From IMG/VR virus record IMGVR_UViG_3300032401_001693, positions 1-64,000 of that record: a stretch of 64,000 bases of DNA; one strand, given 5' to 3'. Under the pieces are notes generated by a model. The model was not told the DNA's origin. It was given only the letters and a program-made list of their open reading frames with translations, and searched no databases. A program made the translations under genes and the position numbers. Of this stretch, positions 1 to 64,000 are shown piece after piece. The first letter of the stretch is position 1; each line of letters opens with the position of its first letter. This DNA comes from a virus.

Positions 1-76
1 GAAGTTAAAACTGACCTATCTCTTCACTTTGAAGGGTTTCTTAAACTTTTAGATTTCTATTACATCAACAAACGAT

Positions 77-84
77 TATATAAG
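77..84 (+). promoter_or_regulatory. Putative T4-like late promoter (TATATAAG)
   Basis: The TATATAAG core lies just upstream of a structured leader and the first gene. It matches, less exactly, the TATATAAATCAT cores at 13479, 52051 and 54411. T4 late promoters have TATAAATA as their only core element; the use here is inferred from recurrence and placement. Confidence 0.45.
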
Positions 85-89
85 TAGAA

Positions 90-173
90 TGATGGCCAAT
101 GGTGGCGAAAGCCAGAGTGATAGCACTGAAGTTATACGAGTAGGACTCTATAGAGCCTGCCCATTGGCCGTCA
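90..173 (+). ncRNA. Structured RNA leader, multibranch fold
   Basis: A 13-base-pair closing stem (90-102 with 161-173, one G-U) encloses three hairpins: UGGC-GAAA-GCCA at 103-114 with a GNRA tetraloop, AGUG/CACU at 116-127, and GG-A-CUC-UAUA-GAG-CC at 143-157. It starts 6 bases after a TATATAAG promoter core and ends 17 bases before the first start codon, so it would form the 5' end of the transcript. I do not recognise the family. It could protect or process the mRNA, or be a cis-regulator. Confidence 0.5.
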
Positions 174-189
174 ATTTAGGGAGGAGAAG

Positions 190-552
190 ATGGATATAAA
201 AGAGATTGATAGAGTAGTTGCCCATCTTGTTAAGGAATTAGGACAAGCTAAATCCCACATCAAGGAGTTGGAGGAGGAGGGGAAGAGGATTACCTCTTTC
301 CTTGGAAAACCAATGGAATATTGGATAGAACTTGATGTATATGCGAAGGAAAATATGTATGAAGAAATGATTCTGAAGATATGTAATTTAGAAGCCCACA
401 TCAAGGAGATTGAAGAAATAAAATTGGAGGAAGTTGAACAAGAGAGGGAACGCCTCTCAAAACTCTTAGTAGAACTCTATAAATTGGTAGAGGAGAAAGG
501 AGAGAGGGAACGCCTCTCAAAACTCTTAGTAGAACTCTATAAGAAGTTTTAG
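190..552 (+). CDS. Coiled-coil protein
   Basis: This 120-residue protein is rich in Glu, Lys and Leu and is predicted helical coiled coil throughout. The start has a good GGAGGAG site. A 20-residue unit (RERLSKLLVELYK) is repeated in tandem at the C terminus, encoded by a 60-base duplication. Phrases such as MDIKEI and HIKELEEE recur in the next two small genes, so the three probably arose by partial duplication. The function is unknown. Confidence 0.75.
   Translation: MDIKEIDRVVAHLVKELGQAKSHIKELEEEGKRITSFLGKPMEYWIELDVYAKENMYEEMILKICNLEAHIKEIEEIKLEEVEQERERLSKLLVELYKLVEEKGERERLSKLLVELYKKF
441..540 (+). repeat. 60-base tandem repeat inside coiled-coil gene
   Basis: Bases 441-480 are identical to 501-540. 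The period of 60 keeps the reading frame, so the repeat lengthens the coiled coil by 20 residues. Confidence 0.9.
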
Positions 553-581
553 AATGGAGAAACTTTGACGGGGAGGGGAAG

Positions 582-839
582 ATGGATGAGAAGTGTGATC
601 ATGATAAAAGATTTAGGGGGGTATTGTTTACCACCAATGGGTGTTTAGCCTGCGAACTGGAGAAGATGATCTCTGAAAATGAAAGGTTAGGAGAGAAGCT
701 CAAGGAGTTGGAGGAGGAAAACTTGGAATTAAAAGAGGAGATTGAGAAACATATAAAACCAGGTTCATATATGTCATCATACGGAACGGTATATCCATCA
801 CACCACATGGCGTTAGCAAAACTGGTGAAAAAAGTTTGA
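582..839 (+). CDS. Small Cys-containing coiled-coil protein
   Basis: 85 residues with an N-terminal Cys/His cluster (CDHD and GCLACE) that could bind metal, followed by a Leu/Glu/Lys coiled coil and a short Tyr/Ser/Pro-rich tail. The start is supported by GGGGAGGGG. The function is unknown; it lies in the leader operon with the two neighbouring coiled-coil genes. Confidence 0.7.
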   Translation: MDEKCDHDKRFRGVLFTTNGCLACELEKMISENERLGEKLKELEEENLELKEEIEKHIKPGSYMSSYGTVYPSHHMALAKLVKKV

Positions 840-852
840 GGAGGAGGGGAAG

Positions 853-1026
853 ATGAAACAAAGTAGAAGTAAAGCCAGAAGGATTGCCATTCAGAAAGGG
901 GAAACCTTTCCTGAGATGGATATAAAAGAGATTGAGGGTAGATTGGGAAAAGGGAGTTTATGGGCAGATGAACATATTAACATTCTCCTCTCCTACATCA
1001 AGGAGTTGGAGGAGGGTAAAGAATAG
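853..1026 (+). CDS. Small basic/coiled-coil protein
   Basis: 57 residues, preceded by GAGGAGGGGAAG. The basic N terminus (KQSRSKARR) is followed by MDIKEIEG and YIKELEEG, which repeat phrases of the gene at 190. It looks like a recombined relative of its upstream neighbours. The function is unknown. Confidence 0.6.
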   Translation: MKQSRSKARRIAIQKGETFPEMDIKEIEGRLGKGSLWADEHINILLSYIKELEEGKE

Positions 1027-1039
1027 TTCCTAGCAGGTT

Positions 1040-1050
1040 TATATAAATTC
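1040..1050 (+). promoter_or_regulatory. Putative late promoter upstream of terminase small subunit
   Basis: TATATAAATTC lies about 65 bases upstream of the terminase small-subunit gene and shares TATATAAAT with the sites at 13479, 52051 and 54411. Confidence 0.5.
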
Positions 1051-1114
1051 TTTATATGAGTGAGTTTGAGTGGTATTTTCTTAACATAGGATTCTATAGG
1101 AGTAAATCTAAAAT

Positions 1115-1711
1115 TTGGAAGAAGAAAGCTTAGAAAGTCAAGAAAGCTTAGAAAACTTGGAAAGCTTGGAACCAGAAGTGGTGGAAGAACCAAGAAGACT
1201 TCCAATAGAAATAGATAAGCCTGAACCTCCTAAGCGAAAGTTAAGACCTGTAGAGATTAAGATAGCTGAGATGGCTGCTAGGGGATGGACTCCAGAAGAG
1301 ATTGCAAAGGAGGTACATAGATCTAGGGAAAGAGTGTATCTTATTCTAAAAACTGAAGAAGTATGGGACTATATGAAAGGTATTATTAGAGATACCTTTT
1401 CTGAGGGGGATAGGATACTTGTTCTTCTGTATAAGAAGGCTATGAAGGGGCTAGATGACGATCTCCAATCCTCAGATCCTGATGTTAGGAAAGTGGCTAG
1501 AGATCAAGTGCTCAAAACTGTACTTTCTAAGATAGGTGCTCTTACTGAGGGAGAAAAGACTCAGGTCAATTTGTTCCAGTTTATGGGTGGCGGGAAAGAA
1601 GGATCGGGCCAATCTCTAATTCAGTCCATGGATGATATAATACTTCAGAAACGGAAGGAACGGGGTCTTTCATTAAATGATGAGGATGACGAGGAGACTA
1701 TGCCCGTGTAG
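1115..1711 (+). CDS. terS: Probable terminase small subunit
   Basis: The 198-residue protein has an acidic N-terminal repeat (ESLESQESLENLESLE), then a helix-turn-helix at about residues 45-75 (MAARGWTPEEIAKEVHRSRERVYLIL), as in small terminase subunits that recognise the packaging site. A helical region and an acidic tail follow. An in-frame stop at 1109 forces a TTG start at 1115, with a GGAG about 12 bases upstream. The UAG stop lies within the 5' end of the following tRNA. The large subunit gene is 4 kb downstream. The assignment rests on the HTH and position. Confidence 0.65.
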   Translation: MEEESLESQESLENLESLEPEVVEEPRRLPIEIDKPEPPKRKLRPVEIKIAEMAARGWTPEEIAKEVHRSRERVYLILKTEEVWDYMKGIIRDTFSEGDRILVLLYKKAMKGLDDDLQSSDPDVRKVARDQVLKTVLSKIGALTEGEKTQVNLFQFMGGGKEGSGQSLIQSMDDIILQKRKERGLSLNDEDDEETMPV

Positions 1712-1948
1712 CTTAATGGAAGAGCCTTGGTTTGTAGCCGAGAAGATGTGGGTTCGATCCCTTTAAAAACGGAGTTTCAATTGTTACATTATAAGGAGGT
1801 GGATTAAAGATGGAAATGAAATTTTTTTGGGAAGTATTGTTTCCACTTATAATAGTTGTTTCTGTTTGGGCAGGTGGTATTGTCTACGTTTGCTTAAAAC
1901 CTTCTCTTTGGCCAAAGTTATTTATGGGTTCGATTCCTACCGCGGGCT
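1702..1948 (+). tRNA. Interrupted tRNA-Thr (anticodon UGU)
   Basis: Bases 1702-1758 give the acceptor 5' strand GCCCGUG, D-arm, anticodon arm (CUUGG/CCGAG, loop UUUGUAG, anticodon UGU) and half the T-arm (GUGGG, UUCGAU). The expected 3' side is missing there, but it occurs at 1935-1947: U, CCUAC, then CGCGGGC, which pairs over all 7 acceptor bases. Joining the two parts gives a near-complete 71-nt tRNA, apart from a missing base 26 and no encoded CCA. A 176-base insertion separates them, flanked by TGGGTTCGAT at 1749 and 1925. It may be a disrupted gene, two partial copies, or a gene with an unusual intron. Confidence 0.6.
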
Positions 1949-1965
1949 TAGAAGGAGGCATATGA
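1810..1965 (+). CDS. Small membrane protein inside split tRNA
   Basis: 51 residues with a strong N-terminal hydrophobic span (FFWEVLFPLIIVVSVWAGGIVYV). It starts at ATG 1810 after AAGGAGGTGG. Its last codons read through the 3' half of the tRNA and overlap the next start by 4 bases. It may be cargo of the insertion that split the tRNA. The function is unknown. Confidence 0.5.
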   Translation: MEMKFFWEVLFPLIIVVSVWAGGIVYVCLKPSLWPKLFMGSIPTAGLEGGI

Positions 1966-2108
1966 AGATTAAGGAACTAATAGAAAAACTTTTAGAAGTT
2001 GAAAGAGATTATGGAAATCTACCGGTTTATGAATATACAACTCTTTCATCCTATCTCGGAATGGATGGTGTAATGGAGATCTATGATGATTATTTGGTAA
2101 TAAAGTAA
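1962..2108 (+). CDS. Small conserved-type hypothetical protein
   Basis: 48 residues beginning MKIKELIEKLLEVERDYG and ending in an acidic/Tyr-rich stretch, a pattern often seen in small phage proteins. The start is chosen for its GAAGGAGG site. No function can be given. Confidence 0.65.
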   Translation: MKIKELIEKLLEVERDYGNLPVYEYTTLSSYLGMDGVMEIYDDYLVIK

Positions 2109-2145
2109 AAGTCTAATAATCTATTTAATATAGGTAGGAGGGGAT

Positions 2146-2355
2146 ATGACAGAGTATAGTGGCAAGACAGGCAGCATTGGGATTCTGAGTTTAGGAGCAA
2201 TAGATTTATTGGGTCAGTTAACAGGGGACGATCTTTCTACTTGGGAGTTCCATGCTGGCCTTTCATTGGATCAGCGTGATTGGCAGGCAAAGATTCCAGA
2301 GAGTGAGCCACCAAGGCAGCCAAAACCAAGGAGACTTTTGAGACCTTGTGACTGA
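2146..2355 (+). CDS. Small protein with C-terminal RRLLRP tag
   Basis: 69 residues, good TAGGAGGGG site. A neutral, Gly/Leu/Trp-containing body is followed by a Pro-rich linker and the basic tail KPRRLLRPCD. Related tails (R-M-L-R) end the proteins finishing at 7487, 8467, 12000 and 13468, whose bodies do not resemble one another. The tail is probably a shared binding or targeting signal; the body is unrecognised. Confidence 0.65.
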   Translation: MTEYSGKTGSIGILSLGAIDLLGQLTGDDLSTWEFHAGLSLDQRDWQAKIPESEPPRQPKPRRLLRPCD

Positions 2356-2397
2356 TTGGAAAGAAGGCTCAAACTCTATGAAAGGAGGTGAGAAAAT

Positions 2398-2622
2398 ATG
2401 GGATGGACACCAGATCAAATAGTTGCACTACTTATGTTGTTGATCCAGTCCGGGTTGATTCAGGCTCTTGTGGATCTAATCACTGCTATCTTTGGTGGTA
2501 GCAAATCTCCAGAACAAGTTCACACTATGGTAATGGGGATATTGGCGCCTTTTGTTCCTGGAGAGGCAGTAGATGTAGTTGCCAAGTTAGTGTACATTGA
2601 AATCTCCAGACGTATTATCTAA
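2398..2622 (+). CDS. Small hydrophobic helical protein
   Basis: 74 residues, preceded by AAAGGAGGTGAG. The first half (QIVALLMLLIQSGLIQALVDLITAIFGG) is hydrophobic and probably membrane-associated; the second half is amphipathic. It faintly resembles the protein at 30926. The function is unknown. Confidence 0.65.
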   Translation: MGWTPDQIVALLMLLIQSGLIQALVDLITAIFGGSKSPEQVHTMVMGILAPFVPGEAVDVVAKLVYIEISRRII

Positions 2623-2653
2623 GAACTTTCTGAGAAAGGCTAAAGGAGGAACT

Positions 2654-3181
2654 ATGAAGCTAATTGAAGCAATGAAAAGTGTTAAGGAACTGAAAAGAAA
2701 GTCTTCTGATCTTAGGGATAAAGTCAAAATGTTCTGCGCTGACTATGAACACGAGAATCCTGCCTATGGTGATAAGCAGAAAGAACAGATCAAATCCTGG
2801 TTAGATTCCCATAGGGATATTGTGAAACAGATTCTTGATCTTAAGCTAAAGATCCAGAAAACCAATATCTCGACTCTAGTTACTATCACTTTAGATGGGA
2901 AAGATGTAGAACAGTCCATATCTGCTTGGATACTGAGGCGTGGGCAAGGAGTAGACCTTTATGGGTTAGCTCACGAAGAGCTTGCTATGTGGAGCCAACT
3001 TACTGATCGTGGTTTGAAAGAAGGCAAAGTGGCATCTTCAACAGGTGTTATAGAGACTAAGATTAGACGCTACTATGATCCTGCTCTCCGAGATAGGATG
3101 AAAGAGTTGTATATTTCGGAACCTCAAATCATTGATGCTACTCTGGAAGTAGTCAACGCTAGGACAGATTTAGTAGAATAA
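2654..3181 (+). CDS. DIP1984-like helical protein
   Basis: 175 residues starting MKLIEAMKSVKELKRKSSDLRDKV, with a later KLKIQKTN. This helical pattern resembles DIP1984/septicolysin-type phage proteins, in which LxxxI.xTN is typical. The ATG at 2654 has an AAAGGAGG site and is preferred to the upstream alternative at 2597. The role is unknown. Confidence 0.65.
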   Translation: MKLIEAMKSVKELKRKSSDLRDKVKMFCADYEHENPAYGDKQKEQIKSWLDSHRDIVKQILDLKLKIQKTNISTLVTITLDGKDVEQSISAWILRRGQGVDLYGLAHEELAMWSQLTDRGLKEGKVASSTGVIETKIRRYYDPALRDRMKELYISEPQIIDATLEVVNARTDLVE

Positions 3182-3199
3182 CTAAAAAAGGAGACTAAA

Positions 3200-3916
3200 A
3201 TGAAAAAATGTGTCGTGATTGTCTTATTTCTGAGTTTGGTTTTTTGTGGAGGAGTGTTTGCTCAAGTGAACCATATTGTGAATACTAATCTAAACACTAA
3301 CACTAATACTAACCTGAACACTAATACTAACCTAAACACGAATTTGAACACTAACACTAACCTGCAGGGTCAGGTTCAAGGCCAAATGCAAGGACAGTTC
3401 CAGGGGCAGGGTCAGGATCAGATGAATAACTGGTCACAAACTTTCGAAACACCCGATAGGATTACTGGAGTTATAGCTCCTAATCAGGTTGCTCCTTCAG
3501 ACTTAAGCTATGGTCAAGGTTCTCAAAGAAACGTAACTAAAGCATCCTGGATGCCGTTATTCGGTGTAGGAACTATTCAGCCTTTGGTTAGTACAGATTG
3601 CGTTGTTGAAGTGATTTGGATTGAATGTGACATAAAGTTTAAAAACCTTTACAAAACAGTACTTGACGGTATCAAGACTGCTACTAGTAAGGTTCCAGCC
3701 GCTGGTCTTAGGTATCAGATCATAGAAGTGGATTCTGCCAAAAGTTGGACTACTGGTGGGAGTATAGCTGGAAATGGTGTTGGTCCTACTGGGAGTGGTG
3801 GATTTGGAGTAGTTGGTGGTTTTGTTCCCAATATGGGAAGGTGGAAACAAAGTAACTTGTATAATATAGTGCTGGTTCAGGTTCAGGAGTTCAAATCCGA
3901 AATTAAGAAGAAATAA
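3200..3916 (+). CDS. Secreted protein with Asn/Thr and Gln/Gly repeats
   Basis: 238 residues with a clear signal peptide (KK, hydrophobic core, cleavage near GVFA-QV). It is followed by about 30 residues of N-T-N-L repeats and a Q-G-Q repeat, then a folded domain from about residue 80 with Gly-rich loops and two Cys. It would be exported across the host inner membrane. Such repeats are more typical of bacterial secreted proteins, so transfer from a host is possible. The role may be host-surface modification; that is a guess. Confidence 0.75.
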   Translation: MKKCVVIVLFLSLVFCGGVFAQVNHIVNTNLNTNTNTNLNTNTNLNTNLNTNTNLQGQVQGQMQGQFQGQGQDQMNNWSQTFETPDRITGVIAPNQVAPSDLSYGQGSQRNVTKASWMPLFGVGTIQPLVSTDCVVEVIWIECDIKFKNLYKTVLDGIKTATSKVPAAGLRYQIIEVDSAKSWTTGGSIAGNGVGPTGSGGFGVVGGFVPNMGRWKQSNLYNIVLVQVQEFKSEIKKK

Positions 3917-4096
3917 ATGTGGTATGAGGTTTCAGAACAGGACGAGTTAGAATGGAAGTTGAGTTGGGTGCAATGTCCAATCTGTTGTAACCAGTTCTGT
4001 ATTACAATATTAGGCGAATGCCCTACGTGTGGAGATAGTCGCATTAGCGACACCCATTCTAAGTGTATGGGGAAAACTGGAAAAGAGAAAGCGTAG
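3917..4096 (+). CDS. Small zinc-ribbon protein
   Basis: 59 residues beginning directly after the previous stop. CPICC and CPTCG, spaced by about 13 residues, form a likely four-Cys zinc ribbon. It has no clear Shine-Dalgarno of its own, so it may be translationally coupled. The function is unknown. Confidence 0.6.
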   Translation: MWYEVSEQDELEWKLSWVQCPICCNQFCITILGECPTCGDSRISDTHSKCMGKTGKEKA

Positions 4097-4430
4097 CCTG
4101 AGACGACAAGAAGGCAATTATAGCATGGGTGAATACCATATTACTTCTCTGTAAGTGGATCGGCTGAAAACCGAGTTGATACTTATAGTGAACCCACTCA
4201 AGGCTGAAGGATTATGATTGAAGTAGGAAAGGCTAAGTCGTCGAAAGGTTTATGGTGCAAGGGTTAAGGATGAGGCTCGAAGCGTAAGCAGAGAGAATGT
4301 CCTGGGGAAAGTTGAGTTTCTTTCTCTCCCACTAGAACTTCCTGGGCTTCCCACACGGGAGGGCAAATGATAGATAAGGAAGATTTGTAATGAAAACAAG
4401 GGTTTAACCTCAATCGCTGCCCTACCGGCA
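4097..4430 (+). ncRNA. Non-coding block with RNA-like secondary structure
   Basis: About 330 bases with no plausible + strand gene. Stems seen by eye are GACGAC/GTCGTC (4102-4107 with 4237-4242), AGTGG/CCACT (4154-4158 with 4194-4198) enclosing the hairpin TCGG/CCGA (4160-4174), GAGAGAA/TTCTCTC (4291-4297 with 4322-4328), and CTTCCC/GGGAGG (4347-4362). In a genome this compact, such a gap suggests a structured RNA. It does not match a group I intron, tmRNA or RNase P pattern that I recognise. Confidence 0.45.
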
Positions 4431-4444
4431 TGACGGGGAGAAGG

Positions 4445-4687
4445 ATGAATATGGATCCAAAGAAAATTATAGTAGAAGATATGGAGTTTGAGACTGTAAA
4501 AGAAGAATGGTGTGAGTATATGCTAGAGGATGGCGTAATGATAAAAATTAAACTCATAGCTACTGAAATTAGAAAAGTAGTTGGGGAGTATGACGAACTG
4601 GGCAGGCCAGTTTATCATTTTAAGTTTCAGACTGTAAATAGGATGATTTATCCTAAAGTAAAGAATCCTCAGGATTTAGTGAGTTAG
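4445..4687 (+). CDS. Small hypothetical protein
   Basis: 80 residues beginning MNMDPKKIIVEDMEFETVKEEW, alternating strands and charged turns, with no recognised motif. The ATG at 4445 follows GGGGAGAAGG and is preferred to the ATG at 4430. It ends one base before the next ATG. Confidence 0.6.
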   Translation: MNMDPKKIIVEDMEFETVKEEWCEYMLEDGVMIKIKLIATEIRKVVGEYDELGRPVYHFKFQTVNRMIYPKVKNPQDLVS

Positions 4688-4861
4688 ATGCTATTTAGTT
4701 CAGAAGAGATTTGCCAGAGTTGTATTCATGCCTGGTTTCACGAATGCTGCCAAACATTTTGCTACTGCCTACAAGGGCATGAAGACGATCAGGATGCTGT
4801 AAGTGGTAAATGCCCTTTTCATGTAACTGGTAAAAGAGTGTCTATGGAAGGAGGAAGGTGA
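4688..4861 (+). CDS. Cys-rich small protein
   Basis: 57 residues with seven Cys in the first 42 (CQSC, CCQTFCYC, KCPFH) and several His, suggesting metal binding. It begins directly after the previous stop. The function is unknown. Confidence 0.5.
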   Translation: MLFSSEEICQSCIHAWFHECCQTFCYCLQGHEDDQDAVSGKCPFHVTGKRVSMEGGR

Positions 4862-4874
4862 CTGATCAAATAGT

Positions 4875-5018
4875 ATGAAACCTTTTCTGAATATTGCTTT
4901 AACAGTAGTTTGTATTTTAATCCTGTTTCCTGCCCACCCTTTGTTTTGGTGGGGGTTTGCTGTAATAGGAGCATATGTAGTATCAAAATCGGTAGTCGAT
5001 GGGTTATTCAATGATTGA
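4875..5018 (+). CDS. Small membrane protein
   Basis: 47 residues, mostly two hydrophobic stretches (IALTVVCILILF and WWGFAVIGAYVV). It overlaps the start of the next gene by eight bases. It is probably an inner-membrane peptide of unknown function. Confidence 0.5.
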   Translation: MKPFLNIALTVVCILILFPAHPLFWWGFAVIGAYVVSKSVVDGLFND

Positions 5019-5601
5019 AGTAATTAAGGATTATGAGGTTGTAGTAGATAATTTTAGGGAGATCGCTACTGCATCTATCGAACGAAAAGGGTTCCATGAT
5101 CTAATGGTCTATTTACAGGGTACTGATTTTTTTACTGCTCCCTGTTCTACTATTTACCATCTAAATGTTGAAGGAGGATTAGTTCTACATTCTTTGAATA
5201 CGCTACTGGTTATGGAACGTTTGGTAGAAACCTATGGTGACTTTGCTTCTAGGTCAAGTCGGGCAATAGTTAGTCTATTCCACGATGTCTGTAAAGCTGA
5301 CTATTATGTCAAAACAATAAAGAATGTCAAAAAAGATGGAAAATGGGGAGAAGATGAAGTCTGGTCTGTTGAGGACAAATTTCCTGTAGGTCACGGTGAG
5401 AAAAGTGTTATTATACTTCAGAGGTTTATGGAGCTATCTTTGGAGGAGATTTTGGCCATTAGATGGCACATGTCAGCATGGGATCCAGCAGTTCATTTTT
5501 CTTACCTTAGTGGCAAATCATTTAATTCAGCTATGGATACCTATAAGTTACTAAAAGCTTTAGTAGTAGCTGATGCTGAGGCTACTTACTTTCTGGAGTA
5601 G
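5011..5601 (+). CDS. HD-domain phosphohydrolase
   Basis: 196 residues with an HD-superfamily metal site: His in NVEGGLVLHSLNT, the pair LFHDVCK, then GHGEKS and RWHMSAWD downstream. Such enzymes hydrolyse phosphate esters of nucleotides or nucleic acids; the substrate cannot be told. ATG 5011 is used; ATG 4999 is also in frame and neither has a clear ribosome site. A different HD domain is fused in the protein at 39775. Confidence 0.8.
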   Translation: MIEVIKDYEVVVDNFREIATASIERKGFHDLMVYLQGTDFFTAPCSTIYHLNVEGGLVLHSLNTLLVMERLVETYGDFASRSSRAIVSLFHDVCKADYYVKTIKNVKKDGKWGEDEVWSVEDKFPVGHGEKSVIILQRFMELSLEEILAIRWHMSAWDPAVHFSYLSGKSFNSAMDTYKLLKALVVADAEATYFLE

Positions 5602-5614
5602 AAGTATGTTTATC

Positions 5615-5715
5615 TACCAATGAGATTCTACCAATTAGATGCCTACCAATGAGACCTACCCAATGAGATTCTACCAATTAGATGCCTACCAATGAGACCT
5701 ACCCAATGAGATGAC
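5615..5715 (+). repeat. Iteron-like 43-base tandem repeat
   Basis: A 43-base unit starting CAATGAGATTC occurs at 5618 and 5661, with a partial third copy at 5704. Each unit is built from near-copies of TACCAATGAGA and TACCAATTAGA, giving about seven sub-repeats. It fills the gap before the large-terminase gene, where a packaging or regulatory protein could bind. It lacks the unique spacers of a CRISPR array. Confidence 0.8.
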
Positions 5716-5794
5716 AATCCTAAAATAGGAGAGTCAAATCCAAACTTCTAGAGCAATTTCCAGAAATAAGATTATCTATAATCCTAAATACTTT

Positions 5795-7240
5795 TTGGAG
5801 ACCCTTGTTGAAATAGTAGATAAAGACAAGAAGACTGTCCCCTTCATACTAAACCCACCCCAAGTCCGCTACTACAGAAATCGAACCTTCCGAGATATCA
5901 TTTTAAAACCGAGACAATTAGGATTCTCAACGGTTATCATGGGTCTGTTTCTACATGAAACCATGTATGTGCCTAATACCGTATCTGTTATAGTTGCGCA
6001 TACCTCAAATGATTCTGCAGATCTGTTCGATAGAGCCAGATTTATGTATAGTTCGGTTCCAGAAGTATTTAGGCCTTCATACAGGCGCTCCAACAGGAGG
6101 GAGCTATTCTTTGAGAAAATTAACTCAAGGTTTTATATAGGTTCTGCGGAGGCTAAGGATTTTGGATTATCTAAGACTATCAATAATCTACACTGCTCTG
6201 AGGTTAGTGCCTTGGCTTGGAGGCAGGACATGTTAGATGGTCTTTTAGAGGCAGTTCCTAGAAGTGGTCGTGTAGTTTTAGAGTCTACAGCCCGTGGTGA
6301 AGGAGGACCTTTTCACAAGATCTATGTAGGAGCTAAAGAAGAAACTAACGAGTTTAGAACTCACTACTACAGGTGGTATGAGCACAAGGAATACCAAGTG
6401 GCGCTTCATCCAGGTGAGAGAATGTCACTAGACGGAGAAGAACAGGATTTAGTAGATAGAGTGGGTTTATCATTAGCGCAGATTAAATGGAGAAGGGAAA
6501 AAGTATCTAGATTAGGTAAAATGTTTATCCAATGGTATCCTGAACTCGAGGATGAGGATGCTTTTATAAGGTCAGGAAGTCCAGTGTTTGATACTGAATT
6601 TCTAAAACTAAGAGATAAACAGCTATTGGAACAAAATCCTACGGAGATCTGGTTAGGTGGTGATTTGTATATCTATCGGGTAGCAGAGGCGGGTGCTAGA
6701 TATTATATAGGGGTTGATCCATCTGAGGGTGACATAAATTCAGACTATTCAGCCGCTATGGTTGTGCGTGGTTGGCCACTTCCAGTTGAACAGGTAGCAT
6801 TATTACATGGTCGTTGGACACCAGATATACTAAGTGAAAAGGTTTATAGAATAGGAATGGCGTATAATAAGGCTATGTTGGTGGTAGAAAGGAATAACCA
6901 TGGTCATGCGGTTATTCTAAATCTAACTAACGGAATAGTTAGACAGGGTGTAGTAAAATATCCGCCCTATCCTCAGATCTTTGTAGGTCCAGATAGGAAG
7001 TTAGGATTTTTAACTTCTAGTTCTTCCAAACCTCAGATCATCCAAGAGATAGATAGGGAGATGAGAAGTGGCGGACTAATAGTGAATTCTAAGACCTTCA
7101 TATCTGAGGCTAAGAAGTTTCAGTTTCTTAAGCAGGATAGGATGGGAGCAGCGTCTGGTACTCATGATGATGTGGTGATGGCCGCAGCTTTGGCGTTGGC
7201 AGGAGTGGGGTTAGGTGGATTTGATTTTAGCTTCACGTAA
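5795..7240 (+). CDS. terL: Terminase large subunit
   Basis: At least 481 residues. It is the DNA-packaging ATPase-nuclease. The ATPase has Walker A (KPRQLGFST, residues 38-46), a Walker B-like segment (NNLHCSEVSAL) and motif C (LESTARGEG). The RNase H-like nuclease shows IGVDPSEGDINSDYSA, LVVERNNHG and GTHDDVVMA acidic residues. The TTG at 5795 is used, but the same frame upstream reads IIYNPKYF-LETLVEIVDKD, which looks like genuine terminase sequence. Translation may therefore start earlier, at a non-ATG codon (ATC 5738 or ATT 5756) after GGAGAG. Confidence 0.95.
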   Translation: METLVEIVDKDKKTVPFILNPPQVRYYRNRTFRDIILKPRQLGFSTVIMGLFLHETMYVPNTVSVIVAHTSNDSADLFDRARFMYSSVPEVFRPSYRRSNRRELFFEKINSRFYIGSAEAKDFGLSKTINNLHCSEVSALAWRQDMLDGLLEAVPRSGRVVLESTARGEGGPFHKIYVGAKEETNEFRTHYYRWYEHKEYQVALHPGERMSLDGEEQDLVDRVGLSLAQIKWRREKVSRLGKMFIQWYPELEDEDAFIRSGSPVFDTEFLKLRDKQLLEQNPTEIWLGGDLYIYRVAEAGARYYIGVDPSEGDINSDYSAAMVVRGWPLPVEQVALLHGRWTPDILSEKVYRIGMAYNKAMLVVERNNHGHAVILNLTNGIVRQGVVKYPPYPQIFVGPDRKLGFLTSSSSKPQIIQEIDREMRSGGLIVNSKTFISEAKKFQFLKQDRMGAASGTHDDVVMAAALALAGVGLGGFDFSFT

Positions 7241-7250
7241 AGGAGGATTT

Positions 7251-7487
7251 ATGACGAATGAGCCAGAAGTACCTGAAAAATACCGAAGTGGTGGTCCTCA
7301 GATAGGCCCTTATTCTGGGCCTATAGAATATAGAAGTTATCAGAGTGCTTATTCTGGGCCTATAGAATATAGAAGTTATCAGGATTTGGATCACGCACAT
7401 TTTTATTCTGTCGGAAGGAAAGAGCAGTCAGATACTCCAGAAAAGTCTCCAGAAAAGCCTAGAAGAATGCTTAGGCCGGTAAAGTAG
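7251..7487 (+). CDS. Small repeat protein with C-terminal RRMLRP tag
   Basis: 78 residues. ATG 7251 follows AAAGGAGG. The sequence YSGPIEYRSYQ occurs twice in tandem, encoded by nearly identical DNA, followed by a Pro/Glu linker and the tail KPRRMLRPVK shared with several other small proteins. The body is low-complexity; the tag is probably the functional part. Confidence 0.65.
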   Translation: MTNEPEVPEKYRSGGPQIGPYSGPIEYRSYQSAYSGPIEYRSYQDLDHAHFYSVGRKEQSDTPEKSPEKPRRMLRPVK

Positions 7488-7496
7488 GAAAAGAGT

Positions 7497-7721
7497 ATGT
7501 TAAGAAGTTTGAAGAGTTTTAGTTTATGGATGTCTATAAGTTCTGTAGTTGGTTGTATATTTAATATCTATAAGAATCCTGTATGTTGGCCTATATGGGA
7601 AGTCAATGCATTGGGGTTTTCTTACTACTTTATATTTGTAAGAAAAGACTATGGTGCGGCTGTAATATGGTTATTTTACATATTCTTTGATGCTTTAGGC
7701 TGGTATGTATGGACTAAATAA
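7497..7721 (+). CDS. PnuC-like half-size membrane protein
   Basis: 74 residues with two or three membrane spans. The pattern W-IWEVNALGFSYYFIFVRKDYGAAVIWLFYIFFDALGWYVW resembles part of the nicotinamide riboside transporter PnuC (WxxxN ... GxYGxA ... GWYxW). PnuC is about three times longer, so this would be a fragment-size relative acting as an oligomer, or a look-alike. Confidence 0.55.
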   Translation: MLRSLKSFSLWMSISSVVGCIFNIYKNPVCWPIWEVNALGFSYYFIFVRKDYGAAVIWLFYIFFDALGWYVWTK

Positions 7722-7745
7722 CCTAAAACCAGCATAGGAGAAGAA

Positions 7746-8015
7746 ATGGATATAAAATTTGCAAAACCAGGTGATAAAGAGGAAAAGCCTCCAGAGGATT
7801 GGAAGCTTGGTGAGTTTGTAGACGCTACAGGTAGGAAATTCAAGTCCTTTATAAGTGGCAGGTATAGGGTGAAGCCTAGCAAGTATATAATTACAAAAGG
7901 TAAACCTATTAAGAATAGTCCCTGGTGTTTTGTAGACTATAAACCAAGACCACGAGAGAACCAGTATGCTTGTAAATCGTGCCTTTGGGAACTTAGGTGT
8001 GGGAGTAAAGTATGA
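7746..8015 (+). CDS. Hypothetical protein with Cys pair
   Basis: 89 residues, basic, starting MDIKFAKPGDKEEKPPEDW and ending with CKSCLWELRCGSKV. The three or four Cys could bind metal. It has an AGGAG site and overlaps the next tiny reading frame by ATGA. The function is unknown. Confidence 0.6.
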   Translation: MDIKFAKPGDKEEKPPEDWKLGEFVDATGRKFKSFISGRYRVKPSKYIITKGKPIKNSPWCFVDYKPRPRENQYACKSCLWELRCGSKV

Positions 8016-8065
8016 ACGATTTGTATTTACTACTGGTTTTGATATTGATTGTTTTGAGGAGATAA
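8012..8065 (+). CDS. Possible 17-residue membrane peptide
   Basis: An ATGA overlap starts a frame encoding MNDLYLLLVLILIVLRR. It is a single hydrophobic helix with a basic end, and its last codons contain the GGAGAT site of the next gene. It may be a real micropeptide or only a coupling frame. Confidence 0.3.
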   Translation: MNDLYLLLVLILIVLRR

Positions 8066-8068
8066 AAA

Positions 8069-8320
8069 ATGACAATAATAGAAAAAGCCCCATGTCTTCT
8101 TTCCCTTAGTACGCATGGAGGTGCAGTATTAGACGTAGGCTTTGCAGAGATAGTTTCTTGTTTGGGAGGATGGGCATTTCAGTTAAAAACTGATTCAGCA
8201 TCAAGAACCGATCTATATGAAAATATAGTTAGGGCATATATCGCAGCCATAAAGGAATTTGACAAGACATTCACCCTACCACCAGAAAGTGGACGGAGTG
8301 GATTGGTCGATCAATGGTGA
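8069..8320 (+). CDS. Hypothetical protein, N-terminal IIEKA
   Basis: 83 residues. The N terminus MTIIEKAP resembles the IIEKA/ILEKA leader of the proteins at 35-45 kb, but no basic motif follows. The rest is a mixed alpha/beta sequence of unknown function. Confidence 0.55.
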   Translation: MTIIEKAPCLLSLSTHGGAVLDVGFAEIVSCLGGWAFQLKTDSASRTDLYENIVRAYIAAIKEFDKTFTLPPESGRSGLVDQW

Positions 8321-8374
8321 TCGCACATTTATCAGTTAAGTTAATTTTTTGGGTTAGCACTTCGATAAATAGCT

Positions 8375-8467
8375 TTGAACCTTTGTCATTATAAACTATC
8401 TTATAGAAGAGATTGTGGGCTCTCAGAATCAGGCAGCCCAAAAAGGATGTTAAGACCAGTTAGGTAG
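8375..8467 (+). pseudogene. Fragment ending in the RMLRP tag
   Basis: The frame ending at 8467 encodes SGSPKRMLRPVR, the same C-terminal tag as four other proteins, but it has no ATG. The only start is a TTG at 8375 without a ribosome site. It is probably the remnant of a tagged gene; a functional 30-residue peptide is the alternative. Confidence 0.45.
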
Positions 8468-8468
8468 T

Positions 8469-8651
8469 ATGAAAAGTTGGAAAAAGATTAGAGAAATCCT
8501 TGTTGAACCAAATGGTTATGATCCTACAGGTTGGATAGTTTGCGAATGTGGAAATAGGGATGTATTCATATCTGATACTCCAAAGGAATGTCATCTGTGT
8601 AAGAGGAAGTATGTTACTGAGGTCAAAGTGTTTGAGGTCGTAGATGGATAA
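8469..8651 (+). CDS. Zinc-ribbon protein
   Basis: 60 residues with CECG and CHLC spaced by about 16 residues, a classical four-Cys zinc ribbon. The start immediately follows the previous stop. The function is unknown. Confidence 0.65.
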   Translation: MKSWKKIREILVEPNGYDPTGWIVCECGNRDVFISDTPKECHLCKRKYVTEVKVFEVVDG

Positions 8652-8701
8652 CGAAGAAAGAGAGCTTAAACGAGAAAGTAGGCTCATATCATCATGGTCG
8701 T

Positions 8702-9025
8702 TTGATTTCTGATAGGGAAAATGACTTGAGAAGAGGGCAAAGGGAGTTTACGGAGTTTGGACTTTGTTGTTCTTGTAACAATTTGGCCGCTAATATTACT
8801 GATTATGGTAGTAAGTTTGCTAAGTGTTCGGAGACTAACAGAAGACTTTCCTCGACGGATCCAGTTAAGCACTGCACTATGTATTATAGGTATGGATTGT
8901 TGGATCTTAAGGAGATGAAAGAGATGGCTATTCTAATAGATGCTAAGGGAAGTAGGAAGATAGGATTTCTCTACGATGAAGATGAACCTATTGAACTAGG
9001 AGAACTATATGCTGATAAAGATTGA
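8702..9025 (+). CDS. Cys-rich hypothetical protein
   Basis: 107 residues from the only start available, a TTG without a clear ribosome site. CCSC, KC and HC could make a zinc site, followed by an acidic C terminus. The frame stays open upstream (GSYHHGRLISDREND), so the real N terminus may lie earlier, or a short frame starting at ATG 8644 may be coupled to it. Confidence 0.55.
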   Translation: MISDRENDLRRGQREFTEFGLCCSCNNLAANITDYGSKFAKCSETNRRLSSTDPVKHCTMYYRYGLLDLKEMKEMAILIDAKGSRKIGFLYDEDEPIELGELYADKD

Positions 9026-9227
9026 GGATTTAGAAGAGCAATATGTTGGTATGGTAGTAAACAAAGTGGTGCATAATACTATTTACGCGTGGGTAGGTAA
9101 AAACACTGGTAAGCTATATGGTTTTAAAATAGTGGATCTTTTAAGTGGAAAAACAAGAAAAATCTCGTTTTCCGAACTAGATAGAATGTATAAGGAGCTT
9201 AAAAAAATGGGTGCTGTTGAGGAATGA
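9009..9227 (+). CDS. Hypothetical protein
   Basis: 72 residues overlapping the previous gene by 17 bases and the next by ATGA. It has a beta-rich core (YAWVGKNTGKLYGFKIVDLLSGKTRKISF) and a helical C terminus. No family was recognised. Confidence 0.65.
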   Translation: MLIKIEDLEEQYVGMVVNKVVHNTIYAWVGKNTGKLYGFKIVDLLSGKTRKISFSELDRMYKELKKMGAVEE

Positions 9228-9865
9228 AAACTATTCTAGCCATAGGTGGTTCTGTAATAAAGACGGCTTACAATGAAGTCAAACAGGCAGCCAGGAAAGG
9301 ATTGTTCGATGTATTGATCCATAATGGTGGTTCTATATTTCATGATTTCCAGTTGACTACTGAGGTTCTTAAGTCTCATTCTTATCCTTTAGATAAGCTG
9401 TTGGAAGACTATGAATGTAATAGACAAGCTTCTGATCTGGTATGGCAATGGGTTTTGGGTAAGACAGCTCCTAAGGGTTCTCTAACTGAGATATGCCAAA
9501 GAAAAGGCATAAAAGTGATGATGTTTACGGTGTTGGGAGGAGACTTTTGGCAGTTATTTGATGATTCTAATAGAAAGTGTTGGACAAAAATAGGGCTACA
9601 AGCTTGGTTTGATTTTGAGGAGCTTTGTAGTATAATGAAAGAGCCCTTTTACTTTATTAATATGGGGTCTGCAGTGGTTATGCCAGAAGTGTTTACTAAG
9701 GCTTTAGCGGTAGTAAAACCTAAGTTTAAGTTTAAAGCAGATGTGGTAGATTTTCTACCTGACCAATACAGGCCAAAAACTAGAGTATCTAAATATGGAA
9801 AGTATTGGAAGATGGATCATAAGGAGTATATGAAGATGTGGCTATTAGGAGCTAAGTTAAAATGA
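9224..9865 (+). CDS. Rossmann-like protein, possibly deoxyhypusine-synthase-like
   Basis: 213 residues, translationally coupled (ATGA). The N terminus ILAIGGSVIKTAYNEVKQAARKG and the segment VLIHNGGSIFHDFQ look like a Rossmann-type nucleotide-binding core. The later NMGSAVVMPEVFTKAL is reminiscent of the GSAV segment of deoxyhypusine synthase-like enzymes. I cannot identify catalytic residues, so the enzyme name is tentative. Confidence 0.55.
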   Translation: MKTILAIGGSVIKTAYNEVKQAARKGLFDVLIHNGGSIFHDFQLTTEVLKSHSYPLDKLLEDYECNRQASDLVWQWVLGKTAPKGSLTEICQRKGIKVMMFTVLGGDFWQLFDDSNRKCWTKIGLQAWFDFEELCSIMKEPFYFINMGSAVVMPEVFTKALAVVKPKFKFKADVVDFLPDQYRPKTRVSKYGKYWKMDHKEYMKMWLLGAKLK

Positions 9866-9911
9866 AAGCTGGCTTATAAAAGCTTCAAAGAAGACTGATG
9901 GAGACAGGTAG

Positions 9912-10721
9912 ATGAAAGAAATAGGACTTAAATTAGCAATAAAAACTGTTATGGATATTCTTATGACTACTGGAGTATATCCGCAGTCTACTTCTGAATG
10001 GGATGAGAAAACTAATACTATAAAAAATACAAAACCCAGAACTGAGTGGCAGGAAGGTTGGAATGCTTGTCAGTGGGAGATTTTTAGTAAGATAAATGAT
10101 TCATTAGGTAAGTTAGAACAAGAAGGCATGTCAGATGAATTAGCTTTATTGATGACTGCGGATGTAGGCTGGTTACAGGATGGTAAGTTTATTCTCAATA
10201 TGAATGACACTTTTCATTATGCTGCGGATGCTGAAGAAGTAAGTGATGAAGAAGTTAAAGAAGTTGCTAGGCTTTTTAAAATTTATGGATATAAAGGAAT
10301 TACACACTGGGTTGCAAAGAAAAGAGGATATGATCCAGAAATTCCAAGGCATAAAAAAGATGTTGAAGATGTGAGGAAATCGGAGTCAAGGAGGTCAAAG
10401 CGAATGAGAAAAGTGCTTCAGGAAACTAAATCTGTAGAGAGAATAGAAGTGTCTTGCGACGATTGTGGTTACTTAATGACTTATAGATCGCATACTTGCT
10501 GTATGTGCCATAAGGATTTATGTGAAAAATGCTATAGAACACACGGAGATGGTGGGGATTACCCACCAGTGTATTGCAAGGATTGTTTAGTTATCGGAAA
10601 ACCTTATATAGACGAAATGAACAAGTTAGAAAGGGAGTATGAAGACAAGTGTGAAGCACTATCTAACGAGTGGAGAGAAAAGTGTTTGGAGAGGAGAAGG
10701 ATTCAACAACTAGAAGAATAA
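9912..10721 (+). CDS. Protein with FYVE/RING-like treble-clef zinc domain
   Basis: 269 residues. Residues 1-150 are helical and unrecognised. Residues about 178-225 carry CDDC, CCMC, CEKC and CKDC with a His, an eight-ligand two-zinc treble-clef pattern as in FYVE/RING domains. A charged coiled coil ends the protein. Similar domains occur in other phage proteins; the role may be protein-protein interaction. Confidence 0.7.
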   Translation: MKEIGLKLAIKTVMDILMTTGVYPQSTSEWDEKTNTIKNTKPRTEWQEGWNACQWEIFSKINDSLGKLEQEGMSDELALLMTADVGWLQDGKFILNMNDTFHYAADAEEVSDEEVKEVARLFKIYGYKGITHWVAKKRGYDPEIPRHKKDVEDVRKSESRRSKRMRKVLQETKSVERIEVSCDDCGYLMTYRSHTCCMCHKDLCEKCYRTHGDGGDYPPVYCKDCLVIGKPYIDEMNKLEREYEDKCEALSNEWREKCLERRRIQQLEE

Positions 10722-10739
10722 ATTCAAAAGGAGGAAAGT

Positions 10740-10919
10740 ATGGCAGACACATTTGTGGTAAATAGTAAAGTGAAGAAAGTAGTAAAGGAAAAAGGTTTTA
10801 GAACTGGTGGAGACTATCTAGTTGCACTATCTAAGAAAGTGGAAGAAATGGTTAACGCTTCTGTCAACAAGGTAATAGAAGAGGGCAAAAAGAAGACACT
10901 AGGATCTGAGGATCTGTAA
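10740..10919 (+). CDS. Histone-fold DNA-binding protein
   Basis: 59 residues, ATG after AAAAGGAGG. The sequence shows a short N terminus, then SKVKKVVKEKG, a central helix (DYLVALSKKVEEMVNASVNKVIEEG), KKKTL and a final EDL. This is the layout of archaeal and bacterial minimal histones (alpha1-loop-long alpha2-loop-alpha3, with GKKTL before the last helix). Such proteins dimerise and bind or wrap DNA. In a phage it could compact packaged DNA, coat incoming DNA, or alter host chromatin. The family call rests on pattern only. Confidence 0.75.
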   Translation: MADTFVVNSKVKKVVKEKGFRTGGDYLVALSKKVEEMVNASVNKVIEEGKKKTLGSEDL

Positions 10920-10956
10920 TCTAGTGGTGCAGTAACGGTTGCAGAGTTGAGGAGAA

Positions 10957-11151
10957 ATGAAGGCTCTTTGGTTATCAAGTCCTAGGGCTACATTTTGTAT
11001 TGAGGTAGATGAGGACGGGCTTATCACTAAGACTGCTCCTATATGCTGGCAATGGAGAAAGAAGTTTGTAGGTGATCTTATAGAGGCTTTTCATATAGAT
11101 AGAGTGGAGGAATTAGATGAAAGTAGCGATAATAGGCTCGGCACAGTATAG
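10957..11151 (+). CDS. Small conserved phage-type protein
   Basis: 64 residues. The core RATFCIEVDEDGLITKTAPICWQW resembles a widespread small phage protein (RATxGIxVxxxGxIxxAAPI). GAGGAG precedes the start. It overlaps the next gene by 35 bases. The function is unknown. Confidence 0.65.
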   Translation: MKALWLSSPRATFCIEVDEDGLITKTAPICWQWRKKFVGDLIEAFHIDRVEELDESSDNRLGTV

Positions 11152-11437
11152 AGAAAAGTTTGCAGAACATAGACTGCAATTGCTTGAGGAGGGTCATACA
11201 GTGTGGATGCCTGCACTTGATGACCATCCAGACCTAGATGAATTAGGAATATGTGAATATAATAGGAAGATGATTAGATGGGCAGATAGAGTTGATATTA
11301 TTTGGGATCAGAGATCTGTAGGAACCTGTTTTGATTTTGGTATGACCTTTATGGCTGATAAACCTATTCATATAGTCTATTTAGAGCCAAAGACTTTCAA
11401 AGGAGTAATGGAGAAGTATGAACACAATAAAGTTTAG
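11117..11437 (+). CDS. Nucleoside 2-deoxyribosyltransferase-like protein
   Basis: 106 residues, flavodoxin-like. VAIIGSAQY at the N terminus, HTVWMPALDD, then CEYNRKMIRWADRVDIIWDQRS and CFDFGMTFMADKPI match the layout of small NDT-like proteins, where an aspartate pair and a Glu act on nucleosides. The catalytic Glu is not obvious, so it may be a nucleotide-binding relative. Confidence 0.6.
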   Translation: MKVAIIGSAQYREKFAEHRLQLLEEGHTVWMPALDDHPDLDELGICEYNRKMIRWADRVDIIWDQRSVGTCFDFGMTFMADKPIHIVYLEPKTFKGVMEKYEHNKV

Positions 11438-11747
11438 TCATGACTGGAATGGAAAACTAACTTCAGGGGGATGGCTTTTTACCACCATAAGGAAATCTGA
11501 TCCTAAAAAGAATGGTTACTATTCTGACCGGATTGGGGAACTATTTAGTATTGAACTTAAGGGAAAAGTACTAGGAGAGGCAATACTAAAAGATATTTGG
11601 TCTTCCAAGTTCTCTGAGATTAATCCTCCACTACTTATGTTGGACACTGGTTATTTAGATAGCTGGGACATAGATGAGTTATTTAAGCGTTTTAAGATAG
11701 GTCCAGATGATAGGGTCTTGGTTTTAGTTTTTGAGAAATCTTTTTAA
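11418..11747 (+). CDS. ASCH/PUA-like domain protein
   Basis: 109 residues. FSHDWNGKLTSGGWLFTTIRKSD resembles the N-terminal part of phage ASCH domains (WxxKLxxGxxxFTTIR), a beta-barrel fold thought to bind RNA or modified nucleosides. A Leu/Asp-rich C terminus follows. It overlaps the previous gene by 20 bases. Confidence 0.6.
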   Translation: MNTIKFSHDWNGKLTSGGWLFTTIRKSDPKKNGYYSDRIGELFSIELKGKVLGEAILKDIWSSKFSEINPPLLMLDTGYLDSWDIDELFKRFKIGPDDRVLVLVFEKSF

Positions 11748-11760
11748 GGAGGGAAGAAAC

Positions 11761-12000
11761 ATGTATTCTAAAACGTCTTATGCAGCAGTAAACTGGTCGT
11801 ATTCTTGGTATGATACTGTTACTGTCTATCCTGGTATTCCTGGTTGTGCTGGTATTCCTGGTTATCCTGGTTATACTCCAGTCCAGATGCCATTAGCACC
11901 TCAAGTCCAGACGCCATTAGCACCGTTGGATTGGGAATTTTCAGTTCCAGTTTTAACTAATGAAAAGAAAACTAGGCGTATGCTTAGGTGTATAAAATAG
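11761..12000 (+). CDS. Collagen-like small protein with C-terminal RRMLR tag
   Basis: 79 residues from ATG 11761 after AAGGAGG. The middle contains Gly-X-Y triplets (PGIPGCAGIPGYPGY), then a PLAPQVQ repeat, and it ends with KKTRRMLRCIK, the tag shared with other small proteins. It is probably a structural or binding peptide; the function is unknown. Confidence 0.65.
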   Translation: MYSKTSYAAVNWSYSWYDTVTVYPGIPGCAGIPGYPGYTPVQMPLAPQVQTPLAPLDWEFSVPVLTNEKKTRRMLRCIK

Positions 12001-12016
12001 GTGAAAGGAGTACAAA

Positions 12017-12241
12017 ATGGGAAGTAAGGCAACAGCTGAGATAAAAATTGCAAAGAAGCGGCTTAGAACCGGTGGAGGATCTAAAAAGGGCAGGCAGTCT
12101 GCTGTCCATAAGAGCAAATATCAAAAACAGGCTGGTAGGACTCAAAAGAACAAATCAAAAGCCTGGGAGAGGCATCTTGGAAAACATCCTAACGATTCTA
12201 AGGCTAAAGAAGACATCAAGAAAGCAAGGAGAGAGACATGA
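12017..12241 (+). CDS. Highly basic small protein
   Basis: 74 residues, about one third Lys/Arg, with GGGSKKGRQSAVHKSKYQKQAGRTQKNKSKAW-type composition (not contiguous evidence of a fold). AAAGGAG precedes the start. It could bind nucleic acid, or be an internal head protein like those at 15-18 kb. A second open frame (12048-12248) overlaps and is a shadow. Confidence 0.65.
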   Translation: MGSKATAEIKIAKKRLRTGGGSKKGRQSAVHKSKYQKQAGRTQKNKSKAWERHLGKHPNDSKAKEDIKKARRET

Positions 12242-12573
12242 AGTATAGGAAGAAACCAATAGTAATTGAAGCGTACCAATGGGATCCAGCTATTCTAGGT
12301 TTCACAAATGGAATTGAACTGTTGGATGTTTCTACGGCTGTAGTTTTAGGTGCTTTTACCGTAGCTGGGAAGAAATGTGTGGAATGTAATCGGATTCTGG
12401 CAGAGCATGGAAAGATAAAGACTCTAGAGGGGTTTCATATAGTTTGCCCTGGTGATTGGATTATTACTGGTATTGAAGGAGAGGAGTACCCCTGTAAGCC
12501 AGGTATATTTGAAAAGACCTATGAACTAGAACCTTTTATTCCTAGGTTCCAAGACTCTACGGGGGATGGATGA
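12238..12573 (+). CDS. Conserved phage protein (PGDWIITG...YPCKP family)
   Basis: 111 residues, coupled by ATGA. MKYRKKPIVIEAYQW at the N terminus and PGDWIITGIEGEEYPCKPGIFEKTY match a very common phage family of unknown function. The middle (residues 30-60, with CVEC and VVLGAFTV) is an addition. Part of it shares a 25-base identical string with the unrelated gene at 28497. Confidence 0.8.
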   Translation: MKYRKKPIVIEAYQWDPAILGFTNGIELLDVSTAVVLGAFTVAGKKCVECNRILAEHGKIKTLEGFHIVCPGDWIITGIEGEEYPCKPGIFEKTYELEPFIPRFQDSTGDG

Positions 12574-12725
12574 TGGATCTAAGACCAGAGGATCTAACTA
12601 TTTTATCTTTTTGTATTTCAGTATTTAATGCTGCTCAGTGCTATGACGAGGAGCTAGTTCAAAAGCGCATAGATGAGTTGAGGGAGTTTGTGGAAAAAGA
12701 GTTTATGGGAGACAAAGTTGGATGA
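12573..12725 (+). CDS. Small hypothetical protein
   Basis: 50 residues, starting in a TGATG overlap with the previous stop. It is helical and acidic (EELVQKRIDELREFVEKEF), with two Cys. It overlaps the next gene start. The function is unknown. Confidence 0.55.
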   Translation: MDLRPEDLTILSFCISVFNAAQCYDEELVQKRIDELREFVEKEFMGDKVG

Positions 12726-13050
12726 TCTAATAAGAAGGGCACAAGAGTTAAGGAAGGAAATACTAGGAGGGTTCAAAACACACCCAGAGGATATGTTTTT
12801 TGCTTTTTGTGTTGTTCTGTTTGATAGTGTCAAAGATGATTTTAATAGTTTGGTTAACGGTTTGGATTTAACTGAGGATGATAAGGCTGTGATGCTGAAG
12901 GGGAGATTGGATAAAAAAGTAGAAGAGTTTTGGGAAGATGTGGAAGGAGTAGTAGAGTTTGGAACGTTGATTATGAAAGAGTTTCATAAAGAGATGAGTA
13001 AAAAGTCTAAAAAGGTAAAAAAGGTAAAGCTTGATAAGCCAAATATTTGA
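12718..13050 (+). CDS. Helical hypothetical protein with basic tail
   Basis: 110 residues from TTG 12718, chosen because GGGAG lies 8 bases upstream; TTG 12688 is also possible. It is helical throughout, ending in a Lys-rich tail (KKSKKVKKVK). No family was recognised. Confidence 0.55.
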   Translation: MDDLIRRAQELRKEILGGFKTHPEDMFFAFCVVLFDSVKDDFNSLVNGLDLTEDDKAVMLKGRLDKKVEEFWEDVEGVVEFGTLIMKEFHKEMSKKSKKVKKVKLDKPNI

Positions 13051-13468
13051 GGTTTCTGCTTCTGTTCATTCTAGTGTAGCAGATAGAATTCTAGAGTTTA
13101 TTCATACTACGCTGGTACTGGAATTGTCTAACCGTTTAGAGTTAGAGCATACGTTAGGACAAGACTCCGGACACTTTACATTAGGAATGCGTGCCTTTTT
13201 AGATTTGGTTAGTGATGGTCAAAGCCGTCTTTACCATAATCTATCATCAGGATCACCATTTCACAATCCTTATCCTGATTTTGGTTCTGAAGACCAAATT
13301 TTATCTCCTATAACCACTTTCGCTGGATTTAGAATTGAAAAGAGCAGAACTATTCCAGAGAATTCTATATTTTTTGTTTTACTTGATACAGCTTACCCAC
13401 GTGTAACCTATTTTGCAGGTTGTCTGGAGAAGAAGCCAAAAAGAATGCTTAGATGTTTAGGAGAATAA
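13031..13468 (+). CDS. Hypothetical protein with C-terminal KRMLR tag
   Basis: 145 residues with a probable TTG start overlapping the previous gene. The body has a Ser/His/Leu-rich sandwich-like sequence and is unrecognised. The end CLEKKPKRMLRCLGE carries the tag also seen at 2355, 7487, 8467 and 12000. It is the last gene before a late promoter. Confidence 0.6.
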   Translation: MISQIFEVSASVHSSVADRILEFIHTTLVLELSNRLELEHTLGQDSGHFTLGMRAFLDLVSDGQSRLYHNLSSGSPFHNPYPDFGSEDQILSPITTFAGFRIEKSRTIPENSIFFVLLDTAYPRVTYFAGCLEKKPKRMLRCLGE

Positions 13469-13478
13469 CTGTTGATAT

Positions 13479-13490
13479 TATATAAATCAT
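13479..13490 (+). promoter_or_regulatory. Putative late promoter (TATATAAATCAT)
   Basis: TATATAAATCAT followed by TATGATAGG lies 26 bases upstream of the topoisomerase start. The same 12 bases and the same spacing to a purine-rich stretch occur at 52051 and 54411. This is the clearest regulatory motif of the window. Confidence 0.65.
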
Positions 13491-13515
13491 TATGATAGGA
13501 GTATAAGGGGAAATA

Positions 13516-14928
13516 GTGCGTAAAAGAGTCCCATCCCACCATCTGATACCTAAGAAAGTCCCAGTAAAAGGCAAGACACCATATATTGCAGTAAGATGGG
13601 TTGCTTTAGGTCCTGCAGAAACCAAAAAAGAGATAAAAGGTTGGGTAAGAACCAGGAAACGAAGAACCTCTGCCGTTAGATACCTACAGAAACATCCATT
13701 AAGTGTTGAAATCATTCCAAAATCTGAGTTGGAAAGAGTAATAGAACCTAATAAGGCTGGGAAGCGCTACTTTTCTAAGAAGGAAGTTGAAAAGATTAAG
13801 TTCGTAATGGAGATGAAGAATCCTAGTGAAGCTAATGGTATAACTAGGATCATACATATGGAGAGTGGTGGTAACTATATCCAGCATGTGGATGAATGGA
13901 CTCAGAAAAGGAAAAGAACCAAGTTTAAACGAAGTGCTAAGATTAAAATGGGTGGTCTTAGGGAATACTATAAGTCTTTACTTAAGAGACCCGGAGCGGA
14001 TAAGAAAAGGCAGTTAGGAGCTGTTCTGGCACTAATGAGTGGAGAATGCCACGATCCTCCCAAGAATGTTAGAGTGGGGAGTGGTATTGGTGGTGTAGAA
14101 GAGTCAGTTATAAAGGTAGCTGATCTTAAACGAGGAATGGTTGTATCTCATACGGGTTGGAAACCTGGGACGCTGCCGCATGTAGTGGTAGAAGAAAAAG
14201 ATATCCATGGGATGAAGCATATCTTTCTTAGGAGTATAGACAAGAAAGAGGAAGGGAAAGAATTAGGTAGATATAGGAGTAAAGTAAAGACCCTTGAAAA
14301 GCAGTTGCTTAAGGATCCTCGTAATATAGATAAGAAGCTAGAATTAGAGACTTTCCAGAATAAAGCAACCAAATTGGCTAATGAAATCAATATATCTATC
14401 CCACCTAAATGGACTGAAGTGACTAGATTAGGTCACTATGGTGCCTGTCAAATAGAAGCCCGCCATGTTAAATTCCCAGCTCCTAATGAAGTATGGTTAG
14501 ACTTTATCGGTAAATCTGGAGAAAGATGGAATCTAAAGATAATAGATCACGATTTAGCCGAAGCTATAAAAGACTGCCAACGCGGTAAATCTGGTAATGA
14601 TCAGATATTCCCAGAGGTAGATCGTAACGAAGCTGCTAGAAAAGCTAAGAAGTATGGCATAGCAACACCTAAAGATATTAGAACTTACACGGGAACTAAG
14701 GTTTACGTGGAAGAGTGGAAGAGGCATACCACTCCTACTACTAAGAAAGAACTCAGGGAAATGAAGAAGGACGTGTATACGTTAGTAAGTCAAAAATTAG
14801 GTAATCTACCAGGGACGGCTAAAGGTTCCTATGTAGATCAAACAGTGGCAGTAGCTTTAGAAGCGGGTGTATTGGAGAAAATGAATCTAAAAAAGTCGAT
14901 GCTGTATATAGTAATGGAGGCTATATGA
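13516..14928 (+). CDS. DNA topoisomerase IB
   Basis: 470 residues, GTG start after GGGG. The C-terminal half matches type IB topoisomerase: IEARHVKFPAPNEVWLDFIGKSGERW, then TPKDIRTYTGT containing the conserved Arg, and the nucleophile Tyr439 in TAKGSYVDQ. These enzymes relax supercoils through a 3'-phosphotyrosine link. The N-terminal 120 residues are extra and begin with VPVKGKTPYIAVRW, a segment also found near the start of the kinase-like protein at 35931, so it is probably a shared leader. A tyrosine recombinase is less likely given these motifs. Confidence 0.85.
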   Translation: MRKRVPSHHLIPKKVPVKGKTPYIAVRWVALGPAETKKEIKGWVRTRKRRTSAVRYLQKHPLSVEIIPKSELERVIEPNKAGKRYFSKKEVEKIKFVMEMKNPSEANGITRIIHMESGGNYIQHVDEWTQKRKRTKFKRSAKIKMGGLREYYKSLLKRPGADKKRQLGAVLALMSGECHDPPKNVRVGSGIGGVEESVIKVADLKRGMVVSHTGWKPGTLPHVVVEEKDIHGMKHIFLRSIDKKEEGKELGRYRSKVKTLEKQLLKDPRNIDKKLELETFQNKATKLANEINISIPPKWTEVTRLGHYGACQIEARHVKFPAPNEVWLDFIGKSGERWNLKIIDHDLAEAIKDCQRGKSGNDQIFPEVDRNEAARKAKKYGIATPKDIRTYTGTKVYVEEWKRHTTPTTKKELREMKKDVYTLVSQKLGNLPGTAKGSYVDQTVAVALEAGVLEKMNLKKSMLYIVMEAI

Positions 14929-15002
14929 AACAGATTTATGTAGTTAGTCTAGGAGAAAGGGTAAGCGGGAACTATGGGAAAGCTAAACAAGAAAGTAAAT
15001 AA
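14925..15002 (+). pseudogene. Degenerate copy of type A leader
   Basis: An ATGA-coupled frame encodes MKQIYVVSLGERVSGNYGKAK and stops after 25 residues. The first nine residues match the MKQVYVVSLDEEFEKA leader of the following genes, then it diverges. It is probably a decayed cassette; it overlaps the next gene. Confidence 0.5.
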
Positions 15003-15180
15003 GTTTGGACCTATTAAATACTATTTTTGTAATTACTGTGGTAAAGGTGTAAGTTCGATTAATATAGTTTGGGGGTGGAACCCAGGACCATCAATCTATT
15101 GCTCAGAGTCTTGTAAAACTAAAATAGACAAAAAGGAGGTTTTACCAAATGAAACAAGTTTATGTAGTAACGTTGGATGA
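14974..15180 (+). CDS. Zinc-finger protein
   Basis: 68 residues. CNYCGKG and CSESCK resemble a four-Cys FCS/treble-clef finger. Its last 32 bases overlap the leader of the next gene and read it out of frame to stop at the TGA inside GGATGA. The original C terminus was probably replaced when the leader cassette arrived. Confidence 0.65.
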   Translation: MGKLNKKVNKFGPIKYYFCNYCGKGVSSINIVWGWNPGPSIYCSESCKTKIDKKEVLPNETSLCSNVG

Positions 15181-15394
15181 GGAGTTTGAGAAGTCTAAGT
15201 TGGAGAAAGGCAGAGGCCCAGATAAGAAACCTAGAAAAAAGAGAACTAATAAGTGGGCAGGTTACAAAGAATATGCTGCTAAGATGAAAAAGAAATATCC
15301 TAATGAGCCTGCTCAGAAATGGATGAATGAGTGGACTAGTCGGTTCCCAAGTGATAAGAAGAGAATGAGAAATTTTTTGAATACGATTGGCTAG
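15149..15394 (+). CDS. Basic protein with type A leader
   Basis: 81 residues. MKQVYVVTLDEEFEKSK is followed by the basic segment EKGRGPDKKPRKKRTNK and a Lys-rich helical body. AAAAGGAGG precedes the start. I infer a small internal head protein, by analogy with T4 internal proteins that have a cleavable targeting peptide and a basic mature part. Its first half is duplicated without the leader at 15528. Confidence 0.65.
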   Translation: MKQVYVVTLDEEFEKSKLEKGRGPDKKPRKKRTNKWAGYKEYAAKMKKKYPNEPAQKWMNEWTSRFPSDKKRMRNFLNTIG

Positions 15395-15818
15395 AAGATG
15401 AGGAAGACCTTTTAGCTGATTTAGAAGACTATGCCCCAGATCAAATACTAGGGGCTAAAGATATCAAACCTAGGAAAAAGAGAACTCGAGGGAACTGGTA
15501 TGCCCCAAAAAGTTATGAAAAAAAGATGAGTTTGAGAAGTCTAAGTTGGAGAAAGGCAGAGGCCCAGATAAGAAACCTAGAAAAAAGAGAACTAATAAGT
15601 GGGCAGGTTACAAAGAATATGCTGCTAAGATGGAAAAGAAATATCCTAATGAGCTAGAATCCAAGTTGATTGATAGGATGGGACTCGACATGAAGCATCC
15701 TGGTGAAATAGAAAGAGGATATCAGAATGATCAGAAAGTATATGATGTTGAAGATTTGAAGAAGTTAACAGATAAGGACCTTAAGCTTCTTCACCGGGAA
15801 ATATTTGTGTCCTCCTGA
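15389..15818 (+). pseudogene. Scrambled duplicate of neighbouring cassette genes
   Basis: Bases 15389-15448 nearly repeat 15947-16006, 15467-15529 exactly repeat 16083-16145, and 15528-15654 repeat 15182-15308 with one mismatch. The result is a chimera. Its long frame (15519 to 15818) encodes KDEFEKSKLEKGRGPDKKPRKKR and a 65-residue new C terminus, but the leader MKQVYVVTL is lost. Only a TTG at 15546 without a ribosome site could start it. Confidence 0.6.
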
Positions 15819-15837
15819 TTAACTTCGGGAAGGAAAA

Positions 15838-16023
15838 ATGACAGACCAAGAATTCGTAGATTTCTTAAATGATTTATGGCCTTCTGAGAATCCAGAAGAG
15901 GATGAAAGACTCTGGCAGGAGGACTTTGATCGTAGGCACCAAGAGTGGCTAGAAGATGAGGAAGATCTTTTAGCTGATTTAGAAGACTACGCTCCCGATC
16001 AAATAGAGGAGGATTTAGAATGA
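15838..16023 (+). CDS. Small acidic protein
   Basis: 61 residues, strongly acidic (DEEDLLADLEDYAPDQIEEDLE). GGGAAGG precedes it and it is coupled by ATGA to the basic leader protein downstream. Part of its end is duplicated at 15389. An acidic partner for the basic proteins is possible but unproven. Confidence 0.6.
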   Translation: MTDQEFVDFLNDLWPSENPEEDERLWQEDFDRRHQEWLEDEEDLLADLEDYAPDQIEEDLE

Positions 16024-16199
16024 AACAAGTGTATGTAGTTAGTTTAGACGAAGAATTCGAGAAAGCTAGAGGTCCAGATAAGAAACCTAGGAAAAAGAGA
16101 ACTCGAGGGAACTGGTATGCCCCAAAAAGTTATGAAAAAAAGATGAAACGAAAACTAACTAAGGAAGGTTTTAGGGAATGGAAGAAAGAGAATGGATAA
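16020..16199 (+). CDS. Basic protein with type A leader
   Basis: 59 residues: MKQVYVVSLDEEFEKA, then RGPDKKPRKKRTRGNW and a Lys-rich tail. It is coupled by ATGA to the acidic gene before it. It is a minimal example of the leader-plus-basic-body layout. I infer a packaged internal head protein. Confidence 0.6.
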   Translation: MKQVYVVSLDEEFEKARGPDKKPRKKRTRGNWYAPKSYEKKMKRKLTKEGFREWKKENG

Positions 16200-16236
16200 T
16201 TAGGACACAGGATTAGATAATGGGGCCAAAAAGTGA

Positions 16237-17031
16237 ATGAGACGAGTAAGGAGTTACGCAGATTGGGACAAAGACGTGAAACTTGATCGTGATGTGAGGC
16301 AGTCTCCAGCGCCTATAAACCATAAAAGAATAGAAGCAGTTACAGTATGTGTAAACTATGGGGACTTTTTAGCTCATACTATTTTATGGAATAAAGCACT
16401 CTTCGACAAATGGGTCATAGTAACTTCTCCAGTAGATATTCATACTAGGCGATTGTGTGAGTTTCATAATGTTGAGTGTATTCTTACTAATGCTTTTTTT
16501 GAAGAGGGAATGATAATCAACAAAGCTAAAGGCATAAATGTAGGGTTCAATAAATTGAAAGGTGAAGACTGGGTCTTACACATAGATGCCGATATGGTTT
16601 TGCCCCCTTTGTTTAGGCACACTATAGATAAAATAGCCCTAGACACTGAAGTTTTATACGGCATAGATAGGATGATGTGTAATAATAGGAAAGACTGGGA
16701 TAAGTTTGTGGAAGATCCTATTATCCAAATGGAAGCAGGAGTATTTGTCCACTTTGAACCATTTCATCTGTCACCAAGGATCTATCAGCCAGAACGTGGT
16801 GGGTATGTTCCTATAGGATTTTTTCAGTTGTTCCATTCTAGTGCTTCTTCATTGGGTGGTAAATTAGAATACCCTACTACTCCAGCTGGGGTGGATAGGA
16901 CAGATATGGAGTTTGCATTGAAATGGCCAGGTTCTTTGAGGAGGTTATTACCAGAGTTTGTGGCTATTCATTTAGCTACTGCTAACACTGGTGGGGCTAA
17001 CTGGGAAGGTAGAAGGACAGCTAAATTCTAG
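16237..17031 (+). CDS. GT-A-type glycosyltransferase
   Basis: 264 residues. The sequence has a GT-A nucleotide-sugar fold: AVTVCVNYGDFLAHTILWN near the start, then HIDADMVLPP with the DxD metal motif (about residues 110-116). No signal or membrane span is seen, so it acts in the cytoplasm. The acceptor is unknown; fibre Ser/Tyr, DNA base or host glycan are all possible. It lies 2 kb upstream of the radical SAM and fibre genes. Confidence 0.75.
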   Translation: MRRVRSYADWDKDVKLDRDVRQSPAPINHKRIEAVTVCVNYGDFLAHTILWNKALFDKWVIVTSPVDIHTRRLCEFHNVECILTNAFFEEGMIINKAKGINVGFNKLKGEDWVLHIDADMVLPPLFRHTIDKIALDTEVLYGIDRMMCNNRKDWDKFVEDPIIQMEAGVFVHFEPFHLSPRIYQPERGGYVPIGFFQLFHSSASSLGGKLEYPTTPAGVDRTDMEFALKWPGSLRRLLPEFVAIHLATANTGGANWEGRRTAKF

Positions 17032-17196
17032 GAGGAAATATGAAAGAGTTGTATATAGTAAGTTTAGACGAAGAGTTTGAGAAAGCTAGAAAACTAGGAG
17101 CTAAAGATAAAAAGGAGGAAATATGAAAGAGTTGTATATAGTAAGTTTAGACGAAGAGTTTGAGAAAGCTAGAAAACTAGGAGCTAAAGATAAAAA
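17031..17196 (+). repeat. 83-base tandem duplication of a leader
   Basis: Bases 17031-17113 are repeated exactly at 17114-17196, including the GGAGG site, the ATG and 27 codons of the type A leader. The duplication looks recent. Confidence 0.9.
17040..17126 (+). CDS. Leader-only peptide (type A)
   Basis: 28 residues: MKELYIVSLDEEFEKARKLG followed by AKDKKEEI. It is the product of an exact 83-base tandem duplication and stops in the ATGA that starts the full-length copy. It may be a harmless by-product or a free leader peptide. Confidence 0.45.
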   Translation: MKELYIVSLDEEFEKARKLGAKDKKEEI

Positions 17197-17410
17197 GAAG
17201 AGGAAGAGACGTGGAGGGGGAAACCCGAATATCTCTATGAATAGATTTGTAGGTGCGGTGGAGGAACTAGAATCTAAATCTTGGAAAGTAAATGAACGGG
17301 TAAATGATTGGCTGGACGGTACAAAGGATGAGAAGTTAGATGCTTTAGCTAAGAAACATGGTGTGACTAAAAAGCAGGTTGAGGAGCACGTTCAAAAAGA
17401 GTACTATTAG
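17123..17410 (+). CDS. Basic protein with type A leader
   Basis: 95 residues: MKELYIVSLDEEFEKA, basic GAKDKKKRKRRGGG, then a helical domain with a small helix-turn-helix-like segment (LDALAKKHGVTKKQVEEHV). GGAGG precedes it. I infer an internal head protein with DNA-binding ability. Confidence 0.65.
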   Translation: MKELYIVSLDEEFEKARKLGAKDKKKRKRRGGGNPNISMNRFVGAVEELESKSWKVNERVNDWLDGTKDEKLDALAKKHGVTKKQVEEHVQKEYY

Positions 17411-17435
17411 AAAATTGAACAAGGAGGCATGAAAC

Positions 17436-17666
17436 ATGAACAGATTGACTTTTGAAGACGCGTTTGTAATGGAGATTGTGGTTAACAAAATCAATGAGAT
17501 TATCGAATATGTAGAAAAGGTAGAAGAGGGTTTGCATAGTAGGGTTGACGCACTTTGGAAATATCAAAGGGTTAAGAAAGATGAGATGGAGAAACGTCTG
17601 CGAGAAATGGAAGACCTTCTAGGAGTGAAAAACAACAGGAAGGTAGATAGAAATGAAACCCAATAA
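17436..17666 (+). CDS. Small coiled-coil protein
   Basis: 76 residues, helical (VVNKINEIIEYVEKVEEGLHSRVDALWKY), AAGGAGG upstream of the start. It overlaps the next gene by 14 bases. The function is unknown. Confidence 0.6.
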   Translation: MNRLTFEDAFVMEIVVNKINEIIEYVEKVEEGLHSRVDALWKYQRVKKDEMEKRLREMEDLLGVKNNRKVDRNETQ

Positions 17667-17850
17667 CGGAGTTCGTAGTTGTCTCAAATGTGATAAGTCT
17701 TTCTCAGGCAAGGGTTTTCGACTATGTACTAAATGTAGGAAAGAAAACGAAAATACTTGGGATTTGGGAGCTAGATATGTTTCTCATATTACAGAAGTTA
17801 TTAGATATAGAGAAAGTAGAAAATGGGCAGAAATGGGTTGGGATTCTTAA
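17653..17850 (+). CDS. Zinc-finger protein
   Basis: 65 residues with CLKCDKSF and CTKCRKEN, a small treble-clef/ribbon with the pattern CxxCxxxFxSxGxRxCxxC common in phage proteins. The end overlaps the next start by one base. It may bind nucleic acid. Confidence 0.65.
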   Translation: MKPNNGVRSCLKCDKSFSGKGFRLCTKCRKENENTWDLGARYVSHITEVIRYRESRKWAEMGWDS

Positions 17851-18023
17851 TGGCTAAGATGGCAATGGAATGGAAGACTTATATCTTTCATTGTACAAAA
17901 TGCCACCACGAGTGGGAAAGTGCTTTCAGTGTTGAACCACAAGTTTGTGATTGGTGTAAAGCTGACGGTAAACTTTTAGAAAAGGAGAATTATGGAAAAG
18001 GGAATAGTCAGAACGTTGGATGA
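17850..18023 (+). CDS. Zinc-ribbon protein
   Basis: 57 residues from ATG 17850 with CTKC and CDWC. Its last 32 bases overlap the leader of the next gene and it ends in NVG-stop inside the TLDE codons, exactly as the zinc-finger gene at 14974 does. This suggests that a leader cassette replaced its original 3' end. Confidence 0.6.
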   Translation: MAKMAMEWKTYIFHCTKCHHEWESAFSVEPQVCDWCKADGKLLEKENYGKGNSQNVG

Positions 18024-18981
18024 AGTTTTAGAAAAAGGTAGAGGTCCTGATAAGCAACCCAGGAAGAGAAGTCATAGAAAGCACCTTACTTTGGGTGAAT
18101 TGAAGCACTGGAAAGAAACCAGTAATCCATACCGCACAGAAGAGAAGCATAAGAGACATGTGGAAGAAAGAAGGTTAAAGGACAAGAAGGTTGCTATGGT
18201 AGAGCACTTGGAGAAATCTAACTCTACGCCTAAACTAACCAAAGATGAGGCACGAGAATGGTTGAATCTAAAAATTAGACAGTGGACTAAGAGCGGGATC
18301 CAAAGTTGTCCAAAAAAGGAAGGTCAAGGTCCTACTGTTGATAAGATCTCTAATCGTATTTGGGAGAGGCTGGTAGATGAGTGGGGTTATAATCCGACGA
18401 TTCTTAGTGCTTGTCGGGCTGTAAACTGTGATCAGGAGTATGTAACCTCAATAGTTTCTAGTTTCTTTGATATGGATGGGAAACCTTTTGAGATAAAAGA
18501 CGAACATGACTTAGTAGGTATGGAACCTAAACAGGCTGAGCAGTATGCTGATACGGCTAGACCGTATTATGCTTCTTTGGTTTCTCTTGACGAAGCTGTA
18601 TTGGAGAAAGCAAGAACTAAGGGAGCTAAAGATAAGGAAAAGAGAAAGAGAAAGTATCATCCTGGAAGTATAGCTGGTTATCTCGAAGAGAACCCAGCAG
18701 ATAGAAGAAAGAGAAGTGCTTCTAGAATAGCCAGGGCATCTGAAGCTAAAACCAGGAAACACGAAAATGCTGGATTTGAGAAGCTTTGGGATACTGAGGT
18801 CAAGAAATCGAACTCAACACCCAACGAGGCCGTATTGGAGAAGTCTAAAGGTGGCTTTAGACTTGCAAGAGGAGAAAAGGGAGAAGAAGAAAAGAAGAGT
18901 ACTAAAAAAGAGAGGAAAGCTGAAGGCCGTAGCTATCATGTAGAACGATTAGTAGAAAGAACTAAAGAAAGGAACAATTAG
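17992..18981 (+). CDS. Multi-leader basic protein
   Basis: 329 residues, very basic. It contains three type A-like segments: residues 7-24 (LDEVLEKGRGPDKQPRKR), about 199-220 (SLDEAVLEKARTKGAKDKEK) and about 280-290 (NEAVLEKSKGG). If the VLE-K sites are cut by the prohead protease, this would be a precursor releasing three basic peptides. The body contains a helical domain with two Cys and no recognised enzyme motif. Confidence 0.65.
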   Translation: MEKGIVRTLDEVLEKGRGPDKQPRKRSHRKHLTLGELKHWKETSNPYRTEEKHKRHVEERRLKDKKVAMVEHLEKSNSTPKLTKDEAREWLNLKIRQWTKSGIQSCPKKEGQGPTVDKISNRIWERLVDEWGYNPTILSACRAVNCDQEYVTSIVSSFFDMDGKPFEIKDEHDLVGMEPKQAEQYADTARPYYASLVSLDEAVLEKARTKGAKDKEKRKRKYHPGSIAGYLEENPADRRKRSASRIARASEAKTRKHENAGFEKLWDTEVKKSNSTPNEAVLEKSKGGFRLARGEKGEEEKKSTKKERKAEGRSYHVERLVERTKERNN

Positions 18982-18989
18982 GAGGTTTT

Positions 18990-19919
18990 ATGCCAAAAGA
19001 AGGTATGCACATCAGTGTGCCTAAACCGAAACCCAAAACTCCTAAACTATATGAGTTTGAGGATGCCTACAGAAGAGGTATTTGTAAGGATGCTATCCTG
19101 GTTGGTATCCAGGCAAAAAATACTCCCATTCATCAAGGCCATATTGAGTTGATAGAGTTTGCTCACACTCTTGGTAGGGTAGTAGTTCAGATAAATATGA
19201 ACTCGCTTGAGTATATTGGTTTTCTAGCCACTGGAGAAAAAAGAACGTCAGTTAAGGAGGATATAGGATTGGAGGTTGCCTCAATCGGAGAGGTTGGGGT
19301 TTCTGATATAGTGCTAAAAAGACACGAGGTTGATTCTATTTCTGAAAGTGAGAGGGAGGATAGGAAAGCCAGAGCAGATAGGGTACTACAGGTTTTGAAA
19401 AATGTCTACATTTCTGATACTAGGATGAATCAGTGTCGCATAAGGTTCATGCAGTATCATGATAGTATGAAGAGAATACCTCGTGGGCAGTTGCCAAAGA
19501 TAGCTGTATTAGGTCCCGAGTTGGAAAACTTTTTTGTAAAGGCGGCACTTAAGCATATAGCTTCACTTGGTCATCCAGTGGTAGACCAGATAGTTATTTT
19601 TCCAAAGGTGGTGAAAGATGAGTATGGGTTAAGGTTTAGAACCAGCTACCCAAAGGTGATAGGTGCGGATGAAATAGATTTGCTTAGAACTCTACCTCCA
19701 AAAGTAGACCAGCTAAGGAAGGATTTTCATATTGGTACTAATCCAGAAGTGGTAATACGTGAAAATGCTCTTCTACCTAAAGATTCAAAGTGGAGATACT
19801 GGGAAATTATTATATATGAAGGGGAATTTTTTGGTAACGGTAGGTTGGAATCTGTGACTTTCGGATTACAAATTGAGAATGGGATACATCTTATAGAGGA
19901 GATTAGTTATGTTAAGTAA
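18990..19919 (+). CDS. HxGH nucleotidyltransferase-like protein
   Basis: 309 residues, TAGGAGG start. AKNTPIHQGHIELIEFAHTLGRVVVQINMN has the HxGH motif and Rossmann pattern of cytidylyl/adenylyltransferases and pantothenate synthetase-like enzymes, which activate a small molecule with a nucleotide. The C terminus is unassigned. It is the first gene of a coupled run with a GNAT-like and two radical SAM enzymes, suggesting one pathway. Confidence 0.65.
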   Translation: MPKEGMHISVPKPKPKTPKLYEFEDAYRRGICKDAILVGIQAKNTPIHQGHIELIEFAHTLGRVVVQINMNSLEYIGFLATGEKRTSVKEDIGLEVASIGEVGVSDIVLKRHEVDSISESEREDRKARADRVLQVLKNVYISDTRMNQCRIRFMQYHDSMKRIPRGQLPKIAVLGPELENFFVKAALKHIASLGHPVVDQIVIFPKVVKDEYGLRFRTSYPKVIGADEIDLLRTLPPKVDQLRKDFHIGTNPEVVIRENALLPKDSKWRYWEIIIYEGEFFGNGRLESVTFGLQIENGIHLIEEISYVK

Positions 19920-20628
19920 AGAATGGGCGAGGTTAGTACCGGTGGGTGGTATTGTTGTTCATCAGGATGTGCTTTACAAGGATGCCAATGATGTTCATCT
20001 AGAAGAAAGAAACCAGGTTAAGAAACTTTTTTATGAAGATAGAGAATATATGAGTTTGATTGGGGTGGGATTACCACGCTATACCACTATGGGGCTTAAT
20101 AAGCAGTTTGCTGTATATATCTATAACCATGGTGACGACCTGGTTGGGCTTATCGTAGGCTATGAATTGCTAAAAAATCCTGATGGATATGGAAAAGATG
20201 ACTACTTTTATGCAAAATTAGTGCACCCAAAGTATAGACGATCAAAGTATTCTAGGCACATGGAATCGGCTTTTTTCTATATGATATTCTTTTCGGGTGT
20301 TGCAAAAAGATTATATACTTATGCTCCATATACAGGTGATGATACTAATCTTTTAACCATGATGGATTTGAAACGAATGCCTTGTTCTTCTGCTGGTTTG
20401 GGCTGTACTGGGTGGGGGACAAAGTTTTGTGATTTTATGTCGATTCCAAAAAAGGTACAGGTTTATGGAAAGCCTCACGTTATACTGCAACTTGACGGTG
20501 ACATGTATAGGGGACTAGAGGAGAAGGATTTCATAGAAGCGGCGCCAGATAAGGATCCTCAGGTAATTAGAGATTGGTTGAAAGATGTTAACAAAGGATC
20601 AACAGCAATTAGAGAAATTCAGAAATGA
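19909..20628 (+). CDS. GNAT-like acyltransferase
   Basis: 239 residues. AVYIYNHGDDLVGLIVGYELL, DYFYAKLVHPKYRRSKYSRHME and FFYMIFFSGVAKRLYTY follow the GNAT order: strand pair, acyl-CoA loop (HPKYRRSKYS), then the helix. It overlaps both neighbours. It is probably a tailoring enzyme for whatever the radical SAM pair modifies. Confidence 0.55.
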   Translation: MLSKEWARLVPVGGIVVHQDVLYKDANDVHLEERNQVKKLFYEDREYMSLIGVGLPRYTTMGLNKQFAVYIYNHGDDLVGLIVGYELLKNPDGYGKDDYFYAKLVHPKYRRSKYSRHMESAFFYMIFFSGVAKRLYTYAPYTGDDTNLLTMMDLKRMPCSSAGLGCTGWGTKFCDFMSIPKKVQVYGKPHVILQLDGDMYRGLEEKDFIEAAPDKDPQVIRDWLKDVNKGSTAIREIQK

Positions 20629-21665
20629 ACACTTTAACTTTATTTGTCAATATATCTAATGAATGCCAAAAGAAGTGTGATCATTGCTACTCTTCAAATT
20701 CTGGTGGTAAAATGGATAGGAAGGTAGTAGAAGAAGTAGTAGGATGGTCTTCAGGTATTTTTAAAGAGGAGAAGTCTAAAAAGTTGAAGCTAGTTTTATT
20801 GGGAGGAGAACCTTTAACTAATATGGATAACTGCTTATACATGGTTGATCTGTTCGAAAGGTATGTCCCTGAGGCTCTACCTCCTGTTTTTGATGTTAAA
20901 TATACACTGGCAACTAATGGAGATTTGATCACGACAGAAGTTTTAAAAGAACTTAAATCTAGAGGTATAAGAATTGCTCTTAATCCATCATATGATAGCC
21001 TTCAAGATGTAGAAAATAAAATTTTGAAAATTAAAGAAGTATGTAAAGGCTGTGCTTTATTTGTTTGTCTCAATGATGCTAACTTATCAAGGGCTACTGA
21101 GATAGCTAAATTGGCTGTAAAGCATAACTGCTTTATTAGAATAAACCGAATGTACCAAGGGTCAAATAATTCTGAATACATAGAGGAATATGGAAGGAAA
21201 GCATCAGAGATGCTAGATGTGTTACTGGCTTTTCCGAAACCAGCTTGGCCTAACTGGGTTATAGATTCAGTTTTTCCTTTGAGACTTAATGGGAATAAGA
21301 ATTCTTATTCCTGCGGAAAGGGATTGTTTGTAGTGGATTGGGATGGAATGCTGAGGAGTTGCAACCCAGACTATGACTCAACTATTGGAAGCATTAGGAC
21401 TCATTTACATTTGAAAGATTTTATATTTCCTCAAAAATGGAACGCTGAGGATTTGTCAGAATGTAAGGAGTGTAGCTGGTTAAATTTATGCCAAGGAGGA
21501 TGTCCGTACACTAGAAAGATAGCCTATGGAATTTATGGTAGGAAGACCCCATTTTGTGAAGTTCATAAGAAAATATGGCCCAAACTTTTGGAATTGACTG
21601 AGAAGTGGAAAAACTCCCACAGAGAGCTATATGAAAAATTTACATATAATAATGTATGTCAGTAA
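20625..21665 (+). CDS. Radical SAM-SPASM enzyme 1
   Basis: 346 residues, coupled by ATGA. The radical SAM cluster motif is CQKKCDHCY, followed by LLGGEPL (GGE motif). The C terminus has SPASM-type cysteines (SCGKGLFVVDWDGMLRSCNPD ... CKECSWLNLCQGGCPY). This class carries extra iron-sulfur clusters and usually modifies peptides or proteins, for instance by crosslinking or oxidation. A paralog follows and a Gly-Tyr-Ser fibre gene lies 1 kb downstream. Confidence 0.85.
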   Translation: MNTLTLFVNISNECQKKCDHCYSSNSGGKMDRKVVEEVVGWSSGIFKEEKSKKLKLVLLGGEPLTNMDNCLYMVDLFERYVPEALPPVFDVKYTLATNGDLITTEVLKELKSRGIRIALNPSYDSLQDVENKILKIKEVCKGCALFVCLNDANLSRATEIAKLAVKHNCFIRINRMYQGSNNSEYIEEYGRKASEMLDVLLAFPKPAWPNWVIDSVFPLRLNGNKNSYSCGKGLFVVDWDGMLRSCNPDYDSTIGSIRTHLHLKDFIFPQKWNAEDLSECKECSWLNLCQGGCPYTRKIAYGIYGRKTPFCEVHKKIWPKLLELTEKWKNSHRELYEKFTYNNVCQ

Positions 21666-22671
21666 CAGATGCAATAGAAGTTGTCCAGAATGCTACTATC
21701 CGCATGGAGATGGTGTAATGACTTCTGAGGTAATGGATAAAGTATCTAACTGGATTATTTCTACTTGCCAAGATGAAAAAGTAAAATGGGTGAAAGTTAA
21801 CTTCCTTGGTGGTGAGCCTATAATGGATAAGGAAATAATTTTTTCTATACTGAATAAGCTAGAAGAGGGACTGCCTTTTCATACGAGGGCACATCCAGAA
21901 TATAAGTATAGTGTATTTACTAATGGGGACTTTATTACTAGCGAATTTCTTCACAAAGCTAAGCAGTTTGATTTAAGAGTATGTATAAATCCAGCTACTG
22001 CTTCTTTGGGTGAAGTGGAGGATAAGATTCAAAAGGTTCTTAGTGTACTTACTCATTGTGGGTTAGCTCCAGTCTTTGATGAGCTGAATATGGGAAGAGC
22101 CAAAGAACTGGCTGAATTAGCGGTTAAGTATGATTGTTCTACTTTAAGAATCAATAGGCTATATGATGGAGCTAATAGAGAAGGATATTTGACTAAGTAC
22201 AAGAAGGCTATGCATGATGTTTTTGATGTTCTTTTATTTGCTCCAAAGCCTATATATCCTAATTCAATAATGGAAACGACTTATCCTGTGTATCCAGGAA
22301 CTATAATCCCACTGACCAAAGGAGACAATCCATACTGCTGTGGTTCGTGGTTGGCAATCATAGATTGGGATGGAACTTTGAGAAGTTGTAACCCTGATTT
22401 ATCAACAGTTGTAGGGCACATAGACACTCATAAGTTTAGTGATCTAAGGTTTCCTCAACGGTGGTCAGCCGAAGGTTTCGAAGAGTGTCAAGTTTGTCAA
22501 TGGGTAGATGTGTGCCAAGCGGGTTGTCCTTACACAAGAAAACTTACTTATGGTACCTATAATAAGAAAACTCCATTTTGTGAGGCATTTAAGGAACTTT
22601 TTCCTAGATTGTTTCAGTTAACTGAAAAGTGGAGGAACTATAAGATCTCCTCTATAAGATGTATCCCATAA
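21631..22671 (+). CDS. Radical SAM-SPASM enzyme 2
   Basis: 346 residues, a paralog of the preceding enzyme. CNRSCPECYYPHG is the cluster motif, FLGGEPI follows, and the SPASM cysteines are CCGSWLAIIDWDGTLRSCNPD and CQVCQWVDVCQAGCPYTRK. It overlaps the first by 35 bases and ends 27 bases before the fibre gene. Two similar but distinct copies suggest successive steps or a heterodimer. Confidence 0.85.
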   Translation: MKNLHIIMYVSNRCNRSCPECYYPHGDGVMTSEVMDKVSNWIISTCQDEKVKWVKVNFLGGEPIMDKEIIFSILNKLEEGLPFHTRAHPEYKYSVFTNGDFITSEFLHKAKQFDLRVCINPATASLGEVEDKIQKVLSVLTHCGLAPVFDELNMGRAKELAELAVKYDCSTLRINRLYDGANREGYLTKYKKAMHDVFDVLLFAPKPIYPNSIMETTYPVYPGTIIPLTKGDNPYCCGSWLAIIDWDGTLRSCNPDLSTVVGHIDTHKFSDLRFPQRWSAEGFEECQVCQWVDVCQAGCPYTRKLTYGTYNKKTPFCEAFKELFPRLFQLTEKWRNYKISSIRCIP

Positions 22672-22698
22672 AAGAGGCTAATCTCAGGAGGTAGAAAG

Positions 22699-24000
22699 AT
22701 GTCGAATGGTTATAGTGGGTTTGTTCCAGATTGGGGAGCATCAGGTAATATTCTAAAAAGTGATGGTACTAAATGGATATCTTCAAGCTCTATAGATATA
22801 AAGTCTTTAGACATGGGAGCAGCTCAGTACACTATTCCGTGGCCGGTAGGGGTGACTCCAGATCCTGCTCTTGGTCATGCCTACTATAAATCAGATACTA
22901 AGCAACTATTAATAGGAGATGGTGTAACTGCTAATCCAGTAAGTGGAGGGTCTTCAGGCTATAGTGGCTATAGTGGCAGGTCAGGCTACTCAGGAGTAGG
23001 AATACTGGGTATCTCAGGTTATTCCGGGTATAGTGGTAGGTCGGGTTTTTCAGGGTTAAATGGAATAGCTACAGCTTCTGGATATTCAGGATATTCAGGA
23101 GTAGGAGGTCTAGGTGTTTCGGGCTATTCTGGCAAAGGTGGATCTAATTTTGTTCATAACCAGGTTGTGAATTCTACTACTTGGATTATAAACCATAATT
23201 TAGGAATGAGGGAGGTTTTAGTTCAGGTATTTAATAGTACTGGTAATCAAATAATTCCTCAATCAGTCGTTTGGGGAACTGCTAATCAGTGTATTATTTC
23301 ATTATCTACTGCCACTATAGGAACGGCAGTAGTTTCTAGTGGTGGTGGGGTATCAGGTTTTTCAGGATATTCGGCGTTAGGAGGATCAGGCACTGGTATA
23401 TCTGGTTATTCTGGTTATTCTGGCCCACAAGGATTTATGGGAGTGCCAGGAGCAGGTGGTCAGTCTGGGTTTAGTGGCTGGTCAGGCAAAGATGGTCAAT
23501 TAGGTATATCTGGATTTTCAGGACCTCAGGGAGGGACTGGTATTCAAGGTTATTCTGGATTTAGCGGGTACTCAGGACCTCAAGGATTTGTAGGATATGG
23601 TATATCTGGTTATAGTGGTAAAGATGGTCAAGCTTCTGCTTCTGGGTATTCTGGGTTTTCCGGTTTAGGAGTTTCTGGGTGGAGTGGATTTAGTGGACTA
23701 ACTGGACCGCAGGGAGTACCAGGAACTACTGGGGTAGGAGTTAGTGGGCTCTCAGGCTATTCAGGAGCGTCTGGAACTGGAGGAGGTACAAGCAGGTATC
23801 TTTCAACTAGGTTTACTAGTTCTTCAGTGGTAACTGTTTCTCATAATTTTGGTGTTATTCCTAATGTGGTTGTGGTAAGAGATAGGACTGATGGGAAATG
23901 GGATGTAATTAATCCAAGGCTTATAGTTCATAGCAACTTTAACCAAGTGACAGTTACTTTACAATGGTCTGTTACTGGTTATGTTATTTGTAACGCATAA
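22699..24000 (+). CDS. Collagen-like Gly-Tyr-Ser fibre protein
   Basis: 433 residues, AGGAGG start. An N-terminal domain (GASGNILKSDGTKW ... YYKSDTKQLLIGDG) is followed by runs of Gly-Tyr-Ser and other Gly-X-Y triplets. A beta-type module (WIINHNLG ... VVSSGG) sits within the repeats, and the protein ends in a C-terminal VTVSHNFG head. Collagen-like triplets form trimeric shafts in phage tail fibres. Both the N-terminal and the HNLG modules recur in the giant fibre at 60799. It follows two radical SAM enzymes and may be their substrate. Confidence 0.85.
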   Translation: MSNGYSGFVPDWGASGNILKSDGTKWISSSSIDIKSLDMGAAQYTIPWPVGVTPDPALGHAYYKSDTKQLLIGDGVTANPVSGGSSGYSGYSGRSGYSGVGILGISGYSGYSGRSGFSGLNGIATASGYSGYSGVGGLGVSGYSGKGGSNFVHNQVVNSTTWIINHNLGMREVLVQVFNSTGNQIIPQSVVWGTANQCIISLSTATIGTAVVSSGGGVSGFSGYSALGGSGTGISGYSGYSGPQGFMGVPGAGGQSGFSGWSGKDGQLGISGFSGPQGGTGIQGYSGFSGYSGPQGFVGYGISGYSGKDGQASASGYSGFSGLGVSGWSGFSGLTGPQGVPGTTGVGVSGLSGYSGASGTGGGTSRYLSTRFTSSSVVTVSHNFGVIPNVVVVRDRTDGKWDVINPRLIVHSNFNQVTVTLQWSVTGYVICNA

Positions 24001-24007
24001 GGAGTGT

Positions 24008-24226
24008 ATGAATAGTTTTCCGAATGGTCTTAGACAGATAGAAGGTATGCACCTAGATCTATTGGGAATAGAAATAGGTTTGTTTGAAGGTTATATAGGG
24101 AACTACGTGGTGATAATGCGGGATGGTGATAAGGTAAAGGGTATTTCCTGTTTATCTTTGGAGCACGCAATGGAGATTTACTCAGGTTGTGTAGAAAGAG
24201 TTAGGATTAGATATTTATTAAACTAA
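24008..24226 (+). CDS. Small hypothetical protein
   Basis: 72 residues from ATG 24008 (AAGGAG upstream), preferred to the in-frame ATG 23981 that overlaps the fibre gene. The sequence is mixed alpha/beta, without a recognised family. Confidence 0.6.
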   Translation: MNSFPNGLRQIEGMHLDLLGIEIGLFEGYIGNYVVIMRDGDKVKGISCLSLEHAMEIYSGCVERVRIRYLLN

Positions 24227-24237
24227 GGAGGCTTAAT

Positions 24238-24348
24238 ATGAAACAGGTTTATGTAGTAACGTTGGATGAAGAGTTTGAGAAAGCTAGGAAACCAGGAGCT
24301 AAAGATAGGAAACCCAGGTACTGGTCAGCCAGGAACTTATATTCCTAA
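24238..24348 (+). pseudogene. Frameshifted type A leader gene
   Basis: MKQVYVVTLDEEFEKARKPG is followed by a stop after 36 residues. A shifted frame continues PGTYIPKALRRAYEKRIKQGNLD to a stop near 24400, similar in style to the tail of the gene at 16020. The leader DNA is nearly identical to that at 15149. It is probably a recently broken basic protein gene. Confidence 0.6.
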
Positions 24349-24453
24349 GGCTCTTAGAAGAGCTTATGAAAAACGCATTAAGCAGGGTAACTTAGATTAG
24401 TTTGATTGTGGAGGTTGACATGCCCGCATTATTTTTGTAAAAGGATAAAAAAT

Positions 24454-24699
24454 ATGTCAGCTCTTTTTATTGTAAAAGTTAAACTTATAGAAAGCAAGCT
24501 CACTAAGGAATCTAAACCAGCCATCTCGTTTATGAAACCTGAAATGCCTTATGGTGTGTTAGATGTCTATACTTGGCACAAAACGGATAAGGAAACTGGA
24601 GTAGTAACAGTTTATTCTAGATTTCTTATAGGAGATCACGAGTCAGGGGAGATTCATCAGGTAGATCCAAGAGGGGTTCTGTTTGTAGGAGTAGCGTAG
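24454..24699 (+). CDS. Small hypothetical protein
   Basis: 81 residues from ATG 24454. It is a beta-rich sequence (LFIVKVKLIESKL ... DVYTWHKTDKETGVVTVYSRFLIGD). It sits just before the portal gene; the function is unknown. Confidence 0.6.
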   Translation: MSALFIVKVKLIESKLTKESKPAISFMKPEMPYGVLDVYTWHKTDKETGVVTVYSRFLIGDHESGEIHQVDPRGVLFVGVA

Positions 24700-24752
24700 G
24701 AGAGGAATATGTATGATGCATATGGAAAGAGTAAGAAACCTAAGGAGTAGTT

Positions 24753-27700
24753 ATGGCGATATTTGATTTTCTATTTAAGGGCAAGATTGACCAGGAAGTG
24801 GTCAAAAGAGTCACTGAAGTTGAGCAGCGGATGGTTGAGGTCTCTGACCAGAAGGTTCAGGAGAAGGCTAGAGAGCTTACAGCCCAATGGCAAGAGCAGC
24901 TTAGAAAAGCCCAAGAAACTGCAGAGGCTAAGTCTTTGCTTCGAGATCCATTTCAGCTTTTGGAGACACTGAAATATAAAGAGCGCCCTATGATGTTGAC
25001 CTATGAGGTTTTGAGATCAATGTCAGAAAGGAATCCTATTATAGCGGCAATTATAAATACTAGGGTTAATCAGGTCTCAGCTTTTTCTTCACCTCCTAAA
25101 TCTCCCTATGATGTAGGTTTTCAGATTGTTTTGAAAAATAGGAAAGAGAAGCCAGATAAAAACGATGAAACTCGGATGGAAGAAATCCAGAATATGGTTT
25201 CCAATACTGGAGTTTCTTCACTTTTACAAGAAGAGCGGGATAACTTCGATACCTATCTAAGGAAAGTAACGAGGGACAGTCTTACCTATGACCAAATGGC
25301 CTATGAAATTATAAACGGAAGAGGAAACTATCCTGTGGCGTTTTTGGCGATAGACGCATCTTCCATTAGGTTGGCTACTACGGCCAGGTATTTCAAAGAT
25401 ATAATGGGTTTGAGAGGTTTTGCTGCACCACCTAAGATAGAGACTGATATGGGATCTATCCAAAAGGAATCTCTTAGACCAGAAGATATAAGGTATGTTC
25501 AGATTATAGATAGTAGAGTAATGACTACCTACACTGAGCAGGAGTTAGGGTTTGGTATTCGTAATCCAAGAACGGCTCTTAGGCAGAATGGTTATGGAGT
25601 GTCTGAGTTAGAGATACTGGTTAATACTGTTACGGCTCATCTTTGGGCAGAAGAATATAATCGCCGAGCCTTTTGTCTGAGTCTTAGAAATTATTGTAGA
25701 ACTAAGGCAGGAGTCTTTCAACTCAAGGATCTAATAGGTAAAACGTTTGAAGTTTGGAATGGTAGAGATTGGGCAAAAGCTAGGGCTTTTGCAACAGGAA
25801 TTAGACCTTTAGTACGTACTAAGTTGTGGAATGGTTTAGAACTAGAAACAAGCCCAGAGCATAAGTTTTATGTGATCCCTAAGGACACAGTTACAGGAGA
25901 ACCTGAGTGGAAAGAACAAAAGGATCTACAGCCGGGTGATTACGCTTTACTCAGTTGTCAAGATTGTGATTTTCCTATGAACTATGATTTACTGAAGGTT
26001 GGAAAACTGTATGGAGAACCTAAGAAGGTTTCTGTTTGGGTTGAACCTCATACTAAAGAGCAGAAAGACCAGGCGGTGAAACATAATGGTCATTTTCAAA
26101 CTATAGGAAATCAGTATTCTAAAACCTTATCTAGGATAGAAGTTCGCCCGTACACCCAGATTTTAAAGTCAAAAACTATAGAAGTTTCCGGCTACGAAAT
26201 GAATTTTACTCCTTATGATAGAGGAAAACAATGGATCCCTACCAAAGAAGTAGTTGAAGATCCTGAGTTTTGGAAAATGATTGGATTTGCTTTGGGGGAT
26301 GGATACTGGGGTAAGAGTTCATTACCAATAGCTCCTAACCCATACCGAGAGTATGACATAACAGAGAGATTTTCCAGTGTGTGTCAGAAATATAATATAC
26401 AGCACACAAAAAGTAGTGAGGGAATTTGTATTAGACACAAAGGTGTTCTAGAGTGGTTGTACGATCTGGGATTCGTTTCAACAGAGGATTCTAAAAAGGA
26501 TGATAGATGTATACCGCCGGTTTTCTTTCGATTGCCTTCTTGGATAAGATGCGCACTGCTTAGTGGTTTATTTAGTGCGGATGGAACCAATGAGGGGTAT
26601 AGATGGGCAGGAACACCAAGTTTTGGTGTTAAAGGAGTTAGATTTAGATTAAGTGTTCTCAAGTGTCTGTGGTCAGTAGGTGTGGCTTCCAACCAAAGAG
26701 GTAGCGGTTGGAGAATTGAACATGGTGGTATTTTAGTTCAAGATGTGGCAGCTTTTGCTAGGAAGATTGGATTTCTACAAACTGATCCTAAATCTATAAA
26801 ATCTAGAGATAATTTGGTTAGATCTGAAAGTTCTAAAAGTAGATGGGATAGACTTCATCCTACTTTATCTAAAATTTTAGCAAATAAAATCTATGATGAA
26901 CATAGGAAATATTCTACAAATGGAAGTAACCAGTACGAAAAGAAAGGTATTGGCAATAGCCCACTTTCCAAGAGAGATGGGTGGTTGATTGTAGGGGCTT
27001 CTTGTGGTGGTCATAAGCTTAGTCGTCCCAGAGCGATAGGTATGTTAGAGAGTTTAGGATTGGAAGTTCCAGAATGGCTTAGAACTTTTATGCAAACTCC
27101 TGTAGACGTTTTGGATAAAGAACCTATTGGGTATGAGCCAATGGGGGATATAGAAGTTTTTGATGACAAGCATCTATTTTTAGCTAATTTTGTTGCTGTC
27201 CATAATTCGCAAGGTTCTGCTCCTAAGGGTATAATTCAACTTGAGGGTAATGTACCGCAGGATCAATTAAATGAGTTTAGGCGACAATGGCATGCTCAGA
27301 TTATGGGAGTTTTTAATGCTTGGAGAACTCCTATTATCAATACTCCATCTGGTAAGTTAAACTATGTTGATCTTTCTAGGAGCAACAAACAGATGGAATA
27401 TTCTAATTGGATAGACTATTTGATTAAGATAGCTTGTGCAGTTTATCTGATAGACCCCTCTGAGATAGGTTTTGATATGAGAGGTGGAGCCCAGACAGCT
27501 CAGCCTCCGGTGTTTGAGTCCCACGGTGAATCCAAGCAGAAGATGTCTAGAGACAAAGGTCTTAGGCCGTTACTTAGGTTTCTACAGACTGAGGTTAATA
27601 AAGACATAGTATATAGAGTATATGATGGGAGGTATGAGTTTGAGTTTGTGGGTTTGGACGCCAAAACGGAGGAGCAGCTTCAAGAGATGCGTCTAAAAGA

Positions 27701-27953
27701 GGTTCAGAACTTTAAGACTATAGATGAGATTAGGGCTGAGTATGATCTTAAACCATTAGGTCATGATATGGGCGGTGATGTAATAATGAATTCTGCTTAT
27801 TTGAGCTATTTGAATCAGCTGGCAATGCAAAAAATGCAGGAAGGACAGGGTGGAGGTCCTGGAGGTGGTGAAGATTTTGGTCAAGAGGAAGGTGCAGAAG
27901 GCGAGGAGCAACCAGACTTTGGAGAAGAGATGACACAAGGTGAAGAAAAATAG
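24753..27953 (+). CDS. Portal protein with intein
   Basis: 1066 residues, of which 308-818 are an intein, leaving a 555-residue portal. N-extein features: RNPIIAAIINTRVNQVSAF and VYQ-like helix and barrel segments; C-extein: SQGSAPKGIIQLEG and AVYLIDPSEIGF, all typical of portals, the head-vertex ring through which DNA passes. The C terminus is Gly/Glu/Gln-rich. The intein splits NRRAF from SQGSAPKG, a conserved segment. The start has only a weak AAGGAG. Confidence 0.9.
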   Translation: MAIFDFLFKGKIDQEVVKRVTEVEQRMVEVSDQKVQEKARELTAQWQEQLRKAQETAEAKSLLRDPFQLLETLKYKERPMMLTYEVLRSMSERNPIIAAIINTRVNQVSAFSSPPKSPYDVGFQIVLKNRKEKPDKNDETRMEEIQNMVSNTGVSSLLQEERDNFDTYLRKVTRDSLTYDQMAYEIINGRGNYPVAFLAIDASSIRLATTARYFKDIMGLRGFAAPPKIETDMGSIQKESLRPEDIRYVQIIDSRVMTTYTEQELGFGIRNPRTALRQNGYGVSELEILVNTVTAHLWAEEYNRRAFCLSLRNYCRTKAGVFQLKDLIGKTFEVWNGRDWAKARAFATGIRPLVRTKLWNGLELETSPEHKFYVIPKDTVTGEPEWKEQKDLQPGDYALLSCQDCDFPMNYDLLKVGKLYGEPKKVSVWVEPHTKEQKDQAVKHNGHFQTIGNQYSKTLSRIEVRPYTQILKSKTIEVSGYEMNFTPYDRGKQWIPTKEVVEDPEFWKMIGFALGDGYWGKSSLPIAPNPYREYDITERFSSVCQKYNIQHTKSSEGICIRHKGVLEWLYDLGFVSTEDSKKDDRCIPPVFFRLPSWIRCALLSGLFSADGTNEGYRWAGTPSFGVKGVRFRLSVLKCLWSVGVASNQRGSGWRIEHGGILVQDVAAFARKIGFLQTDPKSIKSRDNLVRSESSKSRWDRLHPTLSKILANKIYDEHRKYSTNGSNQYEKKGIGNSPLSKRDGWLIVGASCGGHKLSRPRAIGMLESLGLEVPEWLRTFMQTPVDVLDKEPIGYEPMGDIEVFDDKHLFLANFVAVHNSQGSAPKGIIQLEGNVPQDQLNEFRRQWHAQIMGVFNAWRTPIINTPSGKLNYVDLSRSNKQMEYSNWIDYLIKIACAVYLIDPSEIGFDMRGGAQTAQPPVFESHGESKQKMSRDKGLRPLLRFLQTEVNKDIVYRVYDGRYEFEFVGLDAKTEEQLQEMRLKEVQNFKTIDEIRAEYDLKPLGHDMGGDVIMNSAYLSYLNQLAMQKMQEGQGGGPGGGEDFGQEEGAEGEEQPDFGEEMTQGEEK
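25674..27206 (+). other. Intein with LAGLIDADG homing endonuclease
   Basis: 511 residues. Cys1 at 25674, block A-like pattern ending AGVFQLKDL with Gly13, block B LETSPEHKFYV, and the C-terminal HN followed by Ser+1 at 27207. The endonuclease motifs are IGFALGDGYWG and LLSGLFSADGT, the two LAGLIDADG helices. It would self-splice from the portal precursor and could spread to intein-less alleles. Confidence 0.88.
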
Positions 27954-27964
27954 AGGGAAGTGAA

Positions 27965-28456
27965 ATGAAACCTGAATATATTGGAATACTACTGTTTTTA
28001 GTTGCCGTATTAGGATTTTTGTTTACCTATTTTGGTCCTATTATGGCATTGAAGGAGAAAGTTGGAAAGATTACTGGATATAATTTTCAGGGTCTAGTTG
28101 ATAGGGTAGGAGCGTTAGAGACTAAAATAGGTACGGTTAATCTTATAGATGTATCGAATAGAATAGTAGCTGTAGAAACCAAAATGAGTATTTTTTGGGA
28201 TGCAGTAGGGGATGTTGTAAAAGATATAATAAAACAACCAATACATTATAGAAAGGATGAACTTGTGGAAAAATTTCCTAATCTTACAATAGAAGAGACC
28301 CGTGAACTTAGAGATATTCTTATTAAGGAAAGAAATGAGCTAAAGATGTCCAATGCCGCTAAAAATCCAAGTACGAGGGCATATGTTTTAGCTATAGGGT
28401 TGCAGCTGGCGCGGGTTCAGACGGAGTTGATGGATAAAGAGAGTAAGGTGCTGTAG
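27965..28456 (+). CDS. Membrane-anchored coiled-coil protein
   Basis: 163 residues with one N-terminal span (IGILLFLVAVLGFLFTYF), then a coiled-coil region with the repeated phrase VGALETKIG/VAVETKMS and a helical C terminus. The function is unknown; it is in the portal-to-lysis interval. Confidence 0.65.
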   Translation: MKPEYIGILLFLVAVLGFLFTYFGPIMALKEKVGKITGYNFQGLVDRVGALETKIGTVNLIDVSNRIVAVETKMSIFWDAVGDVVKDIIKQPIHYRKDELVEKFPNLTIEETRELRDILIKERNELKMSNAAKNPSTRAYVLAIGLQLARVQTELMDKESKVL

Positions 28457-28496
28457 GACAAACTTGGAGTCTTTTTTCTCTCTGATAGGGGGTTAA

Positions 28497-28976
28497 ATGT
28501 ATAATACGACTGTAGTTTTAGGTGCTTTTACCGTTTTGTTACAGGCTCTGGTGATCTATTACGGTATTAGACTATTTACTGTTGTAGGTAGAACAGAGTA
28601 CTGGAGTATGGCTTGGAGTTTTTATGTATTAGCTAACTTTGCTATCTTTTTGCGAAGGAGTATCGCTTTCTATACTTTGCTTTTTGAACCTTGTGAGCCT
28701 TTTTTACTTAAGCATTTGTTTGTGGAAGAGCTTTTGGCTATAGTTGTTAGTATACTTTTTCTATTTTTTGGAAAGTTTCTTACTAAGCTATTTAGGAAAT
28801 ACTCTTTTAACGTTAATGGTGATCCTTCACTAAATGGTGGTAGATTTGTAATAGAAAATGTTAAAAAGTTAGAAGCTAGTGCACCTAAAAAGATAGTTAC
28901 AGATGTGGAAACCAAAACAGTACTTATTGAGGAAGCATCTAAAGTTGTACTGGAAGTAGAAAGAAAACTAAAATAG
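28497..28976 (+). CDS. Membrane protein
   Basis: 159 residues with about three membrane spans in the first 110, then a charged cytoplasmic tail. GGGGG precedes the start. It shares an identical 25-base stretch, in the same frame (VVLGAFTV), with the gene at 12238. The function is unknown. Confidence 0.65.
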   Translation: MYNTTVVLGAFTVLLQALVIYYGIRLFTVVGRTEYWSMAWSFYVLANFAIFLRRSIAFYTLLFEPCEPFLLKHLFVEELLAIVVSILFLFFGKFLTKLFRKYSFNVNGDPSLNGGRFVIENVKKLEASAPKKIVTDVETKTVLIEEASKVVLEVERKLK

Positions 28977-28984
28977 GAGTACAT

Positions 28985-30043
28985 ATGAAAGAGATCCAAG
29001 TGAAAGGTCATCAGGCGGGTGGTCATTTTGTTAAGCCTCATTTGAGGTATAGTATTCTGACTGGGCATGGTTATGAGAAGAGCCCCATAAAAAATAAAAA
29101 TTCACATATGTATCATAAACTAGACTCAGGAGATTTAATGATGGTTAAGAAGAAAACAGGCGAATGGGCTCACTATAGTAATGAGAAGGGTCACGTTAAA
29201 TCTGGGGAGGGACATGAGTTGGAATCATATCTAAAAGGTAAACTGGAGAAATCGGATGACATAAGGTATGTGTTATTGGTTAGAAAAGCAGTTAAAGATC
29301 CTGAGGAGCAGGAAGAGAAAGAGCCTAAAAAGAAACCTAAAAAAGAGCCTGAAGAAGAGCCTGAAGAAAAACAGGAAGAGGGTAATGAGAGTGATACGGA
29401 AGTGGGTCATGTAATAATGGTTCCTGATAGTGATAAAAAAGTAGATGTTACTGCAGTAGGTCAGCATGGAGTTACTGCTAGGGATGAAAAAGGTAATAAA
29501 TATCAAATCCTACATGAGCATGTAGAAAAAGATGGTAACTCAAAGAACGAGAATGAAAAGAATGGTAAAAATAAGAAGGACGAGAATAAGGGAGATGATG
29601 AGGAATCTTTAGACTCTAACCTTCCTAAAAAGGGTGACAAGAAGGGAGTAGGAGAATTAGGTGGTGAAGGGAAAGAAGAAAAGTTTAAAACAGTAAAAGA
29701 CTTTCTAAAGAAGTACAAACCACAGGAAGGCGATTGGGTTCAAGCTACTGCTATTGCTAAACATAGTGGGATAGATCGCAAAATTGTCAAAAAGGAACTA
29801 AAGAAGATGGAACTAGAAGGTGATATCCAATATGTGAATGAGAATAAATGGGGAGATGTGCTGTATAAGTGGACTGGTGCACATAGAGCTGAACATGAGG
29901 GTAAGACTATTGGTGAGTCTTTGAAAGCTGATAAAGAGAAGCGAGAGAAAAAGGCCCTAAAGGAAGAGGAAGACCAGAGACAGGGAAAAGATAAGAAGAG
30001 CAAGGAGAATAAGGAGAAGAAAGATGATGAAAAAAGAGACTAA
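28985..30043 (+). CDS. Low-complexity charged protein with winged-helix-like domain
   Basis: 352 residues. The N terminus IQVKGHQAGGHFVKPHLRY is a divergent type B motif. Then come a small beta domain, a Lys/Glu/Pro linker, the module GVTARDEKGNKYQILHEHV shared with the end of the polyprotein at 45772, and a winged-helix-like region (ATAIAKHSGIDRKIVKKELKKM). A Lys/Glu tail ends it. It is possibly another packaged DNA-associated protein. Confidence 0.6.
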   Translation: MKEIQVKGHQAGGHFVKPHLRYSILTGHGYEKSPIKNKNSHMYHKLDSGDLMMVKKKTGEWAHYSNEKGHVKSGEGHELESYLKGKLEKSDDIRYVLLVRKAVKDPEEQEEKEPKKKPKKEPEEEPEEKQEEGNESDTEVGHVIMVPDSDKKVDVTAVGQHGVTARDEKGNKYQILHEHVEKDGNSKNENEKNGKNKKDENKGDDEESLDSNLPKKGDKKGVGELGGEGKEEKFKTVKDFLKKYKPQEGDWVQATAIAKHSGIDRKIVKKELKKMELEGDIQYVNENKWGDVLYKWTGAHRAEHEGKTIGESLKADKEKREKKALKEEEDQRQGKDKKSKENKEKKDDEKRD

Positions 30044-30494
30044 ACCAATAGTTATTACTATCGCAGTTGTTTTATTTGCTTTATTTGCAATTTATTTTTG
30101 GCCTTTAGTTCCTATTCCACCTAAACCTCCAGAACCTGTACCCATAGTTCAGCCAGTTTCACCTGTAGGAGCCAGTGTGCCTGTAAAAATTGAGAAGCCC
30201 TATATTCTGGCGGTTGAAAAGGTGATGTATGGTTGTCCTGAGAAATCAATCTGGATTATAAAGTTGAACAGATTAGCATTACATGGTGTGAAGAATAGAA
30301 CTATAGAAATACGATTGCATGTTGGGTACTGTTGGTACAATGAACTTCGTAAGATACAGAAGGGTGGGAAGATACTTTTAGACTCTGCGGGGATAACTCC
30401 TGAGTGGCACCCTAAGGGAAGAGTAAGTGTTGGGTTATGGGATACTAAAACTAAGAAATATCTAAGTTCAGTAATAGTTAGAAAAGGAGTCTAA
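30024..30494 (+). CDS. Membrane-anchored periplasmic protein
   Basis: 156 residues: a short basic N terminus, one span (ITIAVVLFALFAIYFW), a Pro-rich linker (PIPPKPPEPVP) and a beta-rich domain with two Cys. It overlaps the previous gene by 20 bases. Such a layout fits a spanin-like or envelope protein, but this is not proved. Confidence 0.6.
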   Translation: MMKKETKPIVITIAVVLFALFAIYFWPLVPIPPKPPEPVPIVQPVSPVGASVPVKIEKPYILAVEKVMYGCPEKSIWIIKLNRLALHGVKNRTIEIRLHVGYCWYNELRKIQKGGKILLDSAGITPEWHPKGRVSVGLWDTKTKKYLSSVIVRKGV

Positions 30495-30521
30495 AATGAT
30501 TAAAGCACAAGGAGGTAGCAT

Positions 30522-30923
30522 ATGAATATAGGAGATATTGAAATTACAATTGGTGGAGTGACTTTTCCGTTTCTACTGTCGGCAATTTTGTCCTACCTTT
30601 ATTCATTTTTCAAAAAGGCAGATGGGACAGATATACTTTCTGACAGGCTGAAAAACTTGTTTACTCTAGTTGTGGCAATAGGGTTGTCATTAGCCAGTTT
30701 GCCTTATAACAATTTAGCAATGACCTATGTAAACGTGTTTAATTATAGTTTGTATGGATTTATTCAAGCTATGGCAGCTGTTGGTTTATATGATACTCTA
30801 TCGGTTCAGGTTCATGGGACTAGAACCAGTCTGGTAAAAGCTATGAAAGTGGTAGAAGCTAGTAACAAACAACCACTACCTAGCGGGAGCGGAGGTATAC
30901 GTCTAGGAACTGATAGGAGGTAG
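30522..30923 (+). CDS. Holin-like membrane protein
   Basis: 133 residues, AAGGAGG start, with three hydrophobic spans in the first 90 residues and a charged Gly-rich tail. Size and topology fit a class I holin. Its place next to membrane and peptidase genes supports lysis, although no endolysin is adjacent. Confidence 0.5.
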   Translation: MNIGDIEITIGGVTFPFLLSAILSYLYSFFKKADGTDILSDRLKNLFTLVVAIGLSLASLPYNNLAMTYVNVFNYSLYGFIQAMAAVGLYDTLSVQVHGTRTSLVKAMKVVEASNKQPLPSGSGGIRLGTDRR

Positions 30924-30925
30924 AT

Positions 30926-31162
30926 ATGTGGGGAGCTATTGTTGCATTACTGGTTCAGAATCCGCAGATTTTACAAATGCTTCCTGATTTTCTAAAGTCA
31001 GTTGTAGGCATACTTGCTTTGAATCAGATTACCATAACTTTTACACCTATAGATGCTCTTAAACCCGCCGCTAGTAGTAATTTTGGTGATTTTTCTAAGT
31101 CTTTGGAAGAGTTATCTAAGGCTATAACTGATGCTCTGAAAGAAAAGTCTATTCAAACATAG
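30926..31162 (+). CDS. Small hydrophobic protein
   Basis: 78 residues starting MWGAIVALLVQNPQILQML, with one or two hydrophobic segments and an amphipathic helical C terminus. ATAGGAGG precedes the start, two bases after the previous stop. It might be a second lysis-related membrane protein. Confidence 0.55.
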   Translation: MWGAIVALLVQNPQILQMLPDFLKSVVGILALNQITITFTPIDALKPAASSNFGDFSKSLEELSKAITDALKEKSIQT

Positions 31163-31169
31163 GAGTTGT

Positions 31170-31949
31170 ATGAAAGTAGAAGAACGGTTGGATGGGTTAC
31201 TTAGTTCTCCAGATCTGATTTGGTTGACTTTTACTGAGAAAGACAAGTTGGTATTCTTTAGTGATGCTCATTTAGGAACTCGTGATAAGAAGGATGGGTT
31301 TACTCAGAATGAGGGGGTATTCCTATTTGCTTTTGAGAAGTATTACAGTGACAAGTTTACTGTATTTTCAGTAGGAGATGAGATTGAGTTGTGGGAAAAT
31401 TCTAATTTGAACGATATAAAGGTTGGGCACTTTAGGGTGTTTGATTTGTTTGAAAAGTTTAGTAAAGAGGGTAGGTATTTTGATATTGTTGGTAACCACG
31501 ACCATGAGCTTGAGGATGAAATAGAAGAAGCCTATGGTATAAGGATTTGTGGTAAGAATTTTATAATGGTTCATGGCATGCAGGGAGAGCGCATGAACGA
31601 TGAGGGTTGGAAAATTGGTAGGAGATTAGTTCGGAGTCTTTGGGCTCCTTTGAATTCTATAGGAGTAGGTAACCCTTTTGAGAACGATCCAGAGCTTAGG
31701 CATATAGCACAACGTCAGAAGTTAATTGACTGGTCTAAAAGTAGGAAGCAACCTTTGATTTGTGGACATATACATTATGCCGAGTTTGCTCCTCCATATT
31801 TTAACTGTGGGTGTGTGGTTCATCCTAATGGTTTTACAGTATTGGAAATGGAAGATGGGTATATTAGGTTGGCAAAATGGGGGTTTGATGACAAGCGTAG
31901 AATGTATGCTAAAATCATTCTAAATGAACTACCTTTAAAGGAGGTCTAA
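31170..31949 (+). CDS. Metallophosphoesterase (LpxH-like)
   Basis: 259 residues. The calcineurin-type metal site is complete: FFSDAHLG (DxH), SVGDEIE (GDxxE), VGNHDHE (GNHD), MVHG and CGHIH. The layout is close to UDP-diacylglucosamine hydrolases and related phosphodiesterases. The substrate is unknown. A second phosphoesterase of a different type is at 51190. Confidence 0.8.
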   Translation: MKVEERLDGLLSSPDLIWLTFTEKDKLVFFSDAHLGTRDKKDGFTQNEGVFLFAFEKYYSDKFTVFSVGDEIELWENSNLNDIKVGHFRVFDLFEKFSKEGRYFDIVGNHDHELEDEIEEAYGIRICGKNFIMVHGMQGERMNDEGWKIGRRLVRSLWAPLNSIGVGNPFENDPELRHIAQRQKLIDWSKSRKQPLICGHIHYAEFAPPYFNCGCVVHPNGFTVLEMEDGYIRLAKWGFDDKRRMYAKIILNELPLKEV

Positions 31950-31952
31950 AAC

Positions 31953-33905
31953 ATGGTAACTATGAGAAATCAGAAAAAGTTTGGTTGGATTCCAGATATT
32001 CCAGATGTAAGAGACTTATTTTATAAAGCACCGAAGAAGGTTATCAAAGAGAGACCTAACTCTTGGGATCTTAGGTCAAAAATGCCAGAAGTCTGGGACC
32101 AAGGCGCATTGGGCAGTTGCGTGGCAGAAGCTGTGGCGGGTGATCTTCAGTATCTACAAATTGTTCAGAATAAGGAGTCTTTTACACCTTCTAAACTGTT
32201 TATCTATTATAATGCTAGAGAGGTAATAGGAACAGCAAATGAGGACTCGGGGGCTATGATAAGGGACGGTATAAAAGTGGTAAATGATTATGGCGCCTGT
32301 AGAGAGATTCCTACCTGGCCCTATGATATAAGTAAGTTTAAAGATAAACCTAGTGAGTTGGCGTATAATGAGGGGTTAGAACATCAGGCTCTACTATATC
32401 AAAGGGTGGAGCAGAATGATGTGGAAATAGAAAGTCGCCTTTTCGAGGGGTTTCCAGTAGTAGTAGGAATCTCAGTTTATCAATCTTTTATGGCGGCTGA
32501 AAAGTCTGGAGAGGTTCCGATGCCCGGTTTAACCGAAAGCCTACTAGGCGGGCATGCTATTTTGATAGTAGGATATCTTAGAAATAACCTAAGTTTGATC
32601 TGGAAACCTTGGAATTGGTTTAGTGGGAGGACTCTAGATGGTAAGTTCATCTGTAGAAACTCCTGGGGTTCAGACTGGGGGAAATGTTTGGCTGGTCATA
32701 CTAAGATTTCTACTTTGGATGGTAGAGAAGTTTCTATAGAAGAACTTCATGCTTTAGGAAAAAAGGTATGGGTGTACTCCTACGACACTTCTCTAAGGAA
32801 GATAGTTCCAGCTCTAGCCGAACCTATTTCTTCTGGATATAGATCAGATATGGTAGAGGTTAAGCTGGACAATGAGGAATCTATTTTGTGTACTTCAGAT
32901 CACCTATGGATGATGAGAGATGGGAGTTTTAAGGAAGCTTCAAAGCTGGATACTGGTGATAGCTTAATGCCTCTTTATAGGGGTAACAATCATGGCTACG
33001 AGAAGTTTCTTTCTCCTAGTAGTATGAAGTGGATAACTACTCATTGGAATGTAGTTCATAGTCTTGGTATAAGGTCATTTGAAAATCATTTAGACGGCTG
33101 CGAGGGGAATTGCAGATTAATAGTACATCATCAGAATTATAATATTAAGGACAATACCCCTGAAAATTTAAAATTAGTTCCTGAGTGTGTGCATCATAGA
33201 ATCCATGAATGTTCAGAGAAGAGAGCTGAAGGTATAAGGAGAGCCTGGTCTGAAAATTACGATAGATTATCTAAGATTTCGGCGGAAACGTTTCGTGAGT
33301 ATAATAGGAAAATTGCAAGTGGGGAGCTTTGTTTAACTGAGAGGCAGATAGAGGCTAGGAGACAAAACGGAAGAAAAGCTGGTCTTATTAGTAATAGTGA
33401 GGAAAGTGTAGAAAAGTGGAGGAATACTTTGATTGAAAGATATGGAGAGGACTATTTTTCAAATACAACTCTGTTTGGGTTGTATAAGGTACTATTTCCT
33501 AATACTAGTCTTGATGAGTGGAAGGCGATTAGAGACACCATACCAAAAGAAATTTACGGTGAAGCTCAGAAAATTAGAAGTGGGGATAAAATTAGCAAAA
33601 CTTTAAGAAGAAAATATGAGAGTGGGGAAATAGTCATAACTGAGATACAAAAGCAAGCAAGAAGTGAAAATGCGAAACGGCTTAATGCAGTAAGGTGGGG
33701 TACGAACCATAAAGTTGTTAGTGTGGAACAGGTTAATATTTCGGTTCCAACTTATGATCTTAGAGTGGAAAGAGAAAATTGTAATAACTTTGCTTTATCC
33801 TGTGGCGTGTTTGTCCATAACAGTGGATACTTCACAATCCCCTATGATTACATACTAAATTCCGAGTTGGCAGATGACTTCTGGACGCTAACCTTGGTGG
33901 AATAA
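31953..33905 (+). CDS. Papain-family (C1) cysteine peptidase with intein
   Basis: 650 residues, of which 245-623 are an intein; the spliced enzyme is 271 residues. Catalytic Cys56 is in DQGALGSCVAEA, His in GGHAILIVGY and Asn in RNSWGSDWG. No signal peptide is seen. A papain-like enzyme may process virion proteins or attack host proteins. The intein sits two residues after the active-site NSWG motif, so splicing is needed for activity. AAAGGAGG precedes the start. Confidence 0.88.
   Translation: MVTMRNQKKFGWIPDIPDVRDLFYKAPKKVIKERPNSWDLRSKMPEVWDQGALGSCVAEAVAGDLQYLQIVQNKESFTPSKLFIYYNAREVIGTANEDSGAMIRDGIKVVNDYGACREIPTWPYDISKFKDKPSELAYNEGLEHQALLYQRVEQNDVEIESRLFEGFPVVVGISVYQSFMAAEKSGEVPMPGLTESLLGGHAILIVGYLRNNLSLIWKPWNWFSGRTLDGKFICRNSWGSDWGKCLAGHTKISTLDGREVSIEELHALGKKVWVYSYDTSLRKIVPALAEPISSGYRSDMVEVKLDNEESILCTSDHLWMMRDGSFKEASKLDTGDSLMPLYRGNNHGYEKFLSPSSMKWITTHWNVVHSLGIRSFENHLDGCEGNCRLIVHHQNYNIKDNTPENLKLVPECVHHRIHECSEKRAEGIRRAWSENYDRLSKISAETFREYNRKIASGELCLTERQIEARRQNGRKAGLISNSEESVEKWRNTLIERYGEDYFSNTTLFGLYKVLFPNTSLDEWKAIRDTIPKEIYGEAQKIRSGDKISKTLRRKYESGEIVITEIQKQARSENAKRLNAVRWGTNHKVVSVEQVNISVPTYDLRVERENCNNFALSCGVFVHNSGYFTIPYDYILNSELADDFWTLTLVE
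32685..33821 (+). other. Intein with HNH endonuclease
   Basis: 379 residues. Block A is CLAGHTKISTLDGREVSIEEL, block B LCTSDHLWMM, block F TYDLRVERENCNNFAL and block G GVFVHN, followed by Ser. The centre has an HNH-type endonuclease signature (VHHQNYNIKDNTPENLKLV and HHRIH) plus repeated DNA-binding-like segments. It differs in type from the portal intein. Confidence 0.88.
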
Positions 33906-34105
33906 TGGTTTGTGTAAACTGTGGGGTTTCTGTTAATAACTTTGGGGTTTATAAGGGAAACAATACTATCCATTGTACCAACTGTGGTATAGATTTCGAT
34001 TTTAGAACTGAAGAGATAATACTAAAGGCTAGTAGAAGTCAAGCAAGGAGAATAGTATATCAAAAGGGTTTGCCAGTTCTAGAATTTGACAAGGATAGAG
34101 GATGA
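33905..34105 (+). CDS. Zinc-ribbon protein
   Basis: 66 residues with CVNCGVS and CTNCGID, a simple four-Cys ribbon. It is coupled to the peptidase stop (one-base overlap) and to the next gene (ATGA). The function is unknown. Confidence 0.6.
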   Translation: MVCVNCGVSVNNFGVYKGNNTIHCTNCGIDFDFRTEEIILKASRSQARRIVYQKGLPVLEFDKDRG

Positions 34106-34410
34106 AAAACGGCAAAGAACTCTATAAGATAGTTCCCTATTATGTAGAAAAACGTGGAAATCTAAAGATGGCTGGTATTTTTAGACCTGTAGAATACAAG
34201 ATTGTGAGAGATATTCTAGTAGTCCATGTTAAAGAGGAGATGCATCCAACAGATATGGAGTTACTAACTAAGGATCTTCAGAATATATTTGGTGAGCCTT
34301 TATTACTTTTTGCTACAAACAAGGATGTGTCTTTTTTTATTGCTGCTCCAATGAGTGAAAAAGAGGTTAGGGACTTTGAGAAGGGCAAAAAAGCTGTAAA
34401 TAGCTCGTAA
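34102..34410 (+). CDS. Hypothetical protein
   Basis: 102 residues, alpha/beta, coupled by ATGA. YKIVRDILVVHVKEEMHPTDMELLTKDLQNIFGEP is a typical small phage regulatory-type sequence, but no family was recognised. Confidence 0.6.
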   Translation: MKNGKELYKIVPYYVEKRGNLKMAGIFRPVEYKIVRDILVVHVKEEMHPTDMELLTKDLQNIFGEPLLLFATNKDVSFFIAAPMSEKEVRDFEKGKKAVNSS

Positions 34411-34488
34411 AACACCCCTGAGGCTTTAAATTCTGAGTTGTACGAGGTTTTAATTAGTAATTAGACATTTGATATATAGGAGTTGAGA

Positions 34489-34830
34489 ATGGTAGAAATC
34501 AAGGGTTTAATAGAACAGAATGACCAGAAGCTTAAGCAAAGGGAGTCGGAACTTATAACCAAAGTTAATGAAGCTTATGCTAAAGCTATTGAAGCAGCTA
34601 GGGAAGAATTTCGTTATCTGGAGAAGTTGAATCCTAATGTGAAACCTTCAGATAAGCAGGTTAAGAATATCCTAAATCGGACTATGAAGGTCTTTAAAGC
34701 TGAATTTGATGAGCTGGTAGAGCCTTTTCAGGAGGCTATTAGGGCTTCATACGAAGAGGGATTGCAGGAAACTAGTCAGATAGTAGAAATGGTAAAGGAG
34801 AAGATTGATGAAGTACCTGGTAAAATGTAA
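34489..34830 (+). CDS. Coiled-coil protein
   Basis: 113 residues from ATG 34489 (ATAGGAG upstream), helical throughout and charged. It begins the operon of type B-tagged genes. The function is unknown. Confidence 0.6.
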   Translation: MVEIKGLIEQNDQKLKQRESELITKVNEAYAKAIEAAREEFRYLEKLNPNVKPSDKQVKNILNRTMKVFKAEFDELVEPFQEAIRASYEEGLQETSQIVEMVKEKIDEVPGKM

Positions 34831-34948
34831 GAAATGTCAGAAAGAATCTGAAAAAATAATAGCTAACCCACAAGTCCTGATTAAGGATTATTGCCCCCAT
34901 TGTAAAGAAGGTAAAACTCTAGAAATAGTTAAAAAGTTGGAGGAATAA
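34808..34948 (+). CDS. Zinc-ribbon micro-protein
   Basis: 46 residues with CKKC and CPHC. It overlaps the preceding gene by 23 bases and abuts the next start. It was probably missed by length cut-offs; the function is unknown. Confidence 0.55.
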   Translation: MKYLVKCKKCQKESEKIIANPQVLIKDYCPHCKEGKTLEIVKKLEE

Positions 34949-35641
34949 ATGGAAAGGATAACCATGAGTGAAGTTAAGTTCCTAAAAGCTAGGATGCTGA
35001 GACCAGTGGGTGAAGATCCTCACCATAAAGCCTATACTCGTATAAAAGGAGGCAAACTGCAGAGAATTCCACAGAAGGGTGCTATCCTGCAGGAACGTGG
35101 TGAGATTCCTAAAGAGGGAGCTAGAGATAGGCTTGGTAATGACTATGCTAGATTTTCTAAGGATTTGGATGACTATTTTTCTTTGGACGTTGATCTAAAG
35201 AAACTAAAAAAGCAAGTGGAAGAATACGCTACAAAGAAAGAAGGTGTGATGTCTAGGATTCGTCCTTTACTATCTAAATTTGAAAATCTATCCAAAGAGG
35301 AGAATAAGTTTCAGACTGAGTTTGAGGCTAGTGGATTTAAGCATAAGTTTTTATCCTACCCAAGGGAAACTCTTCCCTACAAGGATTTGTTTGAGGAATC
35401 GTTCAAACGTCTTACTTCTAAAATGCAGAATGAAGTGGAGGGGTTGAAAGGTACTTTAAAACGAATAACAGCTATGGAAAAGTTCGAACGTATAGAAAAA
35501 TCCAGTAGTGATAAAATAGCTGATTATCTTAAGAATATCATTAGGTTAAAAGAAGAAGCAATTAAACATATGAAGACGATGGATGCTACTATTCATGGTA
35601 GGTTAGAAAAATCTCTATTTGTTATAGTGGAAGAGGAATGA
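34949..35641 (+). CDS. Coiled-coil protein with type B motif
   Basis: 230 residues. Near the N terminus FLKARMLRPVGED combines an RMLRP segment like the C-terminal tag of the 2-13 kb proteins with a type B motif (HKAYTRIKGGKLQRI). The rest is coiled coil. GGAGG precedes the start. It may be a core or cargo-adaptor protein of the head. Confidence 0.65.
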   Translation: MERITMSEVKFLKARMLRPVGEDPHHKAYTRIKGGKLQRIPQKGAILQERGEIPKEGARDRLGNDYARFSKDLDDYFSLDVDLKKLKKQVEEYATKKEGVMSRIRPLLSKFENLSKEENKFQTEFEASGFKHKFLSYPRETLPYKDLFEESFKRLTSKMQNEVEGLKGTLKRITAMEKFERIEKSSSDKIADYLKNIIRLKEEAIKHMKTMDATIHGRLEKSLFVIVEEE

Positions 35642-35931
35642 ACTACGTAATATTAAAAAAAGCTAAAGCCTACTCAAGAGTTAGACATGGTAAGTTGGAA
35701 CAGGTTAGAGCTACTCAAGGAGTAGCTTCTCAGGTGGTTCACTCTGAGGTGCTTAAATTGGTAGACAAATATGTGAAACTAATTCGTCAGAAGAAGGCTG
35801 GCAAAGATGTAGACAGCAAGATAGCTAAAGTTATGAAAAGATTAGATAGGTTAAGAAGCGGTGGCCATTTGCAGCCACCTAGGTATGGTGGTTCTGCTAG
35901 GGGTACTAGCACTTATAAGTTAGGATTTTAA
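35638..35931 (+). CDS. Basic protein with type B leader
   Basis: 97 residues starting MNYVILKKAKAYSRVRHGKLEQV, the type B leader, then a basic helical body and a Gly-rich tail. It is coupled by ATGA at both ends. I infer an internal head protein. Confidence 0.65.
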   Translation: MNYVILKKAKAYSRVRHGKLEQVRATQGVASQVVHSEVLKLVDKYVKLIRQKKAGKDVDSKIAKVMKRLDRLRSGGHLQPPRYGGSARGTSTYKLGF

Positions 35932-37412
35932 TGAAGTATATTATCTTAGAAAAAGTAAAACTACCTAATGTTGTACTAGAAAAAGCCTGGAGACATCATA
36001 GGAGGCCACTGGTAGCTAGAAAGGTTCCGGTTAAGCCAAAAACTGGAAGGCCCTATTTAGCAATAAGATGGACAGCGGGAGCTAGGACAGAGGAGTTGGG
36101 GGGAGATGTAGGCCGTCAGTTGAAAGCGTTAGTAGGGGAACTTACTGACCGCAGAGAAAAGATGTATATGAAGTATTATATCAGATATTTGTATGGTCAG
36201 AGGGGTAAGCCTGCCTATCCCCGCCCGTTGATGGATCCTATAGAGAACAGAGTAAGACCTGATATTCGAGATAAACACAGGTTGAAGGATTTTGAACGTA
36301 TAGCAAGAAGTATTATGGTAAACTTACCTCGCGCGAGGCATCAAGAAGCAGGTGAACCTCCAGACGTAAGATTAGACGAAAGAGCAGATAGGGAAGCTGA
36401 AAGGATGGAAAGAGAACGGAACCTTCCACCCAGGGCTGGAACTGAAAGAACTCAAATTCAGAGAATAGGAGTTGATTCTAACAAGATAGCAGAATACCTG
36501 AGAAAGAAAATAGCCCAAGGTCAGTATACTACTTGGGAAACTGCTATGGCTAGGGTAAAAGAAGTGTTTCCAGACCAATCTGATAGTAGATATGAGAGGT
36601 CATTGGAAAAGGCAGGACTTAGGAAACCTAGGCCAGAAGGTATCAAACTCGAACCCAATGAGTGGGAAGCTATAAGGGCTTTACCAGGTGGTCCACATAA
36701 GGAGTATTTTCAGGTTGGAGCTTTAGACGAAGTTGAAAAACTAGGTGGTGGAATAAATCAAACCTTTAGGATGAAGTTTAAAGATAATGGAGAAGGGTGT
36801 TGGAAACCATCTTGGGGTGAATCTCCGGCAAGGGCAGGCTTTATTAATAGGGGTTTTAAAGGAGAGTACTTCAGGAGAGAAGCAGCTACTTATTCAATAG
36901 CTAAGGTACTTGGGTTAGATGATTTGGTTCCTGAAACTTATGTTAGGAATGATCCTCAGGAAGGGGTAGGATCAGTAATGAGTTGGGTATGGGATGGTAA
37001 TGTGGAAGGTGGTGGGGATAGGAGAAATAGATATAAAAAAGATGAAATAAGAAGTGGGTTTTTAGATTTTATGTGTGAAAATATGGATAGGCACGGCCGT
37101 AATTTTTTCGTTACGAAGGGGGGCAAATTACAGTTAATAGATAACGGTTTGTCTTTTGGTAATAGTGATAACAGGTGGGATTTTACGCATAATGGTGAGT
37201 TAGTTGAAAGGGTGTTAAATAAAGAAGTTCCTCTAGAGCTTATGGAAAAGGTGGTAGATTCACAGGGGGAGGGAGAAAATGTTCTTAGGGTACTAGGTTT
37301 TGATAATAAAGCTATTAGTAACTATCGTAAAAGAGTAGGGATTGTTAAGAAGTATCTAGACAAAGGAAAAGCTATGTTGGAAGACCTAGTTGATGACTGG
37401 AGAAAATCATGA
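35931..37412 (+). CDS. PI3/PI4-kinase-like protein with cargo leader
   Basis: 493 residues. The leader is MKYIILEK with a second NVVLEKA, then KVPVKPKTGRPYLAIRW, matching the N terminus of the topoisomerase at 13516. A charged linker follows. The kinase core covers about residues 245-440: GGGINQTFRMKF (nucleotide loop), CWKPSWGE (Lys), FLDFMCENMDRHGRNFFV (catalytic DxHxxN) and LQLIDNGLSFG (metal-binding DNG). This resembles bacterial PI3/4-kinase-like and HipA/FAM20-type kinases. The target is probably a host protein or small molecule after injection. Confidence 0.75.
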   Translation: MKYIILEKVKLPNVVLEKAWRHHRRPLVARKVPVKPKTGRPYLAIRWTAGARTEELGGDVGRQLKALVGELTDRREKMYMKYYIRYLYGQRGKPAYPRPLMDPIENRVRPDIRDKHRLKDFERIARSIMVNLPRARHQEAGEPPDVRLDERADREAERMERERNLPPRAGTERTQIQRIGVDSNKIAEYLRKKIAQGQYTTWETAMARVKEVFPDQSDSRYERSLEKAGLRKPRPEGIKLEPNEWEAIRALPGGPHKEYFQVGALDEVEKLGGGINQTFRMKFKDNGEGCWKPSWGESPARAGFINRGFKGEYFRREAATYSIAKVLGLDDLVPETYVRNDPQEGVGSVMSWVWDGNVEGGGDRRNRYKKDEIRSGFLDFMCENMDRHGRNFFVTKGGKLQLIDNGLSFGNSDNRWDFTHNGELVERVLNKEVPLELMEKVVDSQGEGENVLRVLGFDNKAISNYRKRVGIVKKYLDKGKAMLEDLVDDWRKS

Positions 37413-37666
37413 TAACTGTAAAGACTTATTCTATAGAAAATGGTAAAGAAATACAAAGGAGTGTAGCCTGGGATGGTGAGAAGTTTATACCATCGGATAA
37501 TAGTTTAGCATTGAAATCTATGCTAAAGACTCCCATTTATGTTCCTGCGGATTCTGGTAAAGATAGTTGGATAGATCCCAAGAAAGACCCAGAGCAGTTT
37601 ATTAGAAAGCTTTGTTGGCAGTATAAATCCTATATCTTTAGGGTTAGTGAGCCTGAGGAAATATAA
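37409..37666 (+). CDS. Hypothetical protein
   Basis: 85 residues coupled to the kinase gene by ATGA. YSIENGKEIQRSVAWDGEKFIPSDN is beta-rich and the C terminus is aromatic-rich. The tight coupling suggests a partner or immunity function for the kinase, but this is a guess. Confidence 0.6.
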   Translation: MITVKTYSIENGKEIQRSVAWDGEKFIPSDNSLALKSMLKTPIYVPADSGKDSWIDPKKDPEQFIRKLCWQYKSYIFRVSEPEEI

Positions 37667-37690
37667 ATCTGGAAAAGTATTGGAGTTAGT

Positions 37691-38482
37691 ATGGCAGCTA
37701 TTCATAAATATAATAGGATGTTATTTAAAGTTTGTGCTGAGAAAGGCTTTTGGTTAAGACCTTTGGGTGAGCTTGATGAATATGAAATGTGGTTAGTTAG
37801 AACACGTGATATTTATTCTTTTGATCATCAGGATCCTAAGATTTTGATATTAGCTGGTTTCCATGGGGAAGAGGTGGCAGGTCCCTGGGCTATTCTCAAA
37901 TGGTTGAACACTCAATGTGATGAGAAATGGTTGGATAAGGTGGATGTGTCAATCATACCTATAGTGAACTCTTATGGATTTGCTAGGAGAAAGCGCTACG
38001 GTTCACAGGGAATAAAAACTAATTCTGGTTTTTGTCATACTGAGAAAACTGGGGAACAGCTTTCTCCAGAAGGTAAGATACTGATGGATAATATAAGTAT
38101 TATCCGTCCATTGGCTCAGGACGGATTTTTGTCACTTCATGAGGATGTGACTACTAAGGAATACTATTTGTATACGTTTGAACATGGTACCAGATCGGGT
38201 AGATTTACTAGCGGGCTTAAAAGGGAGCTGTGTAAGTATTTTCCTAAGGCGTTTGAAGGAATAGCCTATACTGATGCCAGTGAAAAAGAGAAAGGGCCTA
38301 TATGTAAAAAAGGGATAGTTTACAAATTTTGTGATGGTTCGTTTGAGGATTTTATGTTTCATTCAGGGGTGCCACGGGTTGCAGTATCGGAAACGCCCGG
38401 AAAATATAAATTGCAACGTAGAGTGAATGCAGGAGTTGGAATTATACAGAAATTTCTAGAGTTATGTTTAAAGGAGCGGTAG
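37691..38482 (+). CDS. M14-like zinc carboxypeptidase/amidohydrolase
   Basis: 263 residues. The zinc ligands are HGEE in LAGFHGEEVAG and His in FLSLHEDV, and the catalytic Glu is in VAVSETPG, the M14/succinylglutamate desuccinylase pattern. It may cut peptidoglycan peptides or another amide. No signal peptide and no cargo leader is seen. Confidence 0.8.
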   Translation: MAAIHKYNRMLFKVCAEKGFWLRPLGELDEYEMWLVRTRDIYSFDHQDPKILILAGFHGEEVAGPWAILKWLNTQCDEKWLDKVDVSIIPIVNSYGFARRKRYGSQGIKTNSGFCHTEKTGEQLSPEGKILMDNISIIRPLAQDGFLSLHEDVTTKEYYLYTFEHGTRSGRFTSGLKRELCKYFPKAFEGIAYTDASEKEKGPICKKGIVYKFCDGSFEDFMFHSGVPRVAVSETPGKYKLQRRVNAGVGIIQKFLELCLKER

Positions 38483-38486
38483 AGTT

Positions 38487-38702
38487 TTGATAGTTGATAA
38501 GTTGTATAAGAGGGAAATTGTAAAAGTCTTGAAAGCTGATATGTCTTCACATAATCATACGGTTGCAGTAGATGCCAAAATGAATGCAATGTTTGTAACA
38601 TGGTCGTTAGTCGAAGACTTGGAGTTGAATCCCGGTGATGAGATGACGGTGGATGTTAGAATTCTTGTCGAAAGGAGAAGCGACATGGGGAAGCAATTTT
38701 AA
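38487..38702 (+). CDS. Small hypothetical protein
   Basis: 71 residues from a TTG start with GGAG upstream. The sequence has short strands and ends MGKQF. The function is unknown. Confidence 0.5.
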   Translation: MIVDKLYKREIVKVLKADMSSHNHTVAVDAKMNAMFVTWSLVEDLELNPGDEMTVDVRILVERRSDMGKQF

Positions 38703-38713
38703 TAATAGCGTCT

Positions 38714-38791
38714 GTGATTGTTATGGGTTTTATATTTTTGCTGCTATTATTTTTAGGGTTTAAACTTGTAGGGTTGAAACGTTGGAGGTGA
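38714..38791 (+). CDS. Possible 25-residue membrane peptide
   Basis: A GTG-started frame encodes VIVMGFIFLLLLFLGFKLVGLKRWR, a single hydrophobic helix with a basic end, and its stop falls in the ribosome site of the next gene. It may be a real micropeptide or chance. Confidence 0.3.
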   Translation: MIVMGFIFLLLLFLGFKLVGLKRWR

Positions 38792-38792
38792 T

Positions 38793-39215
38793 ATGAAAAA
38801 CGAATTTTTTGTTAGCAAGTGTTGTAGAGCTGAGGCGCAGATTGTATTTTCAGACTTTCCTGATTTTATAGGAGATGATCCGAAAAAACAGAAAGTTGGG
38901 ACTTCTTGGTTTAGGTGTACTAAATGCGATAAGCCTTGTGATATTCTACCTTTAGAAGAGGTTTTTAAGAAAGAGGAACCAGAGAAAGATCTATGGAAGT
39001 GGTCGCTTACTATAACGCACGTTGATAACGGCTATCTGCTAGAAGGGCTTTCGTCAAATATGGGTGTTCCTATGAGTATGGTTATAGAAGATGACGAAGA
39101 GGACGAGCTTAAAAGCCATGAGTCGTTACTTTGGCAGGTAATGGAGTATTTTAATTTTGGTGGTTCGAAGCATGATCCAGTTCGTTTGAGGATCATAAGG
39201 GAGAAAAAGAAATGA
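38793..39215 (+). CDS. Zinc-ribbon hypothetical protein
   Basis: 140 residues. SKCCRAEA and RCTKCDKPC make a likely zinc ribbon; the C-terminal part is acidic alpha/beta. GGAGG precedes the start and ATGA couples it to the next gene. The function is unknown. Confidence 0.65.
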   Translation: MKNEFFVSKCCRAEAQIVFSDFPDFIGDDPKKQKVGTSWFRCTKCDKPCDILPLEEVFKKEEPEKDLWKWSLTITHVDNGYLLEGLSSNMGVPMSMVIEDDEEDELKSHESLLWQVMEYFNFGGSKHDPVRLRIIREKKK

Positions 39216-39778
39216 ACTACGTAATTCTAAAAAAGTCTGTGGAAGGAAAGGTAATAGAGTTTCTTGCTGACAATCCAAATCCACCTGATAAGAAGATTCA
39301 TGACTTGTCGGATAGGCTGAAGATTAAAACAGACAAGTTTGAGGCGAAGATCTATGGGGTGCTTAGTGATGTTATTGAGCATGGAAATGGAGTAAAAGCT
39401 GACCCAAAAGAGTTAGCTATGGGTATCAAAATAGAAATGGAGCATACTAAGTATCCAGAACTTGCTAAATACATTTCTTTGGCCCATTTGAAAGAGATAC
39501 CGGACTACTATACACGCCTTAAGAAGATGGAAGAGGAAGCAAAAAGTATTAATAAAGCAGTAAAAGATTCTAAAACTATTACGATAAAGTGTTCTAAGCA
39601 AGCTTCGGAAGATCTTATTAGATTATTAGAACATTTGAAAGTATGGGGAAATATAGGACATTCTGGTAGTATACTGGCTGATCCGCCCTATGGTATTAAG
39701 GTTCCTAAAGATGGTAAAATGTTTGGTTTCGATGGTGACGGTTCGTCAAAGATTTGGAGTATAAAAGAATCCGAATGA
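39212..39778 (+). CDS. DUF5661-like protein with type B-style leader
   Basis: 188 residues. The N terminus MNYVILKKS is the leader seen in many neighbours. Residues about 67-110 (GIKIEMEHTKYPELAKYISLAHLKEIPDYYTRL) match the DUF5661-type phage segment, which is rich in conserved His/Glu and possibly binds metal. The rest is unassigned. It is coupled to the next gene by ATGA. Confidence 0.7.
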   Translation: MNYVILKKSVEGKVIEFLADNPNPPDKKIHDLSDRLKIKTDKFEAKIYGVLSDVIEHGNGVKADPKELAMGIKIEMEHTKYPELAKYISLAHLKEIPDYYTRLKKMEEEAKSINKAVKDSKTITIKCSKQASEDLIRLLEHLKVWGNIGHSGSILADPPYGIKVPKDGKMFGFDGDGSSKIWSIKESE

Positions 39779-41802
39779 ACTACGTAGTCTTAGAAAAAGC
39801 TAAACCATATTTTAGAACTCGTAAGGGAAAGAGGGAGTTTGTGAGAGGTTATGTTTCACGAGTTGCTGTTCTGCCAACTCCAGAGCAACAGGAGCAGGGC
39901 AAGACGGGGCTAATGGAGTATTTAGAAGCTGTAACTAAGATGTTTCCTAAAGAAGCTAAACGGGAAGGCCGTGAGTACTCCAGTGTTGAGGAGTTTGTTC
40001 TTAAGCATGGTAAGTTTTATACACCTAAGGAGCTTCCCAAAAATGTTCTAGAGGGTAAGGTAAAAGACTGTTATATGAATGCTTGGCATTTGGCTACGGA
40101 AAGAAAAGATCTGACCTATGTGGAGGGGTATGCAGCCAGTGTGATACCTGTTATGCACGCTTGGTGTGTAGACAAGCAGGGGAATGTTATTGATCCAACA
40201 TGGGGAACTGGTAAAGCATACTACGGTGTTCCTTTTACGACTGACTATATTATGAAGACTGCTATGAGAAGGAAGTATTTTGGGATTTTAGACAACTATC
40301 AGGAGGGCTATCCTCTTTTAAAGGAGAGACCAAAAGAGGGTGTGATAGAAAAGTCCTACCATGTTGTTATGGAAAAGGCTACTCAAACTGGGCATAAAGC
40401 CTATGCTAGGAGTGTTAAGGGTAAGCTTCAACAGATTAAGCCAAAGGGATTTGTAAGGAAGCCTATTCCTAAGCGTAGGGAGAATGTTGTAGAGACTGTG
40501 GTTAGAAGTCAAGCTAGGAGAAAGGCTGTTCAGAGAGAAGAACCTATGCCAGAGTTTGATCAAACTACTGATATGCTTTCTGAGGCAACCGAAAAGTTGA
40601 AAGAGCAGTTTGATATAGATAAAAAACATTTTGAAGGGACTATTTCTTATCAAGAGATTAAATCTCAGATGGATAAGAATCTGAAAGAGATAAGGACTGA
40701 GAATTCTAAAATTAGAGAAGTTTCTGGTTTTATGGATACCGATAATGCTAGGTCAATAGCTGCTAATATGAGAAATGAGTTAACAGTATATACTAAGTAT
40801 CTAGCAGGTGATTCTGTTGATCTTATGCATAAGTTTGTTAGTCTAACTGAGACTACTATTGAGAACGAGGATCTTAAAGGGATTGATGCTAAATATCTGA
40901 GCGACATGTGTGTAGATAGTATAAAGAAGCTGGTACACCAGGAGATAGAATCTAATAGGCAACAGTTTACTGACCACGGTGTTAGACATATAGTTAAGAA
41001 TATACTTAACCAGAAAGATATGTTAGATTTACTTCAATCTTCTGGAATAACTGTTTCTCCTAAAGATAGGCTTTTGGCTATTTTTGTTATGATAAATCAT
41101 GATGTTGGTTATACAACTCCAGTGATTAGAGGTGGTGGCATAGAAGGAATAAAGGCTACTAAGCAGCATGGTGTCTATGGTAAGAAAATAGCAGAAGAGC
41201 AAAAGGATTTATGGAATGTTGATAAGATATTTAGTGAGGAAGAGTATAATAGGGGGTTGGATATAATCGAAACCCATGATTCTGTGGATATGGATACTAA
41301 AGATCCTGTGGCTTTGACTACTAGGATTGCTGATAACTTGTCTCTATTCCAAAAAGAGAAACTTCCCTCAATGTTTGAGTATGTAGAAGGAGCAGAAAGG
41401 CTTCTAGTAGCGATGGGAGTGGCCGCTAAAAAAGACGAGAAAGAGGGATTTGAGAAATACAGAGATCAGTTGTACAAAAAAATAGATAAGGCTAAGTTCA
41501 GTCCAGCTTTAAAACGGGATTTAAAAGCTGGGTGTAAAGAAATTAGTTTCCTTACTCCTAAGTTTACGGTAGGTGTTTTAGCAGGTGAGATAAGTAAGAT
41601 AGGTAAGTCTGATAAGAGTCTTATCCAAGTGACTATAAAGCATAATAAGTTTGATGAAACATTACAGAAGCTCTTTGATGTGGGACAGCAGCAGGTAACG
41701 AAGCTACTAAAAGATTATGGTGAAACTGATTTCTCAAAGACTGAGTACCATTTAGGGAAGTATGGAGATAAGTCAATTTTGGAGTTAAAGGTAGAGAAAT
41801 GA
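39775..41802 (+). CDS. Cys-protease-like and HD hydrolase fusion with type B motifs
   Basis: 675 residues from ATG 39775, in an ATGA overlap; the upstream TTG at 39754 is unlikely. Order: leader MNYVVLEKAKPYFRTRKGK; a papain/transglutaminase-like domain with Cys99 (DCYMNAW), His128 (VMHAWC) and Asp140 (VIDPTW); VVMEKA and the type B motif TGHKAYARSVKGKL; a helical linker; and an HD phosphohydrolase with His442-Asp443 (INHDVGYTT) and later HG and ETHD. The motif falls exactly between domains, so cleavage would release two enzymes. Confidence 0.75.
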   Translation: MNYVVLEKAKPYFRTRKGKREFVRGYVSRVAVLPTPEQQEQGKTGLMEYLEAVTKMFPKEAKREGREYSSVEEFVLKHGKFYTPKELPKNVLEGKVKDCYMNAWHLATERKDLTYVEGYAASVIPVMHAWCVDKQGNVIDPTWGTGKAYYGVPFTTDYIMKTAMRRKYFGILDNYQEGYPLLKERPKEGVIEKSYHVVMEKATQTGHKAYARSVKGKLQQIKPKGFVRKPIPKRRENVVETVVRSQARRKAVQREEPMPEFDQTTDMLSEATEKLKEQFDIDKKHFEGTISYQEIKSQMDKNLKEIRTENSKIREVSGFMDTDNARSIAANMRNELTVYTKYLAGDSVDLMHKFVSLTETTIENEDLKGIDAKYLSDMCVDSIKKLVHQEIESNRQQFTDHGVRHIVKNILNQKDMLDLLQSSGITVSPKDRLLAIFVMINHDVGYTTPVIRGGGIEGIKATKQHGVYGKKIAEEQKDLWNVDKIFSEEEYNRGLDIIETHDSVDMDTKDPVALTTRIADNLSLFQKEKLPSMFEYVEGAERLLVAMGVAAKKDEKEGFEKYRDQLYKKIDKAKFSPALKRDLKAGCKEISFLTPKFTVGVLAGEISKIGKSDKSLIQVTIKHNKFDETLQKLFDVGQQQVTKLLKDYGETDFSKTEYHLGKYGDKSILELKVEK

Positions 41803-41981
41803 GTAGTGAGATTCTAAATTTTCTTATATTAGTAGTGAGTGTGCTTTTGAATGTAATTCTTATTGCTCTAACTATTCTAGCATTTCAGGCTTGGGAACAT
41901 ACTTTACTAGGTTTTGTATTTTTGACTGCGGTTTTTATGGTAACTTTTGGGATTTATAAGATGCTGGAAAGAGCTGGATGA
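41799..41981 (+). CDS. Small membrane protein
   Basis: 60 residues, two membrane spans (FLILVVSVLLNVILIALTIL and GFVFLTAVFMVTFGI), coupled by ATGA on both sides. The function is unknown. Confidence 0.6.
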   Translation: MSSEILNFLILVVSVLLNVILIALTILAFQAWEHTLLGFVFLTAVFMVTFGIYKMLERAG

Positions 41982-42511
41982 ACTACGTAATATTAGAAAA
42001 ATCTCAGGTTAAAGGATTTACTAGGACTAGAAAAGGTAAGATGGAGAGAGTAAATCCTTTTTCAAGGAAGGGTGAGAAAAAAGTTAAATCTGTAGTTTTT
42101 CTTCATGGCACGACTACTGCTGTTTTGGAAAGTATACTGAAACATGGGTTAACAGCAAAGGCAGCAAGAATGTCTGTATTTATAGATACGAAACAGGGAT
42201 TTAAGAGAGGGGTATTTCTTACGTCCGATAGAAAAACTGCTGAGGCGTTTGCTTCTACGGCTTGGAGAGAGAAAGGAACCACATCGGTAGTTTTAGAGAT
42301 TAAGATTCCAGACGGCGAGAAATTGTATGGTGATCCTCCTCATAGTTCTAGGTTTCATGTAGGGAATATTCCGGCCTCTTGGATAAAAGCCTATTCTATA
42401 CAAAGTTCAGGCAGAAAATGGTCACGCACTCTTGTTAAGTCAAAACAGGAGCAAATTTTCTTTGTTCCTGTAGTTATTGTTAATACAAAGGAGAAAGAAA
42501 ATGATAAGTGA
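41978..42511 (+). CDS. ADP-ribosyltransferase-like protein with type B leader
   Basis: 177 residues. The leader MNYVILEKSQVKGFTRTRKGKME is followed by an ADP-ribosyltransferase-like core: VVFLHGTTTAVLESILKHGL (H/T of the NAD site), GVFLTSDRKTAEAFAST (Y/F segment) and late hydrophobic strands. This resembles the PARP/Tpt1-like branch. T4 packages its ADP-ribosyltransferase Alt in the head and cleaves its leader, which is the closest known parallel. The catalytic Glu is not certain. Confidence 0.7.
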   Translation: MNYVILEKSQVKGFTRTRKGKMERVNPFSRKGEKKVKSVVFLHGTTTAVLESILKHGLTAKAARMSVFIDTKQGFKRGVFLTSDRKTAEAFASTAWREKGTTSVVLEIKIPDGEKLYGDPPHSSRFHVGNIPASWIKAYSIQSSGRKWSRTLVKSKQEQIFFVPVVIVNTKEKENDK

Positions 42512-42701
42512 ACCAATTTTGACTGGAGACTGGAGCAACTGCGCAGTTATTCAACCTAAGAGATCTAGGATGAGGTGGTGTCCCACCTGCCAGGAACTGC
42601 ATGATAAAGGATCTTTTCTTAGATTTCATGGTAGCACAATGGGTTGTATGACAAAGGGTAGGAGTAAAGCTATGGCAAAGATAAAAGGTAGTAGCAAATA
42701 A
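42501..42701 (+). CDS. Small zinc-binding-type protein
   Basis: 66 residues from ATG 42501 with GGAG. CPTCQELH, FRFH-like FLRFHG and a Cys further on suggest a CCHC-type zinc site. The tail is basic. The function is unknown. Confidence 0.6.
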   Translation: MISEPILTGDWSNCAVIQPKRSRMRWCPTCQELHDKGSFLRFHGSTMGCMTKGRSKAMAKIKGSSK

Positions 42702-42715
42702 AAGGAGGTAGATAG

Positions 42716-43123
42716 GTGGCAGAAAAAGTTTGGAGAGATGTAAGTATCGGGAAGGTTACAAGACCCATGTTGTGCCCAGATCTGGTAAGGCAGCGATGTG
42801 CGGTCGAATTTGTTACCGATCTAGGTATGAATGACTTTCCTTTTATGGAAGGCTATTTAGTTTCATTTCTAAAGGAGCTGAGTGTGGGTTTAGGAATGAA
42901 AATCTTCATGGGTCCAGTTGTAGGGAATGATCTGAATGAAGACACAAGGGAAAGTGGTCCTTCCGCATTTGTTGGTTGGACTACTAGTGGGGCTCAAGTT
43001 CATTGCTGGCCATTCAGAGGATTTGTCTCAGTGGACGTATACTCGTGCAAAAGATATAATGTAGAGTTGGTTTTGAATCTGATCAAGGAGTACTTTAAAC
43101 CTGTAGAATTGGTTATTTTTTAA
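42716..43123 (+). CDS. AdoMet-decarboxylase-like protein
   Basis: 135 residues, GTG start after AAAGGAGG. The segment TSGAQVHCWPFRGFVSVDVYSCKRYN aligns with the SpeD active region (ESHxSIHTWPE ... VDVFTCG). The Ser that becomes pyruvoyl is present, but the next His is replaced by Gly. Decarboxylation feeds polyamine synthesis. Loss of one His makes activity uncertain; it may be a diverged phage form. Confidence 0.6.
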   Translation: MAEKVWRDVSIGKVTRPMLCPDLVRQRCAVEFVTDLGMNDFPFMEGYLVSFLKELSVGLGMKIFMGPVVGNDLNEDTRESGPSAFVGWTTSGAQVHCWPFRGFVSVDVYSCKRYNVELVLNLIKEYFKPVELVIF

Positions 43124-43136
43124 AGGAGGTGAGAGT

Positions 43137-43364
43137 ATGAAGAAACTGGAAAAGAAGAATGAGGAGGTTGGTATTCTAAAGATTTTGAAGGAAACTCCGG
43201 AAAAATGGGTCAAAATAGACGTTGAGATGAGTGATTCTTTAGTAGCTGCATTGATAGGTTATGCTAGGGAGAGGATGACTGATGAGGACATAAAAGAATA
43301 TCTCATAAACTGGTCATTTATAGATATTCTGAAAAAGCAGATTGCAAGGGAGAAGAGAAAATGA
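43137..43364 (+). CDS. Small helical protein
   Basis: 75 residues, charged, AAAGGAGGTGAG upstream. It is helical with no recognised motif, and coupled by ATGA to the next gene. Confidence 0.6.
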   Translation: MKKLEKKNEEVGILKILKETPEKWVKIDVEMSDSLVAALIGYARERMTDEDIKEYLINWSFIDILKKQIAREKRK

Positions 43365-43639
43365 AAAAGACGATAGTGATGCTATTTCTTATGTTGGGGA
43401 TTACTTTTATTTATAACCCTCAGACGAATGTCGGGTTTGTTTACATCAACGATGCAGATTTTAATGGGATCATTATGGTAGATACGTCTACCAATGTTTT
43501 GCGTTATTACAAGGCTGTAATTTTTCACGAAGAGCGGATGAACTTTGACAAGTGGCTACAGGATAAGGTTGATAAGGGATTTCCATTCAAGTCGTCTATT
43601 ATTCCGTTTGGGAGGCAGTATGAACAAAAAAGGTACTAA
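43361..43639 (+). CDS. Exported or membrane-anchored small protein
   Basis: 92 residues with an N-terminal hydrophobic segment (IVMLFLMLGITFIY) like a signal peptide or anchor, then a small beta domain. It overlaps the next gene by 20 bases. The function is unknown. Confidence 0.6.
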   Translation: MKKTIVMLFLMLGITFIYNPQTNVGFVYINDADFNGIIMVDTSTNVLRYYKAVIFHEERMNFDKWLQDKVDKGFPFKSSIIPFGRQYEQKRY

Positions 43640-44051
43640 GCCAAAGAAAGAAGTTGTTGAGATGTCTAATGGAAAGAAAGTTCTTGGAGTCCAAGCCAGC
43701 CTGAAAAATTTACTAATCGCTACAGCATTGTTGTTTGGTTTCTTAGGTGGATTTTTCCAGGTTTATAGTTGGATAGATAATACATATCTTAGAGCCAAAC
43801 ATTTTCAGGAGGTTGATGCCCTTAGGAAGAAGTTTATAGAAAATGTTTCTGATAGACTGGATTTTAAGAGTGAAAGTGATCTTCTAAATGCCTGGTATAT
43901 TAGGTATTCTACGTTGGATAATCTTTTTAAGATGACACCAGATAGAAGCAAAATACCAGCAGAAACTATGGCAGAGTATAACGAGTTGCCAGGAAGGATA
44001 AAATTGCAGGAGTTGAAGGTAAAAGCACTGCAGGAGAAACTCTGTAAGTGA
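43620..44051 (+). CDS. Membrane-anchored helical protein
   Basis: 143 residues from ATG 43620 (GGGAGG). A basic N terminus, one span (LIATALLFGFLGGFFQVYSWI) and a long charged helix. It could be an inner-membrane spanin-type or signal-anchor protein; no evidence decides this. Confidence 0.6.
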   Translation: MNKKGTKPKKEVVEMSNGKKVLGVQASLKNLLIATALLFGFLGGFFQVYSWIDNTYLRAKHFQEVDALRKKFIENVSDRLDFKSESDLLNAWYIRYSTLDNLFKMTPDRSKIPAETMAEYNELPGRIKLQELKVKALQEKLCK

Positions 44052-44060
44052 GGGTAAAAA

Positions 44061-44225
44061 ATGGAAGAAAAATGCGCAGTATCTAATAAATGTACTCCAC
44101 TTTGTTCTGGATATAAAGAACGAGGGCAGTGTCCTGCTTGGTATCAGGCGGAGAAAAAGAAGAAGTGGGATAGGAAGAGGAAGGATGAATTTCGTTATAC
44201 TAGAAAAAGCTCAAGTTCGAGTTAA
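44061..44225 (+). CDS. Cys-rich micro-protein
   Basis: 54 residues with four or five Cys (KCAVSNKC, LC, QCPAW), a probable zinc site. Its final 41 bases overlap the leader of the next gene and give an out-of-frame tail RYTRKSSSSS. This is the third case in which a leader cassette runs into an upstream zinc-type gene. Confidence 0.5.
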   Translation: MEEKCAVSNKCTPLCSGYKERGQCPAWYQAEKKKKWDRKRKDEFRYTRKSSSSS

Positions 44226-44367
44226 ACCCCATACTGCAACTATTAGGGGTAAAATAGTTCAAGTGAGGCAGTATACTAGGACTGATTCTAGGGAGAGGTC
44301 TTTGGATGAGAGGACTACTGGATTACTGGAGGTTGGGGCCTATCCAAAGCTGCCGGAAGAAAGGTAA
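44185..44367 (+). CDS. Type B leader of frameshifted acetyltransferase
   Basis: MNFVILEKAQVRVKPHTATIRGK and QVRQYTRTD are leader and motif, but the frame stops after 60 residues. The acetyltransferase domain continues in the +1 frame from about 44345. A frameshift, programmed or mutational, would join leader and enzyme. Confidence 0.55.
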   Translation: MNFVILEKAQVRVKPHTATIRGKIVQVRQYTRTDSRERSLDERTTGLLEVGAYPKLPEER

Positions 44368-45061
44368 ACTGGATGATATTGAAAAGTTTAATGTTAAGGT
44401 TGCAAATGAAAAAATGACTAAAGAGAAAATACTTAATGCTTTTGTTTTAGATATACCTGATGCAGATAATGATGTGGGTATTAAAGCGGCATTTTGGGAC
44501 GAAAACGATCTAGATGTTCAGGTTCAGTATCGTGTTAATAGAAAACATGCAGGAAGGAGCCATCTATACATCTACTATGATCCAAAAATAGATGGGTATG
44601 TCTGTTCTTTCTCTCTTATGGAGCTGGAGGCAGGATTTCAATCTCAGGGTTATGGACACAAGTTTTTTAAGAGATTGGAAACTAATTTGAAATCTTGGGG
44701 TGTTAAAGAGATAAGGCTTTTTGCCGATCTGGATGTTGGTGGATATGCCTGGGCTAGGTTTGGGTTTGACTTTTTGAACGCTCAAGCAAGAAAGATGACA
44801 GTTAATGGGTTTATTAGAGTTCTAAATCTTGAGTATAACATTCAGGAGGATGCTGACAAGTTTAACCATCCTTGGGAAGTTGCAGTCTACAAAGGTCCCA
44901 ATGGAGAGCCGATAGGAAAGAAGTTTCTTTTGGGACAAACAAGGTTTATGACGGGCCATGATTGGTTGGCTAGTAAGACTTTAGATGAAAATAGTCTTGG
45001 TTGGAAAGTAGGAGAGGACTATGAAAGATCAAAAGCCAAAGTTGGGACCGCTACAGCATAA
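44306..45061 (+). CDS. GNAT acetyltransferase domain
   Basis: 251 residues if started at ATG 44306, which has no good ribosome site. GNAT features: CSFSLMELEAGFQSQGYGHKFFKRLETNLKSWGVKEIRLFA (acyl-CoA loop QGYG and helix) and AWARFGFDF. The natural N terminus is probably the type B leader upstream in another frame. It overlaps the next gene by 41 bases. The acetylation target is unknown. Confidence 0.65.
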   Translation: MRGLLDYWRLGPIQSCRKKGKLDDIEKFNVKVANEKMTKEKILNAFVLDIPDADNDVGIKAAFWDENDLDVQVQYRVNRKHAGRSHLYIYYDPKIDGYVCSFSLMELEAGFQSQGYGHKFFKRLETNLKSWGVKEIRLFADLDVGGYAWARFGFDFLNAQARKMTVNGFIRVLNLEYNIQEDADKFNHPWEVAVYKGPNGEPIGKKFLLGQTRFMTGHDWLASKTLDENSLGWKVGEDYERSKAKVGTATA

Positions 45062-45290
45062 AAGCACAGACGATCGAAAGTTCCACGATCCAATAGACTC
45101 TAAAGCTGATGAGCTCTGGAGGAATAGAATCGCAAAATTGTCTGAGCCCAAATTGGTAATAATAGAAAAAGCTGGAAGAGTAAAAATGGGGCAAGAGGAA
45201 AAGAAAAGGCGGGGTAGGGCTAAGGCTATTGAGAAAAGGGCTGAGAAAAGGGAAGATATAGAGGCTTATGGAGAGGCGTTAGAAGATTAG
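45021..45290 (+). CDS. Basic protein with internal IIEKA site
   Basis: 89 residues. LVIIEKAGRVKMGQEEKKRRGRAK resembles the leader-plus-basic motif but lies in the middle. It is charged throughout. It may be a small cargo protein. Confidence 0.55.
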   Translation: MKDQKPKLGPLQHKSTDDRKFHDPIDSKADELWRNRIAKLSEPKLVIIEKAGRVKMGQEEKKRRGRAKAIEKRAEKREDIEAYGEALED

Positions 45291-45385
45291 AAATGAGTGT
45301 TTAACCTTTAATTAATTGAGGGTAAACTCTAAAGTATATGGTGGCCAGATATTTGCGTAAGAGCAGGTATTCACGGAGTTAGTGG

Positions 45386-45724
45386 ATGTGGATCAAGATA
45401 AGAAAACTAAATAAAGCTATTTATCCTGGAAATTTAGGTTTGGTAGAAATGCATCAGTTTGTCAAGGAAGCTCCTGTGGGTCAGGCTGAGAAGTTTGTTC
45501 AACTACTGAAACAGGATAAAACTAGAGAAGCTGTAAAAATGTTGGAAGAGTTCACAAAAAAGAAGTTCCATCCGTCTATTCATGGCCTAAATCTTTTGCC
45601 TTCTCATAAGGATCCCAAAAAGAAGAGATGGCAGCATGTACTTTTACAAAAAGCTAAACCATATACTAGAACTCGTAAAGGCAAGTTTGAGAGAGTAAAG
45701 GGCTATAACAAAGGCTTGGAATAA
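45386..45724 (+). CDS. Small protein with C-terminal type B motif
   Basis: 112 residues. The body is helical and unrecognised; the C terminus is VLLQKAKPYTRTRKGKFERV, a clear type B copy, here at the end instead of the start. It is directly upstream of the large polyprotein. Confidence 0.6.
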   Translation: MWIKIRKLNKAIYPGNLGLVEMHQFVKEAPVGQAEKFVQLLKQDKTREAVKMLEEFTKKKFHPSIHGLNLLPSHKDPKKKRWQHVLLQKAKPYTRTRKGKFERVKGYNKGLE

Positions 45725-45771
45725 ACTAGCTAGAAAATTTCAATTTACATATATAGGAAATGAGAAAGTAG

Positions 45772-48700
45772 ATGCCTAGAATAAGAATTCCTAAAACAGC
45801 TATAACTGAACCTATAACCACAATTTATGCTGATCAAGTCACTCAAGCCGTCAGACAAAGACAGATGAGTAAGATCGATAGGGAATCTCTGCGCTTGATC
45901 ACGCGTATCGACGATGACATGAGAGATAGGTTAGGAGCTTTACTTCGGGAAGGTGTAGAGCAAGGTAGATCAGTTTCAGCCACTGCAAGTACCCTCTTGA
46001 AAACAGGTCTGGACAAAGGCACGTTTAGATCAGCCAGGCGCAGAGCTTGGATGATAGCAAAGACTGAGCTACACCGCGCACGAATGCTTGCTGCCCGAGA
46101 TGTTTATGAAGCTAATGGTATTGATTTAGTTAAATGGATTGGAATAGGAGATGAGCGTATCTGTCCGGTGTGCGGTAGGATGCATAATAGAGTTTTTCGT
46201 TTAAGAGATATAAGAGATGAGCATCTACCACCAGTTCACCCTAGGTGTAGATGCAGGGTCGTCCCAAGTGACATGCAAATGGATATAACAGTAAGACATG
46301 ATAGAGAGGGAAAAGTGGTAGAGTCGAAAGTGGCACCAAACCCGCATGATTATCTTTATGTAGTGAAGCTTAAGAAGGCTTTAGAAGACCTAATGAAAGC
46401 AGTTCAAGTTCGTGGGGAAGATTTAGTACAAGGAACTCCCTTATTCAAAGCTGATGATAATGAAATAGATTTAGAGAAGAGCGAATTTTCATCTACTCAG
46501 GTTAATCTACCTAAGGTGTTAGCTTCTAAGGTTTTGAATACTGTTAAACTTATAGATCCAGATGACCTACATCCTACAGAGAAACAAGATGACGCTCCAC
46601 ATATTACTGTTAGATATGGCATACTTCCAGAGGTTCCACCTAAGCATGTAAAAGAAATACTTGATCATCCAGGAAAGGTAAAAGCCAGTATTACTGGTGT
46701 AGATGTTTTCCAACCCGAAGACAAAGACTATGATGTTTTGGTTTTTAGGATTGATAGTCCAGATCTTAATTTGCTTAATGAAAAGCTAAAGCAACTGCCA
46801 CATGAAGATACTTATCCATTTTATCAACCTCATTCTACTATTGCTTATCTGAAGAGAGGACTTGGAAAAAAATATGTAAACTTAGTAACTGGTCTTGAGG
46901 GGGAAGAAATTGAGTTTGACACAATCAAGTTTTCTGATAAGGATTATAAAAAGGTTAGTATTGACTTAGAAAAGGCTTTTGGAGGGCTAGAGACGGAATT
47001 AGAAAAAGCCAGGCCCTACATCCGAACTAAAAAGGGAAAGTTAGAGCATGTAAAGGGCTATCCACATAGGCCACGACTATTTGATGTAAGTCCTGAGAAG
47101 AGAATAGAAAGGGCTTTGGAGCCTACCCGAGAAGATGTAAAAATGGTTAATAGGATCTCACATGAGATACACGCAATAGGTGGTAGAGCTCTAATAGTGG
47201 GTGGGTTTGTTAGGGATGCTTTACTAGGCAGACCAAGTAAAGATATAGATGTTGAGGTCTATGGTGTTAAACCAACCGAACTTAGGAGTGTTTTAGATAG
47301 GATAGGTAAGGTAGATGCAGTAGGTGCTTCGTTTGGCGTTCTAAAAGTATCTGCTCCAGAGATGGATGAGCCACTGGATGTTTCTATTCCTAGAAGAGAT
47401 TCTAAAGTGGGTACTGGCCACAAGGGTTTTATTGTGGAAGCAGATCCTGGAATGACTCCTAAAGAAGCTGCCCTTAGAAGGGACCTTACTATTAACTCCC
47501 TTGCCTATGATCCTATTACTAAAGAAATAATAGATGAGTATGGTGGACTTCAGGACATAAAAGATCGCAAATTAAGTGCTACCGATGATACTACTTTTGT
47601 GGAAGACCCACTTAGAGTACTTAGAGTGATGAGATTCTCTGCCCAGTTAGGGTTTAGTCCTACGGTAAAGTTGGCTTGGCTTTGTAGGAGTGTGGATTTG
47701 ACTAGCTTGCCTAAAGAGAGAATCTATGGAGAACTAGAAAAGACTCTAATGTCTAAGAATCCTAGTATTGGGTTAATGCTTACCAAGATATTAGGTATAA
47801 ATAAGATATTGCCAGAATTAGAGGATCTTAGAACCACAGAACAAAGTCAAGAATTTCATCCGGAAGGGGATGCGTTTCAGCATACTCTACAAGTGATCGA
47901 CTCTGCATCCAAACTAAAAAAGGGTTTCTCAGATAGATCAGATCGTATTGTCTTAATGTTTAGCGCACTTTGTCACGATATGGGTAAACCTCAGACCACA
48001 GAGACTACTGCTGAGGGTAAGATTATTAGTCATGGGCATGATGCTGTAGGGGCTGAGGTAGCTAGAAAGTTTATGGAAAGGTTGACTAATGAGAATGATT
48101 TGATTGATCGAGTAGAGATTCTAGTGCGTTCACATATGGCGCCTACCAATCTATACCAAGCTAAAGCAGGAGATTCAGCTATTCGTAGATTGGCTAAAAA
48201 AGTTGATATACCTATGCTTGTCGCACTATCAGCTGCAGATAAGAGGGGACGTGATATAAAGGTTGATCTAAAGGCTGAGAGTTGGTTAATGAAGAAATAT
48301 AGGACCCTACTGTTAAATAGACCTGAGACTTTAGAGGCAAAAGTAAGGGGTAGGGATTTGATACCTTTAGGAATCCAACCAGGTCCTGATATGGGCAGAT
48401 TACTGAATAAGATTTATTCAGCTCAGTTGGATGGTAAGTTTGAAACTATGGAACAGGGATTGGACTATGCTCGTCAACAGGGATGGCTGGTGAAGGGGTT
48501 ATTTGGATATGACATAAATAAAGCAGTTCCGGTGAAAGGGTTTACCAGAACTAGAAAAGGTAAGAGGGAGATGGTTAAACCACATACTAGGACTGCTAAA
48601 CAAAAGATGACTGCTCTTGAGGCTTTTGTAGGTGGGGCAGTTCCAAAGAAGGGTTGGCAGAAAGAGGAGGCTGATAAATTCCTAGAAGAAGTTAATCCTA

Positions 48701-50496
48701 TTTTTAAGAAACATCATTTTAAAGTAGAGATGATAGGTTCAGTGGCAAGAGGTAAAGTTTACGAAAAGGGGCACTATGATCTAGATTTGAGGATTACTCA
48801 TACTAGAGGAGATGAGACTGCCGAAAGAGAGGATTTAGATTATGAGTACACTGATCCTAAACAGCAGGGGGATCTAGGAAGGTTGTTGTTGAACTTGCAG
48901 AAGAAGGGGTTACATTTTGAAATAAATGAACCGTCTGGAGAGGAGAAAGATCCTACAGCTACTCTTAGTCTAAAAGATGGTAGGGTGGTGGATCTGTATT
49001 ATGAGGAACACGAGGGAAAGGAAGGAATGGAGGAAAAGACTCCTCTCTTGCATCTAACCTATGATAAGTTGGCAGCAGGTGGTAGGGTTAAGCATGTTCC
49101 TAAACCAGATCCAGAGCAGGAAGAGGCTATTAGGAGATGGTTGTCTAAGTCATTACTAGAATATATTGGTAAGCCAAATACTGAGGAAACACGGAAAGAG
49201 ATCCAGGATCTGGTTTTAAAAGCCATCCAAGTTAAGGGTCATCTTAGAACCAGACGTGGGAAGCAAGGATGGGTTAAACCACACCATAGGCAGGCAGGAG
49301 AAATAAGCCGAAAGATTCCAGAAGTTAGTGTGTCAGGTTTTGATGATAGTGATGTTGTACCAGAAATACCCGGTTTTGACGAAGGATCATTTGAGCCTAG
49401 ATTGAACTGGTTTGCAGAGAAAAATTATCTTGGATGGAAAAAATTTAAAGTAGATGAAGCTATAAGGGGGGATTTTCCTGAGAAGTACCGAAATGAGAAG
49501 TTTGTATACCTTTTGAAAGATCTTAGAACTGGTGAGGATTTTACGGGTGGAACTCAGGCAGAATTGGAAACTTTCCTAGACGAACTTGAGAAGGCTGATA
49601 AGAAATCAAAAGAATATGTTTCTAAATGGGACTTAAAGTCTATAAATATTTTGCCTAGAAATGAGGATGCTGAAGTTTTATCTAAAAGGGTTTCTTGGGA
49701 TTTTGAAAATGCTATATACGCCCTTATGGAAATTGATAGAAAAATAGGTATAGCAGGTCGTGGTATATTAAATATTAGGTTTGGTAAGACGGACGATGGT
49801 GATGAATCCAGAGGCATATACGTAGTAAAAGAAAAATTAATAGAAATAGATGATAGATATCCAAGGACAGTACCTCATGAGTTTGGACATTTTTTATTTG
49901 ATATGAATATTGGTATAGAGGAAAACAGGTCCTATTTTAAAGAGTTAAGTGATGCCTTAGGAGATTATTATCTTAGTAACAAAAAGGAAGTTGCCACATG
50001 GATTATAGAACATCCATACGATGGTTTAGATTACTTTTTAATGCCTACTGAACAGTTTGCTCGTGTGGTTGATACGTATGTGAGGGGTGAAGTTGATGAA
50101 GTTTTCTATCCTGATAATCATCCCGAATATTTTAAGATAGTTAATGATTGGGGTGATAAATATCTAAAGACTGGAGTTATAAAAAGTAAATCTATTTTTC
50201 TGTTAGACCTTAAAAAATCCAGGAAAGAGTTAGTAAATTTAAGAAAATCTAGAGTCGAGGGTAAGAAAATTCCATATAGGAACGATAATGGAAAAGTTGT
50301 CTGGGCTAAAGTAATGGATGGTGGGGTGGTAATAAAAGGAACGAGGGATAAAGTATTTCTCGGAACTAAAATATTGATAAAATCAGATATTGCCAACGTG
50401 ACGGGGGTAGGACGAGATGGTGTGATTGCTAGAACTGACAATGGCAAGAAATACCAGGTTCTACACAAAGATTTGAATTTTTGGGTTAGGAGGTGA
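45772..50496 (+). CDS. MuF polyvalent polyprotein
   Basis: 1574 residues. Order: MuF/SPP1 gp7-type head domain (about 97-165, with CPVCGRMHN and HPRCRC); 2H phosphoesterase (about 240-400; HIT at 277, HST at 354); type B motif 1 (410-430); CCA-adding/poly(A) polymerase-like nucleotidyltransferase (GGFVRD 477-482, DID 491-493) with HD (735-736); motif 2 (917-942); a second nucleotidyltransferase (GSVARG 989, DLD 1003-1005); motif 3 (1148-1175); zincin metallopeptidase (HEFGH 1369-1373, PTEQFAR near 1426); and a C-terminal beta module shared with 28985. MuF proteins enter the host with DNA. Motifs at domain borders suggest processing into separate effectors. Confidence 0.8.
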   Translation: MPRIRIPKTAITEPITTIYADQVTQAVRQRQMSKIDRESLRLITRIDDDMRDRLGALLREGVEQGRSVSATASTLLKTGLDKGTFRSARRRAWMIAKTELHRARMLAARDVYEANGIDLVKWIGIGDERICPVCGRMHNRVFRLRDIRDEHLPPVHPRCRCRVVPSDMQMDITVRHDREGKVVESKVAPNPHDYLYVVKLKKALEDLMKAVQVRGEDLVQGTPLFKADDNEIDLEKSEFSSTQVNLPKVLASKVLNTVKLIDPDDLHPTEKQDDAPHITVRYGILPEVPPKHVKEILDHPGKVKASITGVDVFQPEDKDYDVLVFRIDSPDLNLLNEKLKQLPHEDTYPFYQPHSTIAYLKRGLGKKYVNLVTGLEGEEIEFDTIKFSDKDYKKVSIDLEKAFGGLETELEKARPYIRTKKGKLEHVKGYPHRPRLFDVSPEKRIERALEPTREDVKMVNRISHEIHAIGGRALIVGGFVRDALLGRPSKDIDVEVYGVKPTELRSVLDRIGKVDAVGASFGVLKVSAPEMDEPLDVSIPRRDSKVGTGHKGFIVEADPGMTPKEAALRRDLTINSLAYDPITKEIIDEYGGLQDIKDRKLSATDDTTFVEDPLRVLRVMRFSAQLGFSPTVKLAWLCRSVDLTSLPKERIYGELEKTLMSKNPSIGLMLTKILGINKILPELEDLRTTEQSQEFHPEGDAFQHTLQVIDSASKLKKGFSDRSDRIVLMFSALCHDMGKPQTTETTAEGKIISHGHDAVGAEVARKFMERLTNENDLIDRVEILVRSHMAPTNLYQAKAGDSAIRRLAKKVDIPMLVALSAADKRGRDIKVDLKAESWLMKKYRTLLLNRPETLEAKVRGRDLIPLGIQPGPDMGRLLNKIYSAQLDGKFETMEQGLDYARQQGWLVKGLFGYDINKAVPVKGFTRTRKGKREMVKPHTRTAKQKMTALEAFVGGAVPKKGWQKEEADKFLEEVNPIFKKHHFKVEMIGSVARGKVYEKGHYDLDLRITHTRGDETAEREDLDYEYTDPKQQGDLGRLLLNLQKKGLHFEINEPSGEEKDPTATLSLKDGRVVDLYYEEHEGKEGMEEKTPLLHLTYDKLAAGGRVKHVPKPDPEQEEAIRRWLSKSLLEYIGKPNTEETRKEIQDLVLKAIQVKGHLRTRRGKQGWVKPHHRQAGEISRKIPEVSVSGFDDSDVVPEIPGFDEGSFEPRLNWFAEKNYLGWKKFKVDEAIRGDFPEKYRNEKFVYLLKDLRTGEDFTGGTQAELETFLDELEKADKKSKEYVSKWDLKSINILPRNEDAEVLSKRVSWDFENAIYALMEIDRKIGIAGRGILNIRFGKTDDGDESRGIYVVKEKLIEIDDRYPRTVPHEFGHFLFDMNIGIEENRSYFKELSDALGDYYLSNKKEVATWIIEHPYDGLDYFLMPTEQFARVVDTYVRGEVDEVFYPDNHPEYFKIVNDWGDKYLKTGVIKSKSIFLLDLKKSRKELVNLRKSRVEGKKIPYRNDNGKVVWAKVMDGGVVIKGTRDKVFLGTKILIKSDIANVTGVGRDGVIARTDNGKKYQVLHKDLNFWVRR

Positions 50497-50501
50497 GATA
50501 G

Positions 50502-50747
50502 ATTTTCTATTGTAACTCCTGCGGAAATGAAGTAATTAAATCGTATCCAAGTGGTTCTGTCAAGTTAAGGACCAACATTGTTATCTTCGAAAATGGACGA
50601 GCTTTTTGTAAATGTCCCGAATGCCATTCTGAAGTTAATCTGCCACTAGTATTGGAACTTCCTACTGGTAAAACTTTACCACTGGGCAAGAAATTGCAAT
50701 ATTTTATTTTGGAAAAAAGTGAGAAGGGGGTGAAAGGTGAAAAATGA
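50502..50747 (+). CDS. Zinc-ribbon protein with probable ATT start
   Basis: 81 residues. FYCNSCGNEVIKSYPSGSV ... FENGRAFCKCPECHSEVNLPL is a Com-like two-CxxC zinc ribbon. No ATG, GTG or TTG fits the frame, but ATT at 50502 has a strong AGGAGGTGA site five bases upstream. The C terminus ends FILEKSEKG, again an ILEK site. Confidence 0.6.
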   Translation: MFYCNSCGNEVIKSYPSGSVKLRTNIVIFENGRAFCKCPECHSEVNLPLVLELPTGKTLPLGKKLQYFILEKSEKGVKGEK

Positions 50748-51171
50748 AAAAGTGAGTAGACCAGTTTGTATTGAGTGTGGAAGTAAGTGGGTAATAAGTT
50801 CAGGTATAAGTTGGCACTGCGGTGATTGTGGGCGTGTGTTTAAGAAGCACCTTCGTGGGAGACCAAGGTTAAAAGTTGTTAGACCTAACTGTCCTAAGTG
50901 TGGTGCTGAGGGTGAGAAGTATACTATATCATGTGGACAGCAATGGAAGTGTAGTAAGTGTAGTAGGAGTTGGCTAAAATTTCTAATAGGTACTAATAGA
51001 ACAGTAGAGGGTGATAGGCCGAATTGTCCAACTTGTGGTAAATCGGATCCAATGTCTAAAGCTGACAGGTGGAAGTGTACGGGTTGTAGCTTAACTTGGC
51101 AGAAGAACTATAGAACTTCTAAGGTTTATTCACCTTTGGATTTACATAGTGCTAAAGTTGTAGATGTATAA
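50737..51171 (+). CDS. Triple zinc-ribbon protein
   Basis: 144 residues with a GTG start. Three consecutive ribbons of the form RPxCxxCG...WxCxxC are found at about residues 8-35, 50-80 and 90-118. This resembles the N-terminal zinc ribbon of insertion-sequence transposases, but there is no catalytic domain. It is probably a nucleic-acid-binding protein. Confidence 0.65.
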   Translation: MKNEKVSRPVCIECGSKWVISSGISWHCGDCGRVFKKHLRGRPRLKVVRPNCPKCGAEGEKYTISCGQQWKCSKCSRSWLKFLIGTNRTVEGDRPNCPTCGKSDPMSKADRWKCTGCSLTWQKNYRTSKVYSPLDLHSAKVVDV

Positions 51172-51189
51172 TTGAAAAAAGGAGGCTAT

Positions 51190-52035
51190 ATGAGGTTAAA
51201 ATTGAAAGAGTTAAGAAAGTTTTTTGTACGAAGGATTGCAGCTATATCTGATTTGCACCTAATGTCTAGATCTTCACTTTTTCCGCCTATTTTTAAAACC
51301 ACAGAAGGTAACGAGTTTCGTGGAAATACTGGTCAGAGTCAGATATGGAGTTACTGGAAGCAGTTTTGTCATATATGCGATGAATGGGAGGTAGATACTG
51401 TGTTTTTAGCATCAGATCTACTACATGGGCAGAATCCAATAGAAAGGGGTACGGGTTTAATAAGTACCAACCTAAATGAACAGATACAGTTAGGAGAGGA
51501 CACTTTGACTCTTTTACTAAAAGGAAGGGAGAGTCATTGGGTAGGAGGTTCCAGATATCATGACAGTACTAAAGGGATGTACGTTGAACACGAGCTTTGT
51601 AACCGTATGACAGAAGCTGGTATAACTAAAGGCACCTGGCATGGACCAATAGCCAATATGAGAGTGAAGCCTTTTGATAAGATAGTAAATATGACGCATG
51701 GTGGTGGTAGGGCGGCATATTACAGAGAAACTATAGCTGCTAGGGAGATGGTTTATGGAAAGGCAGCAGAGGTTGATGGTAAGTTGCCTAGGATCGACTG
51801 CTATATTCATGGCCATTTTCACTGGTATAACCACATTCATCAGGGTCGGGTTCATCATATTCAGCTACCTGGTTGGACGGCTTATGAACCTGTTCCCATT
51901 TTTACTCCTAACTATACTAGGATGCAACCAGATATAGGTGGAGTTCTTATACTTTTCGACGCAGAAGGTAGGATCACTGTTTGGCATTTTCTTTACCCGC
52001 TTCCTCATATTTCTGATATAGTAGTAGAAGTTTAG
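51190..52035 (+). CDS. Metallophosphoesterase
   Basis: 281 residues from ATG 51190 (AAAAGGAGG). ISDLHL (DxH), FLASDLLH (GD-like), GSRYHDS in place of the usual GNHD, MTHGGG and IHGHFHWY form a calcineurin-type site, with N replaced by R-Y. The substrate is unknown. It is the last gene before a late promoter. Confidence 0.7.
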   Translation: MRLKLKELRKFFVRRIAAISDLHLMSRSSLFPPIFKTTEGNEFRGNTGQSQIWSYWKQFCHICDEWEVDTVFLASDLLHGQNPIERGTGLISTNLNEQIQLGEDTLTLLLKGRESHWVGGSRYHDSTKGMYVEHELCNRMTEAGITKGTWHGPIANMRVKPFDKIVNMTHGGGRAAYYRETIAAREMVYGKAAEVDGKLPRIDCYIHGHFHWYNHIHQGRVHHIQLPGWTAYEPVPIFTPNYTRMQPDIGGVLILFDAEGRITVWHFLYPLPHISDIVVEV

Positions 52036-52050
52036 GGTTTGGTAGGTTTT

Positions 52051-52062
52051 TATATAAATCAT
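52051..52062 (+). promoter_or_regulatory. Putative late promoter before head operon
   Basis: TATATAAATCAT then AATGATAGG, 15 bases upstream of the next ATG. It is identical over 12 bases with the sites at 13479 and 54411 and is well placed to drive the protease gene. Confidence 0.65.
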
Positions 52063-52076
52063 AATGATAGGGAGTT

Positions 52077-52376
52077 ATGAGTTTTTTAGCGGTGGTTTTG
52101 GATAAAGTACGTCAAGCTGATCTGGAACAGTTTAGGGAAAAGGTTCAGTCTATGGAGAAAACTAGAGGTCTGGACCTTGAAGAGTCCGGTCTTGAGAATC
52201 TAGATATGGTTGTTAAACGAAGAGGAGATCAGTTTGAGACATTTATTGTTGATGGGCAGGAAGAATACGTTAAGAAGATGCTAGGAGAACAAAAATCAAA
52301 AACTGAAGAAACAGTTAAGTTAGACGATAACAATTCAGACTCGATGGTTAATTTCTTAGAAAAGATAAGGGGCTAA
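52077..52376 (+). CDS. Small head-operon protein
   Basis: 99 residues, charged and helical, first gene of the protease-scaffold-capsid operon, with GGGAG upstream. No family was recognised; it may be a core protein. Confidence 0.6.
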   Translation: MSFLAVVLDKVRQADLEQFREKVQSMEKTRGLDLEESGLENLDMVVKRRGDQFETFIVDGQEEYVKKMLGEQKSKTEETVKLDDNNSDSMVNFLEKIRG

Positions 52377-52379
52377 ACT

Positions 52380-53642
52380 ATGGGATGCAATTCGGTTGAA
52401 AAAGATTTTCAGTTTTGGATGCCGTTGGAGATCGAAAAGGCCAAAAAAGAGGGAGAGTGGCGAGTTGCTGGAATAGCTTCCGATGAAAATGCCCAGGATA
52501 TCCAGGGAGAAACAGTGTTTGTTAAGGGTCTGGATGTATCCTACTTAATGGAAAGAGGCGCGCTAAACTGGGATCATGGGAAGGATCCTGGAGATATTCT
52601 GGGTGAGATTGAGTTAGCTTCTAAGATAGATGGTGAGAAAAAGCTATATGTGGAGGGGGTTCTTTATCCGCATATCAAAAAAGCTCAGGATGTTTGGAAT
52701 CTGATGCAATCTCTAAAGGATACAGAAAGCAAAAGAAAGTTAGGTTTGTCTTTAGAGGGCAAAATTAAGGAAAGAGACTCAGAAACAGGAAAACAGATAC
52801 GCAAGGCCTGGATAAAGAATGTTGCAATCACATACAATCCTATCAATAAAGGTACATATTTGGATATGGTTAAATCATTGGGGAAGTTTAGTTTTGATCT
52901 TTGTGATAAGAAGTGCGAAGGATGTACACTATGCGAAGAGGTGGAAAAGGCTTCTGAGGGAAGTGTGACTATAGATCCAGTCGTAGACCACAAAGAAACA
53001 GAAGTGAAGAAGGCAGAGGTTAAGGTAGCTGAGGAAACTAAACCCATAGAAGTGCCACTTCCCTCAGAGTCAGTTCAGAAAACACTAGAAGCAGGGCAGG
53101 ATATTCCAGCTACTACTGGTGGAGTAAGTGGTTCCGCACTAAGGGCAGAGTCTTTAGAACAGGAGACTAAGGTGACTACATATCAAAAGAAAAAGAAGAA
53201 ACAGAAGACGGATGGAGAATTTACAAAATCTGAACTGGCTGAGTGGTTACAGGAGGAAAGAAACTACTCACCTAAAACTGCTAATTTGATGGCCAATCTC
53301 TTGTTTCTAGTTAAAGCTATTAATATAGCTGGATACATTAGAACTAGGAAGGGGAAGTTAGAAAGAGTTAAGCCCTTTACTAGGGAACTTACACATGAAA
53401 TATACCGCATTAAAACAATGTCGGATAGCAATCTTATGACAAGGGCGCGGAAAATAAAACATGCCGACAAAATGCTTCACTTCTATCACGCGGCAGTTGC
53501 TGCTGGTAAGCCTGAGTTGGTTGGTTATATTAGATCTCAGGGCCATAGATTAGGATTAACAAATAGCGATTTTACTGGTGCAGCCGAACCTGTAGGGGCA
53601 GGGCTGAAAGAGGCATCTAGGGCCTTCCGAGCAGCGGCATAG
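52380..53642 (+). CDS. Prohead protease with capsid-like and cargo motifs
   Basis: 420 residues. The N-terminal 170 residues match prohead serine proteases: IASDENAQDIQGE, NWDHGKDPGDILGE (His) and LGLSLEGKI (Ser). They cut head proteins during maturation. Residues about 235-265 (AGQDIPATTGGVSGSALRAES) copy the N terminus of the major capsid protein. Then come a Lys-rich segment, a helical module (FTKSELAEWL ... MANLLF), and type B motif AGYIRTRKGKLE with KPFTR. A Cys-rich CDKKCEGCTLC segment may bind metal. Confidence 0.8.
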   Translation: MGCNSVEKDFQFWMPLEIEKAKKEGEWRVAGIASDENAQDIQGETVFVKGLDVSYLMERGALNWDHGKDPGDILGEIELASKIDGEKKLYVEGVLYPHIKKAQDVWNLMQSLKDTESKRKLGLSLEGKIKERDSETGKQIRKAWIKNVAITYNPINKGTYLDMVKSLGKFSFDLCDKKCEGCTLCEEVEKASEGSVTIDPVVDHKETEVKKAEVKVAEETKPIEVPLPSESVQKTLEAGQDIPATTGGVSGSALRAESLEQETKVTTYQKKKKKQKTDGEFTKSELAEWLQEERNYSPKTANLMANLLFLVKAINIAGYIRTRKGKLERVKPFTRELTHEIYRIKTMSDSNLMTRARKIKHADKMLHFYHAAVAAGKPELVGYIRSQGHRLGLTNSDFTGAAEPVGAGLKEASRAFRAAA

Positions 53643-53650
53643 TTTAGTGT

Positions 53651-53878
53651 GTTAGAGGCAAATTTAGGCCTACCGAGTTAACAATCACTAAGGACCAAGC
53701 AACTAATCTCTTACATGATAAATTAGGCTATTCCAGACGAATGGCTGCTAAGTTAGCCACTGTTGCACTCTTGTCTAAAGGCAATAGGACTTTCGAAGTT
53801 GCTATTGCCACAGCTTTAAGATTAGCTCTTGAGAAATCTCGAAAAGATGGATCTAAGAAAAGAAAGAAAAATAATTAG
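53651..53878 (+). pseudogene. Start-less helical module
   Basis: An open frame without any start codon at its beginning encodes TITKDQATNLLHDKLGYSRRMAAKL, a version of the helical module in the protease and in the gene at 53953, followed by LEKSRKDGSKKRKKNN, a basic leader-like end. It is probably a remnant of a recombined gene. Confidence 0.5.
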
Positions 53879-53952
53879 AAGTTACCATAAAGTTAGTAAT
53901 GGTAAAAGGATTAAAGTTAACTCGTTTATTAGAAACGAAGTTGAAAAAGAAT

Positions 53953-54387
53953 ATGCTAAGTAACGTCACAACTTTAGATGAAGAGTTTGAGAAGGCTAAG
54001 AAATCAAAAGGACAGGATAAAGTCCATACTGTTATGAGTGAGTTCAAACATGGTCATCTCCACTCTGGGAGAGGTAAGAAAGGTAAAAAAGGTAAAATAG
54101 TAACTGATAGACAGCAAGCAATAGCTATTGCTCTTTCGGAAGCAGGACTTTCTAAAGGAGATAAAATGAGAACTTTTACTAAATCACAGGTAGTAGAATT
54201 TCTAAGGAATGAATGTGGATACGGTCAAGAATCTTCTGAAAAGATGGCTGATCTGGTGTTCAAAGCTAGGATTAAGGGAGCTAAAGATAAGAATAAACGT
54301 AAGAAAAAACTATTTAAGATTGGTAAAACAGATGGGCAAACTAGATATGGTCCTGCTCCTGTAAAAAAGTGGTTTGGTCAGAAATAA
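53953..54387 (+). CDS. DUF6496-like protein with type A leader
   Basis: 144 residues from ATG 53953, where NVTTLDEEFEKAKK matches the type A leader. Then KVHTVMSEFKHGHLHSGRGKKGK ... QAIAIALSEAG follows the DUF6496 pattern, and the module FTKSQVVEFL ... MADLVFKA leads into GAKDKNKRKKK. The same module in the protease leads into a type B motif. It is probably a packaged basic protein. The ATG at 53899 is also in frame. Confidence 0.65.
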   Translation: MLSNVTTLDEEFEKAKKSKGQDKVHTVMSEFKHGHLHSGRGKKGKKGKIVTDRQQAIAIALSEAGLSKGDKMRTFTKSQVVEFLRNECGYGQESSEKMADLVFKARIKGAKDKNKRKKKLFKIGKTDGQTRYGPAPVKKWFGQK

Positions 54388-54410
54388 ATAACTAACTAAT
54401 ACTAGTTGAT

Positions 54411-54422
54411 TATATAAATCAT
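54411..54422 (+). promoter_or_regulatory. Putative late promoter before scaffold and capsid
   Basis: TATATAAATCAT followed by AGTATAGAGG, about 29 bases before the GTG start of the scaffold candidate. It repeats the sites at 13479 and 52051 and would drive the highest-demand head genes. Confidence 0.65.
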
Positions 54423-54450
54423 AGTATAGAGGAAAGGAGGTGATACAGGA

Positions 54451-55155
54451 GTGACAGAAGAGCTGAGGAAAGAAGAGGGGAAGGAGAAGGAAGAGAAGGT
54501 CGAAAAAGCCGAATCTACCATTACCGAAGACGAATTAATCAAGACTATTAAAGATCTTGAGGATATCGTCAAGGCGCGTAAGAAAATGGAAGAGGAAGAA
54601 GAGGAAGAAGAGGAAGAAGAGGAAGACGAAGAAGAGGAGAAATCCTTTACTGGCAACTTCGAAGATAATGAAACCTTCGCTAAAGCTATTGAAGTTTCCG
54701 ACTTCTTAAAAGCCCTTGTTGAAGAGACTGAGAACACTCTGGATGCAATTGGTGACTATGTGATGAAATTGGAGAAATCAACTTCCAAATTTGACACAAA
54801 GTATGTTGAGTCTCTGGGAGAAGTTGGTAAGATTATCAAAGGTCTTGAAGGTTCCATTAAGGAGCAGTTTGGCAAGATTGATGAAAGACTTACCAAAATT
54901 GAACAGACACCAGCAGGGTCTCCAAGATCTGTAGTTAAGAGTGGGACGGTCTTAGAAAAATCGTTTGGTACCGGTGATGGTAGTACAGTGCCGGAAGGTA
55001 TTGATGCATTGCCGAAGAGAAAGGTAGTGGAGCTTCTGGAGAAAGCAGTTTCTGACGGAAAGATCAAAGACAGCGTGCTTTTTACCTATGAAGGTTCTCC
55101 AAAACCCGAGCTTACAGATGATCAGAAAGACATTTTGAAGGCCTATATCAAATAG
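54451..55155 (+). CDS. Probable scaffolding protein
   Basis: 234 residues, GTG start with AAAGGAGGTGA. Acidic coiled coil with a poly-Glu run near residues 50-65 and a later VLEKSFG site that may be cut by the protease. Its place between the protease and capsid genes, together with composition, indicates the scaffold. Sequence alone does not prove it. Confidence 0.65.
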   Translation: MTEELRKEEGKEKEEKVEKAESTITEDELIKTIKDLEDIVKARKKMEEEEEEEEEEEEDEEEEKSFTGNFEDNETFAKAIEVSDFLKALVEETENTLDAIGDYVMKLEKSTSKFDTKYVESLGEVGKIIKGLEGSIKEQFGKIDERLTKIEQTPAGSPRSVVKSGTVLEKSFGTGDGSTVPEGIDALPKRKVVELLEKAVSDGKIKDSVLFTYEGSPKPELTDDQKDILKAYIK

Positions 55156-55211
55156 GTTTAGATGAAAGTTTTTTAACTTGATAGAAGAAAAGAAAGGAGG
55201 TGAAAACAATA

Positions 55212-56630
55212 ATGATAGGGATAAAGGACTATGAGCACATGGACGGATTTGGGATGTCCACTTGGGAAGAAGTTGCTCAGTTGAACAAAGCCTTAGCGGC
55301 AGGCTATGATATTCCTGCAACATCAGGGGGTGTTAGTGGATCTGCTATTAGGGTTGAGTCTCTGGAAGCTTCTCTTAAAGTGATCACTTTCCAGATGCAA
55401 CACGTTAGGTTTTGGCAGAAGATCCCCAAACTTCCTGCTTTTAGTACTGTTGAAGAATACAACCAGTTGACTTCCTATGGTTCAGACGCTGGTGCATTTA
55501 CCCCTGAGGGCGAGCTTGGTGAATACGATGACGCTGTGTACGCCAGAAGGGTTTCATTAGTTAAGTACCTGCAGACCGTTCGGAAAGTTACCCATCCATT
55601 AACACTGGTTAGGGCAGCTCACGGCGATGTGGTAGGGAATGAAATCCGAAATGGAATTATGTGGCTGATTGGTAAAATCGAGAACTCAATGTTCTGGGGT
55701 AATAGCAAACTTCGTCCGTTAGCAGCTGAGGGTTATGAGTGGGACGGCCTCAATCAGTTGATTGATGCCTCGATGGTTGTTGACTGTAAGGGAGATCCTC
55801 TTACAGAGGACATTATCGAAACTGCTTCTAACACTATAGTTGAGAACTACGGATTTCCAACTGATATCTTCATCGGCACAAAGCCGTTGTCGGATCTAGC
55901 CAAAGTTATGTTTCCTAAAGAGAGGATTGTTGTTCCTATGACAGCAGGCCAGGTTGGAGTGCCTCTTAATACCTTCGCATCTCAGGCTGGTATTTTAGCA
56001 TTTAATCCTGATGTCTTTTTGAAGAAAAAGACTCCTCTTACCGTAGCTTCGTCAGCCAAGGCTCCTACAGCACCTGCTAGTTTAACAGCGGTTAAATCTA
56101 GTACTGGTACTTATACAGGGGACTGGACAAAGACTGGTAATGGTTGGGGAACGTATTACTATGGTGCGTCGTATGGTAACAGGTACGGCGAATCTGCTGT
56201 TTGTGTTAGTGGGTCTAACATCTATGATACTATCGTAGCTGATACGGATTATATGACCATTACAGTGGTCAACGCTTCCTATACTATAGCTCCAGAGTAT
56301 TGCAACATATACAGGACTGTAGCAGGAGGTGGATCAACTGGTACCAAGTATCTTATTTCATCTACGGCAGTGGATAGCACTACCTCTGGTGGTGGCGGTA
56401 CTACGACCCGTATTGACAAGAATGAGATTTGTGCAAATGTCCATTCAGTATTCATTGGTGAGTTGACTCCTCAGGTTATATGTTTCAAGCAGCTCGCTCC
56501 AATGATGAAAATGGATTTAGCAGTGATTGAACCTAGCGTGAGATGGTTGCAACTTTTGTATGGTACGATGCAACTTTTTGCTCCGAAAAAGTGGATAAAA
56601 ATTTCTAATATCGGGGAAGCAACCGTATAA
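55212..56630 (+). CDS. Major capsid protein
   Basis: 472 residues from ATG 55212; the AAGGAGG site is 11 bases upstream, while the GTG at 55200 overlaps it. The N terminus NKALAAGYDIPATSGGVSG and the E-loop-like region are typical of HK97-fold capsid proteins of large phages. A Gly/Thr-rich insertion at about residues 275-405 (APASLTAVKSSTGTYTG ... DSTTSGGG) looks like a fibronectin-like surface domain. It is followed by a strong terminator, fitting high expression. Confidence 0.88.
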   Translation: MIGIKDYEHMDGFGMSTWEEVAQLNKALAAGYDIPATSGGVSGSAIRVESLEASLKVITFQMQHVRFWQKIPKLPAFSTVEEYNQLTSYGSDAGAFTPEGELGEYDDAVYARRVSLVKYLQTVRKVTHPLTLVRAAHGDVVGNEIRNGIMWLIGKIENSMFWGNSKLRPLAAEGYEWDGLNQLIDASMVVDCKGDPLTEDIIETASNTIVENYGFPTDIFIGTKPLSDLAKVMFPKERIVVPMTAGQVGVPLNTFASQAGILAFNPDVFLKKKTPLTVASSAKAPTAPASLTAVKSSTGTYTGDWTKTGNGWGTYYYGASYGNRYGESAVCVSGSNIYDTIVADTDYMTITVVNASYTIAPEYCNIYRTVAGGGSTGTKYLISSTAVDSTTSGGGGTTTRIDKNEICANVHSVFIGELTPQVICFKQLAPMMKMDLAVIEPSVRWLQLLYGTMQLFAPKKWIKISNIGEATV

Positions 56631-56664
56631 GTAGTTGTAGCAATGGGTTAGGTTAAAATTGAGT

Positions 56665-56701
56665 ATGGGAGGAGTGTTAATTCCTCCTCCCATTATTTTT
56701 T
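56665..56701 (+). terminator. Intrinsic terminator after capsid gene
   Basis: A perfect 10-base-pair stem ATGGGAGGAG/CTCCTCCCAT (56665-56674 with 56684-56693), a 9-base loop and a T-rich tract ending at 56701. It is the best Rho-independent terminator in the window. Confidence 0.9.
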
Positions 56702-56704
56702 AAA

Positions 56705-56980
56705 ATGGAAAAAGCAAAAAAGTATATTGAACCAAATTATTATTTAATTTCTAACCATGAGGGTGTAGTAGTTTGTGGTTGTGGATGTGCGAACAATCCA
56801 AAGCCAGGTGCTAGATTTCTTCCAAAGCATACAGATGGACACCAACAGATACTAGAAATTAAACCAAACTGGAATGTAAATAATGAAATAAACCAAGCTA
56901 AATTCTCAGCGGCTAAAGAATACTGCAATACTAATAATTTAGAATTTGGAGTTTGGACAGAAAATCAACTATTTAGTTAG
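56705..56980 (+). CDS. Small protein with CGCG/PGARFLPKH motif
   Basis: 91 residues. VVVCGCGCANNPKPGARFLPKHTDGH resembles the CxCGxxxxPGxRFLPGHD motif of small phage and DNA-related proteins. The end EFGVWTENQL recalls small nucleases. The N terminus MEKAKKY includes EKA. The function is not established. Confidence 0.55.
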   Translation: MEKAKKYIEPNYYLISNHEGVVVCGCGCANNPKPGARFLPKHTDGHQQILEIKPNWNVNNEINQAKFSAAKEYCNTNNLEFGVWTENQLFS

Positions 56981-57013
56981 AATCTAGTAAATAAATTTTA
57001 GGAGGTAAGAGAA

Positions 57014-57532
57014 ATGGCGGCCATAAGTTGGACTTCGAACGAGATTCGAGATTATTTGGCAACTAGGGGAGTTGGTTCTGCGACTGGTGCTACATATATG
57101 CAAACTTATATCCAGAGGTTAACGGCTCTTTTTACTGATGTAAAAAAGGACTATACTCTGGTTAACATGTTGGACAGGATGGCTAAAATAGTTATCCAGT
57201 TGGCAAAAGAATGCTATGACAATAAATTAGTAGATGATGATGCTATAGCTGTTTGGATTTTAGCAAACCACCCTGAATGGTCTAGTATGGCTCCTACCTT
57301 AGGAGATATAATAGAGGTGGATATCAATACCAGATTGTTTGCAAGTGCTACAGTTCCTGTATATCCTACAACTACGGATCCAAATGGAGCTGTAGAAATT
57401 AATGAGAAGCAGGTTATGGCGGAGAAGGTGAGTTTGTATCTTACAGCGGTAGCTAGATATATGAGATATTTTGCTGCTGTCTGTGTAGATTCTAGTAACA
57501 ATGTGGTAGTGCCACCCCTTCCGGAGTGGTAG
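57014..57532 (+). CDS. Virion protein paralog 1
   Basis: 172 residues starting MAAISWTSNEIRDYLATRG, TTAGGAGG start. It is a paralog of the next gene (shared RDYLAT, MLDRM/MERM, VDDD, HPEW, GDIIE, MRYF). Its position after the capsid suggests a head-neck or decoration protein. The function is unknown. Confidence 0.65.
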   Translation: MAAISWTSNEIRDYLATRGVGSATGATYMQTYIQRLTALFTDVKKDYTLVNMLDRMAKIVIQLAKECYDNKLVDDDAIAVWILANHPEWSSMAPTLGDIIEVDINTRLFASATVPVYPTTTDPNGAVEINEKQVMAEKVSLYLTAVARYMRYFAAVCVDSSNNVVVPPLPEW

Positions 57533-57561
57533 TAGTTAACCCTAACTAAGGAGGAAAAGAA

Positions 57562-58128
57562 ATGTCAGCTATATCATGGAGTAACACAATTAGGGATTAT
57601 TTAGCCACCTATAAAGGGTGGCTGTCTGGGGGGTTGGCAACTTACGCCCAGACGTTTGTTAACAGGATGACTACCGTATTTGATACTGTAGCACAGGATG
57701 CAAGTTTGATCCAGATGATGGAACGGATGGATAGAATTATCTTACAAGCAGCTAAGGAAGCCTATGATGACGGTCTAGTAGATGATGATCTGATTGATGC
57801 TGCACTTTTGATTAAGCATCCAGAATGGGCAGGTTTAACTGCTATGTTGGGTGATATTATCGAAACTGATCTGAATCTTAGGATTGGTGGTAGTGCAACG
57901 GTTCCTACTTGGACTCAGGATGGCATGACGGCAGCTCAGTTGGCAACAGCTGGAATCAAAGTTAGAGATTGTATGCTGGCTACGGTTTCAGATTATCTTG
58001 AAAAAGTAACTCACTCTATGAGGTACTTTGTAGCGGCTAAGGCTGCAGAATCTGGAGTAAGTTCAGCTATTTCGGCAGCTCCAGAATATGGGAATCCTTA
58101 TATGAGTTGTGGGTGGCCTGGAGTTTAA
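57562..58128 (+). CDS. Virion protein paralog 2
   Basis: 188 residues, AAGGAGG start, diverged tandem duplicate of the preceding gene (SAISWSNTIRDYLAT, HPEWAGLTAMLGDIIETD). The pair probably works together in the virion. Confidence 0.65.
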   Translation: MSAISWSNTIRDYLATYKGWLSGGLATYAQTFVNRMTTVFDTVAQDASLIQMMERMDRIILQAAKEAYDDGLVDDDLIDAALLIKHPEWAGLTAMLGDIIETDLNLRIGGSATVPTWTQDGMTAAQLATAGIKVRDCMLATVSDYLEKVTHSMRYFVAAKAAESGVSSAISAAPEYGNPYMSCGWPGV

Positions 58129-58386
58129 GTGCCTTTACTAGAATTTGAATGTGAAAGAGATCAGGTTGTGATAGAGGAGATTAGGAGGATCGGAGAACTG
58201 GATCCTCCTAGTTGTCCTGTTTGTAAAGAACGGATGGAAAGGATCTTCTCCGCACCTACTGTGATTGACAAATCAAAAGTGTCTGAGAAACTTAGAAAAA
58301 GGTCTGAGGAGCAGGGTAAAAAGTTTTTCAATGGGTATCCTCAGCACCAGGAACTTGTAACTAAAACATTAAATTCTAAACCTTGA
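58129..58386 (+). CDS. FmdB-like zinc-ribbon protein
   Basis: 85 residues with a GTG start directly after the preceding stop. MPLLEFECERDQVV and CPVCKERMERIFSAP match FmdB-like regulators, but the first CxxC is reduced to one Cys, so metal binding may be weaker. Common in phage operons. Confidence 0.65.
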   Translation: MPLLEFECERDQVVIEEIRRIGELDPPSCPVCKERMERIFSAPTVIDKSKVSEKLRKRSEEQGKKFFNGYPQHQELVTKTLNSKP

Positions 58387-58399
58387 AAGGAGAGACAAA

Positions 58400-58669
58400 A
58401 TGGAAGAGCAACCAAAAGTAAAAATCAGGCTAAAGGCCATAATAGATAAGAAAGATTCTTTTGAATTAGGTTTTGCTATTTTCAAAAAGAAACTGACTTT
58501 TAGTAAAGATGGAATTACTGAAGTTCCTGTCTATATGGCAGATAAGATTCTAAAGGAGTTTCCTGGAGCTTATGAAATAGTTCAGGAAGTTAAACCAACA
58601 AAACAAGAGAGATCTTCTAAAGCTGAGTCTAAATTGGACGAAACCAAAGAGTTCGCGAAACAGATGTAA
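58400..58669 (+). CDS. Small head-region protein
   Basis: 89 residues, GAAAGGAGAG start. KDGITEVPVYMADKILKEFPGAYEIV is typical of small head-neck proteins where xxVPxxxAxxLLxxFPG recurs. The rest is charged. The assignment is tentative. Confidence 0.6.
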   Translation: MEEQPKVKIRLKAIIDKKDSFELGFAIFKKKLTFSKDGITEVPVYMADKILKEFPGAYEIVQEVKPTKQERSSKAESKLDETKEFAKQM

Positions 58670-58692
58670 AATCTCAAGAGTAGGAGGTTAGT

Positions 58693-59412
58693 ATGTGGAC
58701 TAATACGCAGTTAATGAAAGCTCAATGCCCACTGATTGAAGAGTTTCATATCACTAGTATTTGTGGAGGTAAGGAGAGGAAACAGTGGATTCTGGGTGGT
58801 AGATTAACTACCAATATTCAAGGATGGATTAAAACAACTATTTCAGCGTTGTCAGGAGGAGTGATTACTTCGTTTGATCACTACCAGGTTATGGCTCAAA
58901 GGTTAGATTCAATGGGAGAGCCTACATATAAGACTATAGTTGACTGGAAAACAGTTACAGGTTTTCAGGTCCGAGGCAATGCATCCCACGAGTATAGTGT
59001 TTTGGTTTTGGGAACTGAGGATGCTCCTCATCGAGCTACTAGAAAATGGGCTAAAGACTATTGCCCTTACTGCAAATCACAGGGATTTGATGCTATTATA
59101 GGCTCTACGGTTAAAGACCAGGTTTGCTTTTCGTTTAGACATACCCTAGGAGCAGGAACAGATGCGGTAAGTTTTGCTACGGATATAACACCATACAAGA
59201 TTTTGGGTTTGCCTGCTGGATCACTTAAGAGTCCTTTGATAAGGCAGATGGAAGATGATGACTATCAGGTTCTAATCACTAAGTCTACAGTAGCTGATGC
59301 AGCAGTGACCATTCCGGCTTATGCTAGTTCGCTAACCGAAGGCGGATTTAATTTGACTGGTGACAGTGGTCAGAGGTATGATATAATGATTTTAGGCAAG
59401 GTTAGGTACTAA
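58693..59412 (+). CDS. Virion-type protein, two-domain
   Basis: 239 residues, GGAGG start. The N-terminal domain is unassigned; the C-terminal 120 residues (RKWAKDYCPYCKSQGFDAIIG ... DSGQRYDIMILGKVRY) are repeated as a separate protein by the next gene. It is probably a virion component. Confidence 0.65.
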   Translation: MWTNTQLMKAQCPLIEEFHITSICGGKERKQWILGGRLTTNIQGWIKTTISALSGGVITSFDHYQVMAQRLDSMGEPTYKTIVDWKTVTGFQVRGNASHEYSVLVLGTEDAPHRATRKWAKDYCPYCKSQGFDAIIGSTVKDQVCFSFRHTLGAGTDAVSFATDITPYKILGLPAGSLKSPLIRQMEDDDYQVLITKSTVADAAVTIPAYASSLTEGGFNLTGDSGQRYDIMILGKVRY

Positions 59413-59446
59413 TGGAAAAAATTCTAAAATTTATGGAGGTGTAATT

Positions 59447-59785
59447 GTGAAAAAGCGTTGGGTCAAAGATTATTGCCCGTATGCCAAGGACCAGGGGTTT
59501 CTTTCTGTTATAGGTGACGTAGCTCCAGGTGAACAGGTTTTTGGATTTACCTATCTAACCGTTGGTGGGGATGATGTAATAACTTTTGCTACAGAGACTC
59601 ACAAAAGGGTTACTCAGATGAAGGATACCAACTATAGGGTTCAGCTTACTAAAGTTACTGCCGCATCTGGTGCTTCTGAGGGTTCTGAGGCTTATGTTAG
59701 AACACAGACAGCGGTGAGTTTTGTTCTTATAGGTGATACTGCTCAGCTGTATGATGTTATAGTTATTGGAAGAATAAACTACTAA
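59447..59785 (+). CDS. Virion-type protein, single-domain paralog
   Basis: 112 residues, GTG start with GGAGG. KRWVKDYCPYAKDQGFLSVIG ... TAQLYDVIVIGRINY copies the C-terminal half of the previous protein. A beta-rich fold is likely. It may have arisen by partial gene duplication. Confidence 0.65.
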   Translation: MKKRWVKDYCPYAKDQGFLSVIGDVAPGEQVFGFTYLTVGGDDVITFATETHKRVTQMKDTNYRVQLTKVTAASGASEGSEAYVRTQTAVSFVLIGDTAQLYDVIVIGRINY

Positions 59786-59796
59786 CGGAGGTGGAC

Positions 59797-60123
59797 TTGG
59801 CTAAAAAAATCAGTTTGGTTCACGATGCCAGTGGTTCACCAGTCCAGGGTGCTTTCCATCCTACTGTTGACACTCAACTTATTACTATTGGTGCCACAAC
59901 AGCTAAAAATGCCAATGCGCTTACAGGAGTTGAAATTGTAAGGTTGATCGCAACTGGAAATTGCCACGTAAAGTTTGGAAATATTACAGTGGAGGCGACA
60001 TCGAGTGATATGTATCTGGCTTCTGGGCGTGAAGAGTATTTCAATCTCCAAGGAGATACCTATATAGCAATTATTCGCGATGCTTCTGCCACAGGAAGTC
60101 TTTTCATCACTCCGGTCGATTAG
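59797..60123 (+). CDS. Beta-rich virion protein
   Basis: 108 residues from TTG 59797 with GGAGGT four bases upstream; the GTG at 59791 overlaps the site. Features: IVRLIATGNCHVKFG, YLASGREEYF and YIAIIRDASATGSLFITPVD. The next gene has the same beginning and end with a domain inserted. Confidence 0.65.
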   Translation: MAKKISLVHDASGSPVQGAFHPTVDTQLITIGATTAKNANALTGVEIVRLIATGNCHVKFGNITVEATSSDMYLASGREEYFNLQGDTYIAIIRDASATGSLFITPVD

Positions 60124-60129
60124 AAAATA

Positions 60130-60795
60130 GTGAGAAAAACAAAACAGGTTTACTCAGGGGGTGTACCAGTTCAAAGGGTTCTTCATCCAAGGAGTACCCT
60201 TGTTGTTCCTGTAGCTGTTGCTGCTACCGTACTAGTTGGCGGGGAGCTAGTTACTAATGGAATTTTTGCTGTATCTGCTACTGGTTGGACATTAGAAACT
60301 GGCTGGATTTACGATACTGATAAGGTGACTAAGAATGCTAACGGTTTAGGCACACTTAGTCAGGCTAGTATAATTTTGGGAGGCAAAAAGTATAGATTAG
60401 TATTTACTATGGCCAGTCGTACAGCTGGTAGTCTTGTTCCACAGTTGGGTGGAACAAACGGAACAAGTCGGCTTAGTGACACCACTTTTACAGAGTATAT
60501 CTCAGCAGGTGCAGATGGAGATCTAGTTTTTACCCCTTCCAACGATGGTAGGTTTTCAGTAAGTGCCGTTTCTGTTAAAGAAGTTTTGAATCTTACTACT
60601 TTGGGTGAGGTGATAAGAGTTATTTCAACTGCTGATTGCTATATTAGATTTGGTTTAACTGATTTGGTCTTAGCAACCTCAAACGATATGTTTTTGAAAG
60701 CTGGCATAGAATATTATTTCTCAGTAAGGGATAGATATCTTTCAGTTATTAGAGACAGCGGTGATGGTAATTTGTATATCACGTTGATGGATTAA
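60130..60795 (+). CDS. Beta-rich virion protein with inserted jelly-roll-like domain
   Basis: 221 residues, GTG start. The N and C termini (GVPVQRVLHPRSTL and VIRVISTADCYIRFG ... SVIRDSGDGNLYITLMD) match the preceding protein. About 110 residues between them (GELVTNGIFAVSATGWTLETG ... FSVSAVSVKEV) resemble a carbohydrate-binding module. It is perhaps a host-attachment or decoration protein. Confidence 0.65.
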   Translation: MRKTKQVYSGGVPVQRVLHPRSTLVVPVAVAATVLVGGELVTNGIFAVSATGWTLETGWIYDTDKVTKNANGLGTLSQASIILGGKKYRLVFTMASRTAGSLVPQLGGTNGTSRLSDTTFTEYISAGADGDLVFTPSNDGRFSVSAVSVKEVLNLTTLGEVIRVISTADCYIRFGLTDLVLATSNDMFLKAGIEYYFSVRDRYLSVIRDSGDGNLYITLMD

Positions 60796-60798
60796 TGA

Positions 60799-63700
60799 AT
60801 GGCTACTTTAGATAAAAAGCTAGGTCAACTACCAGAAGTTACTGTTCCTAAGTCAGATGACATTGTCTATATAGTTACTGATCCTGCCACTCGTCCTGCT
60901 GACAAAAAGATAAAAATATCTAATCTATCTTCGGTTTTGGGAACTAGTGGGTACTCAGGGTATAGTGGTATATCTGGAGCCTACGGTGACTCTGGATTTT
61001 CAGGATTTTCAGGGATAGATGGTCAGTATGCTGGGCAAGGTGTTTCCGGTTATTCTGGATATTCAAGTGCGGCGGAAGGTCCACAGGGGCCAATAGGCTT
61101 TTCTGGGTTTTCAGGCTATAGTGGTGAGATTGGCTTTTCTGGCTATTCAGCTTATTCTGGATATTCAAGCCAGCAACCAGGTCCACAAGGTCCAGTAGGA
61201 TTTACTGGGGAATCTGGTTATTCGGGATACTCTGGTCTAGGACTGTCAGGATACTCTGGTGCTTCTGGTTACTCTGGTGTTGGTACTTCTGGTTACTCTG
61301 GTGTTGGAATCTCAGGTTATTCTGGAAGGTCTGGGTATAGTGGTATCTCTGGGATGGGAGTATCTGGCTACTCTGGCTATTCTAGCGAGATGGAAGGACC
61401 TCAAGGTCCAATAGGATTCACGGGAGAGTCAGGGTACTCAGGAGATTTAGGAATCTCTGGTTATTCAGGATATTCAAGTCCAGGTTCTTCAGGATATTCT
61501 GGGTACAGTTCTGTGGTTCCTGGAACCTCAGGCTATTCAGCTTATAGTGGGTACTTAGGAAGTTCTGGATATAGTGGCAGTTCTGGATATTCTGGATACT
61601 CAGGACAAGGAGTTAGTGGATACTCAGGATACTCAAGTACAGTCGTAGGACCTCAAGGTCCAATCGGGTTTTCTGGTTACTCAGCTTATAGTGGCTATTC
61701 TAGTGTTTCAGGTTATAGTGGCTACTCAGGTTATTCTAGTTCTAGTGGATACTCTGGATACTCAAGTATTTCCGGATATTCTGGATACTCAAGCGTGAGC
61801 GGTTATTCAGGATATTCTAGTATTTCAGGTTACTCAGGTTACTCGGCCTATTCTGGGTATAGTGGGTATGATGCGGGTGCAGCATATAGTGGGTATAGTG
61901 GGCCTTCTGGGTATAGTGGCTATTCTGGGATAAGTGGCTATAGTGCCTATTCCGGGATAAGTGGCTATAGTGCCTATTCCGGGTATAGTGGCATTTCCGG
62001 TTATAGTGGTTACTCAAGCACTGTGGTGGGTCCTTCAGGTTATTCTGGTTACTCAGGTCCATCTGGTCTTGGCTATTCAGGTTGGTCTGGAATTTCTGGT
62101 TACTCGGCTTATTCTGGTGTAGGAACTTCCGGATATTCAGGTTATTCGGGTGTAGGGACTTCTGGTTACTCAGGTTACTCAAGTGCTGTAGTGGGTGTTT
62201 CAGGCTATTCAGGATATTCAAGTCCAGGTAGTTCTGGATACTCAGGCTACTCTGGTTTAGGAGGATCAGGTTATTCTGGGTATTCAAGTGCTGTGGTGGG
62301 TCCTTCAGGTTATTCTGGTTACTCAGGTCCCTCTGGTCTCGGCTATTCAGGTTGGTCTGGAAGGTCTGGTTACTCAGGCTACTCAAGTGGAATGCCCGGT
62401 GTATCTGGGTACAGTGGATATTCAGGTGCTCTTCCCGTCTATGGGACATCTGGTAATATACTACAAAGTAGTGGAAGTGGTTGGATTTCTACTAATCAAC
62501 TTTCTATTGCTTCTATTGATCTTAGTAATGCTACAAGTTCTATTCCTTGGCTAGTTGGGGTTACTGCTGGAGATGCGGCTTCTGGTCATGCCTACTATAA
62601 ATCAGATACTAAGCAACTGTTAATAGGAGATGGTGTAACTGCTAATCCAGTAAGTGGAGGTTCTTCAGGATATTCTGGATATTCAAGTCCAGGTAGTTCT
62701 GGTTACTCAGGTTATTCAAGTCCCGGAACATCTGGTTATTCTGGTTATTCTGGGTATTCAAGTGCTGTAATAGGACCTTCAGGCTATTCTGGATATTCAA
62801 GTCCTGGAAGTTCTGGATATTCGGCTTACTCAGGTTATTCAGCCCAGCCAGGAGGTTCATCTGGTTATTCTGGTTACAGTGGGTTGGGAGGTTCTGGTTA
62901 TTCTGGTTATAGTGCTGAGAGTCCAGGTCCTTCTGGTTATTCAGGTTATTCCGGTCAGAATGGCACAATCGGGATAAATGGAACTTCGGGTTATTCAGGT
63001 TATTCCGGTGGTGGAGCCAACTATGTGCATACCCAGAGCGGGGCTTCTACCTCTTGGACTGTTTCTCACAATCTAGGTAATTTGGAAGTTATTGTTCAGG
63101 TGTTTGATGGAAGTAATAACCAAGTTATTCCAAAATCAGTTGTTTGGGATACTGTTAATCAATGTACTATCACGTTCTCTTCAGCTGTCGCTGGGAAGGC
63201 AGTAGTATCCAGCGGTGGTGGAGTATCTGGATTTTCTGGAAAGTCTGGTTACTCAGGTTATTCTGGAATTTCCGGATATTCAGGGTATTCTGGGCAGGGG
63301 TGGTCAGGTTGGTCAGGTTATTCTGGGTATAGTGGTAAGTCTGGGTACAGTGGATATTCTGGATATAGTGGTGGGTCGGGATATAGTGGCTACTCAAGTG
63401 CTGTGATAGGTCCTTCAGGCTATTCTGGATATTCAAGTCCTGGAAGTTCTGGTTACTCTGGTTACTCAAGCCCTGGAAGTTCTGGATACTCAGGTTACTC
63501 AAGTCTAGGAAGTTCTGGCTATTCTGGTTACTCAAGTCCTGGAAGTTCTGGATACTCAGGTTATAGTGCTGAGAGTCCAGGTCCTTCTGGCTATTCTGGG
63601 TATTCTGGTTATTCAAGTGAGGGAACTTCTGGATTTTCTGGTGTAAGTGGATATTCAGGAGTAGGGACTTCTGGTTATTCAGGCTATAGTGGCTATTCGG

Positions 63701-64000
63701 GCAAATCTGGATATAGTGGATATTCAGGTGGAAGTGGATATAGTGGAATTTCAGGTTACTCAGCTTATAGTGGCTATTCTGGAATTAGCGGTCAACAAGG
63801 TGTTGGTTATTCGGGTTTTTCAGCTTATTCTGGTTATTCTGGTTACTCGGCCTATTCTGGAAAATCAGGATATAGTGGCTACTCAGGTGTGGGTCCTTCA
63901 GGTTATTCTGGTTACAGTGGGTTGGGAGGTTCTGGATACTCAGGTTATAGTGCTGAGAGTCCAGGTCCTTCTGGCTATTCTGGTTATTCGAGTACAAGCG
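60799..64000 (+). CDS. Giant Gly-Tyr-Ser collagen-like fibre, partial
   Basis: At least 1067 residues; no stop before the window ends. A short N-terminal domain (MATLDKKLGQLPEVTVPKSDDIVYIV) is followed by hundreds of residues of Gly-X-Y triplets dominated by Gly-Tyr-Ser, with occasional GPQGPIGF. At 62440-62660 (SGNILQSSGSGW ... YYKSDTKQLLIGDG) and 63025-63220 (WTVSHNLG ... VVSSGG) it carries the same modules as the fibre at 22699. Codons in the repeats vary, so the pattern is kept at protein level. It is probably a long trimeric tail fibre. Confidence 0.85.
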   Translation, partial: MATLDKKLGQLPEVTVPKSDDIVYIVTDPATRPADKKIKISNLSSVLGTSGYSGYSGISGAYGDSGFSGFSGIDGQYAGQGVSGYSGYSSAAEGPQGPIGFSGFSGYSGEIGFSGYSAYSGYSSQQPGPQGPVGFTGESGYSGYSGLGLSGYSGASGYSGVGTSGYSGVGISGYSGRSGYSGISGMGVSGYSGYSSEMEGPQGPIGFTGESGYSGDLGISGYSGYSSPGSSGYSGYSSVVPGTSGYSAYSGYLGSSGYSGSSGYSGYSGQGVSGYSGYSSTVVGPQGPIGFSGYSAYSGYSSVSGYSGYSGYSSSSGYSGYSSISGYSGYSSVSGYSGYSSISGYSGYSAYSGYSGYDAGAAYSGYSGPSGYSGYSGISGYSAYSGISGYSAYSGYSGISGYSGYSSTVVGPSGYSGYSGPSGLGYSGWSGISGYSAYSGVGTSGYSGYSGVGTSGYSGYSSAVVGVSGYSGYSSPGSSGYSGYSGLGGSGYSGYSSAVVGPSGYSGYSGPSGLGYSGWSGRSGYSGYSSGMPGVSGYSGYSGALPVYGTSGNILQSSGSGWISTNQLSIASIDLSNATSSIPWLVGVTAGDAASGHAYYKSDTKQLLIGDGVTANPVSGGSSGYSGYSSPGSSGYSGYSSPGTSGYSGYSGYSSAVIGPSGYSGYSSPGSSGYSAYSGYSAQPGGSSGYSGYSGLGGSGYSGYSAESPGPSGYSGYSGQNGTIGINGTSGYSGYSGGGANYVHTQSGASTSWTVSHNLGNLEVIVQVFDGSNNQVIPKSVVWDTVNQCTITFSSAVAGKAVVSSGGGVSGFSGKSGYSGYSGISGYSGYSGQGWSGWSGYSGYSGKSGYSGYSGYSGGSGYSGYSSAVIGPSGYSGYSSPGSSGYSGYSSPGSSGYSGYSSLGSSGYSGYSSPGSSGYSGYSAESPGPSGYSGYSGYSSEGTSGFSGVSGYSGVGTSGYSGYSGYSGKSGYSGYSGGSGYSGISGYSAYSGYSGISGQQGVGYSGFSAYSGYSGYSAYSGKSGYSGYSGVGPSGYSGYSGLGGSGYSGYSAESPGPSGYSGYSSTS

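What the first reader, a model, noticed from the sequence alone, without database searches (positions are those of the whole stretch)
14925..24348. Second label family (type A) with nucleotide-level cassette copying
The leader MKQVYVVxLDEEFEKA plus GAKDKKKRKRR or GRGPDKKPRKKR occurs at 14925, 15149, 16020, 17040, 17123, 17992, 24238 and 53953. The leader DNA of 15149 and 24238 is almost identical although the bodies differ. A shared leader with a basic mature part is the layout of T4 internal head proteins. LDE-E also fits [L/I]xE.
Basis: partly seen in the sequence, partly recalled or inferred. Interest (0 to 1): 0.82.

Follow-up and report, generated by a model that had tools for sequence, protein, structure and literature searches.

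The report
Cleavable capsid-entry labels on phage cargo
A family of small phage genes carries the same short front-end label, which most likely takes their basic proteins into the assembling virus head and is then cut off by the phage's own head protease, and the same kind of label sits on many other proteins of this virus and of a relative.

Summary
The leader family is real, but only part of the list is intact. ORFs 15149, 16020, 17123 and 17992 carry it, and 53899/53953 holds it internally. 14925, 17040 and 24238 are broken pieces. Leader DNA of 15149 and 24238 matches 42/45 nt while their bodies do not align. Three repeats of 64-127 bp (99-100% identical) show recent duplication.

The window belongs to a 101.8-kb phage with an SPO1-type head protease, scaffold and major capsid protein (MCP). 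The common denominator of the labels is hydrophobic-x-Lys|(Ala/Ser), not [L/I]xE. This is the conserved MCP site whose phage 812 homologue is deposited as a mature chain starting right after Lys24. The motif is enriched over its reversed control in this phage's head/cargo genes and in relatives' scaffolds; [L/I]xE[AS] is not.

The same site precedes other basic tags (RTRKGK here, SSEGAKKAWETRR in a relative, RTFTRMQWV-like in more distant SPO1-like phages). Tags are swapped between orthologues and conserved as peptide although synonymous sites are near saturation.

Best reading: cleavable prohead-entry leaders on ejected cargo, working like T4 capsid targeting sequences but with Lys-P1 cleavage. 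Virion location and cleavage are not shown.

The parts
14925..15002 (+). decayed type-A leader fragment (MKQIYVVSLGERVSG..., no basic tag)
   Evidence: 26-28/45 nt to other leaders, stop after 25 codons
15149..15394 (+). type-A gene 1 (81 aa): leader MKQVYVVTLDEEFEK|SKLEKGRGPDKKPRKKR + body
15388..15529 (+). chimeric remnant: partial copies of 15946-16005 (93%) and 16083-16146 (100%) fused, boundary inside label DNA
15522..15818 (+). leaderless duplicate of gene 1 (15528-15654 = 15182-15308, 99%)
16020..16199 (+). type-A gene 2 (59 aa): MKQVYVVSLDEEFEK|ARGPDKKPRKKR
17030..17114 (+). truncated tandem duplicate (RBS region + leader + tag) of 17113-17197
   Evidence: 85/85 nt
17123..17410 (+). 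type-A gene 3 (95 aa): MKELYIVSLDEEFEK|ARKLGAKDKKKRKRR
17992..18981 (+). type-A tandem protein (329 aa) with sites LDEVLEK|GRGPDKQPRKR, VEHLEK|SN, SLDEAVLEK|ARTKGAKDKEKRKRK (18586-18654), NEAVLEK|SK (18820)
24238..24348 (+). frameshifted type-A copy; leader 42/45 nt to 15149; body continues in the frame of ORF 24266-24400
53741..53878 (+). small protein ending LALEK|SRKDGSKKRKKNN; counterpart in relative ends SALEK|AKPKKKGKKIKGQDKQGNLGC
53899..54387 (+). DUF6496 protein with TLDEEFEK|AKKSKGQDK and DLVFK|ARIKGAKDKNKRKKK; alternative start 53953
   Evidence: PF20106 9.8e-10
52380..53642 (+). SPO1-type head maturation protease; own sites PLEIEK|AKKEG and FLVK|AINIAGYIRTRKGK
   Evidence: (phrog_1028 5.1e-48)
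54451..55155 (+). head scaffold with nine hxK[AS] sites (1 in reversed control)
55200..56630 (+). major capsid protein; conserved N-arm site QLNK|ALAAGYD
   Evidence: (phrog_752 1.6e-96)
45772..50496 (+). MuF polyprotein (MuF, 2H phosphoesterase, CCA-adding enzyme/HD, GSVARG stretch, PHEFGH stretch) with hxK|A + RTRKGK labels between segments
34949..35641 (+). label KFLK|ARMLRPV...YTRIKGGKLQRI; orthologue in G002 carries the WETRR tag at the same place
35638..35931 (+). type-B label MNYVILKK|AKAYSRVRHGK
35931..37412 (+). label PNVVLEK|AWRHHRRP on a PI3/PI4-kinase-like protein
39754..41802 (+). type-B label MNYVVLEK|AKPYFRTRKGK on a 682-aa protein
41978..42511 (+). type-B label MNYVILEK|SQVKGFTRTRKGK on a PARP/ADP-ribosyltransferase-like protein
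   Evidence: (PF00644 0.0017, below cut-off)
45386..45724 (+). C-terminal type-B label HVLLQK|AKPYTRTRKGK

Best explanation
The type-A genes encode small basic proteins destined for the inside of the phage head. The N-terminal 10-15 residues (xYVVSLDEEFEK) act as a prohead-entry leader. The SPO1-type head protease (52380-53642) cuts after the lysine in [LIVFM]-x-K|[AS], releasing the leader and leaving a mature protein that begins with a basic tag and is packaged with DNA and probably ejected into the host. The same kind of leader and site is used across the genome on other cargo and inside polyproteins, where it separates domains. Shown: the sequence family, the shared site, its coincidence with the conserved MCP site, its enrichment in head genes, and its association with several different basic tags. 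Inferred: protease specificity in this phage, virion location, ejection, and what the bodies do.
For: (1) Head module is SPO1-type: protease phrog_1028 5.1e-48, MCP phrog_752 1.6e-96, scaffold phrog_15087 (tblastn). (2) L-x-K-A is kept at one place in the otherwise variable MCP N-arm of 31 relatives. The homologous phage 812 MCP chain in 9ROW/9ROX/9ROZ starts at Ser, right after Lys24 of the full-length 5LII chain. (3) Scaffolds of 20 phages have 194 hxK[AS] vs 81 for the reversed pattern; [LI]xE[AS] 4 vs 25. (4) In this phage's head/cargo region [LIVFM][EK]K[AS] is 42 vs 8 reversed; in the distal, mostly sugar/glycosyltransferase-like region 3 vs 7. (5) Tags located without using the site: 14/15 WETRR tags in the relative have hxK|[ST] at the same offset, and 8/8 RTRKGK tags here have hxK[AS] just upstream. 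(6) Leader and tag are separable: G002 22354 has the type-A leader VISLDEEFEK followed by STESAKKAWKKRKHGK; orthologues of 17992, 34949 and the protease carry swapped tags. In 17992 a GPDKQPRKR cassette sits between leader and core where the orthologue joins them directly. (7) Identical tag residues use different codons at 0.46-0.53, near the codon-usage expectation, so the peptide is under selection. (8) The AF2 model of the 17992 segment has a folded core with low-confidence label regions on both sides. (9) Labelled proteins include ADP-ribosyltransferase-like and MuF/2H/CCA-enzyme proteins, fitting injected cargo as in T4 Alt and MuF polyvalent proteins (PMC9026906; PMC5512222).
Against: No virion or N-terminal data for this uncultured phage. 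The 812 chain start is a deposited sequence; no paper stating the cleavage was found in the library. hxK[AS] is short and also occurs by chance and inside domains, so single sites are weak. The copies are homologous, so counts are not independent. Entry into the prohead by the leader is by analogy with T4. The 53899 leader is not at the predicted N-terminus unless 53953 is the true start.
Confidence: 0.78

Rival explanations
1. The leaders are head-entry labels as proposed by the first reader but cut by a T4-like protease at [L/I]xE, i.e. true relatives of T4 internal proteins.
For: Leader contains LDE and LDEE; layout matches T4 IPs, which have a 10-residue capsid targeting sequence and divergent basic bodies (PMC9026906).
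Against: [LI]xE[AS] not enriched in head genes (22 vs 21), depleted in scaffolds (4 vs 25); several labels of these two genomes lack LxE but keep hxK (e.g. DLVFK|A, NYVILKK|A, YFVK|S, MRLVILK|S); protease and MCP are SPO1-type.
Confidence: 0.07
2. Repeated DNA only: tandem duplication and decay of one small gene family, spread by recombination, with no function for the shared leader.
For: Exact 85-bp and 64-bp and near-exact 127-bp duplications and several broken copies.
Against: Leader peptide and tags conserved while synonymous sites vary; the same site appears with unrelated tags in a relative and at orthologous positions.
Confidence: 0.07
3. The label directs proteins to another partner (tail, phage replication compartment, host chaperone or degradation) and hxK[AS] is a binding rather than a cleavage motif.
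For: Only sequence data exist; some labelled proteins (topoisomerase IB-like, nucleotidyltransferases) could act in replication.
Against: The site coincides with the MCP processing site, and is abundant in scaffold and protease, all head components; MuF is a head protein family.
Confidence: 0.08

Closest known systems
T4 internal proteins IPI-III and Alt with capsid targeting sequence (PMC9026906)
   Same: Short shared N-terminal leader over divergent, basic, co-packaged and ejected proteins; Alt is an ADP-ribosyltransferase, and an ART-like protein here also bears a label
   Different: Cleavage site here is hxK|[AS], not [L/I]xE|; labels also sit inside and at the ends of polyproteins; a second, basic, swappable tag follows the site; head genes are SPO1-type
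Salmonella phage SPN3US ejection proteins and protease gp245 (AXE|, Ser preferred at P1'; PMC10052503)
   Same: Same logic of a constrained P3, free P2, fixed P1 and small P1'; N-terminal propeptides on head and ejection proteins, C-terminal propeptide on the protease
   Different: P1 is Lys here; most SPN3US propeptides are long (111-254 aa), here about 8-15 aa
SPO1/Herelleviridae head module (SPO1 gp3.2, gp3.3, gp6.1; phage 812 MCP)
   Same: Homologous protease, scaffold and MCP; same hxK|[AS] sites in the scaffold, portal N-terminus and MCP
   Different: No type-A cargo family found in the SPO1 and P100 regions examined; more distant SPO1-like contigs L012 and L015 do have label-like N-termini beside the portal
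MuF polyvalent proteins (PMC5512222)
   Same: 45772 fuses MuF to 2H phosphoesterase, CCA-adding enzyme and further segments
   Different: That paper proposes autoproteolysis by built-in peptidase domains for some such proteins; here prohead-protease-like sites plus basic tags separate the segments

Membership tests
T4-type internal head proteins (CTS/gp21) | shared short N-terminal leader on divergent bodies | tested here: met
T4-type internal head proteins (CTS/gp21) | cleavage at [L/I]xE | tested here: not met
   motif not enriched; hxK[AS] is
T4-type internal head proteins (CTS/gp21) | basic mature protein | tested here: met
   +15, +13, +8
T4-type internal head proteins (CTS/gp21) | present inside virions and ejected | not testable with these tools
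   uncultured phage
SPO1-type proteolytic head maturation | homologous protease, scaffold, MCP in this order | tested here: met
SPO1-type proteolytic head maturation | MCP N-arm site at the column where mature phage 812 MCP starts | tested here: met
SPO1-type proteolytic head maturation | type-A leaders cut by this protease | not testable with these tools
   needs enzyme assay or N-terminomics
MuF polyvalent proteins | MuF domain fused to effector domains (neighbour 45772, not type A) | tested here: met
MuF polyvalent proteins | type-A proteins contain MuF or polyvalent domains | tested here: not met

The most novel reading that the evidence does not exclude
SPO1-like phages use a two-part, genome-wide cargo label: a cleavable hydrophobic-x-Lys leader for prohead entry, and a phage-specific basic tag that stays on the mature cargo protein and is kept uniform within one phage but swapped between phages, implying a phage-specific partner inside the head or in the host.
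Probability: 0.35. Interest if true: 0.82.

Novelty: new variant of a known kind. Interest (0 to 1): 0.68.

Why it matters
It gives a readable motif, hxK|[AS], for predicting which proteins of SPO1-like phages are packaged in the head and where they are cut. If correct, this phage injects a large set of enzymes (ADP-ribosyltransferase-like, 2H phosphoesterase/anti-CBASS-like, CCA-adding enzyme, kinase-like, and a topoisomerase in the relative). It would extend the T4 capsid-targeting idea to a second protease specificity, and it offers a portable address for loading cargo into SPO1-like heads.

Tried and rejected
Searching a type-A protein in viral contigs gave only spurious short matches (L055, L056). 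The WETRR labels and the 17992 core were found only in one relative, apparently recovered twice (contigs 3300018018_000009 and 3300038425_000083). The CCA-enzyme segment and genome-contig scans found nothing. tblastn of leader and tag against 50,697 phage records: no match. Alignment A2 had no stretch conserved enough to scan. No Pfam family for the 15149 and 17992 bodies. The AF2 model of the 17992 core (pLDDT 63 overall, 71-91 in the core blocks) had no significant Foldseek match. Papers: no open text stating the Lys cleavage in SPO1, A511 or 812 was found. Over whole SPO1 and P100 stretches hxK[AS] is not, or only slightly, enriched, so the signal there is confined to head genes.

Full report
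What is there. Four ORFs (15149, 16020, 17123, 17992) start with a type-A leader and go on with a lysine/arginine-rich tag; a fifth (53899, possible start 53953) has it near its start. The other listed places are pieces: 14925 lost the tag, 17040 is the front of an exact 85-bp repeat, 24238 is frameshifted. 15522 is an unlisted leaderless copy. The DNA relation is as described for 15149/24238 (42/45 nt, bodies unalignable), and the region is full of recent local duplications, several of whose borders lie in leader or tag DNA. Over the family as a whole, however, the peptide is held while codons differ, so selection acts on the protein.

Setting. The window is bases 1-64000 of a 101,811-base virus record. 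Its head genes are SPO1-type: protease 52380, scaffold 54451, MCP 55200. The 53741 and 53899 genes lie between protease and scaffold, and a relative (G002, 76 kb; MCP 76% identical) has small basic proteins at the same place, one with SALEK|AKPKKKGKK.

The shared site. Comparing labels within the genome shows that the part common to all is hydrophobic-x-Lys followed by Ala, Ser, Gly or Thr. This same string is the one conserved element at its place in the MCP N-arm of 31 relatives. The phage 812 MCP is deposited both as a 463-residue precursor (5LII) and as a 439-residue chain in 9ROW, 9ROX and 9ROZ that begins with the Ser after Lys24, at this column. Scaffolds, which head proteases digest, are loaded with it: 194 against 81 for the reversed pattern in 20 phages, while [LI]xE[AS] gives 4 against 25. 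In the window phage the strict form gives 42 against 8 in the head/cargo region and 3 against 7 in the distal region. Copies and relatives are not independent, so these numbers show direction rather than exact significance.

Two modules. Behind the site stand different basic tags: GPDKKPRKKR/GAKDKKKRKRR and RTRKGK in the window phage; SSEGAKKAWETRRHGGSH in G002 (15 copies, 14 with hxK|[ST] at the same offset). Distant SPO1-like phages have YIDLEK|A / LIIDVSK|A with RNGKTVVRKQWV or GGRTFTRMQWI beside the portal. Orthologues of 17992, 34949 and the protease carry swapped tags. G002 22354 joins the type-A leader to the WETRR tag, and G002 22106 has a type-A tag. In 17992 a tag cassette is inserted between leader and core relative to G002. 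Tag copies are near saturation at synonymous positions. The leader and the tag are therefore separate, selected modules.

Cargo. Labels occur on or in a MuF polyprotein with 2H phosphoesterase (Acb1-like, weak), CCA-adding enzyme and HD domains, a PARP-like protein below the curated cut-off, a PI3/PI4-kinase-like protein, and in G002 a topoisomerase IB polyprotein, a Kyano_Gp96 domain and a GNAT protein. These suit proteins injected with DNA, as for T4 Alt and polyvalent proteins (PMC9026906; PMC5512222).

Mechanism proposed. The leader enters the prohead (by analogy with the T4 capsid targeting sequence, whose first 10 residues suffice; PMC9026906); the protease cuts after Lys; the leader leaves; the basic mature protein remains with DNA and is ejected. 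The sequence pattern is shown; each biochemical step is inferred. The type-A bodies have no recognised domain apart from DUF6496 in 53899, so their action in the host is open; DNA binding is the simplest guess from charge.

Verdict. It works like T4 internal proteins but is not a member by the cleavage criterion; it belongs with SPO1-type head maturation. New variant of a known kind.

Noticed in passing
window 2329, 7461, 8441, 11974, 13439; G002 13425, 13893, 15384, 18954, 30391, 30597, 48726: A second short tag at or near C-termini: RRMLRPVK-like here, RRVIRT-like in the relative; again uniform within one phage and different between them.
   Followed up: partly
window 52380-53642 (residues 232-274): The head protease contains a copy of the MCP N-arm (27 of 43 residues identical to the relative's MCP), also in the relative's protease; possibly a decoy, targeting or self-cleavage segment.
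   Followed up: partly
window 45772-50496: MuF polyprotein with 2H phosphoesterase, tRNA nucleotidyltransferase/HD and later GSVARG and PHEFGH stretches; the relative's MuF protein carries a GHKL ATPase domain.
   Followed up: partly
window 24753-27953 and 31953-33905: Inteins in the portal protein and in a papain-like peptidase gene.
   Followed up: no
window 853, 33905, 39754: Recurrent motif SRSQARRI / SQARRKAVQ in three otherwise unrelated proteins.
   Followed up: no
window 13516-14928 and 35931-37412: Topoisomerase IB-like protein shares a stretch HHLIPKKVPVKGKTPYIAVRW with the PI4-kinase-like protein (HHRRPLVARKVPVKPKTGRPYLAIRW): possibly another shared tag.
   Followed up: no
window 22699-24000, 60799-64368: GYSGYSG collagen-like repeats in two proteins.
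   Followed up: no
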